Positions 1 through 64,000 of a stretch of DNA of 64,000 nucleotides are shown in pieces. The stretch covers positions 1 through 64,000 of the forward strand of contig CACWXP010000013.1 of NCBI GenBank assembly GCA_902764875.1, read 5' to 3'. This stretch comes from an uncultured Eubacteriales bacterium. Lineage in GTDB: Bacteria; Bacillota; Clostridia; Christensenellales; Aristaeellaceae. A model generated the notes under the pieces. It was given only the letters and a program-made list of their open reading frames with translations, was not told the DNA's origin and searched no databases. The position numbers and the translations under genes are program-made. Numbering within the stretch: the stretch's first letter is position 1; every line of letters starts with the position of its first letter.

Positions 1-132
1 TTTAATCCTTAACACCTTTCGGTGCTAAACTCTTTGGAATCTTCGCTGTCTTCTTCCTTAATTAAGCGTTCTTTGTTCTGTATCGTTTTCAAGGTTCGCT
101 TTGCTCTTTCTTCCGGTTCCCCGTAAGCGAGC
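1..132 (-). other. leader of an rRNA operon (rRNA genes outside the window)
   Basis: Reading leftward from the promoter at 139-167, the sequence contains an ACCTTGAAAAC motif at about 85-95, of the kind common in Bacillota rRNA leaders, and a short hairpin (CACC-GAAA-GGTG) at 13-24. No 16S sequence is inside the window, so the rRNA assignment is inference. The alternative is a short basic protein gene, which has no convincing ribosome binding site. Confidence 0.45.
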
Positions 133-138
133 TTGACT

Positions 139-167
139 AATATACCAAACCGTTCCTCCTTTGTCAA
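139..167 (-). promoter_or_regulatory. strong promoter, probably of an rRNA operon
   Basis: On the minus strand TTGACA (167-162) and TATATT (144-139) are separated by exactly 17 bp. An A/T-rich stretch at about 171-200 sits where an UP element would be. The transcript would run left off the window. This is close to the ideal sigma-A promoter and is the reason for not calling the overlapping 83-codon frame a gene. Confidence 0.7.
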
Positions 168-300
168 GCGTTTTTTAACGATTTTTTTAAGAAAAATAGG
201 AGCTTTCGTTCGTGTTTTTACGGGCGTTCCGGCGTTTTTCCATATGTGGGGCTCCGGCATGAAAATCGGGCTCTACATTTTGTGGACTTTTTCCGGATCG

Positions 301-319
301 TCTGATAAAATTTATCAGA
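301..319. promoter_or_regulatory. perfect palindrome upstream of rlmD, possible operator
   Basis: TCTGATAAAATTTATCAGA has two 9-base arms around one central A. It ends 37 bp before the rlmD start, and the embedded TAAAAT could be a -10 element. Such a site could bind a dimeric repressor or simply be a 5' UTR hairpin; the sequence does not decide this. Confidence 0.35.
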
Positions 320-355
320 AAAAAATAGTGATTTTTCTGAAAAGGGGGCGGCAGC

Positions 356-1714
356 ATGCAGAAAAATGAGATTTACCGTCTTCGGGCCGAAAAACTCGGC
401 GCGGACATGGAAGGCATCTGCCGCCTGAACGGGATGCCGGTTTTTGTTCCCGGAATGCTGCCCGGGGAAGAAACGGACGTCCGGATCGTGAAAGCGGAAA
501 AACGGTATGCCTTCGGCCGGATGGAAACGCCCCCCGTGATCTCCTCTCCGGATCGACGGGATCCGGGGTGTCCCGCCTGGCCCCGCTGCGGCGGATGCAC
601 CTGCCGCCACATGCGTTACGAAGCCACGCTGGAGGGAAAGCGTCAACAGGTCCGAGACTGCTTTGAAAGAATCGGTGGCATTTCCATTGATGTTCCTCTG
701 GTGCTTGGAATGGAACACCCTTATTCCTACCGAAACAAAACCTCCCTGCCCTGCGGCGGCACAGCCGAAACACCGGTGCTTGGTTTTTATGCTCCCCGTT
801 CCCATGATGTGATTCCTTCGGAAAAATGCCCGAATGCCATGGGACCGGCCGGTATCATTGCAGAAACTTTCCTGGCCTGGATGCGGCGTTTCCGGTTGGT
901 GCCCTACCGGGAGGAAACCCACAGCGGCCTGATCCGCCATCTGGTGATCCGCGTCAACCGGGAAGGGGAAAGCATGGTCACCGTCGCCGCCAACGGGAAT
1001 AAACTTCCCCATGCGAACGAACTGGCGGACGCGCTGAAGCCTCTGAAGGTGATCAGTCTCTTCCTGAACGAAAACACGGAAAAGACCAATGTCATCCTCT
1101 CCCGAAAGTTTCATATTATATATGGAAGGGAAACTTTGCCCGATACGCTGTGCGGTCTTCGGTTCGAGCTTTCTCCTTCCGCCTTTTTCCAGGTGAATCC
1201 CGTCCAGACCGAAAAACTCTATGCGACGGCGCTTGATTTCGCCGGACTGAAAAACGAAGAAACCGTTTGTGATGTTTACTGCGGCGCCGGGACCATCACC
1301 CTGGCCGCCGCTTCCCACTGTGCCCATGCCATTGGCATTGAAATCGTCCCGGACGCGGTGGAGAACGCCCGGCAGAACGCCGAGCGCAATCAGATCCGGA
1401 ATGCTTCTTTTCACTCAGGTCCCGCTGAAGAGCTTCTGCCCCGGATGGTAAAGGAAGGACTGCGGTGCGACGCGGTGCTGGTGGACCCGCCCCGGAAAGG
1501 GCTGGAACCCCCGGTGATCCGCGCCATCTCGGAAGCCGGGCCTTCCCGGGTGGTCTACGTCTCCTGCAACGTAGCAACCCAGGCCCGGGACGCCGCCCTT
1601 TTCCGGGAAGCCGGCTATCAGGCCGTCAGGGTTCAGCCGGTAGATATGTTCTGCTGGACGTCAGGTATTGAAAACGTATGCCTTTTTGAACGAAAAAAAG
1701 GCTCTTTGTGTTAG
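356..1714 (+). CDS. rlmD: 23S rRNA (uracil-C5)-methyltransferase, RlmD/RlmCD (RumA) family
   Basis: Methylates a uridine of 23S rRNA at C5 using S-adenosylmethionine, a cytosolic step of ribosome maturation. The 452-residue protein has a TRAM-like N-terminus (about 1-60) and four cysteines placed like the [4Fe-4S] ligands of RumA (C72, C78, C81, C158). A Rossmann SAM site contains VCDVYCGAGT, followed by VDPPRKGL and the nucleophile in YVSCN (C404). Length and motif order are normal for the family. The ATG at 356 follows a GGGGGCGG ribosome binding site. Bacillota enzymes of this family often modify two sites (RlmCD), so the exact uridine is not assignable from sequence. It is a lone gene with its own upstream region. 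Confidence 0.93.
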   Translation: MQKNEIYRLRAEKLGADMEGICRLNGMPVFVPGMLPGEETDVRIVKAEKRYAFGRMETPPVISSPDRRDPGCPAWPRCGGCTCRHMRYEATLEGKRQQVRDCFERIGGISIDVPLVLGMEHPYSYRNKTSLPCGGTAETPVLGFYAPRSHDVIPSEKCPNAMGPAGIIAETFLAWMRRFRLVPYREETHSGLIRHLVIRVNREGESMVTVAANGNKLPHANELADALKPLKVISLFLNENTEKTNVILSRKFHIIYGRETLPDTLCGLRFELSPSAFFQVNPVQTEKLYATALDFAGLKNEETVCDVYCGAGTITLAAASHCAHAIGIEIVPDAVENARQNAERNQIRNASFHSGPAEELLPRMVKEGLRCDAVLVDPPRKGLEPPVIRAISEAGPSRVVYVSCNVATQARDAALFREAGYQAVRVQPVDMFCWTSGIENVCLFERKKGSLC

Positions 1715-1813
1715 GCTGACGTCGATTTGTTACATTTATATTTTCCATTTCTTACAATTTGGAAAATTCAGCAAAAAAGGATGTTTTTTGCACACGCCGG
1801 ATGCCTGAAGGCC

Positions 1814-1843
1814 TTGACGTAATGTGCGTTTTTCTCATAAACT
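1814..1843 (+). promoter_or_regulatory. promoter of the SH3b protein gene
   Basis: TTGACG (1814-1819), an 18-bp spacer and TAAACT (1838-1843) lie 41 bp before the ATG at 1884, which follows a GGAGGTGG ribosome binding site. Confidence 0.5.
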
Positions 1844-1883
1844 GTACATGTATACAAAAGTTTATCCGGAGGTGGCAATCTGA

Positions 1884-2411
1884 ATGAAATGTAAGCGCCT
1901 TATCGCCTTTGCGGCGCTGATCGTTATGCTGGCAGCATCTCTGCCCCTGGCCGCGCTGGCGGAAACCTATGCCACGGTCATTTCTTACGATGTTCTGCAT
2001 CTGCGGAGTGGCCCCGGCTCTGAATACGCGGTCATCGGCAAATACCGGAACGGAACAAGGGTTACGATCCTGAAATCCGGCAAGCGTTGGTCCCGGGTCC
2101 GGACGCCGGACAAGAAAATCGGCTATATGTACAACAATTATCTGTCCGCGTTTAAATCAACCGGTTCCTCTTCCAGCAGCAGTTCCGGCAGCTCCAGTAC
2201 CTGGACCGGAACGGCCATCCGCTACATCAAGAGCGGTATCGGACCGGTGAACTTCCGCAAGAACGCATCCGTCAATTCAAAGCTGCTGGATCAGCTTCCC
2301 GGCGGCACCATGGTCACGCTGCTCACCGAAGGCAGTGTGTGGAGCCGGGTGCGGTACAACGGAACGCTCGGCTGGATCAAAACAAGGTATCTTGTTAAGA
2401 CCCGGAAATAA
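1884..2411 (+). CDS. secreted protein with two bacterial SH3 (SH3b) domains
   Basis: The 175-residue protein begins with a clear signal peptide (MKCKR, hydrophobic core, LAALAE cleavage region at about 26). Two SH3b domains follow, about 30-90 and 112-172, each with the (L/V)xxR-x-(G/N)xxxxSxxL pattern and a GWIK or GYMY strand. They are joined by a Ser/Gly-rich linker. Such domains bind peptidoglycan or wall polymers; there is no catalytic domain, so the role is probably structural or adaptor-like outside the membrane. It is monocistronic, with its own promoter and a terminator at 2430. Related but larger secreted proteins lie at 28359 and 49492. Confidence 0.8.
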   Translation: MKCKRLIAFAALIVMLAASLPLAALAETYATVISYDVLHLRSGPGSEYAVIGKYRNGTRVTILKSGKRWSRVRTPDKKIGYMYNNYLSAFKSTGSSSSSSSGSSSTWTGTAIRYIKSGIGPVNFRKNASVNSKLLDQLPGGTMVTLLTEGSVWSRVRYNGTLGWIKTRYLVKTRK

Positions 2412-2429
2412 TCATCGCAAAACCGAAGC

Positions 2430-2461
2430 AAAGACTGCTGACACAGTTTCAGCAGTCTTTT
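2430..2461 (+). terminator. intrinsic terminator after the SH3b protein gene
   Basis: AAAGACTGCTGA (2430-2441) pairs perfectly with TCAGCAGTCTTT (2449-2460) around a 7-nt loop, ending in a T-rich tail. Confidence 0.8.
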
Positions 2462-2557
2462 GCTATGGCAGCGCATGTTTTCAGTCTTCCAAAGCGAAGA
2501 TGATTGAAAGCACCTGCGGCTTCTGATATACTGACTCGGGAAAACAAAGCGGAGGGG

Positions 2558-3496
2558 ATGAGGAACCTCATGATGGGAATGAAACGATGTCTGGCCGGTC
2601 TGCTGGCCGGCGTCATGCTTTTTCCCGGGATCGCGGCCGTTGCGGAAGAAACGGACAGCACCGTGAAAATCCAGGAATCTCTGGTCTCCCGGGAGGAAAC
2701 GGAGGACACTTCCCTGCGGGAGCGTCTGTTTCAGATCGCCGAGCTAATGAACACAGAGGAAGTCCGGGCTCTGCTGAATATTGACGATGTGAAAAGCATT
2801 CTCAACGATGTTGTCTTCAAAGTGCTGCGCTGGATGATCGATCACCGGCCGGTGACCATGAAAATCTTCACAGAACTCGGCATCGGGGAAAAGGACCGGC
2901 AGTGCATTGAAAAACTGTGGGACAGCGCGGAACGGATTGAAAATGCAGCACGGGAATACCGGAATTCAGAGGACAGAGCAAGGTTGGCGGAAGAATTCGC
3001 CGCGCTGACCGAGGATCCGGATATACAGGATACTGTCCGGTTTCTGCAGTCGATTGTCTCCCAGGAAAACATTGATATGGTTTTGCAGGCCATCCGGAAT
3101 TCCATGGACACCGGGACAGAAACCGGTCTCGGCGACGGCCCCCTGACCCGGGAGGCCCGGAAAGAAGAACTGGAACAGAAAAGCTTTGCGGGTTTCCTGC
3201 TGGTTCTGGTGCTGGGCATGATGGAACAGAGCGATCAGGCCGAGACCCTGATTCTGAAGCTTCTGCAAAACCGGAAACTCTGGCAGTTTCTTGCCCATGT
3301 GGCCAATGCCGGCAGCGACATAAACCCGGTGCTTCTGGAAGAATTCCAAAAGCTGTCCGCTGATCCGGAAGTGACCGATTTTGTGGAACGCCTTGCGGAG
3401 GGACTGCATGCGGTCGCTGAACAATTTCTCAGCAAAGCGGACAAGTCCAAAGATGGTGCCGACTCGCGGAAAGAAACGGAGGGAAATGCCCCATGA
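2558..3496 (+). CDS. secreted protein of unknown function, coupled to an FHA-ABC transporter
   Basis: I do not recognise the family. The protein has a signal peptide (MKRCLAGLLAGVML, cleavage near AVAEE) and then a mainly helical, charged body rich in Glu, Arg and Leu, with no cysteine cluster or lipobox. The ATG at 2558 is only 2 nt behind GGAGGGG; the ATG at 2570 has a longer gap, so the true start could be 2570. The stop overlaps the next gene's ATG (ATGA at 3493-3496), so the two are translationally coupled. That suggests an extracytoplasmic accessory of the transporter, which is inference from context only. Confidence 0.7.
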   Translation: MRNLMMGMKRCLAGLLAGVMLFPGIAAVAEETDSTVKIQESLVSREETEDTSLRERLFQIAELMNTEEVRALLNIDDVKSILNDVVFKVLRWMIDHRPVTMKIFTELGIGEKDRQCIEKLWDSAERIENAAREYRNSEDRARLAEEFAALTEDPDIQDTVRFLQSIVSQENIDMVLQAIRNSMDTGTETGLGDGPLTREARKEELEQKSFAGFLLVLVLGMMEQSDQAETLILKLLQNRKLWQFLAHVANAGSDINPVLLEEFQKLSADPEVTDFVERLAEGLHAVAEQFLSKADKSKDGADSRKETEGNAP

Positions 3497-5940
3497 GTGA
3501 AAAGCACATTCCGACAAGGCCGGAAACACCTGCAGGGCTTGTTTTTTTTGAAGCACAGGAGAAGCCCCGCCAATATGTCATTTTCGACCGGGCGACGATC
3601 CGCGGACAGCAGGAGATGGATGTGTTCACCACGTCCTCCCTGCAGCTGGCCTATCCTTTTCTGGACGAAGAGCAGTGCGAAATCCGATATGACGCGGGAA
3701 AATGGATTTATCAGAACCTGAGCAAAAATGTTTTCACTTTTGCCGGTGGAAAACTGCTGCCTTCCGGAGAAGAATGCGAGCTGCGGGACAATATGGTGAT
3801 CCGACTGTCCAACGACAGGATGCTGACCGCCGTTTTCCTGACGAAATATGCTTCCTCCGTCGACTGGCAGATGATCAACATGGACGACGGGCGCCACACG
3901 GTCGTGCTTGAGAACGCGGGACGGGACAACGCCGAGGCGCTCACCCTGGAATATGAAAACAGCCGGTGGCTTCTGAAGAATATCGGCATGCAGGATGTAA
4001 CCCTGAACGGAAACCCCGTGGGCGAAAACACAGCGCTGCAGTTTGACGACTGCCTGCAGGTCGGCAGCACCCGGTTCATCTTTGAAGGTTCCGGCCTGCT
4101 TTACGGACTGCAGACCAGCGGCGGCCTGAACATCTCCATCGACAAGCGGACCGTCTCCAATTCGATGAAAAAATACACCCTGCTGAAAGACATCAGCCTC
4201 TCCGTAGATCCCGGAAACATGGTCATGATCCTCGGCGGTTCCGGCGCGGGAAAAAGCACCTTCGTCAACGCGGTGACCGGTTATGAAAAAGCGAAAGCCA
4301 CCATCACGGAAGGCGGCGTTGACTACTACGAACAGTATGACCAGGTGAAGCATCGGATCGGCTTTGTTCCGCAGGAAAACCTGATGCGCGAGGAAGACAC
4401 GGTGCTGATGACCGTCTCCAACGCAGCAGATCTTCGCCTGCCGGCGAGCATGACGGCGGATGAAAAGAAGCGCAAAGTTCGCATGGCGCTGGAAACCTTC
4501 GGCCTTTCCGGTCGGGAGGATACGCTGGTAAGCAAGCTGAGCGGCGGGCAGAAAAAGCGCCTGTCCATCTCCACGGAATTTGTTGCCAGCCCGAACCTGT
4601 TCATCCTGGACGAGCCAGATTCCGGTTTGGACGGTATCATGGCCCGGGAACTGATGGAAAACCTGCGGCTGATCGCCTGCCAGGGAAAAATGGTGCTGGT
4701 CATCACCCACGCGCCGGACCGGGTTTCAAACCTGTTTGATAAGGTGATCGTTCTTGCCAAGGGAACGGAAAACCACGTGGGCCAGCTGGCTTTCTACGGC
4801 GGAATTCAGGAAGCAAAGGATTTCTTTGACACGGATTCCCTGGAAAACATCGTCAAGCGGATCAATGCCGAAAACGAAGGCGGCGAAGGCCGGGCCGACG
4901 AATTCATCGAAAAATACAAGGTCTACGAGGCGGAACGGGCCGCCCGGGAAAAGGATCTGATCCGGGAAGCCGGAATTCAGCCGGAAGAAACCGGCACTCC
5001 CGCGGAAGAGGGAAACGTCCGTTACAAAAGCAGATTCGGGCAGATTCCCATTTTCCTCGGAAAGCATCTCCGGATGTTCATCAACGAAGGCAACTGGAAG
5101 GTGCTCCCACTGTCGGCGATCATCGCCTATCTGGTGGTTTATGTCATCGGCGCGCGGATGTTCATCAACATGGAGGGCACCGCCTACGCGGCTTTCGCCA
5201 TCACCTGCGTCTGCCTGTGGAACGGCGTGTTCAACTCCATCCAGGTAGTCTGCAAGGAACGGGGAATTATCAAGCGGGAACACCGGGCCGGCCTGCACAT
5301 CACCTCCTATCTGCTTTCCCATATGATCTATCAGGCCATGATCTGCCTGCTTCAGGTGGTAATCATGGTAAGCATTTTCCTGATCTTCGGCGTGCACATG
5401 CCCTCCTCCAGTGCCGTCACCGGCAGTTTCCTGCTGGATCTGTGCATCACCATGTTCCTGATCACCTATGCCGCGGACATGCTGGGCCTGATGATTTCCT
5501 GCATCGTTCACACCCCCATGGCGGCTATGACCATCATGCCCTTTGTGCTGATCGTTCAGCTGGTATACGCCAACTTTGTCATCCCGCTGGACAGCGTCGG
5601 CCAGACGCTTTCCAACGGAACCATCACCAAATGGGGCATTCAGGCCATCTGCACGGTATCCAACTATAACAGTCAGGAATCCTCCGTGCTGCTGACGGCC
5701 CTGAACACCATGAACAATGACGATCCGAACAGTCTGGTTTCCCGGGTGCAGCGGGTGCTGTCCATTGAAGAAGTCAGCCACGAGGTCGGCTCGCTCACCG
5801 CATCCCAGCTGCAGAATAAAAACTACGTCTTCACAGCGAAAAATGTGTTGTTCAACTGGGGCCTGCTTTCCGGATTTATTGTGCTGTATGCGCTGATCGG
5901 AATCATCTTTCTGGAGCGCGTGGATCACGACAAGCGGTAG
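3493..5940 (+). CDS. ABC-2 type transporter with N-terminal tandem FHA-like domains, ATPase and permease fused
   Basis: The 815-residue protein joins three parts. Residues 25-205 hold two FHA-like beta modules (the second ends TLNGNPVGEN...LQVGSTRFIF). Residues about 210-460 are an ABC ATPase with Walker A GGSGAGKS (248-255), signature LSGGQ (349-353) and Walker B LFILDEPDSGLDG. About 520-810 is an ABC-2 membrane domain of the ABCG layout with roughly six hydrophobic segments. Mycobacterial Rv1747 has the same FHA-ATPase-permease order and is regulated by Ser/Thr kinase phosphorylation; similar control here is inference, and the FHA phosphothreonine residues look degenerate. The substrate is unknown; direction is presumably export. 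It is translationally coupled to the secreted protein before it, and the ChrA pair follows after 36 bp. Confidence 0.85.
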   Translation: MSEKHIPTRPETPAGLVFFEAQEKPRQYVIFDRATIRGQQEMDVFTTSSLQLAYPFLDEEQCEIRYDAGKWIYQNLSKNVFTFAGGKLLPSGEECELRDNMVIRLSNDRMLTAVFLTKYASSVDWQMINMDDGRHTVVLENAGRDNAEALTLEYENSRWLLKNIGMQDVTLNGNPVGENTALQFDDCLQVGSTRFIFEGSGLLYGLQTSGGLNISIDKRTVSNSMKKYTLLKDISLSVDPGNMVMILGGSGAGKSTFVNAVTGYEKAKATITEGGVDYYEQYDQVKHRIGFVPQENLMREEDTVLMTVSNAADLRLPASMTADEKKRKVRMALETFGLSGREDTLVSKLSGGQKKRLSISTEFVASPNLFILDEPDSGLDGIMARELMENLRLIACQGKMVLVITHAPDRVSNLFDKVIVLAKGTENHVGQLAFYGGIQEAKDFFDTDSLENIVKRINAENEGGEGRADEFIEKYKVYEAERAAREKDLIREAGIQPEETGTPAEEGNVRYKSRFGQIPIFLGKHLRMFINEGNWKVLPLSAIIAYLVVYVIGARMFINMEGTAYAAFAITCVCLWNGVFNSIQVVCKERGIIKREHRAGLHITSYLLSHMIYQAMICLLQVVIMVSIFLIFGVHMPSSSAVTGSFLLDLCITMFLITYAADMLGLMISCIVHTPMAAMTIMPFVLIVQLVYANFVIPLDSVGQTLSNGTITKWGIQAICTVSNYNSQESSVLLTALNTMNNDDPNSLVSRVQRVLSIEEVSHEVGSLTASQLQNKNYVFTAKNVLFNWGLLSGFIVLYALIGIIFLERVDHDKR

Positions 5941-5976
5941 CGCGCCGAAAAAACACGGAAAACGGAGAAAAACCGC

Positions 5977-6567
5977 ATGAAAGATTTGCTGGAGCTCTAT
6001 TGGGTTTATCTGAAAATCGGCTGCGTGAACTTCGGCGGGGGATATGCCATGCTGCCCCTGCTGGAGCGGGAGCTGGTCACCAAACGGGGCTGGACCACGA
6101 TGGATGAACTACGCGATTATTTTGCCATCGGGCAGTGCACCCCGGGCGTCATCGCCCTGAATGTTTCCACCTTTATCGGCCAGAAAAGGAAAGGCGTCCC
6201 CGGCGCCGTTGCCGCCATGCTTGGCTTCCTGACCGGGCCCATCGCCATCATCCTGATCATCGCCGCCTTCCTGAAGAACTTTGCCAAGCTGGAAGTCGTT
6301 CAGCATGCCTTCGCCGGCATCCGCGTGTGTGTGTGCGTCCTGATTATTCAGGCAATCCTCCGCCTGTGGAAAACCTCCGTCGTGGATGCATTCACCCTCG
6401 TTTTGTATGCCGTCATTCTTTCCCTGAGCGCCCTGAGCACCTTCACCGGGTTGCTGCCGGTAAAAATCCCCGCCGCCGTGCTGGTCATTCTCTCCGGCGT
6501 CGCCGGGCTCACGGCGTCCCTCGTGAAGGATAAAAACAGCAGTGGGAAGAAGGAGGATGGCAAATGA
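5977..6567 (+). CDS. chromate transporter family protein, half-size ChrA subunit 1
   Basis: A 196-residue membrane protein of the short-chain CHR family, with NFGGGYAMLPLL near the N-terminus and IGQCTPGVIALN, the two CHR signatures. Short-chain members work as pairs of oppositely oriented halves, matching the partner gene that overlaps by 4 bp at 6564. Some family members export chromate. In a Clostridia-like host without other metal genes nearby the physiological anion is uncertain, so the name reflects family only. Confidence 0.85.
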   Translation: MKDLLELYWVYLKIGCVNFGGGYAMLPLLERELVTKRGWTTMDELRDYFAIGQCTPGVIALNVSTFIGQKRKGVPGAVAAMLGFLTGPIAIILIIAAFLKNFAKLEVVQHAFAGIRVCVCVLIIQAILRLWKTSVVDAFTLVLYAVILSLSALSTFTGLLPVKIPAAVLVILSGVAGLTASLVKDKNSSGKKEDGK

Positions 6568-7133
6568 ACATTCTTCTGAACCTGATGTTCGAATTTGCGA
6601 AGACCGGCCTTTTCTCCGTGGGCGGCGGTCTGGCCACTCTGCCTTTCCTGTACGAAATGTCCGCTAATCATCCGGACTGGTTTTCTGCCGCGGATGTGGC
6701 AGATATGATCGCCATTTCCGAATCCACTCCCGGCGCCATCGGCATCAACATGTCCACCTATGCCGGATTCAAAACCGCCGGCATCCCGGGCGGCATCCTG
6801 GCCACCATCGGCCTGGCCCTTCCCTCGGTGATCATCATTCTGATCATCGCCAAGTTCCTGGAAAAATTCCGCAAAAACAAACTGGTAGAAGGCGCCTTCT
6901 ACGGCCTGCGCCCCGCTTCCATCGCCATGATCACCGTGGCCGGACTGAACGTGGCAAAGGTTTCCCTGATCAATCTTTCCGCCTATGAGGCAAGCGGCTC
7001 CCTCGGAGATCTGTTTGTCTGGAAGGCGATCGTCCTCGGTGTTGTGATTTTTATTGCCCAGAAAAAGCTAAAATGGCATCCGGTCATCTTTATCGCCCTT
7101 TCAGCCGTCGTTGGCATCATTTTCAAGTTCTGA
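6564..7133 (+). CDS. chromate transporter family protein, half-size ChrA subunit 2
   Basis: The 189-residue second half has SVGGGLATLPFL and ISESTPGAIGIN, paralogous to the motifs of the preceding gene, and about six membrane segments. The ATGA overlap at 6564-6567 implies coupled translation and a 1:1 complex in the membrane. The transported anion cannot be read from sequence. Confidence 0.85.
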   Translation: MNILLNLMFEFAKTGLFSVGGGLATLPFLYEMSANHPDWFSAADVADMIAISESTPGAIGINMSTYAGFKTAGIPGGILATIGLALPSVIIILIIAKFLEKFRKNKLVEGAFYGLRPASIAMITVAGLNVAKVSLINLSAYEASGSLGDLFVWKAIVLGVVIFIAQKKLKWHPVIFIALSAVVGIIFKF

Positions 7134-7149
7134 AAAGGAGGAATCCCCC

Positions 7150-8403
7150 ATGTCCTTTGAACGCATCGGCATCCGCCCCGCCCGTATTCTTCTGCCCGCG
7201 CCGCAGGTTTCTCCGGAAACCTGGGCCTGCATTGCCTGCGACCAGTATACCTCCGAACCGGAATACTGGGAAAAGGCCTTTGAAACCGCAGGTGATGCGC
7301 CTTCCGCCCTGCGTCTGATTCTTCCGGAAGTAAATCTGAAGCAAAGTGAACAGCTGATTCCCGGCATCCACGCGACCATGGCCCGCTATCTGCGGGAGGG
7401 ACTGCTGGCTCCGGCGGTGGATCCGGGATTCATTCTCTGCGAACGGACCGTCCCCTCCGGCACCCGGCTTGGCCTGGTCTGCGCCGTGGATCTGGAGCAG
7501 TATTCCTTTGAAAAAGGCGAAAAACCGCTGGTGCGGCCGACAGAGCAGACCATTGCCTCTCGTCTGCCTCCCCGGCTGGTGATCCGCCGGGGTGCGCCGG
7601 TAGAACTGACCCATATCATGATTCTCATTGACGATCCGGAATGCACGGTGCTTGAGCCGCTGCAGGCAAGGAAGAATTCCCTGCGAAAACTGTATGACTT
7701 TGACCTGATGATGAACGGGGGTCACCTGAAAGGCTGGGCCGTGGACCGGGCGGACGACCTGGATCGGGTGGACCGGACCATGAACCGGCTGCTGGATTCT
7801 CTGGGAGACGATCCGCTGCTGCTGGCCGTCGGCGACGGAAACCATTCCCTGGCCACAGCGAAGGCTTACTGGAACGAGCTGAAAGAAAATCTCCGTGACG
7901 AAGAACGGGAAAACCATCCCGCCCGGTTTGCCCTGTGCGAAATTGTGAATATTCATGACAACGCCTTGCTGTTCGAGCCCATTCACCGGGTCATCACGGG
8001 AACAGACCCCGGGGATCTGCTCAAAGACTGGCAGAAATACGCCGCAAAAAAGGGAATGACCCTCAACGCCGCGGAAGGTCACCGCTTCACCATGGTTTCC
8101 GAAAACGGCGATCAAATCATCACCGTCGGACATCCCGAAGGCGCCATCCCCTGCGAAACGATCCAGAAATACCTGGACGATTTCCTTGTCCGTAATCCGA
8201 AAGCAGAGATTGACTACATTCACGGAGAGCAATCCCTGCGGGCGCTGGCCCGGAAACCGGGATCCGTCGGTTTCATTCTCCCGGAAATCAATAAGAGAAA
8301 CTTTTTCAGCGATGTAAAGAAGCTTGGCGTCCTCCCGAGGAAAACGTTCTCCATGGGTGAAGCGGATGAAAAACGCTTTTATATGGAAGCAAAGGAAATA
8401 TGA
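7150..8403 (+). CDS. DUF1015 family protein
   Basis: The 417-residue protein matches the DUF1015 family by overall length and by the family motif here read as AVGDGNHSLATAKAYW, preceded by LDSLGDDPLLL. It is cytosolic with no signal peptide or membrane segment. The family often lies beside serine-biosynthesis genes in Clostridia, but its reaction is not established and no such genes are here. The start at 7150 is chosen because AAGGAGG lies 8 bp before it and an earlier in-frame ATG at 7111 overlaps the ChrA gene. It probably ends the operon that begins at 2558, since a terminator follows at 8455. Confidence 0.8.
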   Translation: MSFERIGIRPARILLPAPQVSPETWACIACDQYTSEPEYWEKAFETAGDAPSALRLILPEVNLKQSEQLIPGIHATMARYLREGLLAPAVDPGFILCERTVPSGTRLGLVCAVDLEQYSFEKGEKPLVRPTEQTIASRLPPRLVIRRGAPVELTHIMILIDDPECTVLEPLQARKNSLRKLYDFDLMMNGGHLKGWAVDRADDLDRVDRTMNRLLDSLGDDPLLLAVGDGNHSLATAKAYWNELKENLRDEERENHPARFALCEIVNIHDNALLFEPIHRVITGTDPGDLLKDWQKYAAKKGMTLNAAEGHRFTMVSENGDQIITVGHPEGAIPCETIQKYLDDFLVRNPKAEIDYIHGEQSLRALARKPGSVGFILPEINKRNFFSDVKKLGVLPRKTFSMGEADEKRFYMEAKEI

Positions 8404-8454
8404 GTTCAAGGAGACTGTATCCTGTATACATGTTCAGCAGAAAGACCCGAATAA

Positions 8455-8481
8455 AAAAGGCCGTGGTTACGGCCTTCTTTT
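8455..8481. terminator. bidirectional terminator between convergent genes
   Basis: AAGGCCGT (8457-8464) pairs with ACGGCCTT (8469-8476) around GGTT. A-rich on the left and T-rich on the right, it can stop both the DUF1015 transcript and the minus-strand regulator gene. Confidence 0.8.
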
Positions 8482-8496
8482 ATTCCGGTGATTCCG

Positions 8497-9228
8497 TCAT
8501 TGCAGTTCAAACGTCACCTGAACACAGCGCGACAGGAATCCGATTTCGTTGATCGGCACCGTGTCCGCCTCGTATTCCCGATCATAGTGCTGGAGCATTA
8601 CCGTATGATCGTCCAGCACCTTGATCTTTCTCAGATACCGGTGTTCATTGTAATTCAGCAGCATAATCGCGCCGTCCACAGGGCTCTGGGCCGGCACGGT
8701 CAGCACCAGGTCTCCCCGGTGAATCCGGAATCCGCGCATGCTGTCATCCGGCACCAGATAGAAAAACACCTTGTCTGGATTCGCACCTTCAATCCGGCCG
8801 TTCTCCACCGGCACCAGCTTATAGCTCACGGGCTTCATTACGGCGTTCATCACCGGCACCCGCTTCAAAACGCTCGAAAGCGCGTCCAGCCAGACGCTGC
8901 CCGCCACACTCTCCTCTTCCGAAGAAGCGGCAAGTTCCGCTTCTTTTTTCTCCGGTTTCCGGGTCTGCAGTGCCGCGGCCATCTTCGGTTGCACCTGTGC
9001 CAGATCCACCGTGGCGGCAATATCATCCAGTGTAAACTCCGCCTCGGTCTGCTGCTTCAGCCCGATCGTCTTCAGAATACGGCGGGCCTGGTCGTCCGCG
9101 ATAATTCGGGTGCCGGCTTCCACTGCCAGCAGATAGCTTTCGCTGACGCCGCATTTTTTCGCGACCTGCTTCGGCGTCAGCTTCTGCCGGATCCGTTCCG
9201 TGCGGATTAAATCACCTAATCTGCTCAT
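8497..9228 (-). CDS. XRE-family transcriptional regulator with S24 (LexA-like) C-terminal domain
   Basis: Residues 5-60 form an XRE helix-turn-helix (RLGDLIRTERIRQKLTPKQV, then CGVSESYLLAVEAG). A middle linker leads to an S24-like fold at about 130-240 with the serine context PDDSMRGFRIHRGDLV and a lysine in LRKIKV, as in LexA/CI self-cleaving repressors. Whether autocleavage occurs is not shown. Its start overlaps the stop of the small gene upstream (ATGA at 9225-9228), so it is co-expressed with that gene and probably with polA. S24 regulators respond to DNA damage in known cases, which would fit a polA operon; that link is inference. No phage genes are nearby. Confidence 0.8.
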   Translation of the reverse strand: MSRLGDLIRTERIRQKLTPKQVAKKCGVSESYLLAVEAGTRIIADDQARRILKTIGLKQQTEAEFTLDDIAATVDLAQVQPKMAAALQTRKPEKKEAELAASSEEESVAGSVWLDALSSVLKRVPVMNAVMKPVSYKLVPVENGRIEGANPDKVFFYLVPDDSMRGFRIHRGDLVLTVPAQSPVDGAIMLLNYNEHRYLRKIKVLDDHTVMLQHYDREYEADTVPINEIGFLSRCVQVTFELQ

Positions 9229-9476
9229 CCCTGTAATCCCTGCTCCTGACGCTCCATGTTTTCAACCACGACGTCGTAGATTTCGCCGAGGCTCGCGCCG
9301 TATTCCAGCACCTTCCAGGGCTCGTTGGTGTGATAGTGAATTTTGATCAGCTCTTCATCGCCGACGGCCAGCAGGCAGTCGCCCTTGAAGTTCTCGGTAA
9401 TATAATCGTTGATAGCGTCCTCATCCAGATCATGTCCCTCAATCAGCAGCTGTGTGTCAAACTTGAATTCCAGCAT
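9225..9476 (-). CDS. small stand-alone protein resembling the C-terminal domain of FakA (Dak phosphatase-like)
   Basis: The 83-residue protein contains LLIEGHDLDEDAINDYITEN and then a GDEELIKIHYHTNEPWKVLE stretch, very like the GDD(E)LIKVHVHTNxPGKVLE segment of the fatty-acid kinase FakA. The kinase (DhaL) domain is missing, so this is not a truncated pseudogene with visible remnants but a free-standing domain; family members of this size are known as small Dak-related proteins. The ATG follows GGAGCGAAGG. It sits between polA (69 bp upstream) and the XRE/S24 regulator (4-bp overlap). Function unknown. Confidence 0.75.
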   Translation of the reverse strand: MLEFKFDTQLLIEGHDLDEDAINDYITENFKGDCLLAVGDEELIKIHYHTNEPWKVLEYGASLGEIYDVVVENMERQEQGLQG

Positions 9477-9544
9477 TTTCCTTCGCTCCTCTCGTCTCTC
9501 TGAAAAACCTGCATCATTTTATCATCTCCGCCGGAAAAAGACAA

Positions 9545-12151
9545 TTATTTCGCTTCGGCCCAGTTCTTTCCCCGGTGAACCTCCGCCACCAGCGGCACTT
9601 TCAGCTCCGCCGCTTCTTCCATGGCCTTGCGGAGCATCTCCGCCGCCCGGTCCGCCTCCTCCGGCGGACATTCCAGCAGCAGTTCGTCGTGCACCTGCAG
9701 AATCAGGCGACTCTGCATGCCGGCTTCCCGCAGCGCGCGGTCCGTTCTCACCATCGCAAGCTTGATAATATCCGCCGCGGTTCCCTGTACAGGCGTATTC
9801 ATGGCGGCACGCTTTCCGAATTCACGGATCGGGGCCTTCTGGCTCTTCAGCTCCGGCAGATAGCGGCGTCTTCCCATCATCGTCCGGGCATATCCCAGAC
9901 GGATGCCTTCCGCGGCGCTTTCATCCATAAAGCGCTTTACACCGGGATATTTTTCAAAATATTTTGCAATGAATTCTCCGGCTTCCCTCCGACTCACGCC
10001 CGTGTTCCGGCTCAGGCCAAAGCCGCTGATGCCGTAAATCAGGCCGAAATTCACCGCCTTGGCCCTGCTGCGCAGTTCAGGCGTAACCCATTCCGGCGGC
10101 ACGTCAAAGATTTCGCTGGCGGTTCGGGCATGGATGTCCTCCCCGTTCCGGAAGGCGTCAATCAGCGCCGGATCTCCGCTGAAATGAGCCATTAGCCGAA
10201 GTTCAATCTGGCTATAGTCCGCATCCAGCAGAATCCATCCTTCCCGTGGCAGAAACGCCTGCCGGATTTCCTTTCCTTCTTCCGTCCGCACGGGAATGTT
10301 CTGCAGATTCGGTTCCGAGGAGGAAATCCGTCCGGTGGCTGTAGCCGTCTGATCAAAAGTGGAATGAACCCGGCCGTTTCGGTCCACCAGCGGGAGCAAG
10401 CCTTCCACATAGGTTCCGTTCAGCTTGGCCAGCTGCCGGTAACGCAGCAGCGGCTCGATCACCTCCGGCGCGTCCCACCGCAGCCCTTCCAGCACTTCCG
10501 CGGAAGTCGACCAGCCTTTGCTGGTTTTCTTTCCGTGAGCAAGATGCATCTTTTCAAAAAGAATTTCTCCCAGCTGTTGCGGGCTGTTCACGTTGAAAGG
10601 TGTTCCGCCGGTGGCCTCGATCACTTCATTACGGCGCTGTGTGATTTCCGCAGTATACTTATCCCCAAGCTCCCGCAGAAATGCCGTATCCACCGCAAAT
10701 CCAACCTTCTCCATCCGGTAAAGCACAAAACTCAGCGGCATTTCTATTTCTGTCATCAGCGTCATCATGCCGTCCGCTTCCACCTGCTTCCTCTGCCACG
10801 CCTGCAAAGAACACAGGGTTCCGGCGTCCTCCGGCAGATCGGGACACAATGCGCCGAGCCGGTAACTCTTTTCCTGAGGATTCAGCAGATAGGCTCCCAG
10901 CATCGTATCCCAGAAGAACTGTTCCGGAAGCTCCGCACCGGCATTTTCCAGGCGCTTTAGCCAGGCTTTTCCGTCATGAACGGCAGCATTTCCCTTCCGA
11001 AGGGTTTCTCCCAGCGCCCGAAGGACTTCCGTCGGATCCAGCCCCGGCGTCAGCAGATCTCCGCCCAGGGAAATCCGGGCCATACTGCCCTTCGTTTCTT
11101 CGTCCTGAACAGCAAGACTCATCGATGTCTCACCGGCCCAGAGGCATAGGGGGACATTCTCGCTCATGTGTTGAGTAATCCATGCCCTGATATCATTCAG
11201 TTCCGTCAATTCTTCAACGGAGATGAATTCAATACAGTTAAAAGGCAAGGAAGGTTCATCTCCCAGGCGGTCCGAAGTTTCTCCGGCAGTGCCGGCTTCA
11301 TCCGCATTGATCCGTTTGATCAGGCTGAACAGTTTCAGTTTCTGCAATGCCGGAATACCCTGCTTCAGATCCGGCAAAACACAGGCATCCAGCGTAAACT
11401 CCACCGGCGCATCCCGGCGGATAGTCGCCAGATCCTTACAGAAGCGGGCCTGATCCGAGAAGGTGGCCAGTTTTTCTCCAAGCTTTCCTTTAATACTGCC
11501 CGCGTTTTCCAGCACGTTTTCCAGCGTCCCGTATTCCTGAAGCAGTTTGACCGCCGTTTTATCTCCGACCCCGGGGACGCCCGGAATGTTGTCGCTGGAA
11601 TCTCCGGCCAATCCTTTCCAGTCTGTCACCTGCCCGGGCGTTATGCCGTATTCCTCATAGACTTTCGACGGATCAAACCGGATCGTTTCGGAAATGCCTT
11701 TCCGGGTAAACATCAATTCCGTTCCGTTGCCGACCAGCTGAAGCGCGTCCCGGTCTCCCGTCAGAAGCAGCGGGGCCGCGCCGGCCTCCGCACCCAGAAG
11801 GCTCAGCGTTCCCAGAAGATCATCCGCCTCCCAGCCCTGCAATGAAAACCGGCGAATCTTCAGATCATCCAGCAGCGTTCGGATGGTATCAAACTGTTGG
11901 CGAAGCTCCGGCGGTGTTTCGCTTCGTCCGGCTTTATATTCCGGATAGATCGTATGGCGGAATGTCGGCGCGTGTTCATCAAAGCAGACGGCCAGATACT
12001 GTACTTTTTCCTCACGAATGACTTTCAGCAGCATGCTGAAAAAACCGTAAATTGCGTTGGTGTAGATTCCGTCTGCATCCATCAGCGGCAGCGCGTGATA
12101 AGCTCTGTGCATCAGGCTGTTTCCGTCAACCAGCAAAAAAGTGTCTTTCAT
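9545..12151 (-). CDS. polA: DNA polymerase I
   Basis: Fills gaps and removes RNA primers during replication and repair. The 868-residue protein has the N-terminal 5'-3' exonuclease (MKDTFLLVDGNSL start, then KGLAGDSSDNIPGVPGVGDKTA), a degenerate 3'-5' exonuclease region and a C-terminal family A polymerase domain. Polymerase motif A is DADYSQIELR (about residue 645), motif B is RAKAVNFGLIYGISGFG and motif C is QVHDELLLEC (about 820). The usual DxE and NxxxD proofreading residues are absent (WAGETSM and HDGKAWL stand there), as in many Bacillota PolA. The start at 12151 is preferred over one 63 bp upstream because GGAAGGAGG precedes it. Confidence 0.96.
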   Translation of the reverse strand: MKDTFLLVDGNSLMHRAYHALPLMDADGIYTNAIYGFFSMLLKVIREEKVQYLAVCFDEHAPTFRHTIYPEYKAGRSETPPELRQQFDTIRTLLDDLKIRRFSLQGWEADDLLGTLSLLGAEAGAAPLLLTGDRDALQLVGNGTELMFTRKGISETIRFDPSKVYEEYGITPGQVTDWKGLAGDSSDNIPGVPGVGDKTAVKLLQEYGTLENVLENAGSIKGKLGEKLATFSDQARFCKDLATIRRDAPVEFTLDACVLPDLKQGIPALQKLKLFSLIKRINADEAGTAGETSDRLGDEPSLPFNCIEFISVEELTELNDIRAWITQHMSENVPLCLWAGETSMSLAVQDEETKGSMARISLGGDLLTPGLDPTEVLRALGETLRKGNAAVHDGKAWLKRLENAGAELPEQFFWDTMLGAYLLNPQEKSYRLGALCPDLPEDAGTLCSLQAWQRKQVEADGMMTLMTEIEMPLSFVLYRMEKVGFAVDTAFLRELGDKYTAEITQRRNEVIEATGGTPFNVNSPQQLGEILFEKMHLAHGKKTSKGWSTSAEVLEGLRWDAPEVIEPLLRYRQLAKLNGTYVEGLLPLVDRNGRVHSTFDQTATATGRISSSEPNLQNIPVRTEEGKEIRQAFLPREGWILLDADYSQIELRLMAHFSGDPALIDAFRNGEDIHARTASEIFDVPPEWVTPELRSRAKAVNFGLIYGISGFGLSRNTGVSRREAGEFIAKYFEKYPGVKRFMDESAAEGIRLGYARTMMGRRRYLPELKSQKAPIREFGKRAAMNTPVQGTAADIIKLAMVRTDRALREAGMQSRLILQVHDELLLECPPEEADRAAEMLRKAMEEAAELKVPLVAEVHRGKNWAEAK

Positions 12152-12207
12152 ACTCCAATCGGCCTCCTTCCTATAATATACACTAATCACCGAAAAATTG
12201 TCCATTC

Positions 12208-12236
12208 TTTTCAAAATGGCGGATTCATGGTATACT
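12208..12236 (+). promoter_or_regulatory. possible promoter of rimO-pgsA
   Basis: TTTTCA (12208-12213), 17 bp and TATACT (12231-12236). The -10 is good and the -35 weak. It lies in the divergent gap between polA and rimO. Confidence 0.4.
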
Positions 12237-12307
12237 TTTTCGCGAACTTCCCGGTCTTTCCGGCGTTTTCAGATTCATTGATGAAAGAAGAAAGGGGGCT
12301 TTTTTCT

Positions 12308-13624
12308 GTGGCATATTCTGTAGGCGTCATTTCACTCGGCTGCAACAAAAACCGTGTGGACACTGAAACGGCGCTCGGCCTGCTGCAGGAAAACGGCTTT
12401 GTTTTCACGCCCCATCCCGAAGAAGCCGATATTCTGATGGTCAATACCTGCGGATTCATTGATTCCGCCAAGGAAGAATCCATCAATACCATTCTTGAAA
12501 TGGCCCAGTTTAAGGAAACCGGCCGGTGTCGCCTGCTGGTTGTCACTGGGTGTCTGGTTCAGCGCTATGAAAAGGATCTGCTGAAAGAGCTTCCGGAAAT
12601 CGATCTGTTGCTCGGTGTAAACCAGTATGAACAGCTGCCGGCCCTGATCCATCAAGCACTGGATGGAAAACGCGTCAGCAACTGCCGGGACGATTTCAGC
12701 TATTTTGAGCACAAAAGGGTTCTGACAACGCCCTCCTGGTCCGCCTATGTACGAATCGGTGAAGGCTGTTCCAACCGCTGTACCTTCTGTGCCATTCCGC
12801 TGATTCGCGGTCCCTATCGCAGCCGCGGAGAAGATCAGATTCTCCGGGAAATCCGGGATCTGGCCACGCAAGGTGTTCGGGAATATATTCTTGTCGCACA
12901 GGATACCACGCGATATGGTACGGAAGATCATGAGCACACAACGCTACCATTATTAATGAAGAAAGCCGCCGAAATCGACGGAGTTGACTGGCTTCGGGTG
13001 CTGTACTGCTATCCGGATGAAACGAACGACGAACTGCTGGATGTCCTGGCGGATCATCCTAAAGTCTGCCCTTACCTCGACATTCCGATTCAGCATGTAA
13101 ATGCAGAACTTCTTCACAGGATGCATCGCCGCGGGACCAGGGAAGATATTCTCCGCTGTGTGCGCGGAGCCAGGGAACGGGGACTGACTCTTCGAACCAG
13201 CATTATAGTCGGTTTCCCGGGCGAAACAGAAGATCAGTTCCGTGAACTCTTGGATTTTGTAGAGGAGACGGAGTTTGACCGCCTCGGCGCCTTCACTTAT
13301 TCGCCTGAAGAAGGAACACCGGCCGCAAAGATGCCGGATCAGGTTCCGGAAAAAGTGAAGGAAGACCGTTTTAGTCGTCTCATGCTGCTTCAGCAGAAGA
13401 TTTCTCTCCGACGCAATAAAGCACGGATTGGTTCTGTTGAACAGGTGCTGGTCACAGCAACTGAAGGCGATGGCTTCTGTCTCGGCCGGTCTTCCCGTGA
13501 GGCACCTGAAACAGACGGTGAAATCTATATTCACTGCGGAAAAATAACGCCTGAACCCGGATTGTTCATTCCGGTTCAAATTTCGGAAGCCGGACTTTAT
13601 GATCTGAAGGGAGAAATGCTATGA
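12308..13624 (+). CDS. rimO: ribosomal protein uS12 methylthiotransferase RimO
   Basis: A radical SAM enzyme that adds a methylthio group to a conserved aspartate of ribosomal protein S12. The 438-residue reading has the MTTase N-terminal domain (VGVISLGCNKNRVDTE with C12, then NTCGFIDSAKEES and VTGCLVQR). The radical SAM core has GEGCSNRCTFC (three cluster cysteines near 154-161) and YCYPDE, and there is a C-terminal TRAM domain. SLGCNKNxVD and ISYCYPDE-type motifs favour RimO over MiaB. The start is taken as GTG 12308 behind AAAGGGGG; an ATG at 12281 is possible. The stop overlaps pgsA by 4 bp (ATGA). Confidence 0.93.
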   Translation: MAYSVGVISLGCNKNRVDTETALGLLQENGFVFTPHPEEADILMVNTCGFIDSAKEESINTILEMAQFKETGRCRLLVVTGCLVQRYEKDLLKELPEIDLLLGVNQYEQLPALIHQALDGKRVSNCRDDFSYFEHKRVLTTPSWSAYVRIGEGCSNRCTFCAIPLIRGPYRSRGEDQILREIRDLATQGVREYILVAQDTTRYGTEDHEHTTLPLLMKKAAEIDGVDWLRVLYCYPDETNDELLDVLADHPKVCPYLDIPIQHVNAELLHRMHRRGTREDILRCVRGARERGLTLRTSIIVGFPGETEDQFRELLDFVEETEFDRLGAFTYSPEEGTPAAKMPDQVPEKVKEDRFSRLMLLQQKISLRRNKARIGSVEQVLVTATEGDGFCLGRSSREAPETDGEIYIHCGKITPEPGLFIPVQISEAGLYDLKGEML

Positions 13625-14154
13625 ATCTGCCAAATAAGCTAAGCATTGCCCGGACACTATGTATCCCCGCAATTGTCGTTCTTCTCTATATGAAGGATGA
13701 CACCTGCCGGATCATTGCCGGAATTCTTTTTATCCTGGCGGCACTGACAGATCTGCTTGACGGAAAAATTGCTCGCAAGTATAATCTGGTAACGGATTTC
13801 GGAAAATTTATCGATCCGGTAGCGGATAAACTGCTTGTGCTGACCACACTGATTATGTTGATTCACATCAACCTGATGGAAGCATGGGTTGTCGTGATTA
13901 TTCTCTGTCGTGAGCTTGCGGTGGACGGCCTGCGAATGGTAGCCGTCGGCCAGGGAAATGTCATTGCCGCAAGTCCGTTGGGAAAATGGAAAACAACATT
14001 TCAAATGATTACCATCGTATGTATTCTGCTGCTGAATCAGTCCTGTTTTTCAACCTGGTACACATGCGCCCTGACAATCGCTTCCATCATCCTGACCCTC
14101 GGTTCTGCTGTGGATTATTTTTATCGGAACAAGTCGGTCTTTTCAACAAAATAA
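13621..14154 (+). CDS. pgsA: CDP-diacylglycerol--glycerol-3-phosphate 3-phosphatidyltransferase
   Basis: Makes phosphatidylglycerol phosphate in the membrane from CDP-diacylglycerol and glycerol-3-phosphate. The 177-residue protein has the CDP-alcohol phosphotransferase signature D-x2-DG-x2-AR-x8-G-x3-D-x3-D, read as DLLDGKIAR...GKFIDPVADK at about 43-68, and four to six membrane segments. Size is typical. It is translationally coupled to rimO, and its stop borders the first DnaA-box cluster. Confidence 0.92.
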   Translation: MNLPNKLSIARTLCIPAIVVLLYMKDDTCRIIAGILFILAALTDLLDGKIARKYNLVTDFGKFIDPVADKLLVLTTLIMLIHINLMEAWVVVIILCRELAVDGLRMVAVGQGNVIAASPLGKWKTTFQMITIVCILLLNQSCFSTWYTCALTIASIILTLGSAVDYFYRNKSVFSTK

Positions 14155-14498
14155 AGGGCTTCAGGTTTTCCACAGGGACTTTTCCACATGTGGATAACTC
14201 TGTGGATTCAGTGGAATAACTTTTCAATAAGGGCATGGAATTCATCTTAACAGAGAAAAATGCCCGGTTTTCCCAGAGAGAAAAGCAAAAAAAAGAAGGA
14301 ATTTATTGCCGGACTATTGAATATTAACAGGAAACACTGATGTTTCCCCGAGTTATCCACATTTTATTTACAGGATAAATCGTTGAAAATACTGAGGTTT
14401 CAGACGTTATCCACAGTTTCCACAGGTTCTACTGCTACTACGATTAAGTATATATTAATCATAAATTATCTTCATCAGTAAAGCGAGGTTGAACATCC
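14155..14498. other. candidate replication origin (oriC), DnaA-box cluster 1
   Basis: This 344-bp gap holds three perfect DnaA boxes: TGTGGATAA at 14189-14197 (minus), TTATCCACA at 14353-14361 and at 14407-14415 (plus). Near-matches are TTTTCCACA at 14166-14174 and 14180-14188, TGTGGATTC at 14201 and GTTTCCACA at 14416. A CTA-CTG-CTA-CTA run at 14429-14440 and an A/T-rich stretch at 14441-14475 follow the last boxes, directly before dnaN. The arrangement fits a DnaA-unwound origin. No dnaA gene is adjacent. Confidence 0.75.
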
Positions 14499-15614
14499 AT
14501 GATCTTCACCATGAACTCTCAGGATCTTCTTGAAGGACTGAATACAGTAACCCGAGCACTCTCGGCACGTTCACCCAAACAAATTCTTGAGGGTATCCTT
14601 ATGACGGCTGCCGGAGACAGAGTGAAAATGACTTGTACAGACGGATCATTAGTGATTGAGTGCACCAACGCTGCTTCAATTAAAGAAGAAGGTCAGGCTG
14701 TTTTACCCGGAAGACTGTTTACGGAATTGATCCGAAAAATGCCTGCCGGAGATGTGAATATTTCCGTAACGGACAATCGCACAGCTGTGATCCGTTGCAT
14801 GAAAAATCGCAGCAGCCTGGCCATTATGAATGCAGACGAATATCCTGAAATTCAGAATCTCCAGTCTGGAACAGTGGTCAAAATTCCTCAGAATAAACTG
14901 CGGGATATGATTTCACGTGTCGTTTTTGCGATTGCGACGGACGAAAGCCGCCAGATCCTGACGGGCAGTCTTCTGGAAGTCAGCCGCAATGAGGCAAGGC
15001 TGGTTGCACTTGACGGTTTCCGTCTCGCCATGCAGAAGCTGTTCCAGCCTTTTGAATTGCCGGAAGGTATAGACGTTGTCCGGGCCATTATACCGGGAAA
15101 AGTGATGAATGAACTTTCCAGGATACTGCCGGAAGACGATGCGTTCTGCACGATGCTGTTTGATAAAAACCGTATGCAATGTACTTTCGGGAATATCCGT
15201 TTAACCAGCGGTCTGCTTGCAGGTGAATACATTGATTATCGCCGTATCCTGCCGACAGATTTTAAAACGGAGGCCTGCGCAAACAGAATCAATGTTCAGG
15301 ACGCGATTGACCGTGCCAGTTTGATGGCCAGGGAAGGAAAAAATAATCTGATCAAAATGAGTTTCCATGACGGCATTCTGAAAATCACATCCAATGCCGA
15401 ACTGGGAGATGTGGAAGAAGAAATGGATGCATCCCTGAACGGTGAACCGATTGATATCGCTTTTAATGCGAGATATATTACGGACGTGATCCGGAATGTA
15501 TCGGATGAGAATCTCTGCATGAAGTTTAATTCCAATATCAGTCCCTGTGTGGTAGTACCGGAAAATGGGGATGACTTTATTTATCTGATTCTTCCGGTTC
15601 GGGTATTCCAGTAA
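14499..15614 (+). CDS. dnaN: DNA polymerase III beta subunit (sliding clamp)
   Basis: Forms the ring that holds the replicative polymerase on DNA. The 371-residue length and three-fold repeated fold are as expected; recognisable stretches include MIFTMNSQDLLEGLNTVTRALS at the start, LIRKMPAGDVNI, SLLEVSRNEARLVALDGFRLA and the C-terminal ISPCVVVPENGDDFIYLILPVR. It lies just after the origin-like region and 7 bp before recF, which probably shares its transcript. The region is visibly A/T-richer than the flanks. The usual dnaA neighbour is missing. Confidence 0.96.
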   Translation: MIFTMNSQDLLEGLNTVTRALSARSPKQILEGILMTAAGDRVKMTCTDGSLVIECTNAASIKEEGQAVLPGRLFTELIRKMPAGDVNISVTDNRTAVIRCMKNRSSLAIMNADEYPEIQNLQSGTVVKIPQNKLRDMISRVVFAIATDESRQILTGSLLEVSRNEARLVALDGFRLAMQKLFQPFELPEGIDVVRAIIPGKVMNELSRILPEDDAFCTMLFDKNRMQCTFGNIRLTSGLLAGEYIDYRRILPTDFKTEACANRINVQDAIDRASLMAREGKNNLIKMSFHDGILKITSNAELGDVEEEMDASLNGEPIDIAFNARYITDVIRNVSDENLCMKFNSNISPCVVVPENGDDFIYLILPVRVFQ

Positions 15615-15621
15615 AAAAGCG

Positions 15622-16791
15622 ATGATTATTGAAAAACTGACGCTGCGCAATTTCAGAAATTATGAAGACATTGTATTGACCCCTCATGAAGGGGTCAATC
15701 TGTTCTTTGGTGAAAACGGATCCGGAAAGACAAATCTGTTGGAAGCGATTCATTATTGCGCGCTTGGAAAAAGCCATCGGATCACCGGTGATCAGAGTGC
15801 TGTCCGCATTGGTGAGACTTTTTCTGTATGTGATGTCAAAATACTGACAAAAGGGTTGCACAGGGAGATCACAGTTCGATTGATTCCGAATGAACAAAAC
15901 AAAAAAACAGTTTTATTGGATCAAAAGCAAATTAAACGCTTTTCAGAGTTAATGGGTTGTCTGCAGTGCGTAATTTTTTCACCGGAAGATTTGGGACTTG
16001 TTCGGGAAGGTCCTTCAATAAGAAGAAGATTTCTGGATATGATGATCAGTCAGGTCAATCGGAATTACTTTATTGCTTTGCAACAATATCGTTCAGGTCT
16101 GGAACAGAGAAATGCATTGTTGAAAAGAATCGGAAAAAATCTTGAAAAAGGTCATGGAATGCTGGACGTGTTTGAGCAGACAATGGCAGCTCCTGTTTCC
16201 GTTATTATTGCGGAAAGAAAAAAAATTGTAGAAATGCTTTCTGATCTTGCATCATCAACATACAGGGAAATATCCGGCAGAGACGAGGAAATATTCAGTG
16301 TCGGTTATCATTCATCTTTTCTTGAGTCTGAAAATATTCAAGAGGACTATATTTATGCTTTGAAAAATAACCGGGAAGAAGATATTCGCTTCGGAGTTAC
16401 GACAGCCGGACCCCACAGGGATGATCTGCTTTTATCCTTAAACAAAAAGAACATGAAGGTATATGCAAGTCAGGGTCAGGTTCGCACAGCAGCACTTTCC
16501 ATGAAACTTGCGCAGATGAAAGTATTCCGAAGAATCAGCGGAGAAACACCTGTTCTTTTGCTGGATGATGTAATGAGTGAATTGGACAAAAGCAGAAGAA
16601 TGAGACTATTGGATACAATTCGGGACTATCAGACATTTATCACCTGTACGGATAAAAGTGATTTGGATGCAGAAAAAAACAGTAGAATTTATCATGTTTC
16701 AAACAAAAGTGGGACAGCAGTACTGGATGAAGAAAATCCGGACCCGTCAGAAGAGACTTTTATTCTTAAAGAGCCGGATTTTGCATTGTAA
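15622..16791 (+). CDS. recF: DNA replication and repair protein RecF
   Basis: Binds gapped DNA with RecO/RecR to load RecA at stalled forks. The 389-residue protein has Walker A GENGSGKT at 30-37, an SMC-like ATPase layout, the TAGPHRDDLLLSLN motif and ASQGQVRTAALSMKLA signature, and Walker B VLLLDDVMSELD. The gene follows dnaN directly, but the small S4-domain gene (yaaA) often found between them is absent. No strong ribosome binding site precedes its ATG, so translation may depend on dnaN. The stop codon touches a parS-like site. Confidence 0.95.
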   Translation: MIIEKLTLRNFRNYEDIVLTPHEGVNLFFGENGSGKTNLLEAIHYCALGKSHRITGDQSAVRIGETFSVCDVKILTKGLHREITVRLIPNEQNKKTVLLDQKQIKRFSELMGCLQCVIFSPEDLGLVREGPSIRRRFLDMMISQVNRNYFIALQQYRSGLEQRNALLKRIGKNLEKGHGMLDVFEQTMAAPVSVIIAERKKIVEMLSDLASSTYREISGRDEEIFSVGYHSSFLESENIQEDYIYALKNNREEDIRFGVTTAGPHRDDLLLSLNKKNMKVYASQGQVRTAALSMKLAQMKVFRRISGETPVLLLDDVMSELDKSRRMRLLDTIRDYQTFITCTDKSDLDAEKNSRIYHVSNKSGTAVLDEENPDPSEETFILKEPDFAL

Positions 16792-16807
16792 TGTTTCACA
16801 TGAAACA
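16792..16807 (+). other. parS-like ParB binding site 1
   Basis: TGTTTCACATGAAACA differs from the general parS consensus TGTTTCACGTGAAACA at one central base. It begins at the base after the recF stop codon. Confidence 0.8.
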
Positions 16808-16890
16808 ATTTATAAACAGATAAACTAACCGGGAAGGGTTCGGCCTTTATCATATAACCAGCAATATCAAAACAAAAGACTGTAAGAAAA

Positions 16891-16906
16891 TGTTTCATGT
16901 GAAACA
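16891..16906 (-). other. parS-like ParB binding site 2
   Basis: TGTTTCATGTGAAACA is the exact reverse complement of site 1, so both have the same single deviation from the parS consensus. The two sites are 83 bp apart in opposite orientation. Confidence 0.8.
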
Positions 16907-17056
16907 AATACTTGTGAAAGGGTTCAAAAACTCGTGTATTTGAGTTCTGGTTATTCTCTTTTGAAAATAAATGAGGATGAGCATAATAATCCTGATCATC
17001 TGTGAAAAATAAAAGTAGTAAACTAAAAATTCGTTTGAATCTGAAAAACTCAAAAG

Positions 17057-17212
17057 TTATACACAGGTTTTCCACAGGCTGAAAGCAATGAAAATAAAGG
17101 AATTCCAGAGCATTATGTTGATAAACTGTTGAAAAAAACAGAAGTTTTCCACAAACATTGAATTGCTGTATTTGCTTGCTTTTTCTTGAAGCTGTGGATG
17201 AATTGTGGAAAA
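17057..17212. other. DnaA-box cluster 2, in the recF to MBL gap
   Basis: TTATACACA at 17057-17065, TTTTCCACA at 17068-17076 and 17145-17153, TGTGGATGA at 17193-17201 and TGTGGAAAA at 17204-17212. Each is within one base of the DnaA consensus. The surrounding gap (16808-17337) is A/T-rich and has no convincing gene. Confidence 0.6.
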
Positions 17213-17337
17213 GTATTAAAGAGAACAACAGAGAGATGATTATAAAGCAACAATATGGAGAAAGGTGAGAGAATCGTTCAGTTTTATGCGTGTATAAAAA
17301 ACGATATGGGAATAACAAGTAACTTTGATTGCAAAAT

Positions 17338-17366
17338 TTGACAAACATGGCAGAAGTATGTAAAAT
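17338..17366 (+). promoter_or_regulatory. promoter of the MBL hydrolase gene
   Basis: TTGACA (17338-17343), 17 bp and TAAAAT (17361-17366), 49 bp before the start codon. Confidence 0.75.
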
Positions 17367-17414
17367 TCACAGCAATTGATTCTATCATTGTTCGAAGAAA
17401 GGGAGGAAAACGTT

Positions 17415-18341
17415 TTGCCGTCATATCTTGTTACACATTACTATCACAGCGGATTTTCTGTTGCTTGCGACGATTCCATCCTGATCTTTGATTATTGGCT
17501 TGGCGAGAATCAGGAACTGGCGCCGAAATTTCGTCTCACAAAAAGAAATCTTGAGCGTTACAGTCATATTTATGTATTTATCAGCCATGATCATCCGGAT
17601 CATATGGATCCCGTTGTTTTCACCTGGAAGGATCTTCCGGGCATTCAGTATATCGTTTCCTCAGATATGCCGGTCGGAACGAGGGGACGTCGGATGGCGC
17701 CGGGAAATACCATTTGTTTCAGCGAAGAAGTGGAAGTGACGGCTTTTGATTCAACAGACCTGGGTGTGTCATTTCTGGTGAATTTCAAAGGCCTTCAGAT
17801 TTTTCATGCCGGAGATTTGAATTTCTGGCATTGGCGTGATGAATCCGGCATGAGAGAAATAGAGGAAGCGGACAATGAATTCCGCAAGGCAGTTGCTCCG
17901 ATATGTGAGAAAAAAGTGGATCTGGCTTTCTTTCCGTTGGATCCCCGGCAGGGAACGATGTTTGAAGCCGGGGCAAATTACTTTATTCTCAGTGTAAAAC
18001 CGCGCATTATGATTCCGATGCATTACTTTCATCGGGCGGAAGTCGCCATGGAATATGCGCGCACAGCCTCCTGCCGTACGACGGAAGTCATTGCTTTGCC
18101 CGGTTACGGCGATTTGCTGAATATCGATCTGGATCAGGAAGGTTACCTGAATCTTTCTTTTCCTGCCCGTTCCAAATTGCAGGAAGAAACGGATGAAGAA
18201 ACAAATGACGGTGAAAACACGGACGAAGAATCTGTCCTGACGGAAAACGATCCTTTCCGTGAGAGCGATCTGCCTTTAACCCAGTTGGTGCATAGGGAGG
18301 AGGAAAGTTATCCACAGGGGGAAACAGTGCCGAATACTTGA
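17415..18341 (+). CDS. metallo-beta-lactamase-fold hydrolase
   Basis: The 308-residue protein has the zinc-binding HDHPDH motif at 58-63 (after YVFIS), a second metal histidine in FHAGDLNFWHW, an acidic PLDPR segment and a late histidine in MIPMHYFH, all typical of the metallo-beta-lactamase fold. It appears cytosolic. The last 60 residues are a Glu/Asp-rich tail of no known fold. TTG at 17415 is chosen because GGGAGG lies 8 bp upstream. The substrate is unknown. It stands between two DnaA-box clusters, and its last 12 codons contain a perfect DnaA box, so it is embedded in the origin region. Confidence 0.8.
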   Translation: MPSYLVTHYYHSGFSVACDDSILIFDYWLGENQELAPKFRLTKRNLERYSHIYVFISHDHPDHMDPVVFTWKDLPGIQYIVSSDMPVGTRGRRMAPGNTICFSEEVEVTAFDSTDLGVSFLVNFKGLQIFHAGDLNFWHWRDESGMREIEEADNEFRKAVAPICEKKVDLAFFPLDPRQGTMFEAGANYFILSVKPRIMIPMHYFHRAEVAMEYARTASCRTTEVIALPGYGDLLNIDLDQEGYLNLSFPARSKLQEETDEETNDGENTDEESVLTENDPFRESDLPLTQLVHREEESYPQGETVPNT

Positions 18342-18498
18342 TAAATACAGGCTTTCGGGAGTTTTCCACAAGTTTTCCACAGCCTGGGGAGAACTTTCCA
18401 CAGCTGCCTGTGAATAACGAAACCCGTTGAAAAATAAAGGTTTTCAGCACCGGGATGTTTTTGTCCCTTACAATATATAGGTTTGAGCCTGTGGAAAA
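18308..18498. other. DnaA-box cluster 3, downstream of the MBL gene
   Basis: A perfect TTATCCACA at 18308-18316 lies inside the end of the MBL gene. It is followed by TTTTCCACA at 18362-18370 and 18373-18381, CTTTCCACA at 18394, TGTGAATAA at 18409-18417 and TGTGGAAAA at 18490-18498. Apart from the terminator that follows there is no other feature in this gap. Confidence 0.6.
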
Positions 18499-18536
18499 GT
18501 CTCTGCTCGACACTTGCGAACAGAGACGTTTTTTTG
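18499..18536 (+). terminator. intrinsic terminator after the MBL gene
   Basis: GTCTCTG (18499-18505) pairs with CAGAGAC (18521-18527) around a 15-nt loop, followed by GTTTTTTT. Confidence 0.7.
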
Positions 18537-18568
18537 AGCAGGGGGGCGCAGATAACGCAATCCGGCGG

Positions 18569-19792
18569 TCAGGTCAGAAATGCTTCAGAACGATCTGTTC
18601 CGTCTGCCTGCGGGAGAGAAATCCCCATCAGTCCGGCAATGGTTGGACCGACATCCCGCATTTTCATGTAAGGTATTTCCATGCCGTGTTTAATACCTTT
18701 TCCGAAGACCGAGAACAGGCATAAATCACCATCCCGGCCGGGACCAAATCCGTGCGTGGCGGCTTCCCGCTTTTTCTCATCCAGGGCATCGGAGAAAACG
18801 ACGCCTTCGGCGGCTTCGGCTGCGAACAGCGGTCCTTGAACGGCATGCATCCGGTTCAGGTCTTCCCGGTAATATAGTCGGGAAATCTTCATTTTCTCCA
18901 GCAATTCCGGCGGAAAAAGCTTTTCCGGACAGACGGATCCGGCTTGACTGTTTGCGGGAAAGAAGTATGCGCTCATTCCGTTACTTTGGACATATAGGGC
19001 TTTGTCCAGTCCGTATTGCCGTAGTTTTTCCGTCAGGTTCACCGTTTCCCGGATGTCTTCCTGCCCGTGATCGCTGACCGCGATCAACAACGCGTCTTTC
19101 ATGCCGGGCGTTTCCGTTATGGCCCGGTGAAGATCTGCCAGCCACCGATCATTTCGGCGGATCGCGTTGAGGGCTTCCCGGCTGAAGGTACCGTAATGGT
19201 GCCGTGCTTCATCCAGATCAATCAGATGAAGCGCGGTGAAGTCCGGCCGGTGTTTTCGGATGGTATCGGCGGCCAGGGCAGCAGCATAGTCGCTCAGATA
19301 CGGTTCCTGAATACCTCTTCGCAGGTGTCCGAAGTGTTTCTCACCTCTCAGAAGATATATGGGCGATCCGTAGCGCAGCGCTTTCAGTACCGCATTTTCA
19401 TTTTTCAATGGATGCACTTCCGGAAAGCACCAGCGTACGGACCTGTTCCGGCAATTGACGGGCCAGAGGATGGAACAGTTTTGTCCGCCGTTTTTTTTAA
19501 CGGCTTCGAAAAGCGTTGGCACCTGAACATGCTTCCGTTCCCAGTACCAGACGCGTTCCGCTTTGGGCACGTCCGGCTGGGGAGGCTGATTCTGTCCCAC
19601 GCCGGTTTTGTCCGGATCGCACCCGGTCACCATGGTCACATGGATCGGGTACGTCAGTGCGGGAAAGATCGTTTCCACCCGCCGGCAGAAAGTGCCTTCC
19701 CGCATCATGCGGGTGAGGAACCCGTTGGGATCCGGATGCTCAGTATCGGCAATGAAAAACGCATCCAGCGAAACCAGTACAACTTTACGCAT
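18569..19792 (-). CDS. alkaline phosphatase superfamily protein (nucleotide pyrophosphatase/phosphodiesterase type)
   Basis: The 407-residue protein starts MRKVVLVSLDAF with the first metal aspartate (D10) and has the nucleophile threonine in FPALTYPIHVTMVTG (T47). Further metal ligands follow in LIDLDEARHHYG and AVSDHGQED, and HGFGPGRDGD precedes the C-terminus. This is the type I phosphodiesterase/nucleotide pyrophosphatase layout. No signal peptide is visible, so it probably acts in the cytosol. The substrate (nucleotide, phospholipid headgroup or phosphonate) cannot be told from the sequence. The ATG at 19792 follows CGGAGG. Confidence 0.85.
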   Translation of the reverse strand: MRKVVLVSLDAFFIADTEHPDPNGFLTRMMREGTFCRRVETIFPALTYPIHVTMVTGCDPDKTGVGQNQPPQPDVPKAERVWYWERKHVQVPTLFEAVKKNGGQNCSILWPVNCRNRSVRWCFPEVHPLKNENAVLKALRYGSPIYLLRGEKHFGHLRRGIQEPYLSDYAAALAADTIRKHRPDFTALHLIDLDEARHHYGTFSREALNAIRRNDRWLADLHRAITETPGMKDALLIAVSDHGQEDIRETVNLTEKLRQYGLDKALYVQSNGMSAYFFPANSQAGSVCPEKLFPPELLEKMKISRLYYREDLNRMHAVQGPLFAAEAAEGVVFSDALDEKKREAATHGFGPGRDGDLCLFSVFGKGIKHGMEIPYMKMRDVGPTIAGLMGISLPQADGTDRSEAFLT

Positions 19793-19836
19793 ACGTGTGC
19801 CTCCGAAACGCGCCTAAGCGCGTGAACCTCTTCAAA

Positions 19837-19864
19837 AAAAGGACTGCCCGAAGGCAGTCCTTTT
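19837..19864 (-). terminator. terminator of the isomerase gene
   Basis: GGACTGCC (19841-19848) pairs with GGCAGTCC (19853-19860). On the minus strand the loop reads TTCG and a run of seven T follows, at the correct side of the isomerase stop at 19875. Confidence 0.85.
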
Positions 19865-19874
19865 CAAAAACCGA

Positions 19875-21359
19875 TTATGCCCAGGGATTCTCCGTGGGAT
19901 AGGGCAGACTCTTGGGCTGGTTCCAGGCGATGTCCTGAACACCCAGATACTTGAATACTTCGAACAGCAGTTTCGCGCAGTGGGTGAAGGCAACGGCGCC
20001 GTGGTGCGGATAGCGCTTCTGCACCAGCACATGGCGGTAGAAGCGGCCCATTTCTTTGATGGCGAAGATGCCGATGCCGCCGAAGGACTGGGTGGCTACG
20101 GGCAGCACTTCACCTTCGGCGATGTAGGCGCGGACAATGCCGTCGCTGTCGCACTGCAGGCGGTAGAAGGTGATGGGGCTGGCCGCAATGTCGCCTTCCA
20201 GCGTTCCGCGGGTGAAGTCCGGTTCGCTTCCTTCGGGCTCGAGCAGGCGGTGCTGAATCAGCTGGTACTTAATGGCGCGGTCGGCACACATTTTGCAGCT
20301 GGGGGTGTTGCCGCAGTGGAAGCCCATGAAGGTATCGGTCAGGGCATACTTGTACTTGCCCTTGATGTCCTTGTCGTAAATGTATTCCGGAACGCTGTTG
20401 TTGATGTCCAGCAGGGTGACAGCGTCTTCGGTGAGGCAGGCGCCGATGTACTCGCTCAGCGCGCCGTAGATGTCCACTTCGCAGCTGACCGGAATCCCGC
20501 GGGAAGCCAGGCGGCTGTTGACGTAGCAGGGCTCAAATCCGAACTGGCTCGGGAAGGCGGGCCAGCACTTGTCCGCGAAGGCCACGTACTTCCGGGCGCC
20601 CTTGTGAGCTTCCGCCCAGTCGAGCAGCGTCAGTTCGAACTGCGCCATGCGCTCGTTCATTTCGGGATAGTACTTGCCTTTGCCCATTTCCTTGGCCATG
20701 GCGGCGGCCACTTTCTTGATGCGGGGATCTCCGGCGTGCTCCTTGTAGCTCACCAGCAGGTCCAGTTCGCTGTTCTCCTCGATCTCGATGCCCAGTTCGT
20801 ACAGACCCTTGATCGGCGCGTTGCAGGCGAAGAAGTCTTGGGGCCGGGGTCCGAAGGTGATGATCTTCAGGTTCTTGAGGCCTACGATGACCCGGGCGAT
20901 CGGGAAGAATTCAATAATCTTCTTGGCCAGATCGTCTGCATTGCCGACGGGGTATTCCGGAATGTAGCCCTTGAGCTTGCGCATGCCCAGGTTGTAGCTG
21001 CAGTTCAGCATGCCGCAGTAGGCGTCGCCGCGGCCGTTGATCATGTCGCCGTCGCCTTCCGCTGCCGCCACGAACATCACCGGGCCGTCGAAGTATTTGG
21101 CGACCAGGGTTTCGGGAGTTTCCGGACCGAAGTTGCCCAGGAACACGCACGCGGCGTTGCATTCGTTGGCCTTCAGCTCTTCAACCGCTTTCAGCATGTC
21201 GGCTTCGTTTTCAACCGTGGTTTTGATCTCAACAAAGTTGACCTTTTTCCTCTTCAGCTTCGCGGCGATGGCGGCACGGCGCTTTTCGCTCAGCGCGATG
21301 GGGAAACAGTCGCGGGATACGGCGACCAGACCGAGTTTAATGACCGGGATGTTTTCCAT
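19875..21359 (-). CDS. L-fucose/L-arabinose isomerase family protein
   Basis: The 494-residue protein belongs to the FucI/AraA ketol-isomerase fold. It begins MENIPVIKLGLVAVSRDCFP and includes NGRGDAYCGMLNCSYNLG, CEVDIYGALSEYIG and the C-terminal TDTFMGFHCGNTPSC, where metal ligands of this family are found. It may interconvert an aldose and a ketose in the cytosol, but no sugar kinase or transporter is adjacent, so the sugar is unknown. The ATG at 21359 is chosen for its GGAGGAGG ribosome binding site, and an ideal promoter lies at 21413-21441. Codon use looks like that of a highly expressed gene. Confidence 0.82.
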   Translation of the reverse strand: MENIPVIKLGLVAVSRDCFPIALSEKRRAAIAAKLKRKKVNFVEIKTTVENEADMLKAVEELKANECNAACVFLGNFGPETPETLVAKYFDGPVMFVAAAEGDGDMINGRGDAYCGMLNCSYNLGMRKLKGYIPEYPVGNADDLAKKIIEFFPIARVIVGLKNLKIITFGPRPQDFFACNAPIKGLYELGIEIEENSELDLLVSYKEHAGDPRIKKVAAAMAKEMGKGKYYPEMNERMAQFELTLLDWAEAHKGARKYVAFADKCWPAFPSQFGFEPCYVNSRLASRGIPVSCEVDIYGALSEYIGACLTEDAVTLLDINNSVPEYIYDKDIKGKYKYALTDTFMGFHCGNTPSCKMCADRAIKYQLIQHRLLEPEGSEPDFTRGTLEGDIAASPITFYRLQCDSDGIVRAYIAEGEVLPVATQSFGGIGIFAIKEMGRFYRHVLVQKRYPHHGAVAFTHCAKLLFEVFKYLGVQDIAWNQPKSLPYPTENPWA

Positions 21360-21412
21360 GAATATACCTCCTCCAAAATAATCAAAATTGTACGGACTTT
21401 GCCTTAAATCTA

Positions 21413-21441
21413 AGGATATCATTTACAGGCCCTGAAGTCAA
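21413..21441 (-). promoter_or_regulatory. promoter of the isomerase gene
   Basis: On the minus strand TTGACT (21441-21436), 17 bp and TATCCT (21418-21413). Confidence 0.65.
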
Positions 21442-21519
21442 GAAAAATGCACAAAACAGGCACTTTTTTGACCGCTTTTTCCAAAAACGAAAAACGGACG
21501 GATTTTTAGGCAAAAAAGG

Positions 21520-21548
21520 TTGCAAAACAGAAAAAAAACAGGTAGAAT
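21520..21548 (+). promoter_or_regulatory. promoter of gap
   Basis: TTGCAA (21520-21525), 17 bp and TAGAAT (21543-21548), 51 bp before the gap ATG. Confidence 0.7.
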
Positions 21549-21599
21549 ACCCGTTGGAACTGAAACCGCGCAAGCGATATTTTTAAGGAGGGTTTCACA

Positions 21600-22631
21600 A
21601 TGGCAGTGAAAGTTGCAATTAATGGTTTCGGACGGATCGGCCGTCTTGCTTTCCGTCAGATGTTCGGTGCCGAGGGCTACGAAGTCGTCGCGATCAACGA
21701 CCTGACCAGCCCCGCCATGCTGGCGCACCTGCTCAAGTATGACACCGCCCAGAAGGGCTACTGCGGCGTCATCGGCGAGAACAAGCACACCGTCGAAGCG
21801 ACCGAGAATTCCATCATCGTTGACGGCAAAGAGATCACCATCTACGCCATCAAGGATGCCAAGGAGTGCCCCTGGGACCAGCTGGGTGTTGACGTCGTGC
21901 TCGAGTGCACCGGTTTCTACACCTCCAAGGAAAAGGCCATGGCTCATGTCGAAGCCGGCGCCAAGAAGGTCGTTATCTCCGCTCCCGCGGGCAACGATCT
22001 GCCCACCATCGTTTACAATGTAAACCACAACACCCTGAAGCCTGAAGACAAGGTCATCTCCGCCGCCAGCTGCACCACCAACTGCCTGGCTCCCATGACC
22101 AAGGCTCTGAATGACAACTTCCCGATCCTGTCCGGTATCATGACCACCGTTCATGCCTACACAGGCGATCAGATGATCCTCGACGGCCCGCATCGCAAGG
22201 GCGACCTGCAGCGTGCCCGTGCTGGCGCCGCCAACATCGTGCCCAACAGCACCGGTGCTGCCAAGGCCATCGGTCTGGTTATCCCCGAGCTGAACGGCAA
22301 GCTGATCGGCTCCGCCCAGCGCGTCCCGGTTCCCACCGGCTCCACCACGATCCTCGTGGCCGTCGTGAAGGGCAAGGATGTCACCAAGGAAGCCATCAAC
22401 GCCGCTATGAAGGCGCAGAGCTCCGAATCCTTCGGCTACACCACCGAGAAACTGGTTTCCTCCGATATCATCGGCATGACCTACGGCTCCCTGTTCGATG
22501 CCAACCAGACCATGGTGACCAAGATTGACGACGACACCTATCAGGTGCAGGTCGTGTCCTGGTACGACAACGAGAACAGCTACACCAGCCAGATGGTCCG
22601 CACCATCAAGTACTTCGCCGAGCTGAAGTAA
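21600..22631 (+). CDS. gap: glyceraldehyde-3-phosphate dehydrogenase, type I
   Basis: Oxidises glyceraldehyde-3-phosphate with NAD and phosphate in glycolysis. The 343-residue protein has the nucleotide fold start [16 protein letters not shown], the catalytic [10 protein letters not shown] (C158), the conserved HAYTGDQ, and the C-terminal [16 protein letters not shown]. The ATG follows AAGGAGGG. Strongly biased codon use (GGC, AAG, CTG, ATC) suggests high expression. It is transcribed alone, divergent from the isomerase. The sequence from its stop to the next gene is described separately because it may be a regulatory leader. Confidence 0.97.
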
Positions 22632-22635
22632 TGAG

Positions 22636-22785
22636 AGAGCGACCGAATCACTGATTCGGCCAAAGATACCTCCCATGCTGCAGCCGCCGTCCCGGAATGA
22701 AGCAAAACGCGGAAAGCCCGGGTAAGTACGGAAATAAGGTAGCGCTCAGTGCCCGCTTTCGGAGAACCGAAAGCGGGCATTTTAT
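22636..22785 (+). ncRNA. structured RNA element with terminator: gap 3' UTR or leader of the ABC exporter genes
   Basis: GAGCG near 22637 can pair with CGCTC at 22743-22747, enclosing a hairpin CCGAATCA/TGATTCGG (22643-22659) and a stem built from CCGTCCCGG and CCGGG...ACGG. Immediately after comes a terminator (22751-22784). A closed multibranch followed by a terminator is a riboswitch-like plan. I could not match it to a known class. It may equally be only the 3' end of gap. Confidence 0.35.
22751..22784 (+). terminator. strong intrinsic terminator after gap
   Basis: GCCCGCTTTCGG (22751-22762) pairs perfectly with CCGAAAGCGGGC (22767-22778) around AGAA, followed by ATTTTA. It ends 51 bp before the ABC gene start. 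Confidence 0.85.
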
Positions 22786-22834
22786 GTCCTTCGGAGAGGA
22801 AACCTTTTGAACCGTTATCAAAAGGAGAATCCCC

Positions 22835-24781
22835 ATGGAAATGATAAAAAATCCGGAACAGCAGCCCCGGCCCGGCCGGGGAAAGCTGATCCTTCAATTC
22901 TTAAAAGGCAGCAAAACCTTCTTTATTATATGTATGTTTTGCTCCGCCCTCTCCGGCCTGGCCGAGACCGTCATGCCTCAGATTGTGCGCGTCACTGTGG
23001 ACAACATCATCGGTTCCGCTTCCGTGGAAAATCTTTCCCCGGTCATCCGCTTTGCCCTGTCCGCTTTCGGCGGTCCGGATTATCTGCGGGTTCATCTGTG
23101 GATCATGGCGCTGGCCGTGCTGGCGGTGGCGCTGGTCAATGCGGCCGCGGTCTACTGTTTCCGCGTGTTCAACGCCCGGGGCGGCGAAACCCTCGTCAAA
23201 AATATGCGCGATACGCTCTACCGCCATATCGCGCGCCTGCCCTTCCAGTGGCATATGCAAAATCATACCGGCGACATTATCCAGCGCTGCACCAGCGATA
23301 TCGATACCACCCGGAATTTCATCTCCGAGCAGCTCATCGTTCTGGTCCGGATCCTCTTTATGCTGGTTCTGTCGATGATGTTCATGTTCAGCATGAATGT
23401 CACCCTGACCCTGATTGCCATGGCGCCGCTGCCGGTCATCATTTGGTATTCGATTTTCTTCCACCATAAGTTCCGCAAGGGTTTCCAGGAGTGCGACGAA
23501 AACGAGGGCAAGCTTTCCGCCATGGTGCAGGAGAACCTCACCGGCGTGCGCGTGGTCCGGGCTTTCGGCCGGGAGCGCTATGAGCGCGACCGCTTCGGAA
23601 AGCAGAATTCCTTCTATACCGGCCTCTGGGTGAAGCTTGGGAAACTGATGGCCTTCTTCTGGTGCTCCGCGGATATTCTTTCCGGCATCCAGATCATGCT
23701 GGTCGTGATTTTCGGCGTCCTTTTCTGTCTGCACCGGGGCATGACCGCCGGTGAATTCATCGCTTTCGTCAGCTATAACGGCATGCTCGTCTGGCCGGTG
23801 CGCCAGCTGGGCCGCATGATTTCCGAAATGTCGAAGGCCGGCGTCGGTATCGACCGGATCGGCTATATCATGGACGCCGAAGAGGAAAAGGACGAACCCG
23901 ACGCCTTCGACGCGCCCATGGACGGCGACATTCGCTTCGAGCATGTGACGTTCGGCTATGAGGGCAGCCCGGAAATGCTCCACGATGTGGATCTGACGAT
24001 CCCCGCCGGAACCACCCTCGGCATTCTCGGCGGCACAGGCTCCGGCAAGTCCACCATGATGTATCTGCTGGACCGCCTCTATCCGCTCCCGGAAGAGGGC
24101 GGCCGCATCACCATCGGCGGCACGGACATCCGCAAAATCCGCCTGGAGCATCTGCGGCGGAATATCGGCATCGTGCTGCAGGAGCCTTTCCTTTTCTCCC
24201 GCACTCTTCGGGAGAATCTGGCGATCACCTCGCCGGATCTGGATGAAGCGGCCCTGCGCGACGCCGCCCGAACGGCCTGCCTCGAGGAGACGATTGCGTC
24301 TTTTTCCAAGGGTTACGATACCTTTGTGGGCGAGCGCGGCGTAACGCTTTCCGGCGGCCAGAAGCAGCGGGCGGCCATCGCCCGGATGCTTACGCGGCAG
24401 ACACCGATCATGATTTTTGACGATTCCCTTTCCGCCGTCGATACCGAGACCGACGCAAAAATCCGGTCGGCCCTGGAGAAGCGCTTCGGCTCCGCCACGA
24501 TCATCCTGATCTCCCACCGGATCACGACGCTCTCGAAGGCGGATAAGGTGTTGGTGCTGGATCACGGTTCCGTGGCCCAGTTCGGCACGCCCGCCGAGCT
24601 CAGCGTGCAGCCCGGGCTGTACAAACAAATTGAAGAAATTCAGTCCTTCCACGGAGAGGATCCGTCCGGGGATCCCATCTACGGCGCGAAACAGATACCG
24701 CGGCAGATCGCGGCGGACGCAGAGGAAGCGCAAAACCGGAACAGCTGCGATGACTGCAGGGAAAGCGAGGTGAGCGAATAA
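22835..24781 (+). CDS. ABC exporter, ATPase-permease half 1 of a heterodimer
   Basis: The 648-residue type IV exporter half has about six membrane helices (30-330) and a C-terminal ATPase with Walker A GGTGSGKST (399-407), signature LSGGQKQR and Walker B IMIFDDSLSAVD. The catalytic glutamate after Walker B is Asp (DD), the mark of the non-hydrolysing site in heterodimeric exporters of the TM287/288 or BmrCD type. A charged C-terminal extension of about 40 residues contains a C-D-D-C pair. Its stop overlaps the ATG of half 2 by one base, so they are coupled. The substrate, drug or lipid, is unknown. Confidence 0.9.
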   Translation: MEMIKNPEQQPRPGRGKLILQFLKGSKTFFIICMFCSALSGLAETVMPQIVRVTVDNIIGSASVENLSPVIRFALSAFGGPDYLRVHLWIMALAVLAVALVNAAAVYCFRVFNARGGETLVKNMRDTLYRHIARLPFQWHMQNHTGDIIQRCTSDIDTTRNFISEQLIVLVRILFMLVLSMMFMFSMNVTLTLIAMAPLPVIIWYSIFFHHKFRKGFQECDENEGKLSAMVQENLTGVRVVRAFGRERYERDRFGKQNSFYTGLWVKLGKLMAFFWCSADILSGIQIMLVVIFGVLFCLHRGMTAGEFIAFVSYNGMLVWPVRQLGRMISEMSKAGVGIDRIGYIMDAEEEKDEPDAFDAPMDGDIRFEHVTFGYEGSPEMLHDVDLTIPAGTTLGILGGTGSGKSTMMYLLDRLYPLPEEGGRITIGGTDIRKIRLEHLRRNIGIVLQEPFLFSRTLRENLAITSPDLDEAALRDAARTACLEETIASFSKGYDTFVGERGVTLSGGQKQRAAIARMLTRQTPIMIFDDSLSAVDTETDAKIRSALEKRFGSATIILISHRITTLSKADKVLVLDHGSVAQFGTPAELSVQPGLYKQIEEIQSFHGEDPSGDPIYGAKQIPRQIAADAEEAQNRNSCDDCRESEVSE

Positions 24782-26601
24782 TGGAACAGACCCTGCATAA
24801 AACCGATGATTATAAGTCCCTGCCGTTTTTCGGCATTCCCCGGCTCTTCCCCTATCTGCGGAAGTATCGGAAAACCCTGACTGCGATGGTGATCTGCGGC
24901 CTCCTGGGCACCAGTGTGGATATTCTGATCCCTGTCCTCCAGCGTTACGCCCTCAATCACTTCATTGCCGGAAACACCCTGGACACCCTGCCCTGGTATA
25001 TCGTGATCTATGTGGCGCTGATTGTTTTCGCCTCCTGCGTGAACTTTGTTTCCTGCAACGGGGCCATGAAAACCGAGGTTTCTGTGAACCGGGATCTGCG
25101 CAACGCGGCCTTCAACCACCTGCAGACGCTTTCCTTTTCCTATTATAATCAGAACAGCGTCGGCTGGATCCATTCCCGCGTCATGTCGGACACCTCGCGC
25201 ATCGGCAGTCTCGTTTCCTGGACGCTGATGGACGCCGTCTGGCACACCAGCTATCTTGTCGGCTCCCTTGTGGTGATGCTGATTATCAATGCCCGCCTGG
25301 CGCTGCTGGTCATGCTGATCCTTCCGCTCATCGTGATTCTCTTCTCCCTTTTCCAGAAGAAGCTCATCATGGCGAACCGGAAAATCCGGGAGCTGAATTC
25401 CCGCATCACCGGGGATTTCAACGAAGGCATCACCGGCGCGAAAACCGTAAAAACCCTGGTTGTTGAAGACAAGATGGCCGAAGACTTTGTGAAGGATACC
25501 TCCGAGTACAAGGCCGCTGCGATCCGCGCGGCCCGTCTGCGCGGCGCCTTCTCCGTCACGATGCACCTGGCATCCTCCATGGCCCTGGCCATCGTCCTGT
25601 GGAAGGGCGGCTACATCGCCGCCGCCGAGGTGGGAACTTTCTCCATGTTCATGTCCTATGCCCAGGGCATGATGGAACCGGTCCGCTGGATTGTGGACGC
25701 CATCTCCGGCGTCATCACGACTCAGGTGAACATCGAGCGTCTCACCCGGTTGCTGGGCACGAAGTCCGATGTCACCGATTCTGCCGAAGTCATCGCCATG
25801 TACGGCGACTCCTTCAACCCGAAAAAAGAAAACTGGGAACCCATCAAGGGCGATATTGAGTTCGAGGACGTTTCCTTCCGCTATCCGGACGGCGACGAAT
25901 ATGTGCTCGAGCATTTCAATCTGAAAATCCCCTTCGGCTCCAATATTGCTATCGTCGGTGAAACCGGTGCCGGTAAGTCTACGCTGGTCAACCTGGTCTG
26001 CCGCTTCTTTGAGCCGACCTCCGGCCGCGTGCTGATCGACGGCCGCGATGCCCGGGACCGCTCCCAGCTTTGGCTGCATTCCGCCATCGGCTATGTGCTC
26101 CAGACGCCGCACCTTTTTTCCGGAACGATCCGTGAAAACCTGTTGTACGGCAACCCGAACGTCTCTGAGGAGGCTATTGCCCGTGCCCTGAAACTGGTTT
26201 CCGCGGACGAAGTCGTTGCCCGCATGGAAAAGGGCATTGATTCCAACGTGGGCGAGGGCGGCGATCTGCTCTCCACCGGTGAAAAGCAGCTGATCTCCTT
26301 TGCCCGGGCCATCCTGGCCGATCCGCGCATCCTCGTGTTGGATGAAGCCACCGCTTCCGTCGATACGCTGACCGAGCAGAAGATCCAGTCTGCCATCGAT
26401 ACGATCATTCAGGGCCGGACGTCCCTTGTCATCGCTCATCGCCTGTCCACTGTCCGCAATGCGGATCTAATCCTCGTGGTTATGAACGGGAAGATTGTCG
26501 AGCAGGGAACCCATGCCGAACTGTTGAAAAAGCAGGGAAATTACTACCGTCTCTACACCCGTCAGTATGAGGACGAAGCAACAAAAGGCATTCTGTCGTA
26601 A
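24781..26601 (+). CDS. ABC exporter, ATPase-permease half 2 of a heterodimer
   Basis: The 606-residue partner has six membrane helices and an ATPase domain with Walker A GETGAGKST (393-401), the variant signature LSTGEKQ and a normal Walker B ILVLDEATASVD with the catalytic glutamate, then the H-loop VIAHRLSTV. The asymmetry with half 1 (normal signature but DD Walker B there; variant signature but DE here) fits one active and one degenerate nucleotide site. Expected location is the cytoplasmic membrane. The last codons form one copy of a 48-bp direct repeat whose second copy lies 118 bp further on. Confidence 0.9.
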   Translation: MEQTLHKTDDYKSLPFFGIPRLFPYLRKYRKTLTAMVICGLLGTSVDILIPVLQRYALNHFIAGNTLDTLPWYIVIYVALIVFASCVNFVSCNGAMKTEVSVNRDLRNAAFNHLQTLSFSYYNQNSVGWIHSRVMSDTSRIGSLVSWTLMDAVWHTSYLVGSLVVMLIINARLALLVMLILPLIVILFSLFQKKLIMANRKIRELNSRITGDFNEGITGAKTVKTLVVEDKMAEDFVKDTSEYKAAAIRAARLRGAFSVTMHLASSMALAIVLWKGGYIAAAEVGTFSMFMSYAQGMMEPVRWIVDAISGVITTQVNIERLTRLLGTKSDVTDSAEVIAMYGDSFNPKKENWEPIKGDIEFEDVSFRYPDGDEYVLEHFNLKIPFGSNIAIVGETGAGKSTLVNLVCRFFEPTSGRVLIDGRDARDRSQLWLHSAIGYVLQTPHLFSGTIRENLLYGNPNVSEEAIARALKLVSADEVVARMEKGIDSNVGEGGDLLSTGEKQLISFARAILADPRILVLDEATASVDTLTEQKIQSAIDTIIQGRTSLVIAHRLSTVRNADLILVVMNGKIVEQGTHAELLKKQGNYYRLYTRQYEDEATKGILS

Positions 26602-26635
26602 TTCGTCAACACGAAGGCGGGAGCATCTGCCAAAA
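26588..26635 (+). repeat. direct repeat copy A at the end of the ABC gene
   Basis: Starts GCATTCTGTC and contains CAACACGA and GGCGGGAGC. It matches copy B (26706-26753) over 48 bp with about eight differences. Confidence 0.75.
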
Positions 26636-26670
26636 AAGGACAGCAAGACACAAAAGGCACAAAAAAGCAA

Positions 26671-26691
26671 CCGGAGGAATGTTTCCTCCGG
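26671..26691. terminator. terminator hairpin between the ABC genes and radA
   Basis: CCGGAGGAA (26671-26679) pairs with TTCCTCCGG (26683-26691). On the minus strand it is followed by TTGCTTTTTT, so it best serves radA, and it lies between the two direct repeats. Confidence 0.65.
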
Positions 26692-26705
26692 CTGTCTTAT
26701 TAAAT

Positions 26706-26753
26706 GCATTCTGTCATAAATCAGCAACACGAGGGCGGGAGCGTCTTCCAAAA
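26706..26753 (+). repeat. direct repeat copy B
   Basis: Second copy of the 48-bp repeat. It resembles the 3' end of the ABC coding sequence, as if the gene end had been duplicated together with the terminator hairpin between the copies. Confidence 0.75.
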
Positions 26754-26782
26754 GCCGGCGGCTTCTCTGGAACTTTAGTCCG

Positions 26783-28150
26783 TCAGAACAGTACGCTGAT
26801 CATCTGGGCCACGGTGTCGACCCCGATCACCCGTAAGCCGTCAGGCACGTCAGCGCGCTTCGCGTTGGATCGGGGAATGATCAGCGTCGTGAAGCCCAGC
26901 CGGGCGCATTCGTTAATCCGCCGGTCGCATTGGGGCACCGTCCGCACCTCACCGGCCAGCCCGACCTCGCCCATCACGGCAATTTCCGGCCCCACCGGCC
27001 GGTCTTTCAGGCTCGAGGCCACCGCGGCGCAAAGGGCCAGGTCTGCGGCCGGTTCGCTCAGCTCCAGCCCGCCGGCCACGTTGATGTATACGTCCTGGTT
27101 ATAGGTCCGAAGTCCGGCCCGTTTTTCCAGCACAGCCAGCAGCAGTGCCGTCCGCCCGGTATCCGCGCCGTTCACGGCCCGCCGGGGCGTCGGAAAATAA
27201 GTCGGGCTCGCCAGCGCCTGCACGTCGCACAGCAAAGGCCGCGACCCTTCCATCCCGCAGAATACGACGCTTCCGCTGGCGCCCTTCGCCCGGTGGCTCA
27301 GCAGCTCCTCGCTGGGGTTTTCAACCTCCTGCATGCCTTTCCCCGTCATCCGGAAAACGCCCAGCTCATTCACGGAGCCGAACCGGTTCTTCACCGCCCG
27401 CAGCAGGCGGTAGTCCTGCTGCCGGTCGCCTTCGAAGTACAGCACCACGTCCACCATGTGCTCCAGCATCCGCGGCCCGGCGATGGCCCCGTCCTTTGTA
27501 ACGTGGCCCACCAGGAAAACGCTGGTTCCCGTTTCCTTGCAAAGGCGCATAATCAGGCTCGTGCTCTCCCGGATCTGGCTCACGGAGCCCGGCGCACTGG
27601 CCATCTCCGGCCGGTAAATCGTTTGAATTGAGTCGATCACCGCCGTATCCGGCTGCAGTGTCCGGATCTTTTCCTCAATGGCGTCCAGGGCGTTCTCGCT
27701 CAGCACCCAGAGGTCGCTTTCAACGCCCAGCCGCCGCGCCCGCAGGCGGATCTGCCGGGAGCTTTCCTCGCCGCTCACGTACAGCACTTTTTGCCCGGCC
27801 ATGGCCAGCCGGTCTGCCGCCTGAAGCAGCAGCGTGCTTTTCCCGATGCCCGGATCGCCGCCGATCAGCATCAGCCCGCCTTCAACGATGCCGCCCCCCA
27901 GCACCCGGTCCAGCTCCCCGATGCCCGTCGGGGTCCGCAGGGTGCTGTCCTCCGGAATGTCCCGGATCAGCAGGGCCTTGGCGCCGGTTCCCGGCCGCTG
28001 GTTCGCGGCGATCTTCCCGGGCTTTTCCGGCTCCGCCGCGAGGCTTTCCTCCATGGTGTTCCACGCCCCGCATCCCGGGCACCGCCCCACCCATCGGGGG
28101 CTTTCAAATCCGCATGCGCTGCATGCGTAAACGCTCTTCGCTTTTGCCAT
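26783..28150 (-). CDS. radA: DNA repair protein RadA (Sms)
   Basis: A RecA-like ATPase that helps process branched recombination intermediates. The 455-residue protein has the N-terminal zinc finger C10-x2-C13...C24-x2-C27, Walker A GGDPGIGKST (about 97-106), the RadA-specific KNRFG in AVKNRFGSVNELG, and a C-terminal Lon-protease-like domain lacking a peptidase serine. Length and order are standard. The ATG at 28150 follows AGAGGAGCGG. It is transcribed alone between two terminators. Confidence 0.96.
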   Translation of the reverse strand: MAKAKSVYACSACGFESPRWVGRCPGCGAWNTMEESLAAEPEKPGKIAANQRPGTGAKALLIRDIPEDSTLRTPTGIGELDRVLGGGIVEGGLMLIGGDPGIGKSTLLLQAADRLAMAGQKVLYVSGEESSRQIRLRARRLGVESDLWVLSENALDAIEEKIRTLQPDTAVIDSIQTIYRPEMASAPGSVSQIRESTSLIMRLCKETGTSVFLVGHVTKDGAIAGPRMLEHMVDVVLYFEGDRQQDYRLLRAVKNRFGSVNELGVFRMTGKGMQEVENPSEELLSHRAKGASGSVVFCGMEGSRPLLCDVQALASPTYFPTPRRAVNGADTGRTALLLAVLEKRAGLRTYNQDVYINVAGGLELSEPAADLALCAAVASSLKDRPVGPEIAVMGEVGLAGEVRTVPQCDRRINECARLGFTTLIIPRSNAKRADVPDGLRVIGVDTVAQMISVLF

Positions 28151-28293
28151 GTGCCGCTCCTCTTTCCGGTGATTCTTTCCGCAATGATTGTATCATGCGC
28201 CGGGGGAGATGAACAGGGGAACAAAAAGAAAAAAACATACGGAACAGCATGTTTCCGAAGAGCCGCCGGGAAAGAATCCGGTTTGAAGCAGAC

Positions 28294-28326
28294 AAAGCCC
28301 GAAAACCATATAGGCTTTCGGGCTTT
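28294..28326 (-). terminator. terminator of the peptidoglycan-binding protein gene at 28359
   Basis: AAAGCCCGAAA (28294-28304) pairs perfectly with TTTCGGGCTTT (28316-28326), just beyond the stop at 28359. Confidence 0.7.
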
Positions 28327-28358
28327 GATAAGTCGAATGACAGTTTGAGAACCGTTGT

Positions 28359-30080
28359 TTATTTCTTATACGTTCCGTAGTACCAGTCGTAAGCTTCCTG
28401 GATAGCCTTCTGGTGGTTGCTGTCCACCGACTTGCCGCTGTGGGTCTTGCTGTTCGTGAAGTGCAGACACAGCTGCCCCTTGAAAGCGTTGTCGCTGATG
28501 GTGTCGCCTTCCGGATAGTTGTGAGGTACGCCGTACAGCGAGCAGGCAAACGTTCTCGTACCGATGGTCACGAGGCAGGGTCGCCGCTGCCAGTGAGTCT
28601 TCTCCGTGATTTCGTCTGCACTGCTCACGCCGTAAATCTTGCACAGAACGGCTGTGTCCGCCGCTGTCAGCGGCTCCGCGTCGACGTGGTATCCGCCGGC
28701 CCAGCGGTGTGCCCACCAGACCAGCCCGGTCTTCACGTCGTAAACCTTATAGTTGCTTCCGCGGGTCCAAAGTTCGTTGATACCGCCGGTCCACCAGTCG
28801 ATCATTTCCACAGGATACATGTCGAATCCCAGATTGCTGCGGTTGCCCTTGCCGGGTTCTACCGTGTTGAACAGTGCATGTTGGGTTTTGCTGCCGGCGA
28901 TACCATCCACCGCCAAACCCTTTGCCTTCTGGAAGGCACGCACCGCATTTTCGACTTTGCTGTTATAGTTGGTGGTGACCGTTCCACTGTAGTATCCCTG
29001 ATTCAGAAGTTCCTTCACCAGGTTTTCAACTGCTAGACCCTTGCTGCCATAACGTAGGGTTGTGTAGGTAGCTTCATTTTTGTTGCCGGTGTCCGGATTG
29101 ATGGGTTGGGGGGTGGGGGTGATGAGTCCGGTGCTACCGCCGCCACCGCCGCCGGTCACCTTCACATAGTTTCCGTGGATGTAGGCATATCCGAAATCAC
29201 CCTTGATGAAGTACCATTTCACGCTTCCGGAAACCCTGGGTTCGCCGTAGTAGGGGAAGGTGGTTCCCTTCTTTTTGCATACGGTCACAAGATCGCCCCA
29301 AACGCCCTTGCGGATGTTCACGTAGTCCATCGTCGTCGTCACGTAGCCGGTCGGCGTGTCCGTGCTTCCGCCGCCGCCACCGGTCGATGTGGGGGTGGGT
29401 GTCGGTGTTACGGTTCCGCCGCCACCGCCACCGCCGCCGCCCTTGACGATCTTGACGCAGTCGCCGCGGACGTAGCCCTTCATACCGTTGGAAAGCTGCA
29501 CGAAATACCACGTATAGTTTCCGCGCTTAACCGGGCTCAGCAGGTACGGCATGGTCACGTATTTCCCAACCTGGGTTAGCGATGTCCCGCCGATGGCGGC
29601 CCGGATGTTGACGCTGCCCTTGATCGTCTGAACATACCCGAGCACTTCGCCGTTGCCGCCGTTGTTATTATTGTTGTTATTGTTATTGTTGTTATTATTG
29701 TTGCCGCCGTTGTTCGGATCGATATAGTTTCCCTTTTTGTAACTTTCCGCCTCGGCGTCTGTCAGCATCCGGAAGCAGTCGCCCCGGATATATCCGGTGT
29801 ATTCCTTTTTCTTGGTGGCGGGATCGAGTGCGATGATTTCGTACCAATGATATCCATCGCTGTCCACCTGGGAAAGCACCTGCCAAACGGTTCCCTTGTC
29901 AAGCCGAAAAAGATGTTTGTCCGACATCGTGGGGCCAACCCGGAAACTGACGCTGTCCTTCGTAACGATCCCCAGCGAAGAATCCGCCATCGCGGTTTGG
30001 TTAAGCGCAACCGGAATCAGCGCGGCCATCATCACGGCGGCCAACGCCAGGCACAGGAAGCGACGAATCATCCTGGTCAT
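28359..30080 (-). CDS. secreted SH3b and peptidoglycan-binding protein with an uncharacterised C-terminal domain
   Basis: The 573-residue protein has a signal peptide (MTRMIRRFLCLALAAVMMAAL, cleavage near MADSS), three SH3b-type modules separated by Asn-rich and Gly/Thr/Pro-rich linkers, a PG_binding_1 domain (LRYGSKGLAVENLVKELLNQ...GIAGSKT), and a C-terminal domain of about 150 residues. That last domain has HVDAEPLTAADTA, PHNYPEG and a GQLCLHF motif and is shared with the protein at 49492; conserved His, Asp and Cys suggest an enzyme acting on the wall, but I know no family for it. The start at 30080 has a GAGGTGA ribosome binding site. The poly-Asn linker is encoded by a near-pure triplet tract. 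Confidence 0.82.
   Translation of the reverse strand: MTRMIRRFLCLALAAVMMAALIPVALNQTAMADSSLGIVTKDSVSFRVGPTMSDKHLFRLDKGTVWQVLSQVDSDGYHWYEIIALDPATKKKEYTGYIRGDCFRMLTDAEAESYKKGNYIDPNNGGNNNNNNNNNNNNNNGGNGEVLGYVQTIKGSVNIRAAIGGTSLTQVGKYVTMPYLLSPVKRGNYTWYFVQLSNGMKGYVRGDCVKIVKGGGGGGGGGTVTPTPTPTSTGGGGGSTDTPTGYVTTTMDYVNIRKGVWGDLVTVCKKKGTTFPYYGEPRVSGSVKWYFIKGDFGYAYIHGNYVKVTGGGGGGSTGLITPTPQPINPDTGNKNEATYTTLRYGSKGLAVENLVKELLNQGYYSGTVTTNYNSKVENAVRAFQKAKGLAVDGIAGSKTQHALFNTVEPGKGNRSNLGFDMYPVEMIDWWTGGINELWTRGSNYKVYDVKTGLVWWAHRWAGGYHVDAEPLTAADTAVLCKIYGVSSADEITEKTHWQRRPCLVTIGTRTFACSLYGVPHNYPEGDTISDNAFKGQLCLHFTNSKTHSGKSVDSNHQKAIQEAYDWYYGTYKK
29658..29704. repeat. triplet tract encoding a poly-Asn linker
   Basis: A run of TTG/TTA triplets on the plus strand (AAC/AAT Asn codons on the coding strand) gives roughly 14 consecutive asparagines. 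Mixed codons argue for selection on the peptide as well as slippage. Confidence 0.7.
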
Positions 30081-30127
30081 CAGAGTTTCACCTCGGCTAA
30101 AAATGTCGTACATAGTTGTACAGAATC

Positions 30128-30156
30128 ATTCTATTACAAAAATGTTACAATGTCAA
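30128..30156 (-). promoter_or_regulatory. promoter of the peptidoglycan-binding protein gene at 28359
   Basis: On the minus strand TTGACA (30156-30151), 17 bp and TAGAAT (30133-30128). Confidence 0.8.
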
Positions 30157-30180
30157 TAAAATTCAAAGAAAATATTTTAC

Positions 30181-30213
30181 AAAAAATCCCGGCCGGAATG
30201 CCTCCCGGTCGGG
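30181..30213 (-). terminator. terminator of leuS
   Basis: CCCGGCCGG (30188-30196) pairs with CCGGTCGGG (30205-30213) with one wobble; on the minus strand ATTTTTT follows. It lies between leuS and the next minus-strand promoter. Confidence 0.75.
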
Positions 30214-30300
30214 ACTGAAGCGGGATCCGAAGGATACACGCTATGATGCGCCTGCGTTTATCGCAGACCGAAGATTTGCCTTCGGATCTGTTCCTTATCC

Positions 30301-32724
30301 TTATTTGACGACAATATTCACAATCCTGCCCTTGACGTAAATTTCCTTCAAGATCGTTTTCCCGTCGATGTACGTCTGCACGTTCTTTATCCCGTGGGCC
30401 TTTTCCAGCACGGAGGCCTGCTCCTCCTCCACGCCGACTTCCACCGTCGCCCGAACCTTGCCGTTCACCTGCACCGGAATCTGAATCGTGTCTTCCTTCA
30501 GGGCTTCTTCCTTCCACTGCGGCCAGGGCTCGTAGGCCAGCGTGCTGTCGTGGCCCAGAATCTGCCACATTTCCTCCCCGATGTGCGGGCAGATGCAGCT
30601 CAGCATCTTCACGAAGTCTTCCGAGTAGGCCTTCGGGCAGCTCCCGTTCTTGTAGCACGCGTTCACGAAGATCATCATCTGGCTGATGGCCGTGTTGAAG
30701 CCCAGGCTTTCAAAGTCGCCGCTCACCTTTTTCACCGTCTGGTGGAAAACCTTGTCCAGGGCGCCGTCGCTTTCCGCGGTGATGTTCTTTTCGTTCGTGA
30801 AGAATGTCCACACCCGGTTCAGGAATTTCCGCGCGCCCTCAACCCCCTGGGGGCTCCAGGGCTTGGAAACCTCCAGCGGTCCCATGAACATTTCGTAAAG
30901 CCGCAGCGTGTCCGCGCCGTACTGGTTCACGATGTCGCTGGGGTTCACAACGTATTTCGGGAACCGCTTGCCCATCTTGATGCCGTTTTCGCCCAGGATC
31001 ATCCCCTGATGCACCAGCTTTTTGAAGGGCTCCTTCACCGGGCTCAGCCCCTTGTCGTACAGGTACCGGTTCCAGATCCGGCTGTACATCAGGTGCCCCA
31101 CCGCGTGCTCCGGTCCGCCGATGTAAAGATCCACCGGCAGCCAGTGCTTCAACAGTTCATAGTCGGCAAACTTTTCGTCGTTGTGCGGGTCGATATAGCG
31201 CATGTAGTACCAGCTGCTTCCCGCGCTGCCGGGCATGGTGCTGGTTTCCCGCTTGCCTTTGATCCCGTTTTGATCATACTGTTTCCATTCGACGGCGTTT
31301 TCAAGGGGCGCCTGTCCGTTCTTTCCTTTATAATCTTCCAGTTCCGGCAGCACCAGCGGCAGCTCCTCGTCCGGCAGGGGGAAGATCTTCCCGTCTTCCG
31401 TGTGAACCACCGGCACCGGCTCGCCCCAGTACCGCTGCCGCGCGAAGATCCATTCGCGGAAGTGATAGTTCACCGTCCGCTTCGCCACGCCCATTTTTTC
31501 AAGCTTCGCGGTGATGGCTTCCTTGGCCTCCTCCACGGTCAGCCCCGTGAATTCCTCGCTGTTGATCAGCCGGCATCCCTTCCCAAGGTAGTCCTGCTTC
31601 TCAAAGGCGTGCTCGCTCACGTCCGCCCCGTCGATCACCTGGATCATCGGGATCCCGTGGGCCACGGCGTATTCAAAGTCCCGCTGGTCGTGGCTCGGAA
31701 CGGCCATGACCGCGCCCGTGCCGTAGCTGGCCAGCACGAAGTCGCCGATGAAAAGCTCCGCCTCTTTCCCGTTGGCCGGGTTGATGCACTTAACGCCCTC
31801 CAGGCGGCATCCGGTCTTCCCCTTGTTCAGCTCCGTCCGGTCCATGTCGTTTTTCTTGCGTGTTTCCGCGATATAGGCCTGAACCTCTTCCTTGTTCTGA
31901 ATCCGGGGCATCAGATCCTGAACCAGCTGCCCGTCCGGCGCCAGCACCATGAACGTAATGCCGTAGATCGTCTCGATACAGGTGGTGAAAATGCTGAATT
32001 CCCCGCCGCCGACGATCTGGAACTTCACCTCAACGCCTTCGCTCTTGCCGATCCAGTGGCGCTGCATGTCCTTCGTGCTCTCCGGCCAGTCGATCTCTTC
32101 CAGCCCTTCCAGCAGCTTCTCCGCGAAGGCTGGCTGGTTGATCACCCACTGCTTCATGTTCTTCCGGACCACAGGATATCCGCCGCGTTCGCTCTTCCCG
32201 TCGATCACTTCGTCGTTGGAAAGCACCGTCCCCAGCTCTTCGCACCAGTTTACCGGCATGTCGATGTACTGGGCGTATCCGTCCAGGAACAGCTGTTTGA
32301 AAATCCACTGGGTCCATTTGTAGAATTCCGGATCGCTGGTGGCGATCATCTTGCTCCAGTCGTAGTCGAACCCCAGCTCCTTCAGCTGTTTGCTGAAGGT
32401 TTCGATGTTCTTTTTCGTGAAGCCCTCCGGATGGTTCCCGGTCTGGATGGCATACTGCTCTGCCGGCAGGCCGAAGCTGTCGTAGCCCATGGGGTGCAGC
32501 ACGTTGTATCCCTGCATCCGCTTCATCCGGCTCACGATGTCCGTCGCCGTGTAGCCTTCCGGATGGCCCGCGTGCAGGCCCACGCCGCTGGGATACGGAA
32601 ACATATCCAGCGCGTAGAACTTCGGTTTGCTGAAGTCGTGAACGTCCGTCCGGAACGTTTCATGATCTTCCCAGTATTTCTGCCATTTCTTTTCGATAAC
32701 CTTCGGGTCGTAGCTGTGTTCCAT
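30301..32724 (-). CDS. leuS: leucyl-tRNA synthetase
   Basis: Charges tRNA-Leu. The 807-residue class I synthetase has the HIGH-type HAGH at 51-54 within YPSGVGLHAGHPEGY and an editing (CP1) insertion with the TGAVMAVPSHDQRDFEYA motif. It also has the GSAGSSWYYMRYIDP segment and a C-terminal anticodon domain. The KMSKS loop is KMGKR (about 581-585) in GENGIKMGKRFPKY; the second lysine is lost but the first is kept, and such variants occur in some Clostridia. ATG 32724 is preferred over 32730 because AGGTGA then has an 8-bp spacing. No T-box is visible; the leader is short. Confidence 0.96.
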   Translation of the reverse strand: MEHSYDPKVIEKKWQKYWEDHETFRTDVHDFSKPKFYALDMFPYPSGVGLHAGHPEGYTATDIVSRMKRMQGYNVLHPMGYDSFGLPAEQYAIQTGNHPEGFTKKNIETFSKQLKELGFDYDWSKMIATSDPEFYKWTQWIFKQLFLDGYAQYIDMPVNWCEELGTVLSNDEVIDGKSERGGYPVVRKNMKQWVINQPAFAEKLLEGLEEIDWPESTKDMQRHWIGKSEGVEVKFQIVGGGEFSIFTTCIETIYGITFMVLAPDGQLVQDLMPRIQNKEEVQAYIAETRKKNDMDRTELNKGKTGCRLEGVKCINPANGKEAELFIGDFVLASYGTGAVMAVPSHDQRDFEYAVAHGIPMIQVIDGADVSEHAFEKQDYLGKGCRLINSEEFTGLTVEEAKEAITAKLEKMGVAKRTVNYHFREWIFARQRYWGEPVPVVHTEDGKIFPLPDEELPLVLPELEDYKGKNGQAPLENAVEWKQYDQNGIKGKRETSTMPGSAGSSWYYMRYIDPHNDEKFADYELLKHWLPVDLYIGGPEHAVGHLMYSRIWNRYLYDKGLSPVKEPFKKLVHQGMILGENGIKMGKRFPKYVVNPSDIVNQYGADTLRLYEMFMGPLEVSKPWSPQGVEGARKFLNRVWTFFTNEKNITAESDGALDKVFHQTVKKVSGDFESLGFNTAISQMMIFVNACYKNGSCPKAYSEDFVKMLSCICPHIGEEMWQILGHDSTLAYEPWPQWKEEALKEDTIQIPVQVNGKVRATVEVGVEEEQASVLEKAHGIKNVQTYIDGKTILKEIYVKGRIVNIVVK

Positions 32725-32778
32725 GCCCATTCACCTGATCCTAAATTATTATTTCGTATTACCTTATTACAAAATGCA

Positions 32779-32806
32779 ATTATAGCATAATGGTTTAATT
32801 TGTCAA
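32779..32806 (-). promoter_or_regulatory. promoter of leuS
   Basis: On the minus strand TTGACA (32806-32801), 16 bp and TATAAT (32784-32779). Confidence 0.75.
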
Positions 32807-32817
32807 AGAAGTACACG

Positions 32818-32853
32818 TTTTCGTTTACAAAATCAACTTTTTCGTTTATAAAA
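32818..32853. promoter_or_regulatory. two direct repeats 21 bp apart, candidate AraC-type operator
   Basis: TTTTCGTTTACAAAA (32818-32832) and TTTTCGTTTATAAAA (32839-32853) differ at one of 15 positions. The 21-bp spacing puts both on the same DNA face, as for AraC half-sites. They lie between the leuS promoter and the promoter of the AraC-type gene. Confidence 0.5.
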
Positions 32854-32866
32854 CCTACATATTAAG

Positions 32867-32896
32867 TTGACAAAAGCAAGGGAAAAATGATAGACT
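32867..32896 (+). promoter_or_regulatory. promoter of the AraC-type regulator
   Basis: TTGACA (32867-32872), 18 bp and TAGACT (32891-32896), beginning 14 bp after the direct repeats. Confidence 0.6.
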
Positions 32897-32942
32897 TTTT
32901 CCGTATTTGTCATATTTGGTCATTTTTATCGGAGGATGCGCC

Positions 32943-33839
32943 ATGGAATCCTATTTGCTCCAGTCGATTCCGGAAAAGCTGGCGTCCCTCGCGGTGGAGG
33001 GAACGCACAAACCCGGCAGTCTCACCCAGGCCAGCGGCGCCTGGATTCATGCGGCCGGCGCTTTTGTGGTGGAAAAAGGCGAGTATCCGCTGAATTCGCA
33101 TGATCAGTGGGTCTGGCTGGAGGTTGAGCGCGGCAGTATCGTTCTTTTCTGGAATGATCACCAGCTGGAGCTCACCGAGGGAACCACCTGCTTCCTTCCC
33201 GGCGGCTCCGCCCGGGCGTCTATCAGCACCGAGGAGCGGACCCGCTGCCTCTGGATCGCGCTGGAAGGCCCGCTCAGCCCGATGGTCGTGCGCAAAATGG
33301 GCGCGCTGCTGCATATGCCCCTGCGCCAGGGTGCCCTCCCGAGCCAGATCTATCTGGCCGAGCAGATTGTCCAGGTCATCGTTCGCCATACCGGCACCGC
33401 CGATGCCACCTATCAGCTCCAGCATCTCATGTACGGCATGATCGCTTCCCACTGGGGCCAGCCCGTCGCCATGGATGCCATGCTGTCTCATGAGATTGCC
33501 AAGGTCGTGGATACGCTTCGCGCCAATCAGTATAAGGATAATTATTCCCTCGCCGAAATGGCGGCCATCTCCCGCATGCCGATGGAAACCTTCCGCAAGC
33601 GCTTCGTTGCCGAGGTGGGCATGCCGCCCCTTTCCTATGTGCTCCATTGCAAAATGGAGCGCGCCAAGGAGCTCCTGCGCGACCAGCATTGTTCCGTCCG
33701 CCAGGCCGGTATCGCTGTCGGCATGCAGGATCCCTACCATTTTTCCAAGCAGTTCAAGCATATCGTGGGCATCAGCCCCAGCGCCTTCATGAAGCAGGCC
33801 TCCGTCCCCTCGGCAACAATCCGCGGCGTTTTACCGTAA
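32943..33839 (+). CDS. AraC family transcriptional regulator with N-terminal cupin domain
   Basis: The 298-residue protein has a cupin-like sensor domain (about 20-130, with ELTEGTTCFLPGGSARASIS) and a C-terminal double helix-turn-helix (about 195-290: DNYSLAEMAAISRMPMETFRKRF, then GIAVGMQDPYHFSKQFKHIVGISPSAF). The second helix-turn-helix carries the AraC signature. It probably senses a small molecule, often a sugar in this family, and acts on its own promoter through the repeats at 32818. No sugar genes lie next to it, so the regulon is unknown. The ATG at 32943 follows GGAGGA with a 6-bp gap. Confidence 0.88.
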   Translation: MESYLLQSIPEKLASLAVEGTHKPGSLTQASGAWIHAAGAFVVEKGEYPLNSHDQWVWLEVERGSIVLFWNDHQLELTEGTTCFLPGGSARASISTEERTRCLWIALEGPLSPMVVRKMGALLHMPLRQGALPSQIYLAEQIVQVIVRHTGTADATYQLQHLMYGMIASHWGQPVAMDAMLSHEIAKVVDTLRANQYKDNYSLAEMAAISRMPMETFRKRFVAEVGMPPLSYVLHCKMERAKELLRDQHCSVRQAGIAVGMQDPYHFSKQFKHIVGISPSAFMKQASVPSATIRGVLP

Positions 33840-33852
33840 AAAATATATAAAA

Positions 33853-33880
33853 CACCGAAGGGAACAAAATCTCTTCGGGG
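33853..33880. terminator. terminator between convergent genes
   Basis: CACCGAAG (33853-33860) pairs with CTTCGGGG (33873-33880, one wobble). On the minus strand a T/A-rich tail follows, so it fits the acyltransferase gene best. Confidence 0.55.
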
Positions 33881-33890
33881 TTCTTCATGG

Positions 33891-35060
33891 TTAGCCGAAC
33901 TTCCGCCTCAGCCACTTTCCGGCCGGCTTTTCAATCAGATAGGTCACCAGCACCGCTGCGGCGAGCGAAAGCCCGAAGGCCAGAAGCGTGTATTGCGTCT
34001 GCCAGGGCTGTTCCCCGGCCATGTTCGGCATCTCCGAAGCAGAGGCCGGAAACCCGATCCGCCGCATGTGCACCGCCAGCGTCTGATGAATCAGGTAGAA
34101 GTTCATCGAGATCGCGGCCAGGAAGGCCGTTACCCGGTTGCCCAACAGCCACCGCACCGGCCTCAGGCAGAAGGGCGCCGAAAGGATCATCCCCGCGAAC
34201 CCCAGTGCGAAGGCCGGCCGCAGGATCATCTGCCGCCCCTGCAGTTCCGCGTGGAACGAGGAGTAAGCTTGCACCCGCTGAAGCTCAAAAACGCCGATCA
34301 GGCTTCCGAAAAACACGACCGTGGCGAGAATCTGCCAAAGGCAGCCCCGGCCCCGTTTGTTTTCAAGCCGAGCAAAAACCATCGCGCAAAGGAACCCCAG
34401 CGCGTAGACGTCAAGGAAGTTCACAAAGGTGTTTACGACCATGGCGTAGTCCGTCAGCCCCCAAAGGCACCAGGCCCGGAATGCAAAGGCAGGCCCCGCC
34501 ATGGCGCAAAGCGTCAAAGCCGGGCGCTTCCGCAACCCGCGGATCATCAGGGGAAACAGCAAATACCCCTGCGCCACCACGGACAGCGTCCAGCTGGCCG
34601 CGCCCAGGGGCGTGTAGATGTAGGTATCCCGCCAGAAGGGGAAGATCAGCGTGAAGTGCGTAAACAAATCTTTCACAATATAGGGCCCGTTTCCGTAGTA
34701 CATGTCCCACGGCAGGCAGATCCCGAAGAAGAACACAAGGATGATGAACCAGTACCCCGGCAGGATCCGCCGGGCTTTCCGAAGATAGAAGTCCCGGGCG
34801 GAAAAGGCGGAGTCTCCGCACGCCGCCCACCTCCGGGCCATGGGCAGCAGCATCAGGAAAGCGCTCAGCAGGATCGTCGCGTCCACCCACACATATCCGC
34901 TGCGCACGATGTGATCCAGTGAAAACCAGGCCCCGCCGATCTCAAAGCTCGGTTCCAGCCAGCTCTGCTGCCAGATGTGAAACCAGCCGACCATGAAAAT
35001 CATCAGCACCCGCAGCCCGTCCAGCTCGGGAATCCGCCCGGTTCTTTTCCCTGTCTCCAC
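33891..35060 (-). CDS. acyltransferase 3 family membrane protein (OafA/YrhL type)
   Basis: Transfers acyl (usually acetyl) groups to extracytoplasmic sugars. The protein of about 389 residues has the family opening RIPELDGLRVLMIFMVGWFHIWQQ, with the catalytic-region histidine, and about ten membrane helices; RKARRILPGYWF is the second family motif. GTG 35060 is taken as the start because GGGAGA precedes it; a TTG at 35078 is possible. It lies 36 bp downstream of the zinc-ribbon membrane protein gene and is probably in one transcript with it. The acceptor may be a wall or surface polymer, an inference from family. Confidence 0.85.
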   Translation of the reverse strand: METGKRTGRIPELDGLRVLMIFMVGWFHIWQQSWLEPSFEIGGAWFSLDHIVRSGYVWVDATILLSAFLMLLPMARRWAACGDSAFSARDFYLRKARRILPGYWFIILVFFFGICLPWDMYYGNGPYIVKDLFTHFTLIFPFWRDTYIYTPLGAASWTLSVVAQGYLLFPLMIRGLRKRPALTLCAMAGPAFAFRAWCLWGLTDYAMVVNTFVNFLDVYALGFLCAMVFARLENKRGRGCLWQILATVVFFGSLIGVFELQRVQAYSSFHAELQGRQMILRPAFALGFAGMILSAPFCLRPVRWLLGNRVTAFLAAISMNFYLIHQTLAVHMRRIGFPASASEMPNMAGEQPWQTQYTLLAFGLSLAAAVLVTYLIEKPAGKWLRRKFG

Positions 35061-35096
35061 GTTGCTTCTCCCGTTCAAAAATATTTCCCGCCGTCT

Positions 35097-35855
35097 TTAT
35101 TCCGGCAGCATCCGGTAAAGCGCCGGCTCCACCCAAAGCAGCAGCGCCGCCATCATCGCGATGAAAACCGCCAGGCAGATCATCAGGTGTTTCCGCCGTT
35201 TCCGCCGCGTTTCGGAAATCCGGTGTTCCGCCTCCCGCATGTGCTGCAACCGCGCCATGTCCTCCCGCGTTCCCCGGGATGCCAGGTCCAGCTGCCGTTC
35301 CCGCTGGCTCACCCTGGTTTCAACCGCGTCCCGGCTGAACCTTGCGAACACCGTTTCCTTCCGCTGCCGGCACCGGGCGCAGGCTTCCGCTCCTTCCGGG
35401 TTCGGCCGTCCGCAAACGCAGAGCCACAGGCCCTCCTGCTCCTCCGGAAAGCCCTTCGCCGTTTCCCCGGCCACGAATTTCAGGTCCGTCAGCGCCTTGC
35501 AGATCGGCAGGTCGTTCGGCGTGTATTCCGTTTCCCGCCCCGCGTCCCGGGTCCATTCCTCCCCGTCGCTGAAGCGGATTTTTTCGATAACGGCGGTTTC
35601 CGTCTCCGTGCCCGGGTGCGCCCTGCAGGGGATCTCCATCCGGAAAACGGTGTGGGGCCGGCCGTTCAGGCCCTGCCGCTCAAACGTAACCTTTTCCAGG
35701 TCCACGCCTCGCCCGTTCTGCAGGCGCAGCGTCACTTCCGCGGTCACGATCACCCGGTCGCTCAGGTTGTACAGCGAAACCGCGGCGCAGTCCTGCCCCT
35801 CCGCGGGCGGCGTCACTTGAAAAACCTCGGCCGGACAGGTCAGATCAATCATCAT
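35097..35855 (-). CDS. zinc-ribbon protein with C-terminal membrane anchor, function unknown
   Basis: The 252-residue protein has a beta-rich N-terminal part (1-125), a CxC...CxxC zinc ribbon in LCVCGRPNPEGAEACARC (about 143-160), a charged helical stretch with many Arg and Glu, and one hydrophobic segment near the C-terminus (HLMICLAVFIAMMAALLLWV). The soluble part is probably cytosolic and tethered to the membrane. I do not recognise the family. The start follows GGGAGGAAAAACC. It is the first gene of a two-gene unit with the acyltransferase. Confidence 0.7.
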   Translation of the reverse strand: MMIDLTCPAEVFQVTPPAEGQDCAAVSLYNLSDRVIVTAEVTLRLQNGRGVDLEKVTFERQGLNGRPHTVFRMEIPCRAHPGTETETAVIEKIRFSDGEEWTRDAGRETEYTPNDLPICKALTDLKFVAGETAKGFPEEQEGLWLCVCGRPNPEGAEACARCRQRKETVFARFSRDAVETRVSQRERQLDLASRGTREDMARLQHMREAEHRISETRRKRRKHLMICLAVFIAMMAALLLWVEPALYRMLPE

Positions 35856-36067
35856 AAGGTTTTTCCTCCCGCGCGATTATAGCACATCCACGACATCGGG
35901 GCAAATCCGCCCTGATCGCTACAACATGTAGTGACTATGCAAATGCCGTTTTTTCGAATAAAATAGAATCCGTAAAAAGCGTTGAATCTTTCCCGGTGAT
36001 TCTGTTTTCCGTCGCATGAATTGAAAAACCGGACTCCGTTGAAACGAAGTCAAAGGATGATGATGTT

Positions 36068-36919
36068 ATGAAACGAAAATGCTTTACGATTCTGTGTGTT
36101 CTGTCGCTGTGCGTTTCGCTGGCGGCCGTTTCAGATACTACGGAAATCACCTATATGTGTGACAATTGCAATGTCCAGGATATCTGCGACAAGATCGAAA
36201 CCCGTCTGGAAACAGAGGGAGAAGCCTTGATACAGTATTATAATGTTTGCTGCCGTCATTGTGGGGAAGTTATCTTTGAAGGTTCATACCTGGTTTCCGC
36301 CGTATCACCACCGGCAGATTCCGAACCGCAGGCCGATCCGCCGGCCGACCCGGTGTATATCCCGCCTGAGGACAACGATCCCCCGGCAGACACAGCAACC
36401 GGTGAAACCCCGGCCGTCGTGGTACAGTCCCAGCCGCAGCCTCAGCAGCAGACCCAAAGCCAGCCGGCCGCACAGCCGGAGCAGCCGGTCACCATTCCCG
36501 CGTCTACCGGCGGCAGTTCCGGCTCTTCCGGCGGCGGCACCCCGGCGGTAACCGTGGTCGATGTCCCGGCGCAGCAGGCGCAGCCCGCGTCTCTTTCCCC
36601 GGTGGTGGTCGGGGTGGATACGCAGGCCCGGTCTGTCCCATCCGAGGGAGAAGATGCCTCGGGCGGGCAGGGCGCTCCTTCCGAAAACCCGGATCCTGAA
36701 ACAGATGCCACAGCAGCCGCGCCAAACGAGGGAGTCTTCATTCCGCCGAGGCCCCAAACCCGTAATTATGCAAAATATCCGCTTTTCTCCGTTTACTATC
36801 CGTCCCGCCGCCTGAATATGGAAGGCGACCCGGACGCCTGGGCCAATATCCCCGGCGAAAAAATCTATCCGATCTCCGGTTCTTCCCTGCTCACCGAAAT
36901 GCTCAACGGCGGAAAATAA
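36068..36919 (+). CDS. secreted protein with cysteine pairs and a long Pro/Gln/Ser-rich linker
   Basis: The 283-residue protein has a signal peptide (MKRKCFTILCVLSLCVSLAAV), then a short module with two cysteine pairs, C31-x2-C34 and C62-x2-C65, which could bind zinc or form disulfides. A disordered region (about 80-235) rich in Pro, Gln, Ala, Ser and Gly leads to a C-terminal segment with YPLFSVYYPSRRLNMEGD. No family is recognised. The secreted protein at 40285 has a similar plan (signal peptide, low-complexity region, C-x2-C pairs). It is monocistronic with a terminator at 36948. Confidence 0.7.
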   Translation: MKRKCFTILCVLSLCVSLAAVSDTTEITYMCDNCNVQDICDKIETRLETEGEALIQYYNVCCRHCGEVIFEGSYLVSAVSPPADSEPQADPPADPVYIPPEDNDPPADTATGETPAVVVQSQPQPQQQTQSQPAAQPEQPVTIPASTGGSSGSSGGGTPAVTVVDVPAQQAQPASLSPVVVGVDTQARSVPSEGEDASGGQGAPSENPDPETDATAAAPNEGVFIPPRPQTRNYAKYPLFSVYYPSRRLNMEGDPDAWANIPGEKIYPISGSSLLTEMLNGGK

Positions 36920-36947
36920 CACTTATTCTTCCGATCCGCCATCAAAA

Positions 36948-36969
36948 ACAGCGGGCGCAGGCCCGCTGT
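36948..36969. terminator. bidirectional terminator between convergent genes
   Basis: ACAGCGGGC (36948-36956) pairs with GCCCGCTGT (36961-36969) around GCAG. On the minus strand TTTTTG follows, serving the PEP mutase gene. Confidence 0.8.
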
Positions 36970-36982
36970 TTCCCTGAAAAAC

Positions 36983-38281
36983 TTACTCTTCCGGAATCAA
37001 CCGGATGATCTCCTTGAACGGCATCAGCATCGCGTCGCATTCCTCCGCCCGGTGGCACCGGAGAATCGTCTCCGCCGCCTGCTGAATCGCCGGCACTGCC
37101 GCCCGCATTAGCTGGTTGGCATAGATCACGATGTTCGCCCCCCGCCGCTTCCATTCCTCCTCCGTAACGGAGTTGAACGAGGTCGGCACCAGAACCACCG
37201 GCGTCGTCGGGTCCTTCTCCCGGAATTTCTCTAAAAATTCAATAATCTCCGCCGGATCCTTCTTTCGGCTGTGGATCATGATGGCGTCGGCCCCGGCCTT
37301 TGTGAAGGCGAAAGCCCGCGCCAGCGCGTCCTCCATCCCCCGCTCAAGGATCAGCGACTCAATCCGCGCGCAGATCATGAAGTCCTTCGTCCGCCGCGCC
37401 ATGCAGCCGGCCCGTATTTTTTCCGAAAAATGCTCAATGGAGTCCTGGGTCTGTTCCACCTCGGTGCCGAACAGGCTGTTTTTCTTCAGCCCCGTTTTGT
37501 CCTCGATGATCACCATCGAAACGCCCATCCGCTCGAGCGAGCGCACCGTGTAAACAAAGTGCTCCGTCAGTCCGCCGGTGTCCCCGTCGAAGATAATCGG
37601 TTTGGTAGTAACCTCCATGATGTCGTCGATGGTCCGGAACCGGCTCGTCATGTCCACCAGCTCAATGTCCGGCTTGCCCTTCGCCGTCGAGTCGCAAAGG
37701 GAGGAAAGCCACATGGCGTCAAACTGATGCGCCCCGCCGTTCTCGTGAACGATCGTGTTTTCAACAACCAGCCCCGTCAGCCCGTCGTGGGCTTCCATCG
37801 CGGTCACGAAGCCCTTCATCTCCAGCAGCCGCCGCAGCCGCCCCCGCCGCAGATCCGGCATGGCCAGCTCCGCCCGCTGCCGCCGGTCGATCTCCCGGTA
37901 TTTTTCATCGGAAGAGTAGGGGAATTCAACCAGCTCCCCGCCCCACCGGGAAAGAATCTCGATCACCTCGTCCCGGATGGGTTTCTGAAATCCGGTTACC
38001 CAGTTGTCCCCGTGCACGACGATGTCCGGGCGCAGCTCCTCCAGAATGTCTTTATAGCTCAGCGTTTTCTGTTCGACCACCCGGGCAACCCCGGCGATGT
38101 TCTCAAACATCACCCGCCGTTCCGATGCGGGTACCAGCGGAAACCGCTTGTATTCCGCGACGGCCTCGTCGCTCAGCACGCCCACGGTGAGTTCGCCCAG
38201 CGCCTGGGCCCGGCGGATGATGGCGATGTGCCCCCCGTGAATGATGTCGGTGGAAAAGCAGAGATATACGGTTTTGGCCAT
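36983..38281 (-). CDS. pepM: cytidylyltransferase-phosphoenolpyruvate mutase fusion (phosphonate biosynthesis)
   Basis: The 432-residue protein joins two enzymes. Residues 1-135 are a small nucleotidyltransferase of the TagD/glycerol-3-phosphate cytidylyltransferase type (HGGH at 15-18). Residues about 150-432 are PEP mutase, which rearranges PEP to phosphonopyruvate and forms the C-P bond; EDKTGLKKNS at 260-269 is the diagnostic mutase loop and DGDTGG at 232-237 the metal site. The first domain may activate the phosphonate with CTP before transfer to a lipid or glycan, as for aminoethylphosphonate in other bacteria; that is inference. No phosphonopyruvate decarboxylase or aminotransferase gene is adjacent. 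The ATG follows GAAAGGAG. It lies 22 bp before a terminator and 55 bp downstream in the same direction from rny's 5' neighbour region only by position, not as a proven operon. Confidence 0.88.
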   Translation of the reverse strand: MAKTVYLCFSTDIIHGGHIAIIRRAQALGELTVGVLSDEAVAEYKRFPLVPASERRVMFENIAGVARVVEQKTLSYKDILEELRPDIVVHGDNWVTGFQKPIRDEVIEILSRWGGELVEFPYSSDEKYREIDRRQRAELAMPDLRRGRLRRLLEMKGFVTAMEAHDGLTGLVVENTIVHENGGAHQFDAMWLSSLCDSTAKGKPDIELVDMTSRFRTIDDIMEVTTKPIIFDGDTGGLTEHFVYTVRSLERMGVSMVIIEDKTGLKKNSLFGTEVEQTQDSIEHFSEKIRAGCMARRTKDFMICARIESLILERGMEDALARAFAFTKAGADAIMIHSRKKDPAEIIEFLEKFREKDPTTPVVLVPTSFNSVTEEEWKRRGANIVIYANQLMRAAVPAIQQAAETILRCHRAEECDAMLMPFKEIIRLIPEE

Positions 38282-38303
38282 CGTAAAAGCCTCTCCTTTC
38301 GAA

Positions 38304-38327
38304 AAAAAGCGGGATACCCCGCTTTTT
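38304..38327 (-). terminator. terminator of rny
   Basis: AAAAGCGGG pairs with CCCGCTTTT around ATAC, with T-runs on both strands; it lies 9 bp past the rny stop and before the PEP mutase gene. Confidence 0.8.
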
Positions 38328-38335
38328 CCCTGCGA

Positions 38336-39898
38336 TTATTTCGCGTATTCCGTGCTCCGTGTTTCGCGGATCACGTTCACCCGGATCTGTCCGGGATATT
38401 CCATCTGCTCCTCAATGCGCTTGGCGATTTCCTTTGCCATTACCTTGATGCCCTCGTCCGTCACGTCTTCGGGCTTCACCATGATGCGCACCTCGCGGCC
38501 GCTCTGAATCGCATAGCTCTTGTCCACGCCGTCGAAGCTGTTCGCAATCTCTTCCAGCTTCTCCAGCCGCTTGATGTAGTTCTCAATGCTCTCGCGGCGG
38601 GCGCCGGGCCGCGCGGCGGAAATCGCGTCTGCCGCCTGCACCAGCACCGCTTCCACGGTCTGGGGTTCAACGTCGTTGTGGTGCGCCATGATGCAGTGCA
38701 CAACGTCGTTGTTCTCGTGATATTTCCGGGCCAGTTCGGCGCCCAGGGTCACGTGCGTGCCTTCGCTCTCGTGGTCAACGGCCTTGCCGATGTCATGCAG
38801 CAGTCCGGCGCGCTTGGCCAGCTGGACGTCCGCGCCCAGCTCCGCGGCCATCAGCCCCGCCAGATGGCTTACTTCGATGCTGTGCTTCAGCACGTTCTGG
38901 CCGTAGCTGGTCCGGAACCGCAGCCGCCCAAGCAACTTTACCAGCTCGTGGTGAATGCCATGCTGGTTCGTTTCGAAAACGGCGTTCTCGCCGGCTTCGC
39001 GGATCTGGTTGTCAACTTCCTTCCGCGCTTTTTCAACCATTTCCTCGATCCGCGCGGGATGAATCCGCCCGTCCATGATCAGCTTTTCAACCGCAAGCCG
39101 CGCAACTTCCCGGCGCACCGGGTCGAATGCGGAAACGATGACCGCTTCCGGCGTGTCGTCGATGATCAGGTCCACGCCCGTCGCCGTTTCCAGGGCCCGG
39201 ATGTTCCGGCCCTCGCGGCCGATGATGCGGCCCTTCATGTCGTCGTTCGGCAGGCTGATCACGCTGACTGTGCTCTCGGCTACGTGGTCCGCCGCGCATT
39301 TCTGAATCGCCAGGGCGATGATGTTCCGGGCTTTCTTTTCGCCCTCTTCCTTCGCCTGCGTTTCAATTTCGCGCACCGAGGCGGCCGCGTCGTGGAAGGC
39401 TTCCTTCTGAACCCGGTCGATCACCTGCTGCTTCGCTTCATCCTTCGTCAGGCTCGCGATGCGCTCCAGCTCGGTCAGTTCTTTTTCCTTCAGTTCCTGA
39501 ACTTCCGCTTCCTGCCTTGCCAGCTCGGCGTATTTCTCGTTCAGGGTTTCCTCCCGGATTTCCAGGTTGTTGGCTTTCTTGTCGAGTGTTTCCTCCCGCT
39601 GAATCAGGCGGCGTTCGTTTTTCTGAATCTCGTTCCGGCGCTCGCGCATTTCCTTTTCATTTTCTGCGCGTTCCCGGTCGTTCTCTGCCTTGGCCTTCAG
39701 GATTTCCTCCTTGGCTTCCAGCACCTTTTCCTTCTTGTAGTCTTCGGCCTTGCGCACCGCGTCGTCGTACAGGCGCTTTGCGTATTCTTCCGTCCGGTCA
39801 ATTTTCCGTTCCGTTTGGTTCTTCCGGTATGTGTATCCAACCAGCAGCCCGATGCCCAGGGCCGCAACGGCAATCGCAATGGCGACTATCAGATCCAT
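38336..39898 (-). CDS. rny: ribonuclease Y
   Basis: A membrane-anchored endoribonuclease that starts mRNA decay in Bacillota. The 520-residue protein has an N-terminal membrane helix ([21 protein letters not shown]), a long coiled coil rich in Glu, Lys and Arg (about 25-200), a KH domain ([12 protein letters not shown]) and an HD domain with [10 protein letters not shown] and [14 protein letters not shown] (metal His-Asp). The length is standard. The ATG follows AAGGGAGGG. The 5' region carries a promoter-to-terminator RNA (39955-40139) that could either control rny or be independent. Confidence 0.97.
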
Positions 39899-39954
39899 AG
39901 GTTCCCTCCCTTTCTTTTCAGACTCTCATTTTCAAATTTTCATTTTCGGCGCAC

Positions 39955-40139
39955 AAAAAACCGCGCGAAAACAAACGCTTCGCACGGCTGTACGCTGCTT
40001 CGACCGAGGCAATCCCGGTGGTATCGGTATACGGTTCGCCCCCTAGGGAGCGCCTGAAAATACATCGCGGAGAGGCTCCGCGTTGGTACATTTGGGAAAA
40101 CTCTATCGACACAGCGCGCGGTCTCCCGCGCAGCCGAAC
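39955..40139 (-). ncRNA. candidate structured RNA (about 185 nt) between its own promoter and terminator
   Basis: On the minus strand a promoter at 40146-40174 is followed by a stable 5' hairpin GCGCGG-GAGA-CCGCGC, the hairpins CGCGGAG-CCT-CTCCGCG and CGCTCCC-TA-GGGGGCG, and a possible closing stem CGGCTG/CAGCCG. It ends in a terminator, CCGTGCGAA/TTCGCGCGG (39987-39979 with 39969-39961) followed by TTTTTT. No open frame with a ribosome binding site is inside. It could be a small RNA of 6S-like size or an attenuating leader of rny, whose ATG is 57 bp beyond. The class is not identified. Confidence 0.5.
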
Positions 40140-40145
40140 ATGAAC

Positions 40146-40174
40146 AGTCTACATGAAATTGTAACAATTGTCAA
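40146..40174 (-). promoter_or_regulatory. promoter of the candidate RNA (and perhaps rny)
   Basis: On the minus strand TTGACA (40174-40169), 17 bp and TAGACT (40151-40146). Confidence 0.75.
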
Positions 40175-40202
40175 GGGAATGAAACAATTGCCCGGCGAAA
40201 AT

Positions 40203-40231
40203 TTGACTTTATAGTAGGAAGCGACTAAAAT
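40203..40231 (+). promoter_or_regulatory. promoter of the secreted protein gene at 40285
   Basis: TTGACT (40203-40208), 17 bp and TAAAAT (40226-40231), back to back with the minus-strand promoter. Confidence 0.7.
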
Positions 40232-40236
40232 AGTAT

Positions 40237-40263
40237 GGTATTTCTCAAAGACGGAGAAATACC
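40237..40263 (+). promoter_or_regulatory. perfect 10-bp hairpin at the 5' end of the transcript
   Basis: GGTATTTCTC (40237-40246) pairs with GAGAAATACC (40254-40263), ending 3 nt before TTTGGAGGA's ribosome binding site. It starts at the predicted transcription start and could stabilise the mRNA or limit ribosome access. Confidence 0.5.
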
Positions 40264-40284
40264 TTTGGAGGAATGATTATAACG

Positions 40285-41238
40285 ATGAAACGAATGGTAT
40301 TAATTCTCATAGCGGTGCTGTTGGCCCTGGCGGTCGGCGCGGCCCTGGCGGAAGAGCCGGCCGGAGCAGTGGCGGAGGAATACGCGGAGGTTCCGGCGGA
40401 ACCCGTGGACGTACTTGCGGAGGTACCTGCAATCGGTCCGGCGCAGGAGCCGGCAAACAGCTCCGTGGCGGAATCTGCAAACAGCGCCGCGGAGGACCCC
40501 GCCGCCGAGGTAATCTCCGGCGACGCCGCCTGCCCGCATCTGCATACGAAGACCGTCAATTATTTCGATGCGCCGGACTACCGCCCCATGGATGACGAGG
40601 TTCATCTGGTGGTCGGCTCCGCCGTGGTCGAGGTGTCTTGTCTCGACTGCGGCGCGATTCTTTCCGTCTCTTCGGAAACCAATGTGGAGGAGGTCAACCC
40701 CCATCTCTTCCGGAACGGATACTGCGTCTTCTGCGGCAGGGAAGCCGCCGTCGCGCCCCAGCCGGAACCGGCTGCCCCCGCGGACGAGCCTGCCCCCGCA
40801 CCCCGCGAGATGGAAGTTTATCTGTCGTCCGGGGAGAATCCGAATCATTTTTTCGCCTCTTTCACGGATCAGGATCTGAAATCCGCCGGCGACATGCTAG
40901 TCCTCCGGCCTGAGGGAATGGATGCCGCCCTTGCGATGCAGACCGAACGCCTCCGGGAGGAGATGGAGCGCTCCGGCGGGGCCCTGGAGGCCATCGTCTC
41001 CAAGCCTGGCGAGCGGGATATCAGCACCACGCTCCGCCTGTATGACGCCTCGGGTATGGAGTTCACCCCCGCGGGGGTGGGTATTTCTCTCCGGATCTAC
41101 ACCGAGAACCGTCCCGCGCCCCTGACCGTTTCCTTCACGAATTCATCCGGCGCCACCAGCACCGAGGAGGCCCGCTGGGCCGACGGCGGCTACTGGGTCG
41201 TCACCTGGCTCGGCGACGGGCTTTATCAGTATCAGTAA
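40285..41238 (+). CDS. secreted protein with cysteine-pair (zinc-ribbon-like) module, function unknown
   Basis: The 318-residue protein has a signal peptide (MKRMVLILIAVLLALAVGAALAE), an acidic Ala/Glu/Pro-rich region, and a cysteine module with C83, C119-x2-C122 and C147-x2-C150. A Pro/Ala-rich linker leads to a C-terminal beta-rich domain of about 140 residues ending GYWVVTWLGDGLYQYQ. No known family is recognised. ATG 40285 is preferred; an ATG at 40273 is too close to GGAGGA. asnS follows after 13 bp, an unusual partner, and probably shares the transcript. Confidence 0.7.
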   Translation: MKRMVLILIAVLLALAVGAALAEEPAGAVAEEYAEVPAEPVDVLAEVPAIGPAQEPANSSVAESANSAAEDPAAEVISGDAACPHLHTKTVNYFDAPDYRPMDDEVHLVVGSAVVEVSCLDCGAILSVSSETNVEEVNPHLFRNGYCVFCGREAAVAPQPEPAAPADEPAPAPREMEVYLSSGENPNHFFASFTDQDLKSAGDMLVLRPEGMDAALAMQTERLREEMERSGGALEAIVSKPGERDISTTLRLYDASGMEFTPAGVGISLRIYTENRPAPLTVSFTNSSGATSTEEARWADGGYWVVTWLGDGLYQYQ

Positions 41239-41251
41239 GGAGGACCTTATC

Positions 41252-42631
41252 ATGGACATCATCACCACCCGGGAACTAAAAGAAAGACTCGCGGAGCTCC
41301 AGGGCCAGGAAGTCACCCTGCAGGGCTGGATCCGCAATCACCGGAAGCAGAAAAACATGGGCTTCATCGACTTTTTCGACGGAACCTGCTTCCGCAATCC
41401 CCAGGTGGTGTACGATAATAACCTGAAAGACTTCGAAGCCGCCCAGGCCCTGCGGGTGGGCAGCGCCGTTACCGTCACCGGCAAGGTCGTTCCCAGCTAC
41501 AAGGATCCGGAAACCCCGGAAATCCAGGCCTCTGCCATCACCCTCGAGGGCGACTGCCCCGAGGATTATCCCCTCCAGCCCAAGCGGCACACGGTGGAAT
41601 TCCTCCGCGAGATCGCCTATCTCCGCCCGCGCACCCGCCTGTTCCAGGCCGTTTTCCGCGTGCGCTCCGTGGCGGCCATGGCCATCCACACCTATTTCCA
41701 GGACCGCGGCTATGTCTATGTCCATACGCCCCTGATCACCGGCAACGACGCGGAGGGCGCCGGCAACACCTTCACCGTCACGACCCTCCCGAAGGAGAAG
41801 GCCGGACAGTGGGATGAGGATTTCTTCGGCAAGCAGGCCTCCCTGGCCGTCACCGGTCAGCTGGAGGGCGAAACCTTCGCCATGGCCTTCTCGAAGATCT
41901 ACACCTTCGGCCCCACCTTCCGCGCCGAAAACAGCAACACCAAGACCCACGCGGCCGAGTTCTGGATGATCGAGCCTGAAATCGCCTTCTGCGATCTCAA
42001 CCAGCTCATGGATCTGGAGGAGGATTTCCTGAAGGCGATCGTGAAAACCGTCCTCGAAAAATGCCCGGACGAGCTGAAATTCCTCGATCAGTTCAGCGGC
42101 GGCGGCCTCATTGAGAAGCTGCAGACCCTCCTGACCTCCACCTGCGCCCGCGTTACCCACGATGAGGCCATCACGATCCTCCGCAAGGCCATGGAATCCG
42201 GCTGGGATTTCAAGTTCGAGCCGAAGTACGGCGAGGATACCGCCAAGGAGCACGAAAAATACCTCACCGAGGAATATTTCCATTCCCCCGTTTTTGTCTA
42301 TAACTGGCCGAAGGATATCAAGGCCTTCTACATGTATCAGAATGACGACGGCAAAACCGTCGCCGCGGTGGATCTGCTGGTGCCCGGCTCCGGCGAGCTC
42401 ATGGGCGGCTCCCAGCGCGAAACCCGCTTCGATCTGCTCACAAAGCGCATGGACGAGCTGCATATCTCCAAGGAGGATATGTACTGGTATGTGAACCTGC
42501 GGAAGTTCGGCGGCTGCACGCATGCCGGCTTCGGCATGGGCTTCGAGCGCCTCCTCATCTACCTCACCGGCGTCGAAAACATCCGCGACGTCATCCCCTA
42601 TGCCAGAACGCCTATGACCTGCGACTTCTAA
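41252..42631 (+). CDS. asnS: asparaginyl-tRNA synthetase
   Basis: Charges tRNA-Asn. The 459-residue class II synthetase has an N-terminal OB-fold anticodon domain (VTLQGWIRNHRKQKNMGFIDF), the motif 2 region FRAENSNTKTHAAEFWMIEPE, where N-rich context separates AsnRS from AspRS, and motif 3 GFGMGFERLLIYLTG. Length is normal. ATG 41252 follows AAGGAGG. It lies 13 bp after the secreted-protein gene and is followed by a hairpin at 42678. Confidence 0.96.
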   Translation: MDIITTRELKERLAELQGQEVTLQGWIRNHRKQKNMGFIDFFDGTCFRNPQVVYDNNLKDFEAAQALRVGSAVTVTGKVVPSYKDPETPEIQASAITLEGDCPEDYPLQPKRHTVEFLREIAYLRPRTRLFQAVFRVRSVAAMAIHTYFQDRGYVYVHTPLITGNDAEGAGNTFTVTTLPKEKAGQWDEDFFGKQASLAVTGQLEGETFAMAFSKIYTFGPTFRAENSNTKTHAAEFWMIEPEIAFCDLNQLMDLEEDFLKAIVKTVLEKCPDELKFLDQFSGGGLIEKLQTLLTSTCARVTHDEAITILRKAMESGWDFKFEPKYGEDTAKEHEKYLTEEYFHSPVFVYNWPKDIKAFYMYQNDDGKTVAAVDLLVPGSGELMGGSQRETRFDLLTKRMDELHISKEDMYWYVNLRKFGGCTHAGFGMGFERLLIYLTGVENIRDVIPYARTPMTCDF

Positions 42632-42677
42632 CCGGACCGGAGGTCCATTTTCCACAGCCGCGATTACAGCAATAACC

Positions 42678-42710
42678 GAGTCAAGGGAACACCAATCCCT
42701 TGGCTCCTTT
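42678..42710 (+). terminator. probable terminator of asnS
   Basis: GAGTCAAGGGA (42678-42688) pairs with TCCCTTGGCTC (42696-42706) with one wobble, followed by CTTT. The T-tail is weak. Confidence 0.5.
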
Positions 42711-42730
42711 AACGAAAGGAACGAACAGCC

Positions 42731-44635
42731 ATGAAGAAGCGCGGCATCAGCCACCGGGTCCTGGTGGTTCTCGTTGATCTGTCGCTGCTGCTGCTGATCG
42801 ATTTCGCCCTGCTCGTCCTCTATCAGACAAACTTCCGTTATCTCACGCCGGCGGGCGTCCTGGCCCAGGTGCTTCTTTCAATCGTAACGGTCTTCGGTTT
42901 CCGCTTCCTCCTGGGGATCTACCGCCAGGTCTGGCATTACGCGGATGCCCCGGCCTTCATCCGCCTGATCCTCGCGGACACCCTGGCCCTCTTCGCCCAT
43001 TACGCCCTCCAGCATCTCCTGCCTTTCAACAAAATGTCCTTCATGCGCACCATGGCCCTCTTCGCCGGCAATCTGCTCCTGGCGATGAGCGCCCGCCTGG
43101 TTTGGCAGTATCTGTATAAGCTGAAATCCCGGGACAGCCGCGTCAGCGATATGCTCCGGAATATCATCGAAAACCTGACCGGCATCCACATCCGCCCGGG
43201 CGAGGCGGAGGAGGGCAACGTCTCCCAGAAAACGAATATCGCCATCGTCGGCGCCGGCCGGGTCGGCGCGGCCCTGGCGGATGAGCTCCTGGCCAATCCG
43301 CGCAGCACCTATCTTCCCGTCTTTTTCATCGACAACGATCCCGAAAAAATCGGCCGCTGGATCAGCGGTCTCAAGGTTTTTGACGAAAATAAGGTCAGCG
43401 AGGAAATGCTGGCCGGCTTCCCGGTCCAGGAGGTGGTCTTCGCCCTGCCCCGCGTGGATGCCGACCGGGCCCGGGAACTCTATACCCGCTATCGGGAGTT
43501 CGGCTGCCGCGTGAAAATCTATGATTATCCCCTGGCCCACACCGAGGACGGCGCCCGCCGCTCCATGCGCGAGTTCGACATGGAGGAACTGCTCTTCCGC
43601 CGGCCGGAGGATTTCCTTTCCCCGGAAACCCGGGAATACTATGCCGGCAAAACCGTCCTGATCTCCGGCGGCGGTGGCTCCATCGGCTCCGAGCTCTGCC
43701 GCCAGATCGCCCGCATGAAGCCCGCAAAGCTCGTCGTGCTCGATGTGTATGAAAACGGCGCCTATGATATCGAACAGGAGCTGAAAATCGCCTATGGCAA
43801 GGATTTCCCCGTCGTGCCGGAAATCGTAACCGTCACCGACCGGGCGGAGCTCCAGGCCGTCTTCGACCGCCATCATCCCCAGATTGTGCTCCACGCCGCG
43901 GCCCATAAGCACGTCCCCCTCATGGAGCGCAACTGCGTCGAGGCTGTGCGCAACAACGTTTTCGGCACCCTGAACATCGTGGATATTTCCGAAAAATCCG
44001 GTGTGGAAAAGTTCATCATGATCTCCACGGACAAGGCCGTGAACCCGACCAACGTCATGGGCGCGACGAAGCGCCTCTGCGAACGCATTGTCCAGAGCCG
44101 CACCGGCGGCCAAACCGCTTTTTCTGCCACCCGCTTCGGCAATGTCCTCGGCTCCAACGGCTCCGTCATTCCCCTTTTCCGGCGCCAGATCGCGGCCGGC
44201 GGCCCGGTCACCCTCACTGACCGGCGCATCATCCGCTATTTCATGACCATCCGCGAGGCGGTCCAGCTGGTGCTGACCAGCGGCGCCTTCGCCCGCGACG
44301 GCGAGCTCTTCGTGCTCGACATGGGCCGCCCGGTGAAAATCATCGACCTGGCGGAAAGCATGATCCGCCTCTCCGGTTTCGAGCCCTATCAGGATATCGA
44401 CATCGTCGAAACCGGCCTCCGCCCCGGTGAAAAGCTGTATGAGGAACTCCTTGTGAATAAGGAAGAAATGACAAAAACGCCGAACGAGAAAATCTTCATC
44501 GAGAAGGACACCGTACCCTCAAGGCAGGAAATCGACGAAGCCCTCGCAAAGCTGGAAAAAGCCTGCGACACCTGCGACGACGCCGAGGTCCGCAAAACCC
44601 TGCAGCAAATCGTCCCCTCCTACCAGCCGCATTAA
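42731..44635 (+). CDS. membrane NDP-sugar 4,6-dehydratase (CapD/WbpM/PglF family), copy 1
   Basis: The 634-residue protein has four to five N-terminal membrane helices (1-125), a CoA-binding-like Rossmann domain (about 165-290), and a C-terminal SDR domain with the NAD site TVLISGGGGSIGSELCRQIA, AAHKHVPLME and the catalytic STDKAVNPTNVMGATKR. Relatives convert UDP-N-acetylglucosamine to a 4-keto-6-deoxy sugar, the first step to bacillosamine, QuiNAc or FucNAc in surface glycans. The exact product is not assignable. It converges with a paralogue (44645-46645), 9 bp away. The ATG follows GAAAGGAACG. Confidence 0.9.
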   Translation: MKKRGISHRVLVVLVDLSLLLLIDFALLVLYQTNFRYLTPAGVLAQVLLSIVTVFGFRFLLGIYRQVWHYADAPAFIRLILADTLALFAHYALQHLLPFNKMSFMRTMALFAGNLLLAMSARLVWQYLYKLKSRDSRVSDMLRNIIENLTGIHIRPGEAEEGNVSQKTNIAIVGAGRVGAALADELLANPRSTYLPVFFIDNDPEKIGRWISGLKVFDENKVSEEMLAGFPVQEVVFALPRVDADRARELYTRYREFGCRVKIYDYPLAHTEDGARRSMREFDMEELLFRRPEDFLSPETREYYAGKTVLISGGGGSIGSELCRQIARMKPAKLVVLDVYENGAYDIEQELKIAYGKDFPVVPEIVTVTDRAELQAVFDRHHPQIVLHAAAHKHVPLMERNCVEAVRNNVFGTLNIVDISEKSGVEKFIMISTDKAVNPTNVMGATKRLCERIVQSRTGGQTAFSATRFGNVLGSNGSVIPLFRRQIAAGGPVTLTDRRIIRYFMTIREAVQLVLTSGAFARDGELFVLDMGRPVKIIDLAESMIRLSGFEPYQDIDIVETGLRPGEKLYEELLVNKEEMTKTPNEKIFIEKDTVPSRQEIDEALAKLEKACDTCDDAEVRKTLQQIVPSYQPH

Positions 44636-44644
44636 ATTCATTAT

Positions 44645-46645
44645 TTATTTCTCAAAAGGTACATACGTAGGAACCAGCTCCCGCACCAAATCCCGAATAT
44701 CCTCCCTGTTGGCATAGGCCGCGCCCATCAGATCGCCCATGCGCGAAAGGAACACCTCTTCGTCGAAGGGAACAGGATTGCCGATGTGGATCAGGTCGTT
44801 GTCGGTTTTCTTCAGCCCTTCCTCTTCCATCAGCTTTTCTTCATAAAGCTTCTCGCCGGGCCGCAGACCGGTATACTCAATCTTGATATCAATATCCGGC
44901 TTGAATCCGGACATCCGGATCAGGTTCCGGGCCAGGGAGTCGATCTTCACCGGGCTCCCCATGTCCAGCACGAAAATTTCGCCGCCCCGCGCATACGTGC
45001 CGGCCAGCATCACCAAAGAAACCGCCTCCGGAATCGTCATGAAATAGCGGATGATGTCCGGATGGGTTACGGTCACGGGCCCGCCGCGCTCAATCTGCTT
45101 TTTGAAAACCGGGATCACGCTTCCGTTGGATCCTAGAACGTTGCCGAACCGTACGGCTACAAACTCGGTCCGGATGTTTTTCCAGATCTCCCCGCTGCCG
45201 TCCCTGTCGGCGTTCTCAAGGCCCTCGTGGGTGAAAAGCTGAGGAATCTCTTCCGCCTTCCCGGCCTTGATTTTCGCGTCAAACGCCTGAATGATCATCT
45301 CGCAAAGGCGCTTGCTGGCGCCCATGATGTTGGTCGGGTTCACGGCCTTGTCTGTGGAAATCAGCACAAACCGGCGGCACCCGTGGGTCATGGCGGCGTA
45401 AGCCGTCTTGTAGGTGCCGATGGCGTTGTTCTTGATGGATTCGCAGGGGCTGTCCTCCATCAGGGGCACGTGCTTGTGGGCCGCCGCGTGATAAACGACC
45501 TCTGGCCGGTATTCCTCAAACACCTGGAACATCCGCCGGCTGTCCCGCACCGATCCGATCAGCACCTCCAGCCGCAGCTCCGGATATTTTTCCTTCAGCT
45601 CCAGCTGAATCGAATAGGCGCTGTTTTCATATACGTCGAAGATGATCAGGCATTTCGGCCTGTGGGCCGCAATCTGGCGGCAAAGCTCCGATCCGATGGA
45701 TCCGCCGCCGCCGGTCACCAGAACGGTTTTCCCGGAAATGAATTCGAAAACCTCCTGCAGGTCCGTGCGGATCGGATCCCGGCCCAGCAGGTCCTCCACG
45801 GAAACTTCCCGGATCGAGGACACGGAAACCTCGCCGGTCACCAGTTGGTAAATCCCGGGCAGCTGCTTTAGCTTGCAGTTGGTTTCGCTGCAGATCGCCA
45901 GGATGTCCCGCTTTGTCTGCACGGAGGCGCTGGGGATCGCCAGGATGATTTCATCCACCTCGTATTTCGCCGCCGCGGCCAGGATGTCGTCCCGCCCGCC
46001 GACGATCGGCACGCCCTCCATATACCGGTTCCATTTGTTCGGGTTGTCGTCGATGATGCATACAACCTTGTCGGGCAGTTCCCGGGCGGTCATGATCTCC
46101 CGCAGAATGGTCTGCCCGGCGTCGCCCGCGCCGATGATCATCACGCGCTTCCCGCCCTCTTTCATGGGCTCCCGGTTGTATTGCAGCAGCTTGATCAGCC
46201 GGAACCCGAACCGGGGGATGCAAAGAAGGATAAACTGGAAGAAGGCGCCCCATATATAATAGGAAATCGGCATCCGGATGAAAATCACCGTGATCAGCAG
46301 CGCGTGCAGCAGCGACGAGACCATCGACCCCATGAAGGTCCGAACCAGCTCGGTATAGCTGGCAAACCGCCACATGCTGTTGTACATTTTGAAGAAAAGG
46401 AAAATGACGATGCTGTTCAGCGCCCAGGGGAAGATGAACCGGGCATAGGCTTTGATGAACGGCTGGGCGATGGAGGTATAGGTTGCGTCGTAGCGCAGAT
46501 AAAGCGCAAGAAAATATCCGAGGCAAACGGCCACGAAGTCATACACCGCCAGCACAACGGCAATAATCTGCCAGTGCTCGATCACATGGCTTCCGATCTG
46601 CAGGGTTTTCCTGCGCTTCCGGCGCGATCTCCTCGGCTCCTGCAC
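44645..46645 (-). CDS. membrane NDP-sugar 4,6-dehydratase (CapD/WbpM/PglF family), copy 2
   Basis: The 666-residue paralogue of the convergent gene has four membrane helices, a CoA-binding-like domain (RVMIIGAGDAGQTILREI) and an SDR domain with TVLVTGGGGSIGSELCRQIA, AAHKHVPLMED and STDKAVNPTNIMGASKR. It has an insertion of about 30 residues near IQAFDAKIKAGKAEEIPQLF that copy 1 lacks. It begins with GTG at 46645 behind GAGGT, and has its own promoter at 46689. Two such enzymes suggest two different 6-deoxy sugars or different regulation. Confidence 0.9.
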   Translation of the reverse strand: MQEPRRSRRKRRKTLQIGSHVIEHWQIIAVVLAVYDFVAVCLGYFLALYLRYDATYTSIAQPFIKAYARFIFPWALNSIVIFLFFKMYNSMWRFASYTELVRTFMGSMVSSLLHALLITVIFIRMPISYYIWGAFFQFILLCIPRFGFRLIKLLQYNREPMKEGGKRVMIIGAGDAGQTILREIMTARELPDKVVCIIDDNPNKWNRYMEGVPIVGGRDDILAAAAKYEVDEIILAIPSASVQTKRDILAICSETNCKLKQLPGIYQLVTGEVSVSSIREVSVEDLLGRDPIRTDLQEVFEFISGKTVLVTGGGGSIGSELCRQIAAHRPKCLIIFDVYENSAYSIQLELKEKYPELRLEVLIGSVRDSRRMFQVFEEYRPEVVYHAAAHKHVPLMEDSPCESIKNNAIGTYKTAYAAMTHGCRRFVLISTDKAVNPTNIMGASKRLCEMIIQAFDAKIKAGKAEEIPQLFTHEGLENADRDGSGEIWKNIRTEFVAVRFGNVLGSNGSVIPVFKKQIERGGPVTVTHPDIIRYFMTIPEAVSLVMLAGTYARGGEIFVLDMGSPVKIDSLARNLIRMSGFKPDIDIKIEYTGLRPGEKLYEEKLMEEEGLKKTDNDLIHIGNPVPFDEEVFLSRMGDLMGAAYANREDIRDLVRELVPTYVPFEK

Positions 46646-46688
46646 GGCAAGGACCTCACTTTGTTCTACATATAGTCATACAAAGTGC

Positions 46689-46717
46689 ATTATATACCAT
46701 ATATACCAAAGCGTCAA
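46689..46717 (-). promoter_or_regulatory. promoter of dehydratase copy 2
   Basis: On the minus strand TTGACG (46717-46712), 17 bp and TATAAT (46694-46689). Confidence 0.75.
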
Positions 46718-46727
46718 ATAAACCCTT

Positions 46728-47849
46728 TCATTCCGCGTGAATGTCAAACATTTTGATATTGTTCTGATACCGCTCGACGCATTCGAAAATGATCACGTCC
46801 GGCTGCTGCTCGTCGATCAGGTCCCCTTTGAAGGCGGGGAAGGTAATGTAATAGCTCCCGCTGAACTGCGAGGAAAGGTACGGCAGCATCGAAATGATAA
46901 ACGAATCCCGGATCACCAGGATCTTCCGCGGATCCGCGCCCTCCGTCGCCCGGTAGCGGTATCCGTAGTCAAAATCCCCCAGGTTTTCGATCCCGTGGGT
47001 GTCGTATCCCGTCACCGTGTAGTCAACGCTCGTGCCCTTCAGCTGCGCCCCCAGCCCGATCATTTTGCTCAGGTCGCCGATCCGCTCATGCCCGCTTTCG
47101 GTGATCGTAATTTCTCCGGAGTCGTATGCCGGCATTTGGATCCCGAGCTCTTTCAGCAGCGCGCAGGCGCCGATGTACCCGCCGATTTGGTTCCAGTGGG
47201 TGTCCGTTTTGTAATAGATCGGTTCCGAAAGTTTCGCCTTCGCCGCCATCAGCTCCTCCAGCGGATAGAGCACGCGCAGGTCCGTGTTCGCGTGCAGGTA
47301 GTCCACCAGCTGCTTCGTGCAGTATTCTTCCGCCGGCGGGCCGTATTTCTCCGGCATCTTGTCAAAGTAAACCCGCTCCTTGTCCGGCGCGATGAAGATC
47401 ACAAACTCGATGCCTCGCTCCGCCAGCTCGTCCCGGATCTCCACCAGGTGCGCCGCGATGTTCCGCAGCTCCTCCTCCGTGTTCATCGCGTATCCGTGAT
47501 ACCGGGCGATGGGGTTCCCGTCGTTGATGTTCGTGAAAAACAGCCATCCGTCCTTGCCGATTGCCGCCCGCTCGCTGGAGGTCGTGTTGAAAAGGTAATA
47601 GTCCGCCGCGCTCTTCAGGGTGATCAGTTCATTCCGGAAGGGGATCCGGTCGTTGAAAAACGCCTCAAAGTCCGCCGGAAACTTCTGATAGTCTTCCAGG
47701 GAGTGCACTTCCTTCAGCTCGTGCAGCTTCCGGTTTTCGTCGGAGGTGTCGGCCGTGCCGCTGATCATCAGCCACACCGCCCACGAGAGGCAAAGCGCCG
47801 CCAGGAACACCGCGTAAATCACCCGGAGTCCGGCTTTTTTTGACCTCAT
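46728..47849 (-). CDS. AlgJ/AlgX-like SGNH-fold protein, partner of an MBOAT acyltransferase
   Basis: The 373-residue protein has one N-terminal membrane segment (GLRVIYAVFLAALCLSWAVW) and an extracytoplasmic SGNH-like domain with GKDGWLFF, FIAPDKERVYFDKMP, the TDTHWN motif of the AlgJ/AlgX family and IRDSFIISMLPYL near the C-terminus. Such proteins take an acyl group delivered by an MBOAT and place it on a secreted polysaccharide. The MBOAT gene directly upstream in the same direction (47998-49443) supports this. ATG 47849 is chosen for its GGAGGTG spacing. The glycan is unknown. Confidence 0.8.
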   Translation of the reverse strand: MRSKKAGLRVIYAVFLAALCLSWAVWLMISGTADTSDENRKLHELKEVHSLEDYQKFPADFEAFFNDRIPFRNELITLKSAADYYLFNTTSSERAAIGKDGWLFFTNINDGNPIARYHGYAMNTEEELRNIAAHLVEIRDELAERGIEFVIFIAPDKERVYFDKMPEKYGPPAEEYCTKQLVDYLHANTDLRVLYPLEELMAAKAKLSEPIYYKTDTHWNQIGGYIGACALLKELGIQMPAYDSGEITITESGHERIGDLSKMIGLGAQLKGTSVDYTVTGYDTHGIENLGDFDYGYRYRATEGADPRKILVIRDSFIISMLPYLSSQFSGSYYITFPAFKGDLIDEQQPDVIIFECVERYQNNIKMFDIHAE

Positions 47850-47915
47850 GCGCACACCTCCTCGCGATCATTGATTCCGCACCTGCTGAAGAATATGACA
47901 CCAGATCCTGCGATC

Positions 47916-47994
47916 GCCGTTACCAAAGTTTCTTCGAAACTTTGACGGCTGTAGCATGGCACGTGTTACCCAAATCGAAGATTTGGACACGTGC
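47916..47994. repeat. two tandem imperfect hairpins of the same plan
   Basis: Hairpin 1 (47916-47949): GCCGT, a TAC bulge, CAAAGTTTC, loop TTC, GAAACTTTG, ACGGC. Hairpin 2 (47959-47994): GCACGTGT, a TAC bulge, CCAAATC, loop GAA, GATTTGG, ACACGTGC. Both carry the same bulge and a three-base loop and are 9 bp apart, between the MBOAT gene and its partner. Confidence 0.65.
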
Positions 47995-47997
47995 TCA

Positions 47998-49443
47998 TCA
48001 GAACTGGAAGTAAATAAACGGATTATAGGACTCCCCGGCAATGGTTGCGATGCAAAACACCAGCAGCGCTGCGCACCAGATCGCCTCGGGAACGGAGCCC
48101 ACCCATTTCTCCCGCCATTTCGCCGGTGCCGCCCGCTGAACAATCCCCGCGCCGAGCACCGCCGCGACAAACATCGCGATGGTCTTCGCCGTCAGGTATT
48201 CTGCCGCCGGAATCTGCGCGATCCAGTTGTGCCACGGGCGGATCATGTGCGCGATGTAGGTGATCGCCTCGTCCACCGAGTCCATCCGGAAAAGCACCCA
48301 CCCCAGCACCACCACCAGGAAGCAGTAAACCCCGCCGAGGATTTTATTCTTGTCCAGCAGCTTTTTCAGCCCCAGCCGCTCAAGAATCACGAAGAACCCG
48401 TGATAAGCCCCCCACAGCAGGAACGTCACGTTCGCCCCGTGCCAAAGCCCGGTCAGCAGAAAAACAATCGCCAGGTTGATATAGGTCCGAATCTTCCCCT
48501 TCCGGTTTCCCCCCAGCGGGATGTAAACGTATTCCCGGAACCAGGTCCCCAGCGAGATGTGCCACCGCCGCCAGAATTCCGATACAGACTTCGACAAATA
48601 AGGATGCTCAAAGTTCTCCAGGTAATCAAACCCGAACATTTTCCCCAACCCGATGGCCATGTCGGAGTATCCGGAAAAGTCGTAGTAAATCTGAAAGGCA
48701 TAGGCCAGCGCCCCGACCCACGCGGCAACGGGATCAATCCGCGTCACGTGGTAGGTGTGGATCGTGTCCGCGCAAAGCCCCAGCACGTTGGCAATCAGCA
48801 CCTTCTTGGCCAGGCCGTAGATGAACCGCCGGAAGCCTTCCGCCGTCCGCTCCCAGTGGATCTGCCGGCTCTCAATCTGCCGGTTGATGTCCCGGTATTT
48901 CACAATCGGTCCGGCAATCAGCTGGGGAAAGAAGGAGATATACAGCGCCGTGTTGATCGGATTCTTCGAAGCCTCGGCGTTTCCCCGGTAAACGTCGACG
49001 ACGTAGGAAATCGCCTGAAAGGTAAAGAAGGAAATCCCGATCGGCAGGGCGATCTCCGGAACGGTCAAAGCCTCCTGCCCCAGCAGCCCGTTCAGGGTTC
49101 GCGCAAAAAACCCGGCATACTTAAAATACCCCAGAATAGCCAGATCCCCGATGATCGCAAGGATAAGCCAAAACCGACCGGAGGCACTCTTTGCACCAAT
49201 GGGGACAGACCCCATTGGTGCACTTTTCGCAATCATAACCCCGCAGAACCAGTTCAGCAAAATCGATCCGATCATCAGCAGCATCAGCACCGGTTCGCCC
49301 CAGGCATAGAAAATCAGGCTGGCGATCAGCAGGAAGCAGTTGGATACAGTTGTCGAAGACTTGAAAAAACGTGATAGCAGTGAATTAATCAGATAAACCG
49401 CCGGAAGAAAAAGAAGCAGAAACACCAAAGAACTGAAAAGCAT
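47998..49443 (-). CDS. MBOAT family O-acyltransferase (AlgI/DltB type), copy 1
   Basis: The 481-residue membrane protein starts MLFSSLVFLLLFLPAVYLINSL and has about ten helices with the family stretches LPIGISFFTFQAISYVVDVYRG, SFFPQLIAGPIVKYRDI, YDFSGYSDMAIGLGKMFG and the catalytic-histidine LWHGANVTFLLWG. It moves an acyl group across the membrane for transfer to an exported polymer. The AlgJ-like gene follows. A palindromic element at 49192 lies within the coding sequence, in a loop near residues 74-85, and adds an APMGSVPIGAK stretch not expected in the family. Confidence 0.88.
   Translation of the reverse strand: MLFSSLVFLLLFLPAVYLINSLLSRFFKSSTTVSNCFLLIASLIFYAWGEPVLMLLMIGSILLNWFCGVMIAKSAPMGSVPIGAKSASGRFWLILAIIGDLAILGYFKYAGFFARTLNGLLGQEALTVPEIALPIGISFFTFQAISYVVDVYRGNAEASKNPINTALYISFFPQLIAGPIVKYRDINRQIESRQIHWERTAEGFRRFIYGLAKKVLIANVLGLCADTIHTYHVTRIDPVAAWVGALAYAFQIYYDFSGYSDMAIGLGKMFGFDYLENFEHPYLSKSVSEFWRRWHISLGTWFREYVYIPLGGNRKGKIRTYINLAIVFLLTGLWHGANVTFLLWGAYHGFFVILERLGLKKLLDKNKILGGVYCFLVVVLGWVLFRMDSVDEAITYIAHMIRPWHNWIAQIPAAEYLTAKTIAMFVAAVLGAGIVQRAAPAKWREKWVGSVPEAIWCAALLVFCIATIAGESYNPFIYFQF
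49192..49222. repeat. palindromic GGGGACAGACCCC element inside the MBOAT gene
   Basis: TGCACCAATGGGG (49192-49204) and CCCCATTGGTGCA (49210-49222) are perfect 13-bp arms around ACAGA. The frame stays open across it. A related element with the same core is at 56755. Confidence 0.8.
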
Positions 49444-49491
49444 ACTTCATTCTCCCGATTGGCTTTTTGAACCGGATAGCGCACCCGCCGG

Positions 49492-50703
49492 TTATTTGCT
49501 CAAAACTTCTCCCGTCAGCGCTTTCCACTTGGCGCGGATGGTTTTCTGGTTGGCAACGCCGTAGCTCGGGTCGTTGGCCTTGGCTTCGTCCATATCCCGC
49601 AGGAAGTGCACGCACAGGTGCCCGTTGAAGTTGTTGGTCGAAATCGTTCCGCTCATGTGCGGCATGTCGTGGGTGGAGCCCAGGGTCCAGATGCCGGAGG
49701 GCAGCTTCACGTAAACCGCCTTCTGGTCCCAAGTGTTCACCCCGCCGAAGGCCTTCAGCATGTTCGCCGTGTCCTGCGCGGTCAGGGGCTCCGCGTCGCA
49801 GTGCCGGCCGCAGCTGTGTACCCTCAGTGTCCAGAAGATCTTTGTCTCGGGATCATATACCAAAAGCTGGTTTCCGCCCTTCAGGGTCAGTTTGATGTCG
49901 TTGAACCAGTGCAGCAGCCGCAGCGCGGTGCCGTCCGGCGCCGTTGCGGTTTTGCTGGAAGAAACGGAATTGGCGTCCCCGGCGGTGGAAACCACCGCGG
50001 CCTTGGATTCTTCCTGGATGGCGACGGCCGTTCCGGAGGAGGAAGAGCTCGTGCCCGAAGAAGAGGACGAAGATGAAGTAGTGGATGATGAATTCGTGGA
50101 ACCGCGCTTGGTCCCGTTCTTATCCGCCGTCTCAATGGCTTTCAGGGTTTTCTTGCCGGCCAGGCCGTCCACGCTCAGCCCGTTCTCCTTCTGGAAAAGC
50201 GCCACCGCGTCCAGCGTCTTGCTGCCGAATTTGCCGTCCGCCTTGCCGGAAAGATAGTTCAGCCGGATCAGCGCGGACTGCAGGGTCTTCACCCGGACGC
50301 CCTCGTTCTTCAGGCGGATCGTCGTGTAGTTTCCGCCGAAAAGGCTTCCGTCGCCGGAAGAGCTCGTTGTCGAAGAGGAGCTTGCCGACGAAGAAGAGCT
50401 CGTCGTCTTGCTGCCCGAACTTCCGTAAAGAAGCTCCTGCGTCTTCTTTCCGGCCAGGCCGTCCACTTTCAGCTTCTTTGCCTTCTGGAAGGCGCGCACC
50501 GCGTTCTCGGTTTTGTTGCCGAAAACGCCGTCGGCCGATCCCTTCAGGTATCCCTGGTCAATCAGGGCCTGCTGCAGCTTGCGAACGGCCTCGCCGCGGG
50601 ATCCGTACTTCAGCGTACCGGAATCCAGCGCCAGGGCGGACGCGCAAAGGGAAACCGCCAGCACCAGAGCGGTCAGGAAACAAATCAAACGGCGGCGGGA
50701 CAT
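49492..50703 (-). CDS. secreted protein with two peptidoglycan-binding domains and an uncharacterised C-terminal domain
   Basis: The 403-residue protein has a signal peptide (MSRRRLICFLTALVLAVSLCASALA), two PG_binding_1 domains (KYGSRGEAVRKLQQALIDQG...GVFGNKTENAV; KNEGVRVKTLQSALIRLNY...GKFGSKTLDAV) joined by Ser/Thr linkers, and a C-terminal domain with HCDAEPLTAQDTA, PHMSGTIS and GHLCVHF. The latter matches the end of the protein at 28359. Conserved His, Asp, Glu and Cys suggest a wall-directed enzyme, but no family is known to me. ATG 50703 follows GGAGGTG; the promoter is at 50743. Confidence 0.82.
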   Translation of the reverse strand: MSRRRLICFLTALVLAVSLCASALALDSGTLKYGSRGEAVRKLQQALIDQGYLKGSADGVFGNKTENAVRAFQKAKKLKVDGLAGKKTQELLYGSSGSKTTSSSSSASSSSTTSSSGDGSLFGGNYTTIRLKNEGVRVKTLQSALIRLNYLSGKADGKFGSKTLDAVALFQKENGLSVDGLAGKKTLKAIETADKNGTKRGSTNSSSTTSSSSSSSGTSSSSSGTAVAIQEESKAAVVSTAGDANSVSSSKTATAPDGTALRLLHWFNDIKLTLKGGNQLLVYDPETKIFWTLRVHSCGRHCDAEPLTAQDTANMLKAFGGVNTWDQKAVYVKLPSGIWTLGSTHDMPHMSGTISTNNFNGHLCVHFLRDMDEAKANDPSYGVANQKTIRAKWKALTGEVLSK

Positions 50704-50742
50704 ATCCTGCACCTCCAGACACAAAATCATCAGGGTTTAGAA

Positions 50743-50771
50743 ATTATATCATTATTGTGAAGAAATGTAAA
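50743..50771 (-). promoter_or_regulatory. promoter of the peptidoglycan-binding protein gene at 49492
   Basis: On the minus strand TTTACA (50771-50766), 17 bp and TATAAT (50748-50743). Confidence 0.75.
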
Positions 50772-50794
50772 GAAAATGTTACACCAAAATGACG

Positions 50795-50815
50795 ATAAAA
50801 GAAATCTGGCGGGCC
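50795..50815 (-). terminator. probable terminator of the five-gene minus-strand operon
   Basis: On the minus strand TCTGGC and GCCAGA (50815-50810 and 50807-50802) pair around two bases and are followed by TTTCTTTT. It lies after the PfkB kinase stop, with about 170 bp of unassigned sequence between. Confidence 0.5.
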
Positions 50816-50981
50816 AGACAGCTCAGAGACACCGCTGAGAGGACGCCGGGACTGCTGAACGCTCCTTTGCATCAAAATGTAATACAATTTGCAGTTGAAT
50901 GTTACGATGCTAGCCGCTATATCTTGTATTGCAATATGATTCGACTTTTCAGCAGTCTCGAAGATGCCTGCGCGCCGCGTT

Positions 50982-51899
50982 TCAGTCAAAAAAGTGCTTG
51001 TTGACAGGGCAGTTGGTTTCTTCCCGGTTGATGGTGGCGGAGGCCAGGCGCGCGCCGTAGTTAACTGCGTCGCAAAGCGCGCAGCCCCGGATCAGCGCCA
51101 TCACCGTTCCGGAGAAAAAGGCGTCCCCGGCGCCGCTGGTGTCGACCACGGTCGTCGGGCACGGCGGGCAGAAGCCGGTCTGTCCGGTTTTGCTGTCGTA
51201 GAAAACGGAGCCCCGCCCGCCCATGGTCACGACCACCGACTGCAGGCCGTCCTCCTTCGCCGCGGCGGCAAGGAAGGTTTCCATCTCTTCCGGCGAATAG
51301 TCCGCTACGCAGCATCCGAAGTATTTCCCGGCCTCAATCTCGTTGCAGATGAAGCAGTCCGTCAGCCGGATCAGGTCCTTCCGCCGCAGGATCACGCTCA
51401 GGTTCGCGACGATGGAATAAATCTTCTTATGATACTGCCGGCAAAGGCTGATCACCTTTTCGGCAATCCGCTCGCTCAGGTCCACTTCCAGCACCACCGC
51501 TTCCGCGTCCCGGATGATGCGTTCCCCGTTCTCGAAAAGATAGGATTCCAGCGCGCTCACGTCCGGCATCCGGGAGATGGATCCGGCCTGGTTTCCGTTT
51601 TCGTCCAGGATTACCAGCCACATGCCGATGCCTCCGGCCGGCACCTTCACCGCCCGGCTTACGTCCGCCCCGGCCTCGATAAGGTGCTGCTCCACGTCCT
51701 TGCCGAAGGGCGTCTCGTCCAGCAGCCCGACGAAGGAAACCGGCATGCCGACGTTGGCGAAGTTCTCCACCACGTTCCGGCAAACGCCCCCGTGGACGAT
51801 TTTGATCTCGCCCAAATTCCGTCCCTGGGGATCATATTTGCTTTTCGCGAACCCCTTGACATCCGTGAAGGCAACCCCAATGACAGCTGTGTTGGCCAT
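50982..51899 (-). CDS. PfkB family carbohydrate/nucleoside kinase
   Basis: The 305-residue ribokinase-fold enzyme has the N-terminal GGVCRNVVENFANVG region and the second PfkB signature DTSGAGDAFFSG with the catalytic aspartate. The pattern resembles nucleoside or pseudouridine kinases more than phosphofructokinase. It lies 19 bp downstream of the SAH/MTA deaminase gene and in line with ahcY, so phosphorylation of adenosine or inosine released from SAH is a reasonable inference, not shown. ATG 51899 follows AAAGGAG. Confidence 0.8.
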   Translation of the reverse strand: MANTAVIGVAFTDVKGFAKSKYDPQGRNLGEIKIVHGGVCRNVVENFANVGMPVSFVGLLDETPFGKDVEQHLIEAGADVSRAVKVPAGGIGMWLVILDENGNQAGSISRMPDVSALESYLFENGERIIRDAEAVVLEVDLSERIAEKVISLCRQYHKKIYSIVANLSVILRRKDLIRLTDCFICNEIEAGKYFGCCVADYSPEEMETFLAAAAKEDGLQSVVVTMGGRGSVFYDSKTGQTGFCPPCPTTVVDTSGAGDAFFSGTVMALIRGCALCDAVNYGARLASATINREETNCPVNKHFFD

Positions 51900-51918
51900 A
51901 AGCGCTCCTTTCCAGCCA

Positions 51919-53229
51919 TTACTGTTTAGTCAACCGCTCCGCGATCTTCCGAACTTCCTCATAAACCCGATCCTCATCGATCGTGGTCAGCTTCCCGTGA
52001 TCCATCAGCACCTTCCCGTCGACGATCACGGTGTCGACCTCGCTGCCGGTGGCGGAATAAACCAGTCCGGAGACGATATTGTTTGCCGGAATGAACTGCG
52101 GCACGTTCAGGTCGATCAGGATCAGGTCGGCCAGCGCGCCCTCCGCGATCACGCCCAGCTCGCCCTCCCGGCCGAGGGCCTTCGCCCCGTTCACCGTGGC
52201 CATCTTCAGCACGTCTCCCGCGTCAACGTTCTGCGCCTGCCGGGTCGCGCCCTTGTAAACCAGCCCCGCGGCGTTCATCTCGCTGAAAAGGTTCAGCGTG
52301 TTGTTGCTGCCGGCGCCGTCGGTGCCAAGACATACGTTGATCCCTGCGTCCAGCATCTTCTGCGCCGGGGCGAACCCGTTCCCAAGCTTCATGTTGCTCT
52401 TCGGGCAAAGGGCCACGCTCACGCCTTTCCGGGCCATCAGTGCAATGTCTTCGTCCGTGGCGTAAACGCAGTGGGCCACCAGGCAGGGAATGTCGAATTC
52501 GCCCTCAGAATCTACGTACTGAATCGGCGTCACGCCGCCGCGATCCGCGGCGATGGATTCCATCTCCCCCCGGCTTTCGGAAAGGTGAATCGTCTGGCCG
52601 ATCCCCCGTTCCCGGCTCGACTGCGTCAGCTTCCGCAGATAGTCCGGCATGCAGCTGTAGGGCGCGTGCGGCCCGTGAAGGAACTGCAGCCGCTCTTCAT
52701 CTTTGAACATCTCCATCTCGCGAACGGCCTGGCCGAACTTCATGATGGATTCCTCGCTGTCCGAAACCCCTGCCAGTCCCCGGGAAATCGCCGCCCGGAA
52801 GCCGGATTCCTTCACCGCGCCGGCGGCGGCGGACCGGGGCCCGCTCGTCTCCTGTGCGCTCTTGATCGTCATGTCGACGAAGCAGGTGGTCCCGCTCCGG
52901 ATCATCTCGATGATGCCCAGCAGCGTTGTCCAGTAGATGTCCTCCTCGGTCATCCCGTCCTCCACCTTCTGCACCTTGTCCAGCCATTCGAAAAACGCCA
53001 GATCGTCGGCATAGTTCCGGTGGATCGTCATATAAACGTGGGTGTGGGCGTTGATCAGCCCGGGCATCACCAGTTTGCCCGCCGCGTCGATCACGTCACA
53101 GCCGTCGGTCGGGATCCCCGGCGCCACCCGCGCGATCCGGTTCCCGTCGATCAGCACGTCCAGCTTCTCCGTGCGCCAGCCGTCTTCGCCCAGCAGCAGC
53201 ACCAGCCCGTTTTTGACAACCTTTTTCAT
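51919..53229 (-). CDS. mtaD: S-adenosylhomocysteine/5'-methylthioadenosine deaminase (amidohydrolase)
   Basis: Removes ammonia from the adenine ring of SAH, MTA or 5'-deoxyadenosine to give the inosine form. The 436-residue amidohydrolase has metal ligands in INAHTHVYMT, later histidines in HLSES and AHCVY, and LGTDGAGSNN with the catalytic aspartate. The context with adenosylhomocysteinase and a PfkB kinase points to recycling of SAM by-products in the cytosol. The ATG follows AAGGAG. The substrate preference among SAH, MTA and 5'-deoxyadenosine cannot be read. Confidence 0.88.
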   Translation of the reverse strand: MKKVVKNGLVLLLGEDGWRTEKLDVLIDGNRIARVAPGIPTDGCDVIDAAGKLVMPGLINAHTHVYMTIHRNYADDLAFFEWLDKVQKVEDGMTEEDIYWTTLLGIIEMIRSGTTCFVDMTIKSAQETSGPRSAAAGAVKESGFRAAISRGLAGVSDSEESIMKFGQAVREMEMFKDEERLQFLHGPHAPYSCMPDYLRKLTQSSRERGIGQTIHLSESRGEMESIAADRGGVTPIQYVDSEGEFDIPCLVAHCVYATDEDIALMARKGVSVALCPKSNMKLGNGFAPAQKMLDAGINVCLGTDGAGSNNTLNLFSEMNAAGLVYKGATRQAQNVDAGDVLKMATVNGAKALGREGELGVIAEGALADLILIDLNVPQFIPANNIVSGLVYSATGSEVDTVIVDGKVLMDHGKLTTIDEDRVYEEVRKIAERLTKQ

Positions 53230-53264
53230 TCAAAACTCCTTCTTGCTCTTGCGATCGCTGTTAT

Positions 53265-53292
53265 GGACCGGTCCACTTTTGCTATCCGGTCC
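53265..53292. other. intercistronic hairpin between ahcY and the deaminase gene
   Basis: GGACCGG (53265-53271) pairs with CCGGTCC (53286-53292). There is no T-run, so it may be an RNA processing or stability element in the operon rather than a terminator. Confidence 0.45.
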
Positions 53293-53316
53293 GCGCTTCC
53301 CCGACCCCCGATCTCT

Positions 53317-54561
53317 TCAAATCGCTGATTCGTTCAGATACTTCTCCTGCTCCGGCGTCAGCCGGTCAATCGTGATCCCCAGGAACTTCAGCTTCCGGTT
53401 GGCAACCTCCAGGTCCACCTCCCGCGGAACGTCGATCAGCTTCTCGGTCAGCCGGCCCTCGTGCTCAACCAGGTATTTCGCCGAAAGCGCCTGAATCGCA
53501 AAGCTCATATCCATGATTTCCGCCGGATGGCCGTCGCCGGCCGCCAGGTTCACAAGCCGCCCCTCCGCCAGCACGTACACGTGCTTGCCGTTCGGCAGCG
53601 TGTAGCCCATAATGTTGTTCCGCATCTCCCGGGCCTCCGTGGCGATCTCCCGCAGGCGCTTCATGTCGACCTCCACGTCGAAATGCCCGGCGTTGCAAAG
53701 GATCGCGCCCTCTTTCATCACCAGGAAGTCCTTCTCCGTAATGACCCCGGCGCACCCGGTAACGGTAACGAAGAAATCGCCCACCTTCGCCGCCTCGTTC
53801 ATCGGCAGCACCGTGAAACCGTCCATGTAGGCTTCGATGGCCTTGATCGGGTCGATCTCCGTCACGTAAACCTGCGCCCCCAGGCCCTTGGCCCGCATGG
53901 CCACACCCTTGCCGCACCAGCCGTAGCCGGCCACGACCACGTTCTTCCCGGCCACGATCAGGTTCGTCGTCCGGTTGATGCCGTCCCAAACGGACTGGCC
54001 CGTGCCGTAGCGGTTGTCAAAAAGGTGTTTGCAGTCCGCGTTGTTCACTTTCACCATCGGGAAGCGAAGCTTTCCCGCGTTGTTCATGGCGATCAGGCGC
54101 ACGATGCCCGTCGTGGTCTCCTCGCATCCGCCGATCACGTATGGCAGTTCGTCCGTCAGTTCCGTGTGCAGCATGTGCACCAGATCCCCGCCGTCGTCGA
54201 TGATGATGTTGGCGTGGTGGCGGAGGGTCTCCCGGATGTGGGCGTTGTATTCCTCCTCCGTGGCCCCGTGCCAGGCAAAAACGTTCAGCCCGGCCTTCAC
54301 CAGCGCCGCGGCCACGTCGTCCTGGGTGGACAGGGGATTGGACCCGGTCACGAACATTTCCGCCCCGCCGGCGGCCAGCACCTTGCAAAGGTAAGCTGTT
54401 TTCGCCTCCAGATGAATGGAAAGGGCGACGCGCTTTCCGGCAAAGGGTTTCGTCTTGGAAAAATCCTCCTCCAGGCTCCGCAGCAGCGGGCAGTTCCGCC
54501 GCACCCATTCAATCTTGTTCTCGCCCGAAGGTGCCAGGTTGATGTCCCGAATCATGCTCAT
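53317..54561 (-). CDS. ahcY: adenosylhomocysteinase
   Basis: Splits S-adenosylhomocysteine into adenosine and homocysteine, relieving inhibition of methyltransferases. The 414-residue protein shows the substrate-domain residues in VNNADCKHLFDNRYGTGQS and the NAD-binding VAGYGWCGKGVAMRAKG. Further support comes from VTGCAGVITEKDF, CNAGHFDVEVD and the C-terminal LTPEQEKYLNES. It is slightly shorter than many homologues, lacking the insertion seen in some. It lies 18 bp downstream of rfbC in the same direction. The ATG at 54561 follows GAAGGAG. Confidence 0.94.
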   Translation of the reverse strand: MSMIRDINLAPSGENKIEWVRRNCPLLRSLEEDFSKTKPFAGKRVALSIHLEAKTAYLCKVLAAGGAEMFVTGSNPLSTQDDVAAALVKAGLNVFAWHGATEEEYNAHIRETLRHHANIIIDDGGDLVHMLHTELTDELPYVIGGCEETTTGIVRLIAMNNAGKLRFPMVKVNNADCKHLFDNRYGTGQSVWDGINRTTNLIVAGKNVVVAGYGWCGKGVAMRAKGLGAQVYVTEIDPIKAIEAYMDGFTVLPMNEAAKVGDFFVTVTGCAGVITEKDFLVMKEGAILCNAGHFDVEVDMKRLREIATEAREMRNNIMGYTLPNGKHVYVLAEGRLVNLAAGDGHPAEIMDMSFAIQALSAKYLVEHEGRLTEKLIDVPREVDLEVANRKLKFLGITIDRLTPEQEKYLNESAI

Positions 54562-54579
54562 AACGACATTCGCTCCTTC

Positions 54580-55140
54580 TCAATTTTTTTCTGCCCACCC
54601 AAAATCCTGCTCCGCAAACCCCGGATGCTTCCCGTCGCGTTCCGAAGTCTTGTAAGCCACGTCCAGCTCCGGCCACGCGATGCCGATCGCCGGATCGTTC
54701 CAGGGAATGCCCCCTTCGGAAGCGGGATCGTAAACGTCCGTGCACTTGTAGGTGAACGTCGCCTGCTCCGAAAGCACCAGGAATCCGTGGGCAAATCCCG
54801 GCGGCACCCAGAACATCTGCTTCGCCTCCGCGTCCAGTTCCACGGCCACGTACTGCCCGAAGGTTGCCGACCCGGGCCGCACGTCCACCGCAACGTCGAA
54901 AATCTTCCCCGAAGTGATCCGCACCAGCTTCCCCTGGGTGTGGGCCTTCTGGAAATGCAGCCCCCGCAGCACGCCCTTGCCGGACGACGATTCGTTGTCC
55001 TGCACAAAGGGCCCCCGGATGCCGGCGGCGGCAAACTCCGCCTCCTTGTAGGTCTCGAGGAAATACCCCCGGCTGTCCCCGTGAATCTCCGGCGTGATCA
55101 AAATCACGTCCGGAATGGCCATTTTCTCAAATGTAAACAT
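54580..55140 (-). CDS. rfbC: dTDP-4-dehydrorhamnose 3,5-epimerase
   Basis: Epimerises dTDP-4-keto-6-deoxyglucose on the way to dTDP-L-rhamnose. The 186-residue cupin-like protein has RGYFLETYKEAEF, GVLRGLHFQ with the catalytic histidine, WVPPGFAHGF and the catalytic tyrosine in TYKCTDVYDP. The other rhamnose genes (rfbA, rfbB, rfbD) are not in this window, so they may be elsewhere or the product may feed another 6-deoxy sugar. It lies directly after the sugar transferase gene (1 bp gap), so the two are co-translated. Confidence 0.93.
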   Translation of the reverse strand: MFTFEKMAIPDVILITPEIHGDSRGYFLETYKEAEFAAAGIRGPFVQDNESSSGKGVLRGLHFQKAHTQGKLVRITSGKIFDVAVDVRPGSATFGQYVAVELDAEAKQMFWVPPGFAHGFLVLSEQATFTYKCTDVYDPASEGGIPWNDPAIGIAWPELDVAYKTSERDGKHPGFAEQDFGWAEKN

Positions 55141-55141
55141 C

Positions 55142-56671
55142 TCACATCGCCCCGTCTCTTTTTAATACCGTCTTCACCGTCTTGGCCAGAATCTTGATGT
55201 CCAGGCCGATGGACCAGTTGTTGATGTACTCCGTATCCAGCCGCACAACCTCTTCAAAGTCGGTGATCGCACTCCGCCCGGAAACCTGCCAAAGGCCGGT
55301 CAGCCCCGGCTTTGTCGCCAGCCGCGCCCGGTGGTGATACTTGTATTTCTCCCACTCGTCCTCCGTCGGCGGCCGGGTCCCCACCAGGCTCATGTCGCCC
55401 TTCAGCACGTTGAAAAACTGCGGAAACTCGTCCAGACTCATGCTCCGGATCTTCTCGCCGATGCCCGTTACCTGCTTCCCGTCGACGATCTTGTTGCCGA
55501 TGATCCGCGGGTCAAAGTCCATTTTGAACATCATCCCGTCGGCCACCCGGTTCTGTTCCATCAGCTCTTTCTTCCGCTCCTCCGCGTCCATGTACATGGA
55601 GCGAATCTTGTAGCATTTGAAGCGCTTCCCGTTCCGCCCGATGCGGATCTGTTTGAAAAGAATCGGCCCCGGGCTTTCCTTTTTGATCTTTGGCCCGAGC
55701 ACGGCCATCAGGATCAGCGCGAAGATGCTCCCGATCAGCCCGCCCACGATGTCCATCACCCGCTTCACCAGCAGCTGCCACGGGCTCACCGAGTTCGTCG
55801 TCATCGTCAGCACGCTGTATCCGCCGATCTTTTCGATGAAGCTCTGCCCGCCGGCGCTGGTAATCGGCAGGCGGATGTGAATCGGCACCGCCATCTCCCG
55901 GCATTGCTCGATCAGCCTTGCCACGCCGCTCTGATCCGCGGGCCGCGGTTCCGCCGGCTGCGTGCCGTAGGTGTCGTCGATGAAGTTCTCAATCTCCTCA
56001 TACGTGGCGGTCTTCAGGTCCGAAAGGTGCTCCGGATAAACGAACACCTCGTCCACCCATTCCCGGCAGATGTATTCCGCCGCGTTCTCAAGGTTCGCGA
56101 CGACCTTCACGCCCTCGATGGTCTCCCCCGTGCCGTCCCGGTTCGAAAGGATGATCCCGGAGTACTGGAAATCGTCCAGCGTGTCGGCCTTGGCCAGAAT
56201 CTTCGCCACGGAGTTTTCGTCCGCCACCAGGATCATCGTGTCCTTGTTCTTCTCCTGGTTGATCCGCCGCACCACCGGCTTCCAAAGGATCCGCGCCAGA
56301 TATCCAAGGAAGAAATGAATCCCGATCGTCAGATACAGCGTAATCCGCGAATAAGCCTCGCCGGCCTGCACCGAGAAGATGTACAGCGTCATGATCGCCA
56401 TGATCAGCGCCGACTGCTTCAGCGTCTCCCCGAGTTCCACCAGATATCCGCGTTTCATCACGTTGTGCAGCGTGTTAAAAAATACGATCACCAGAAAATC
56501 CACCGCGGCCAGAATGATGCCCAGGGATTTGTAAACCATCATGGAGTAGGGCCATTCGCCCCAGCCGAACCGGATCATGTAGCCCAGCACATAGGAAATC
56601 TGCAGAACCAGAAGGTCCATCAGAATGAAGTCAATGTGCTTCAGCCAGCCCTGCCTGTTCCTTTTATACAT
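55142..56671 (-). CDS. polyprenyl-phosphate sugar-1-phosphate transferase (exopolysaccharide initiating enzyme)
   Basis: Transfers the first sugar phosphate to undecaprenyl phosphate to start a surface-polymer repeat. The 509-residue protein has about five N-terminal membrane helices, a central CoA-binding-like domain and the C-terminal bacterial sugar transferase domain (about 300-509). That domain has KRVMDIVGGLIGSI, SPGPILFKQIRIGRNG, YKIRSMYMDAE, MSLDEFPQFFNVLKGDMSLVGTRPP and KPGLTGLWQVSGRS. The WcaJ/WbaP-type layout points to a hexose-1-phosphate donor, not specified. It heads the five-gene minus operon. Confidence 0.92.
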   Translation of the reverse strand: MYKRNRQGWLKHIDFILMDLLVLQISYVLGYMIRFGWGEWPYSMMVYKSLGIILAAVDFLVIVFFNTLHNVMKRGYLVELGETLKQSALIMAIMTLYIFSVQAGEAYSRITLYLTIGIHFFLGYLARILWKPVVRRINQEKNKDTMILVADENSVAKILAKADTLDDFQYSGIILSNRDGTGETIEGVKVVANLENAAEYICREWVDEVFVYPEHLSDLKTATYEEIENFIDDTYGTQPAEPRPADQSGVARLIEQCREMAVPIHIRLPITSAGGQSFIEKIGGYSVLTMTTNSVSPWQLLVKRVMDIVGGLIGSIFALILMAVLGPKIKKESPGPILFKQIRIGRNGKRFKCYKIRSMYMDAEERKKELMEQNRVADGMMFKMDFDPRIIGNKIVDGKQVTGIGEKIRSMSLDEFPQFFNVLKGDMSLVGTRPPTEDEWEKYKYHHRARLATKPGLTGLWQVSGRSAITDFEEVVRLDTEYINNWSIGLDIKILAKTVKTVLKRDGAM

Positions 56672-56716
56672 TCACCCGCAGCCTCTTCCCCGCCATATCT
56701 GGAGTCTCCAACAGGA

Positions 56717-56745
56717 ATTATATCCTATATATATGGATCAGTCAA
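56717..56745 (-). promoter_or_regulatory. promoter of the sugar transferase/rfbC/ahcY operon
   Basis: On the minus strand TTGACT (56745-56740), 17 bp and TATAAT (56722-56717). Confidence 0.8.
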
Positions 56746-56754
56746 TGAAACGGC

Positions 56755-56785
56755 TGTGCCACGGGGGACAGACCCCAATGGCGCA
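56755..56785. repeat. second GGGGACAGACCCC element
   Basis: TGTGCCACGGGGG-ACAGA-CCCCAATGGCGCA is an imperfect palindrome with the same core and arm layout as the element at 49192. It is intergenic here, between divergent promoters. Confidence 0.65.
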
Positions 56786-56817
56786 AAGTGCAAAACCACC
56801 CCGCCCCCCGGCAGGTG

Positions 56818-56840
56818 CGAAGGCTCCGGTAGAGCCTTCG
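56818..56840. repeat. perfect 9-bp hairpin in the divergent intergenic region
   Basis: CGAAGGCTC (56818-56826) pairs with GAGCCTTCG (56832-56840) around CGGTA, with no T-run. It lies upstream of the plus-strand promoter at 56877. Confidence 0.6.
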
Positions 56841-56876
56841 TTGAATGACCGTACCCCAACGCCCCAAGGCAGAAGC

Positions 56877-56905
56877 GTGACAACAAGCACAATAAATGAT
56901 AGAAT
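56877..56905 (+). promoter_or_regulatory. promoter of the plus-strand polysaccharide genes
   Basis: GTGACA (56877-56882), 17 bp and TAGAAT (56900-56905), 31 bp before the ATG at 56936. Confidence 0.65.
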
Positions 56906-56935
56906 GCCTGTGAATGTTTTTAAGCGGAGGACGAG

Positions 56936-58729
56936 ATGCTTTCTGTAATCGTGTTCGGGCTCACCCTGATGGCCGGCGGCGTGTTCGCCGGGGCCTTTTT
57001 CCGCCGCGATTTCGCAGACATGCTGCCCCTGTCGGCCATGGGCCTCATCCTCGTTCTCTATCTCGCCGGCTTCCTCGGCGCCCTGAAAGCCGGGGTCTTC
57101 CTGATCCTCGGCCTCGCCCTGCTCCTGTATGCAATTTCAGTCCCCCGTCTGCTGAAGGAAAAATCCGCCAAACAGTTCCTGAAAAATCATTTCGGCGCCG
57201 AAGGCGTTTACTTCATTATAATATATGTCATCCTCGTGGCCCTGAACGTCGGCCGCCTGGCCTGGCATCACGATGAACTGTCCCATTGGATGACCTGCGT
57301 CAAGGTCATGACGAATATCGACGATTTTGCGGCGAATTACGCCCTCTCCGATGCGGACTTCGCCTCCTATCCGCCCGCCATGGCCCTCTTCCAGTATTTC
57401 TTCCAGAAGCTCCATGAAATTTTCGACGGTGCCGCCCTCTTCAGCGAGTGGCGGCCGTATGCCGCCTTCCAGCTTTTCTGCTGTGCCCTCTTTTTCCCGG
57501 CCGTAAAGCGCCTCAAATACAATAAACTCTGGAAACCGGTCCTCCTCGCGGCCCTTCTGCTGATCCCCCTCGTTTTTTATCCGGATTTCTTCGCCGCCGT
57601 GCTCATCGATCCTGTCCTCGGCGTCATGGCCGGCGCCGCTTTCATGTATCTTTTTCTCTGTGAAGATACCCCCCTGCCCGAAAAAACCGCATATCTCTCG
57701 ATGCTCTGCGCCCTCCTGACTCTGATGAAGGACGCGGGCATTTTCTTCGCGGTCTTCGCGGCCGCGGCCTTTGCGGCGTCGGTTCTGATCGGCCTCCGGA
57801 AATCAAACACACCGCAGGGGGAGAAGCCCCGGACCGCGGCGCCCCTGCGATCTGCCCTCATCGCGGTCATCCCCCTTCTTTCCGCTCTGGCCGCGAAGGG
57901 ATCCTGGAAACTGATCCTGAACCGGTTCGCCACGCCCCTGTCCTTTTCTGCGCCCCTCCGCCTTGGGGAATATCTTAAAATCTTCTTCGCCGGCGGCGAT
58001 GCAACCTGGCGCGGTGAAACCGTAAAGCTGTATAAGGCCGCCCTCACCAACCCCGGCATCTATAAAATCCACGAGGGCATCACCACCAGTTATCTCCTCG
58101 TCCTGCTGCTTCTCCTGGCCGCCCTCGCTGTCTTCACCGTCCTCCGGGCCCGGAAATCCAAAAATCCCGGAAAAACAATCTTTCTGAGTATCATTCTCGC
58201 GCTCCAGACCGTGACGTACACCTTCTTCCTTGGCGCCGTGTATTTCTCAAAGTTCAGCGAAATCGAGGCGACGGAGCTCGCCTGCTTCGACCGCTATGTG
58301 CGTATCGGTATTCTCCCGCTGTTCCTGGTGCTGGCCGTCCTGGCGCTGCAGTGCCTGCAGCCCCTGAAAAACAAATGGAAAGTCCCCCTCTCGGCCGTCC
58401 TGTGCGCCGGCGTGGTTCTGCTCTGTTCCTTCGAGTGGCTCTGGGGCTTCGTCTCCCGCAAGTCCGTGCAGGACACCGTCGCGAACCGCGAACCCTACCG
58501 CGCCGTCCAGCAAACCGTCGAAACCGAGTGTTCCGGCCATGACGAAATCCTGATCCCGGACGACCTCACGATCTACGAGCGCAACATGCTCCGCTATCTC
58601 GCCCGCCCGAACAAAACCGCCGGAGTCACCCCAGCTGCCTGCGACTGGGCCATTACCCTGTCAGAGGACGCTTCCTTTATCATGGACCGGAGGGCGCAGG
58701 CTCCGCCCCATTTTGACAATCCCCGTTAA
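56936..58729 (+). CDS. large polytopic membrane protein, probably a GT-C-fold glycosyltransferase
   Basis: The 597-residue protein has about twelve hydrophobic segments and a soluble tail of about 90 residues. An acidic motif in a loop (AWHHDELSHWMTCVKVM, about 100-116) resembles the D/E-containing first external loop of GT-C enzymes that use polyprenyl-phosphate sugars. It begins the plus-strand run that continues with a GT2 enzyme, radical SAM and MBOAT genes, so surface-glycan assembly is likely. Sequence alone does not exclude a polymerase or flippase. The ATG follows GCGGAGGACG. Confidence 0.65.
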   Translation: MLSVIVFGLTLMAGGVFAGAFFRRDFADMLPLSAMGLILVLYLAGFLGALKAGVFLILGLALLLYAISVPRLLKEKSAKQFLKNHFGAEGVYFIIIYVILVALNVGRLAWHHDELSHWMTCVKVMTNIDDFAANYALSDADFASYPPAMALFQYFFQKLHEIFDGAALFSEWRPYAAFQLFCCALFFPAVKRLKYNKLWKPVLLAALLLIPLVFYPDFFAAVLIDPVLGVMAGAAFMYLFLCEDTPLPEKTAYLSMLCALLTLMKDAGIFFAVFAAAAFAASVLIGLRKSNTPQGEKPRTAAPLRSALIAVIPLLSALAAKGSWKLILNRFATPLSFSAPLRLGEYLKIFFAGGDATWRGETVKLYKAALTNPGIYKIHEGITTSYLLVLLLLLAALAVFTVLRARKSKNPGKTIFLSIILALQTVTYTFFLGAVYFSKFSEIEATELACFDRYVRIGILPLFLVLAVLALQCLQPLKNKWKVPLSAVLCAGVVLLCSFEWLWGFVSRKSVQDTVANREPYRAVQQTVETECSGHDEILIPDDLTIYERNMLRYLARPNKTAGVTPAACDWAITLSEDASFIMDRRAQAPPHFDNPR

Positions 58730-58774
58730 TTCATGTAAAATTTTCCAAAGCCCGATGAAAGGAAAACAGCGTAT

Positions 58775-59917
58775 ATGGAACTGACGATCCTGATGCCCTG
58801 CCTGAATGAAGCGGAAACCCTCGCGGTCTGCATCCGCAAGGCCCGCAAATTCCTGGAAGACAACCATGTGGACGGGGAAGTCCTGATTTCCGATAACGGC
58901 AGCACCGACGGCAGCCCGGACATCGCGGAAGCCGAGGGCGCCCGCGTGGTCCATGCCCCGGTCCGGGGCTACGGCGGCGCCCTGATCACCGGCTGCAAAG
59001 AGGCCCTCGGCAGGTACGTCATCATGGGCGACGCCGACGACAGCTATGATTTCCTGAATCTCATGCCCTTCCTCGAAAAGCTCCGCGAGGGCTACGATCT
59101 CGTCATGGGCAACCGCTTTGCCGGCGGCATCGAGCCCGGCGCCATGCCCTGGAGCCACCGCTATATCGGCAACCCGGTCCTTTCCTTCGTCGGCCGCGTC
59201 TTCTTCCACAGCCATATCCGTGATTTCCACTGCGGCCTCCGGGGCTACAACCGGGAGTCGATTCTCGCCCTGAATCTGCACACCTCCGGCATGGAGTACG
59301 CCTCCGAAATGGTCGTGAAGGCAGAGCTGAACGGCCTGAAGATCGCCGAAGTCCCCACCACCCTGAAAAAGGACGGCCGCAGCCGTCCGCCGCACCTGCG
59401 CAGCATGCGCGACGGCTGGAGACACCTGAAGTTCCTCCTCATGTATTCGCCGAACTGGCTCTTCCTTTATCCCGGCCTCTTCTTCCTTATCGCCGGCCTC
59501 ATCGGCACCGTCGTCCTCCTTTCGGGAAGGCATGTGCTCTTCAATGTTTCCTTCAGCATCAACACGCTCCTCTATTTTGCCTTCTTTATCGCCCTCGGCT
59601 TCAATATCATCTCCATGTTCCTCATCGTGAAGCTCTACGCCTACAATCACGGTTTCCTCCCGAAAAAGGATATCGACTGGAACAAGCGCCTGAAGGAGGA
59701 CCGCTTTATTTTCCTGGGCCTCCTGGCTGTCATTGCCGGCATCGTCCTCAGTATTGTCGCCGTCTCCTCCTGGAAGACGACCGGCTTCGGCGAGCTGGAT
59801 CCCGAGGTCACCATGCGCCTCACGATCCCCGCCGTCATCCTGATCGTCGTCGGCATCCAGTCCCAGCTCTCCGGGTTTATCATGAGCATCATCAAGGTGA
59901 AGTCAAATGGGAATTAA
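58775..59917 (+). CDS. GT2 family glycosyltransferase with C-terminal membrane domain
   Basis: The 380-residue protein has a DPM1-type GT-A domain (MELTILMPCLNEAETLAVC, SDNGSTDGS, and the metal-binding MGDADDSYDF) and four C-terminal membrane helices (about 225-375). Relatives make polyprenyl-phosphate sugars or glycosylate lipid-linked intermediates on the cytoplasmic face. It fits as the supplier for the GT-C-like enzyme just upstream, though this is inference. Its end overlaps the next gene by 11 bp, so they are coupled. Confidence 0.88.
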   Translation: MELTILMPCLNEAETLAVCIRKARKFLEDNHVDGEVLISDNGSTDGSPDIAEAEGARVVHAPVRGYGGALITGCKEALGRYVIMGDADDSYDFLNLMPFLEKLREGYDLVMGNRFAGGIEPGAMPWSHRYIGNPVLSFVGRVFFHSHIRDFHCGLRGYNRESILALNLHTSGMEYASEMVVKAELNGLKIAEVPTTLKKDGRSRPPHLRSMRDGWRHLKFLLMYSPNWLFLYPGLFFLIAGLIGTVVLLSGRHVLFNVSFSINTLLYFAFFIALGFNIISMFLIVKLYAYNHGFLPKKDIDWNKRLKEDRFIFLGLLAVIAGIVLSIVAVSSWKTTGFGELDPEVTMRLTIPAVILIVVGIQSQLSGFIMSIIKVKSNGN

Positions 59918-60839
59918 GGTCGTCACTTACGGCGGAAAAATCGGCTGGGCCCTGCGCACGCGCTTCTCCGGCGTCACCAGCGGCCTCTATCTGAACACCC
60001 AGTACGCCTTCCGCAAATCCCTTTTCAAAAAATACATCGACCATTTCAACCGCACCGGCGGAAAGGAGCAGCCCTGCCTCGTCTCCATCGAGACCATCAA
60101 CCGCTGCAACAGCACCTGCGATTTCTGCCCCGCGAACCGGAATGCCGAAACCCGCCCCTTCATGCGCATGGAGGAGGATCTTTTCCGCAAAATCATCGCC
60201 GAGCTCCGCGATTGGGACTACGCGGGCTATCTCAATCTCTATGTCAACAACGAGCCCCTCATGGATAAAGACATCGAGGACCGCTACGCCTATGCGAAGC
60301 AGATGCTGCCGAAGGCGAAAATGCTTCTGTATACAAACGGCCTTCTCATGACGAAGGAGCGCTTCCTGAAGCTGGCCCCCGTCGTCGATACCATGATCAT
60401 CAACAATTACACTGAAACCCTGAAGCTCCATAAAAACATCGCCGAAATTTATGAATTCGCGAAAAACGATCCGACCTTGCGGGAAAAGGATATCACCATC
60501 CAGATTCGCTATATCCATGAGATCCTCTCCAACCGCGCCGGCAGCGCCCCGAACCGGAAGGCAATGAAAACCCAGCATAAAATCTGCGTCATGCCCTTCA
60601 CGGATATGACCATCTACCCGGATGGCCGCTGCGGCCTCTGCTGCTCCGACGTCCTGGAGCAAACGACCCTCGGCGACTGCACGAAGGAAACCCTGCAGGA
60701 AATCTGGGCCAACCCCCGCTACCAAAAGACCCGCGAGGTCATCGGTCGCGACCGCGAGGACTGGCCCTTCTGCCGCGGCTGCGACTTTGTCGACTCCGGC
60801 ATCCGCAACACCTTCATGAACTCCAAAATGTTGTTTTAA
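59907..60839 (+). CDS. radical SAM/SPASM domain protein
   Basis: The 310-residue protein has the radical SAM cluster motif CNSTCDFC (about 67-74, after SIETINR) and a C-terminal SPASM-like cysteine set (IYPDGRCGLCCSDV, GDC, then CRGCDFVDSG), implying extra Fe-S clusters. Such proteins modify peptides or small molecules by radical chemistry; several polysaccharide loci carry one of unknown role. It is coupled to the GT2 gene (11-bp overlap), and an MBOAT gene follows after 33 bp. The reaction here is unknown. Confidence 0.85.
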   Translation: MGIKVVTYGGKIGWALRTRFSGVTSGLYLNTQYAFRKSLFKKYIDHFNRTGGKEQPCLVSIETINRCNSTCDFCPANRNAETRPFMRMEEDLFRKIIAELRDWDYAGYLNLYVNNEPLMDKDIEDRYAYAKQMLPKAKMLLYTNGLLMTKERFLKLAPVVDTMIINNYTETLKLHKNIAEIYEFAKNDPTLREKDITIQIRYIHEILSNRAGSAPNRKAMKTQHKICVMPFTDMTIYPDGRCGLCCSDVLEQTTLGDCTKETLQEIWANPRYQKTREVIGRDREDWPFCRGCDFVDSGIRNTFMNSKMLF

Positions 60840-60872
60840 CCCACTGTATGACTTCACTTGGGGAGATGCACC

Positions 60873-62384
60873 ATGCTCTTTAATTCCTTTGATTTCCTGG
60901 TCTTCTTCCCCATAGTGGTTATCCTGTATTACGCAATCCCCAAAAGGTTCCGTTATCTCTGGCTTCTGGCCGCTTCCTACTATTTCTATATGTGCTGGAA
61001 CGCGGAGTACGCGCTCCTGCTCCTGGCCTCCACCGTCATCACCTACGTCAGCGGCCTCCTGCTCGCCCGCCCTTCCGCCTCTTCCGGTCCATTTCAGGAG
61101 GACCGAAGGTCCCCAACCGGGTTGCGCAAAAAATGGATCGTCGCAGTCAGCCTCCTCCTCAACCTCTCCATTCTTTTCTTTTTCAAATACGCGAATTTCG
61201 CCGCTGAAGCCCTCACCGCCGTCTTCACCAAAGCCGGCCTGCAGCTGAACATCCCCCGCTTCGACGTCCTGCTCCCCGTGGGCATCTCCTTCTACACCTT
61301 CCAGGCCCTCAGCTACACCATGGACGTCTACCGCGGCGAGATTCGCGCGGAAAAGGATTTCTTCCGCTATGCCCTGTTCGTCTCCTTCTTCCCCCAGCTG
61401 GTGGCCGGCCCCATCGAGCGCTCGAAAAACCTCCTGAACCAGCTGGCGCATCCGAAAAAGTTCAGCTTCACCAACACCCGCGACGGCCTCTACCGCATGC
61501 TTTGGGGCTATTTCCTGAAGCTTTGCCTCGCGGACCGGATCGCGATTTTTGTGGATACCGTCTATGTAAACCACGCCGAATACACCGGCTGGTATATCGC
61601 CGTGGCCACGGTCCTCTTCGGCGTCCAGATCTACTGCGACTTCGCCGGCTATTCCGCCATCGCCCTCGGCGCGGCCAAAATCCTCGGCGTGGATCTCATG
61701 GAAAACTTCGACGCGCCCTATCTGTCAACCACCGTGGCCGCCTTCTGGCGCCGCTGGCATATCTCCCTCACCTCCTGGTTCCGGGATTATCTCTACATTC
61801 CCCTCGGCGGCAGCCGAAGAGGGAAACTCCGCAAATATCTGAATATCATGATCGTTTTCCTGGTTAGCGGCCTGTGGCACGGCGCCAGCTTTTCCTATGT
61901 CATCTGGGGCGGTCTCAACGGTTTCTACCAGATCGCCGGCGAAATCACCCGTCCCCTCCGCCAAAGGATCCTGAAAACCCTGAAAATCAAGGAAATCTCC
62001 AAACCCCATCGCTTCATCCAGGGCATCATCACCTTCCTCCTGATCGATTTTTCCTGGATCTTCTTCCGCGCCAGCTCCTTCCGGGACGCCCTCACCCTCC
62101 TCCGGGAGATGTGCTCAAATCTCAGCCTCCGGTTCTTCGCGAATGGCTCTCTCTTCAACTGCGGCCTGGATCAGCCGACCTTCCTCCGAACGATCGCCTG
62201 CATCCTCCTCCTGCTTTTCGCGGACATCTGCCGGCGAAAAGGCCTGAATCTCCGCAAAGAGCTCGCGAACCAAAAGGCCCCGGTCCGCTGCGTCTTCCTG
62301 GTCGCCGCGGTCTGTTTCATCCTGATTTTCGGCGTCTGGGGCGCCCGCTACGACGCCTCGGCCTTCATCTATTTCCAGTTTTAG
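60873..62384 (+). CDS. MBOAT family O-acyltransferase (AlgI/DltB type), copy 2
   Basis: The 503-residue membrane protein starts MLFNSFDFLVFFPIVVILYYAIP and has the family motifs LPVGISFYTFQALSYTMDVYRG, SFFPQLVAGPIERSKNL, CDFAGYSAIALGAAKILG, FWRRWHISLTSWFRDYLYIPLGG and the catalytic GLWHGASFSYVIWGG. ATG 60873 is chosen over 60858 because GGGGAG then has a usual spacing. The loop after LLLARPS carries an extra stretch (SGPFQEDRRSPTGL) encoded by partly palindromic DNA, at the same place as the insert in copy 1. The next gene is its likely SGNH partner. Confidence 0.9.
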   Translation: MLFNSFDFLVFFPIVVILYYAIPKRFRYLWLLAASYYFYMCWNAEYALLLLASTVITYVSGLLLARPSASSGPFQEDRRSPTGLRKKWIVAVSLLLNLSILFFFKYANFAAEALTAVFTKAGLQLNIPRFDVLLPVGISFYTFQALSYTMDVYRGEIRAEKDFFRYALFVSFFPQLVAGPIERSKNLLNQLAHPKKFSFTNTRDGLYRMLWGYFLKLCLADRIAIFVDTVYVNHAEYTGWYIAVATVLFGVQIYCDFAGYSAIALGAAKILGVDLMENFDAPYLSTTVAAFWRRWHISLTSWFRDYLYIPLGGSRRGKLRKYLNIMIVFLVSGLWHGASFSYVIWGGLNGFYQIAGEITRPLRQRILKTLKIKEISKPHRFIQGIITFLLIDFSWIFFRASSFRDALTLLREMCSNLSLRFFANGSLFNCGLDQPTFLRTIACILLLLFADICRRKGLNLRKELANQKAPVRCVFLVAAVCFILIFGVWGARYDASAFIYFQF

Positions 62385-62396
62385 GGAGGCACAAAG

Positions 62397-63509
62397 ATGA
62401 CGAAAGCAAAGCCGGAGGGAAATGCGGCGGAAAGAAAGCGCCGGGTCAAAAAAAGACTCGCCGTTCTTTTGACCTGCCTGCTGCAGGCCGCCCTGCTCCT
62501 CTTCTGCGTCGTCCATCTGACCTATATGCGCCGGGCCTACACCCGCCTCTCCGGCTTTTATACCCTCCCGAAAAACACCGCGGATGTGGTCTTCGTCGGC
62601 GACAGCGTCACCTTCTCCTCCTTCATGCCCATGGAGGCCTTCCAAAATGAAGGCATCGCCGCCGCAAACTACTGCACAAACATGATGTTCGAAAACGCCC
62701 TCCGCTATTCCCTCGCGGATGTCCAAAGAACCCAGCACCCGAAGGTGATCCTTGTGGATATCGCTCCCTTCCTTTCGGAGCACTGGGCGGGCAACGAGTC
62801 CTGGAGCGAACAGGATCGGGATCTGTATATTTCCTATAATCTCGACAGCCGGAACTACACCCCGGATCGGCTTTCTCTGGTCTATGAAATCACCCGGGAC
62901 CGTAAGGGTTCCCCCGCCGATGCGCTCTATTATTTCTTTGATCTCAGCCGCTGCCATGACAACTCCCCGGACCTCGCCCGCTGGAACAATCAGGAAAAGG
63001 ATATCACCCGGGGCTACGGCTATCTGGTGCGCAACGGCATGCGGCAGTTCTCCCCGGAAGAGCTCTGCCCGGACGACGGCAGCATAACCCCTCTGAAGGA
63101 TCAGGAACAGCGCTATCTCGATCAGCTCCTGGAAACCGCGAAAACCATGGAGGCGGAGGTCGTCTTCTACACCGCCCCCGTGTACTACAGAGAATCTTCC
63201 CAGGTCGGCCGCAAAAACTATGTAAAAAACTACATTGAGCAAAAAGGCTTCCTCTTCGTGGATTTCTCGGGAGACAAAGAGGCCATCGGTCTGGATCTGG
63301 CGGAAGATTTCTGGAGCCCGGATCACTTCGATTCCCTCGGCGCCCTGAAGGTCACAAAGCACTTCAGCGAATACCTGAAAACTCATTTCACCCTCCCGGA
63401 CCGCCGCGAAGACCCGGCCTATGCCGACTGGGCCGCCGATCTCCACGCCTGGCAAACCCAGCTGCAAGACTGGACTCAAAAGGATGGAGGTGCCGCCGGA
63501 TGTCCATGA
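62397..63509 (+). CDS. SGNH-fold membrane-anchored protein (DltD/AlgJ-like), MBOAT partner
   Basis: The 370-residue protein has one N-terminal membrane segment (RLAVLLTCLLQAALLLFCVVHL) and an extracytoplasmic domain with the SGNH block I serine in DVVFVGDSVTFSSFMP and a C-terminal DxxH-type WSPDHFDSLGALK. It probably completes acyl transfer to a secreted polymer with the flanking MBOATs. The ATG lies 12 bp after the MBOAT copy 2 stop, and its stop overlaps the copy 3 start region. It is distinct in sequence from the AlgJ-like protein at 46728. Confidence 0.82.
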   Translation: MTKAKPEGNAAERKRRVKKRLAVLLTCLLQAALLLFCVVHLTYMRRAYTRLSGFYTLPKNTADVVFVGDSVTFSSFMPMEAFQNEGIAAANYCTNMMFENALRYSLADVQRTQHPKVILVDIAPFLSEHWAGNESWSEQDRDLYISYNLDSRNYTPDRLSLVYEITRDRKGSPADALYYFFDLSRCHDNSPDLARWNNQEKDITRGYGYLVRNGMRQFSPEELCPDDGSITPLKDQEQRYLDQLLETAKTMEAEVVFYTAPVYYRESSQVGRKNYVKNYIEQKGFLFVDFSGDKEAIGLDLAEDFWSPDHFDSLGALKVTKHFSEYLKTHFTLPDRREDPAYADWAADLHAWQTQLQDWTQKDGGAAGCP

Positions 63510-64000
63510 CAAGCATGTTATTCCTGTTTCTGTTCCTGCCGGCGGCCCTGGCCGTGTATTATCTGACGCCCGGCCGGGCCAGGGAAGCCGTCCTCCTGGC
63601 CGTCAGCCTGATTTTCTATGCCTTCGGCTGCCCGGAATACATCTTCCTCTTCATCGCTGCCATAGCGGTAACGGTCGTCCTCGGTCGCCTGATGAACCGC
63701 GCAAAAACAAAAACCGCAAAACGAACCTTCCTGATCCTCGGCATCCTCCTGAATGCCGGGCTTCTGATCTACTATAAATACACCGATTTCGCCCTGACAA
63801 CCTGGGGAACCGTCACCCAAACCGAAATCCCCCTGCAAAACCTCGCTCTCCCCCTGGGCATTTCCTTCTTCACCTTCAAAGCCATTTCCTATCTGACGGA
63901 TGTTTATAAAGGAACGGCAAAACTCGACAAAAACCCGCTCCACGACGCCCTCTATCTCTCCTTTTTCCCCCAGGTCCAGTCCGGCCCCCTTTCCCGTTAT
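63500..64000 (+). CDS. MBOAT family O-acyltransferase, copy 3 (partial, cut by window end)
   Basis: The 167 codons present read MSMTSMLFLFLFLPAALAVYY at the start and contain LPLGISFFTFKAISYLTDVYKG and LSFFPQVQSGPLSRY, the family's first half; the catalytic histidine lies beyond 64000. The start may be ATG 63500 or 63506, behind GGAGGTG, overlapping the preceding stop. Its loop between helices 2 and 3 is compact (NRAKTKTAKRTF), unlike copies 1 and 2. Confidence 0.88.
   Translation, partial: MSMTSMLFLFLFLPAALAVYYLTPGRAREAVLLAVSLIFYAFGCPEYIFLFIAAIAVTVVLGRLMNRAKTKTAKRTFLILGILLNAGLLIYYKYTDFALTTWGTVTQTEIPLQNLALPLGISFFTFKAISYLTDVYKGTAKLDKNPLHDALYLSFFPQVQSGPLSRY

Follow-up and report, generated by a model that had tools for sequence, protein, structure and literature searches.

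In Escherichia coli, oriC lies tens of kilobases from dnaA, beside mnmG and not dnaN, with dnaA still origin-proximal, and many ideas on initiation timing lean on dnaA-origin linkage. Across SkewDB, dnaA is within 5% of the skew shift in >80% of chromosomes (PMC8941118). The bipartite oriC of Bacillus subtilis is ordered incA/incB-dnaA-incC-dnaN (PMC4207641, PMC8287927), with dnaA between the two origin halves (1.3 kb; PMC4207641), and how far these halves can be separated has been described as an extremely interesting question (PMC4207641). Its basal unwinding system has the order box-spacer-trio (PMC8287927). In Synechococcus elongatus, the origin and the skew switch are at dnaN, and dnaA is encoded separately (PMC7198777). 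Here, we report a 344-bp gap between pgsA and dnaN which is very probably oriC, found in a window of 64 kb (the whole stretch of DNA analyzed, 64,000 nucleotides) from a gut Clostridia genome whose dnaA is on another contig. Neither the unwinding module (PMC8287927) nor an origin at dnaN with a remote dnaA, as described for cyanobacteria (PMC7198777), is new; the distance, age, and single ancestry of the separation within one Clostridia family are, although the case is not unique. Among the open-access literature matches listed, there was no report of this layout in Firmicutes, Aristaeella, or Christensenellales.

Gene order and candidate origin

The window carries, all on the + strand, rimO (ribosomal protein S12 methylthiotransferase; 12284..13624, start approximate), a pgsA-like CDP-alcohol phosphatidyltransferase gene (13621..14154; Pfam PF01066), dnaN (14499..15614; family TIGR00663, above cut-off), and recF (15622..16791; Pfam SMC_N and synteny). 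The name rimO comes from a first-pass annotation made on the sequence alone; the Pfam domains (Radical_SAM, UPF0004, and TRAM_2) agree with it, and the gene order is common to relatives. That annotation had rimO-pgsA in the place of dnaA before dnaN, and the gene order agrees: the pgsA-like gene holds the side of oriC usual for dnaA, and positions 14155-14498 are precisely the pgsA-dnaN gap. Eighty named related dnaN loci were compared, mostly from gut "Clostridia" or "Clostridiales bacterium" MAGs and including Candidatus Limiplasma and Candidatus Onthenecus; rimO-pgsA was upstream of dnaN in 27, and dnaA was absent around dnaN in all 80, some of the loci being short. No matches came from a scan of 12-50 kb against Rfam or from a search of the whole window for tRNAs.

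Three perfect and several near DnaA boxes had been claimed for the gap, and the scan returned the same picture, with perfect boxes at 14189(-), 14353(+), and 14407(+), one-mismatch boxes at 14166 and 14180 (a further one, at 14109, is within pgsA), and a two-mismatch box at 14416 that abuts the perfect box at 14407. Together, the six sites in the gap form box cluster I of the candidate oriC (14155..14498, + strand), which was aligned across 30 same-genus loci. The 64 kb contains 29 sites with at most one mismatch (shuffle mean, 7.85; 0 of 100 shuffles reached 29), five of which fall inside the 344-bp gap, and there are three clusters of at least three boxes, at 14109-14415, 17057-17212, and 18308-18498.

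Reading the + strand from 14407, the perfect box and the two-mismatch box (tandem pair, 14407..14424, from the box and trio scans) are followed by 4 bases, the triplets CTA CTG CTA CTA CGA, and an AT-rich run. The first four triplets (14429..14440, + strand; other strand 3'-GAT GAC GAT GAT-5') are DnaA-trios under the published rule (box with ≤2 mismatches, spacer of ≤16 nt, and ≥3 trios; PMC8287927), which calls a module at 14407-14440; its order matches that of the basal unwinding system (PMC8287927). The putative unwinding element (14447..14470, + strand) was picked by eye as AT-rich sequence, and aligned relatives have an AT-rich block after the trios. Under a strict trio rule (NTN triplets only, at least two CTA), the window held a single trio run, reached via two overlapping calls of neighboring boxes, with no other match in the window and none in 500 gap shuffles or 20 window shuffles. 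A tandem-box-plus-trio scan likewise gave one match in 64 kb, at the gap module.

Conservation of the module in relatives

In the 30-locus same-genus alignment, the gap is otherwise variable, and the boxes, a trio-like run, and the AT-rich block recur beside dnaN among the listed rows. Across 26 loci from genomes with dnaA and dnaN not adjacent ("apart"), the 500 bp upstream of dnaN held a mean of 3.23 boxes, versus 0.09 in shuffles. The published rule was passed by 21 of these 26 dnaN upstream regions (shuffle mean, 4.7; maximum, 8) and by 10 of 23 "apart" dnaA upstream regions (shuffle mean, 3.1; maximum, 7); because so many dnaA regions also pass, this rule alone does not tell the two genes apart. 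The tandem rule distinguishes them (21/26 dnaN versus 1/23 dnaA regions), but it is post hoc, having been written after inspection of the alignment. Five of the 26 "apart" dnaN regions fail by either rule; one of them (L146, tandem rule) belongs to the window's genus.

In genomes with adjacent genes, the tandem rule was passed by 12/17 dnaN and 0/16 dnaA regions and the published rule by 9/17 and 8/16, respectively; among the named loci, the counts were 60/80 (tandem) and 64/80 (published; shuffle mean, 12.8). The strict rule was passed by 15/26 "apart" dnaN, 5/17 "adjacent" dnaN, and 37/80 named loci, and by none of 23 "apart" or 16 "adjacent" dnaA regions; it misses relatives because many CGA or CAA triplets in their runs break it.

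Location of dnaA

A search of the source genome, a draft of 67 contigs with no contig order, returned one full-length DnaA (contig C2, 5803-7137), other AAA matches being far weaker; dnaA and dnaN are on different contigs. In a set of 61 genomes, DnaN was found in 53 and DnaA in 55. Both genes were found in 26 of the 37 same-genus genomes (source included), never adjacent; in 23 they were on different contigs, and in 3 they were on one contig, >1.2 Mb apart. G149 is a fourth such genome. In the four congeners assembled in one or two contigs (G035, G022, G002, and G149), the distances were 1.32, 1.38, 1.28, and 1.21 Mb, or 0.78, 0.77, 0.75, and 0.74 of half the chromosome, which was assumed to be circular. 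Strands and sampled skew have dnaA read in the fork direction in G035, G022, and G149.

One of the two options offered by the first-pass annotation, that dnaA had moved away, is supported by this search. The other, a rebuilt origin, holds only in part: the module is of the usual type and is also found in 12 of 17 relatives with adjacent genes, and a downstream box cluster occurs in one outgroup. The annotation had also called for a search for dnaA and boxes of its own; the single dnaA, on its other contig, has a small cluster, and the tandem module is, as counted above, rare at dnaA and common at dnaN.

In 13 of 16 same-genus drafts with a plus-strand dnaA, the gene starts 5.8-9.3 kb from the contig start, a pattern that hints at a repeat, left unassembled, in front of dnaA across the genus. 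Elsewhere in the source genome (contig C3; L002:1231-1944, minus strand), a 237-amino-acid protein consists only of a DnaA-like AAA part (90 bits to Bac_DnaA) and adjoins an FtsH-like AAA protein, identified by reading.

GC skew

Skew was computed on twenty 20-kb samples per genome in G035, G022, and G149. In G035 (3.39 Mb), samples were negative from 1.02 to 2.55 Mb and positive from 2.90 Mb round to 0.87 Mb, with a fine-scale sign change at 2.744-2.746 Mb (dnaN at 2.744 Mb). G022 was negative from 0 to 1.64 Mb and positive from 1.86 to 3.32 Mb, with the change near 1.756 Mb (dnaN at 1.755-1.756 Mb). In G149, the sign changed between 1.668 and 1.672 Mb (dnaN at 1.671 Mb), and 1 of 20 samples had an unexpected sign (2.90 Mb, -0.021 where plus might have been expected), near the antipode. 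Skew turned from negative to positive at dnaN-recF in all three; no switch occurred at dnaA in G035, and in G022 and G149 the samples flanking dnaA had the same sign. The first-pass annotation had proposed checking whether the cumulative skew minimum falls at 14-18 kb; in these congeners the switch is at the equivalent place.

On the source contig, a stretch of negative skew at 5-12 kb is followed by a positive one at 12-21 kb and by another negative one at ~22-68 kb. Cumulative skew had a local minimum at 11-13 kb, rose to ~22 kb, and then fell far below that minimum, so the contig shows neither the proposed minimum nor the positive right arm expected of an origin. The contig is collinear with G035 to ~33 kb, save for one inverted gene, and rearranged to ~44 kb. 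Only one reading frame from 45-91 kb had a counterpart in the 200 kb surrounding the G035 origin (≥45% identity, E value of 1e-30), and a search of window positions 46000-63800 in four congeners gave scattered short matches only. The negative skew at ~22-68 kb and the poor match to G035 past 44 kb point to either a recent rearrangement or a chimeric contig; because these two look alike here, the origin assignment for the source genome rests on relatives.

Alternative explanations

The evidence makes it highly probable, as judged from sequence, that chromosome replication starts in the pgsA-dnaN gap, served by DnaA from a distant gene: boxes are enriched, the module sits and is conserved at dnaN, skew switches there in three congeners, and dnaA is remote. 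The boxes might instead belong to a DnaA-regulated dnaN promoter region that stayed in place as dnaA relocated, with the functional origin at another site. The skew of the source contig, which never turns lastingly positive to the right, would suit this reading, but the switch at dnaN in three congeners, the conserved box-trio-AT module in the gap, and the parS-like sites beside recF (described below) argue against it and leave it improbable.

Use of two origins, at dnaN and at the relocated dnaA locus, is very improbable. A box cluster is indeed present upstream of dnaA in the source genome, G035, and G022, each with 3 boxes; the same holds for 11 of the 20 "apart" dnaA loci that were fetched. 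One dnaA locus (L164) passes the tandem rule. Against this, 22 of 23 dnaA regions fail that rule, same-genus G149 has no box cluster at dnaA, the skew samples place no switch there, and boxes upstream of dnaA fit autoregulation. That dnaA and dnaN are truly adjacent and were parted by assembly or binning is barely credible. The 67-contig draft and the closeness of dnaA to the contig start in many drafts would allow it; nevertheless, the contig has 14 kb of its own sequence upstream of dnaN, with the same genes in G035 and G149, none of the 26 same-genus genomes with both genes has them adjacent, and the one- and two-contig genomes refute an artifact unless all of them are wrong.

Age and frequency of the separation

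At least 111 of 200 genomes in the family sample had both genes; among the matches listed, these were adjacent in 22, on different contigs in 62, on a shared contig at distances of 7.7 kb to 1.38 Mb in 10, and not classed in 17. In a DnaN+DnaA tree of 39 genomes (mostly one per genus, three from the window's genus), all 22 "apart" genomes formed one clade (support, 97), sister (support, 92) to a clade of 13 adjacent genomes (support, 98); G172, adjacent and assigned to the family, fell outside both on a long branch. In a DnaN-only tree (112 sequences), a single clade (support, 0.885) took in 81 of the 83 "apart" tips. Of the two stray tips, G102 (L143) is in the main clade of the two-gene tree, and L145 was left out there. 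From these trees, there appears to have been a single old separation, basal to one half of the family.

The idea that the separation is unique to the source lineage was rejected, since other families of the order and class also lack linkage. Of 24 genomes from other families of the order, 22 had both genes, with 15 adjacent, 6 not, and 1 (G049) unclassed (coordinates read by eye). In the class sample, 105 of 115 were adjacent, 5 clearly apart (source genome included), 4 unclassed, and 1 neighboring on opposite strands. Family f39 had non-adjacent genes in 5/5 sampled genomes (G296, G320, and G344 clear; G265 and G366 less clear) and is, for that reason, probably an independent case.

What moved with dnaA

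The adjacent comparison set comprised 17 loci, three of them outgroups. A box cluster was upstream of dnaA in 13/17 and the tandem-plus-trio module upstream of dnaN in 12/17, which is the bipartite plan; as given above, the upstream cluster is kept at about half of the fetched "apart" dnaA loci. With the cluster at dnaA and the module at dnaN, a break between dnaA and the module seems to have occurred, and dnaA apparently carried its upstream side away. Among the 20 "apart" dnaA loci, dnaA is divergent beside parA-parB in 5 and beside a small conserved protein in 9, a pairing also seen in the source genome and G035; this protein sometimes sits between dnaA and parA-parB. The small protein is divergent to dnaA in many genera (L005:4884-5601, minus strand; equivalents in L079, L161, L164, and L166), and its L161 copy had no Pfam match. 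In G085, dnaA is 46 kb from dnaN, and parB is 136 kb away if the main contig is circular; in four members of the window's genus, parB is likewise remote, 0.75-1.0 Mb from dnaN, although parS-like sites have remained near dnaN.

Two palindromes on the + strand of the window, at 16792..16807 (directly after recF) and 16891..16906, each have one mismatch to the parS consensus and are called parS-like on that footing. Of 46 related loci, 38 have a parS-like site 2.2-2.8 kb past the start of dnaN; six of the eight loci without one hold <3 kb there.

Downstream box clusters

Box clusters II (17057..17212; 6 sites with ≤1 mismatch) and III (18308..18498; 5 such sites) lie at +2.6 and +3.8 kb from dnaN and have equivalents in related loci. 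Of the 80 named loci, 46 (L185-L230) were examined for such clusters. Of the 36 with at least 9 kb of sequence past dnaN, 35 carry a cluster of at least three boxes >2.3 kb beyond the dnaN start. In these relatives, one cluster commonly follows addA at ~+5 kb, and another is close to a metallo-beta-lactamase-like gene, near +5.9 or +8.5 kb. In sampled sequence from G035 (634 kb), G022 (400 kb), and G149 (400 kb), clusters of at least three boxes occurred only within ~11 kb of dnaN and at dnaA. Downstream clusters were found in 6/23 "apart" dnaN loci, mostly of other genera, and 1/17 adjacent loci. That last locus, outgroup L147, has a downstream cluster with dnaA still adjacent and weakens the idea that the downstream clusters are newly arisen.

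The window's own metallo-beta-lactamase-fold-like gene (17376..18341, + strand; weak Pfam Lactamase_B_2/B_3 matches, under curated cut-offs) is reversed relative to that of G035, and the box clusters on both sides of it show inverted similarity. The gene addA, next after recF in most related loci, is missing from that place in the window (16792-18500). The box-trio module, clusters II and III, and the parS-like palindromes at 16792 and 16891 had not figured in the first-pass annotation.

The downstream clusters may form the other half of the origin, or they may titrate DnaA. A larger scheme, which we offer tentatively and consider rather doubtful, would be a multipartite origin in which the dnaN-upstream module works with clusters II/III, which lie 2.5-9 kb downstream on the far side of dnaN-recF(-addA) and of the intervening parS-like sites, these clusters replacing the lost dnaA-promoter half, and the late-replicated dnaA would be a built-in delay limiting re-initiation.

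Proposed mechanism and comparison with known systems

In the preferred reading, with the origin at the gap, DnaA from the distant gene would bind box cluster I, extend from the tandem pair (14407-14424) along the trios (14429-14440), and open the AT-rich stretch, so that both forks would start in the pgsA-dnaN gap. The boxed and probably self-regulated dnaA would supply DnaA from afar. ParB on the parS-like sites might then handle the origin region. If dnaA is copied late, its dosage would be flat when the origin fires, and re-initiation would be damped. We infer firing of the origin, action of DnaA on it as in B. subtilis, and a part in control and segregation for the clusters downstream and the parS-like sites. 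As for history, gene order and the tree suggest that dnaA, together with the box cluster in front of it, parted from the dnaN-side module in an ancestor of half the family; dnaA would have stayed by parA-parB or within tens of kilobases of dnaN in some genera and ended 1.2-1.4 Mb off, read in the fork direction, in the window's genus.

The locus resembles the B. subtilis oriC in having, immediately before dnaN, tandem boxes followed by a short spacer and DnaA-trios, and in having a separate box cluster at the dnaA promoter. Of the Bacillus-type bipartite features, the module directly upstream of dnaN is present, and dnaA between box regions beside dnaN is absent; in contrast to B. subtilis, the halves here are on different contigs, and they are 1.21-1.38 Mb apart in four congeners. 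With a dnaN-linked origin and a single unlinked full-length dnaA, the layout is that of oriC at dnaN and dnaA elsewhere, as in S. elongatus. Cyanobacteria differ in being another phylum, mostly with several chromosome copies and some without DnaA dependence (PMC7198777), and, unlike theirs, this separation can be located on the tree of a single Clostridia family in which some relatives have kept the genes adjacent. As in E. coli, dnaA is off the origin, but in the window's genus it is nearer the antipode. The family offers a natural experiment, with the halves together, tens of kilobases apart, or >1 Mb apart and both states in sequenced genera, and it calls for caution with tools that put oriC at dnaA.

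Farther along the window (~47905-48000), a ~95-base dispersed repeat, with no Rfam or tRNA match, is present in many copies at ~80-90% identity in G035, G022, and G002.
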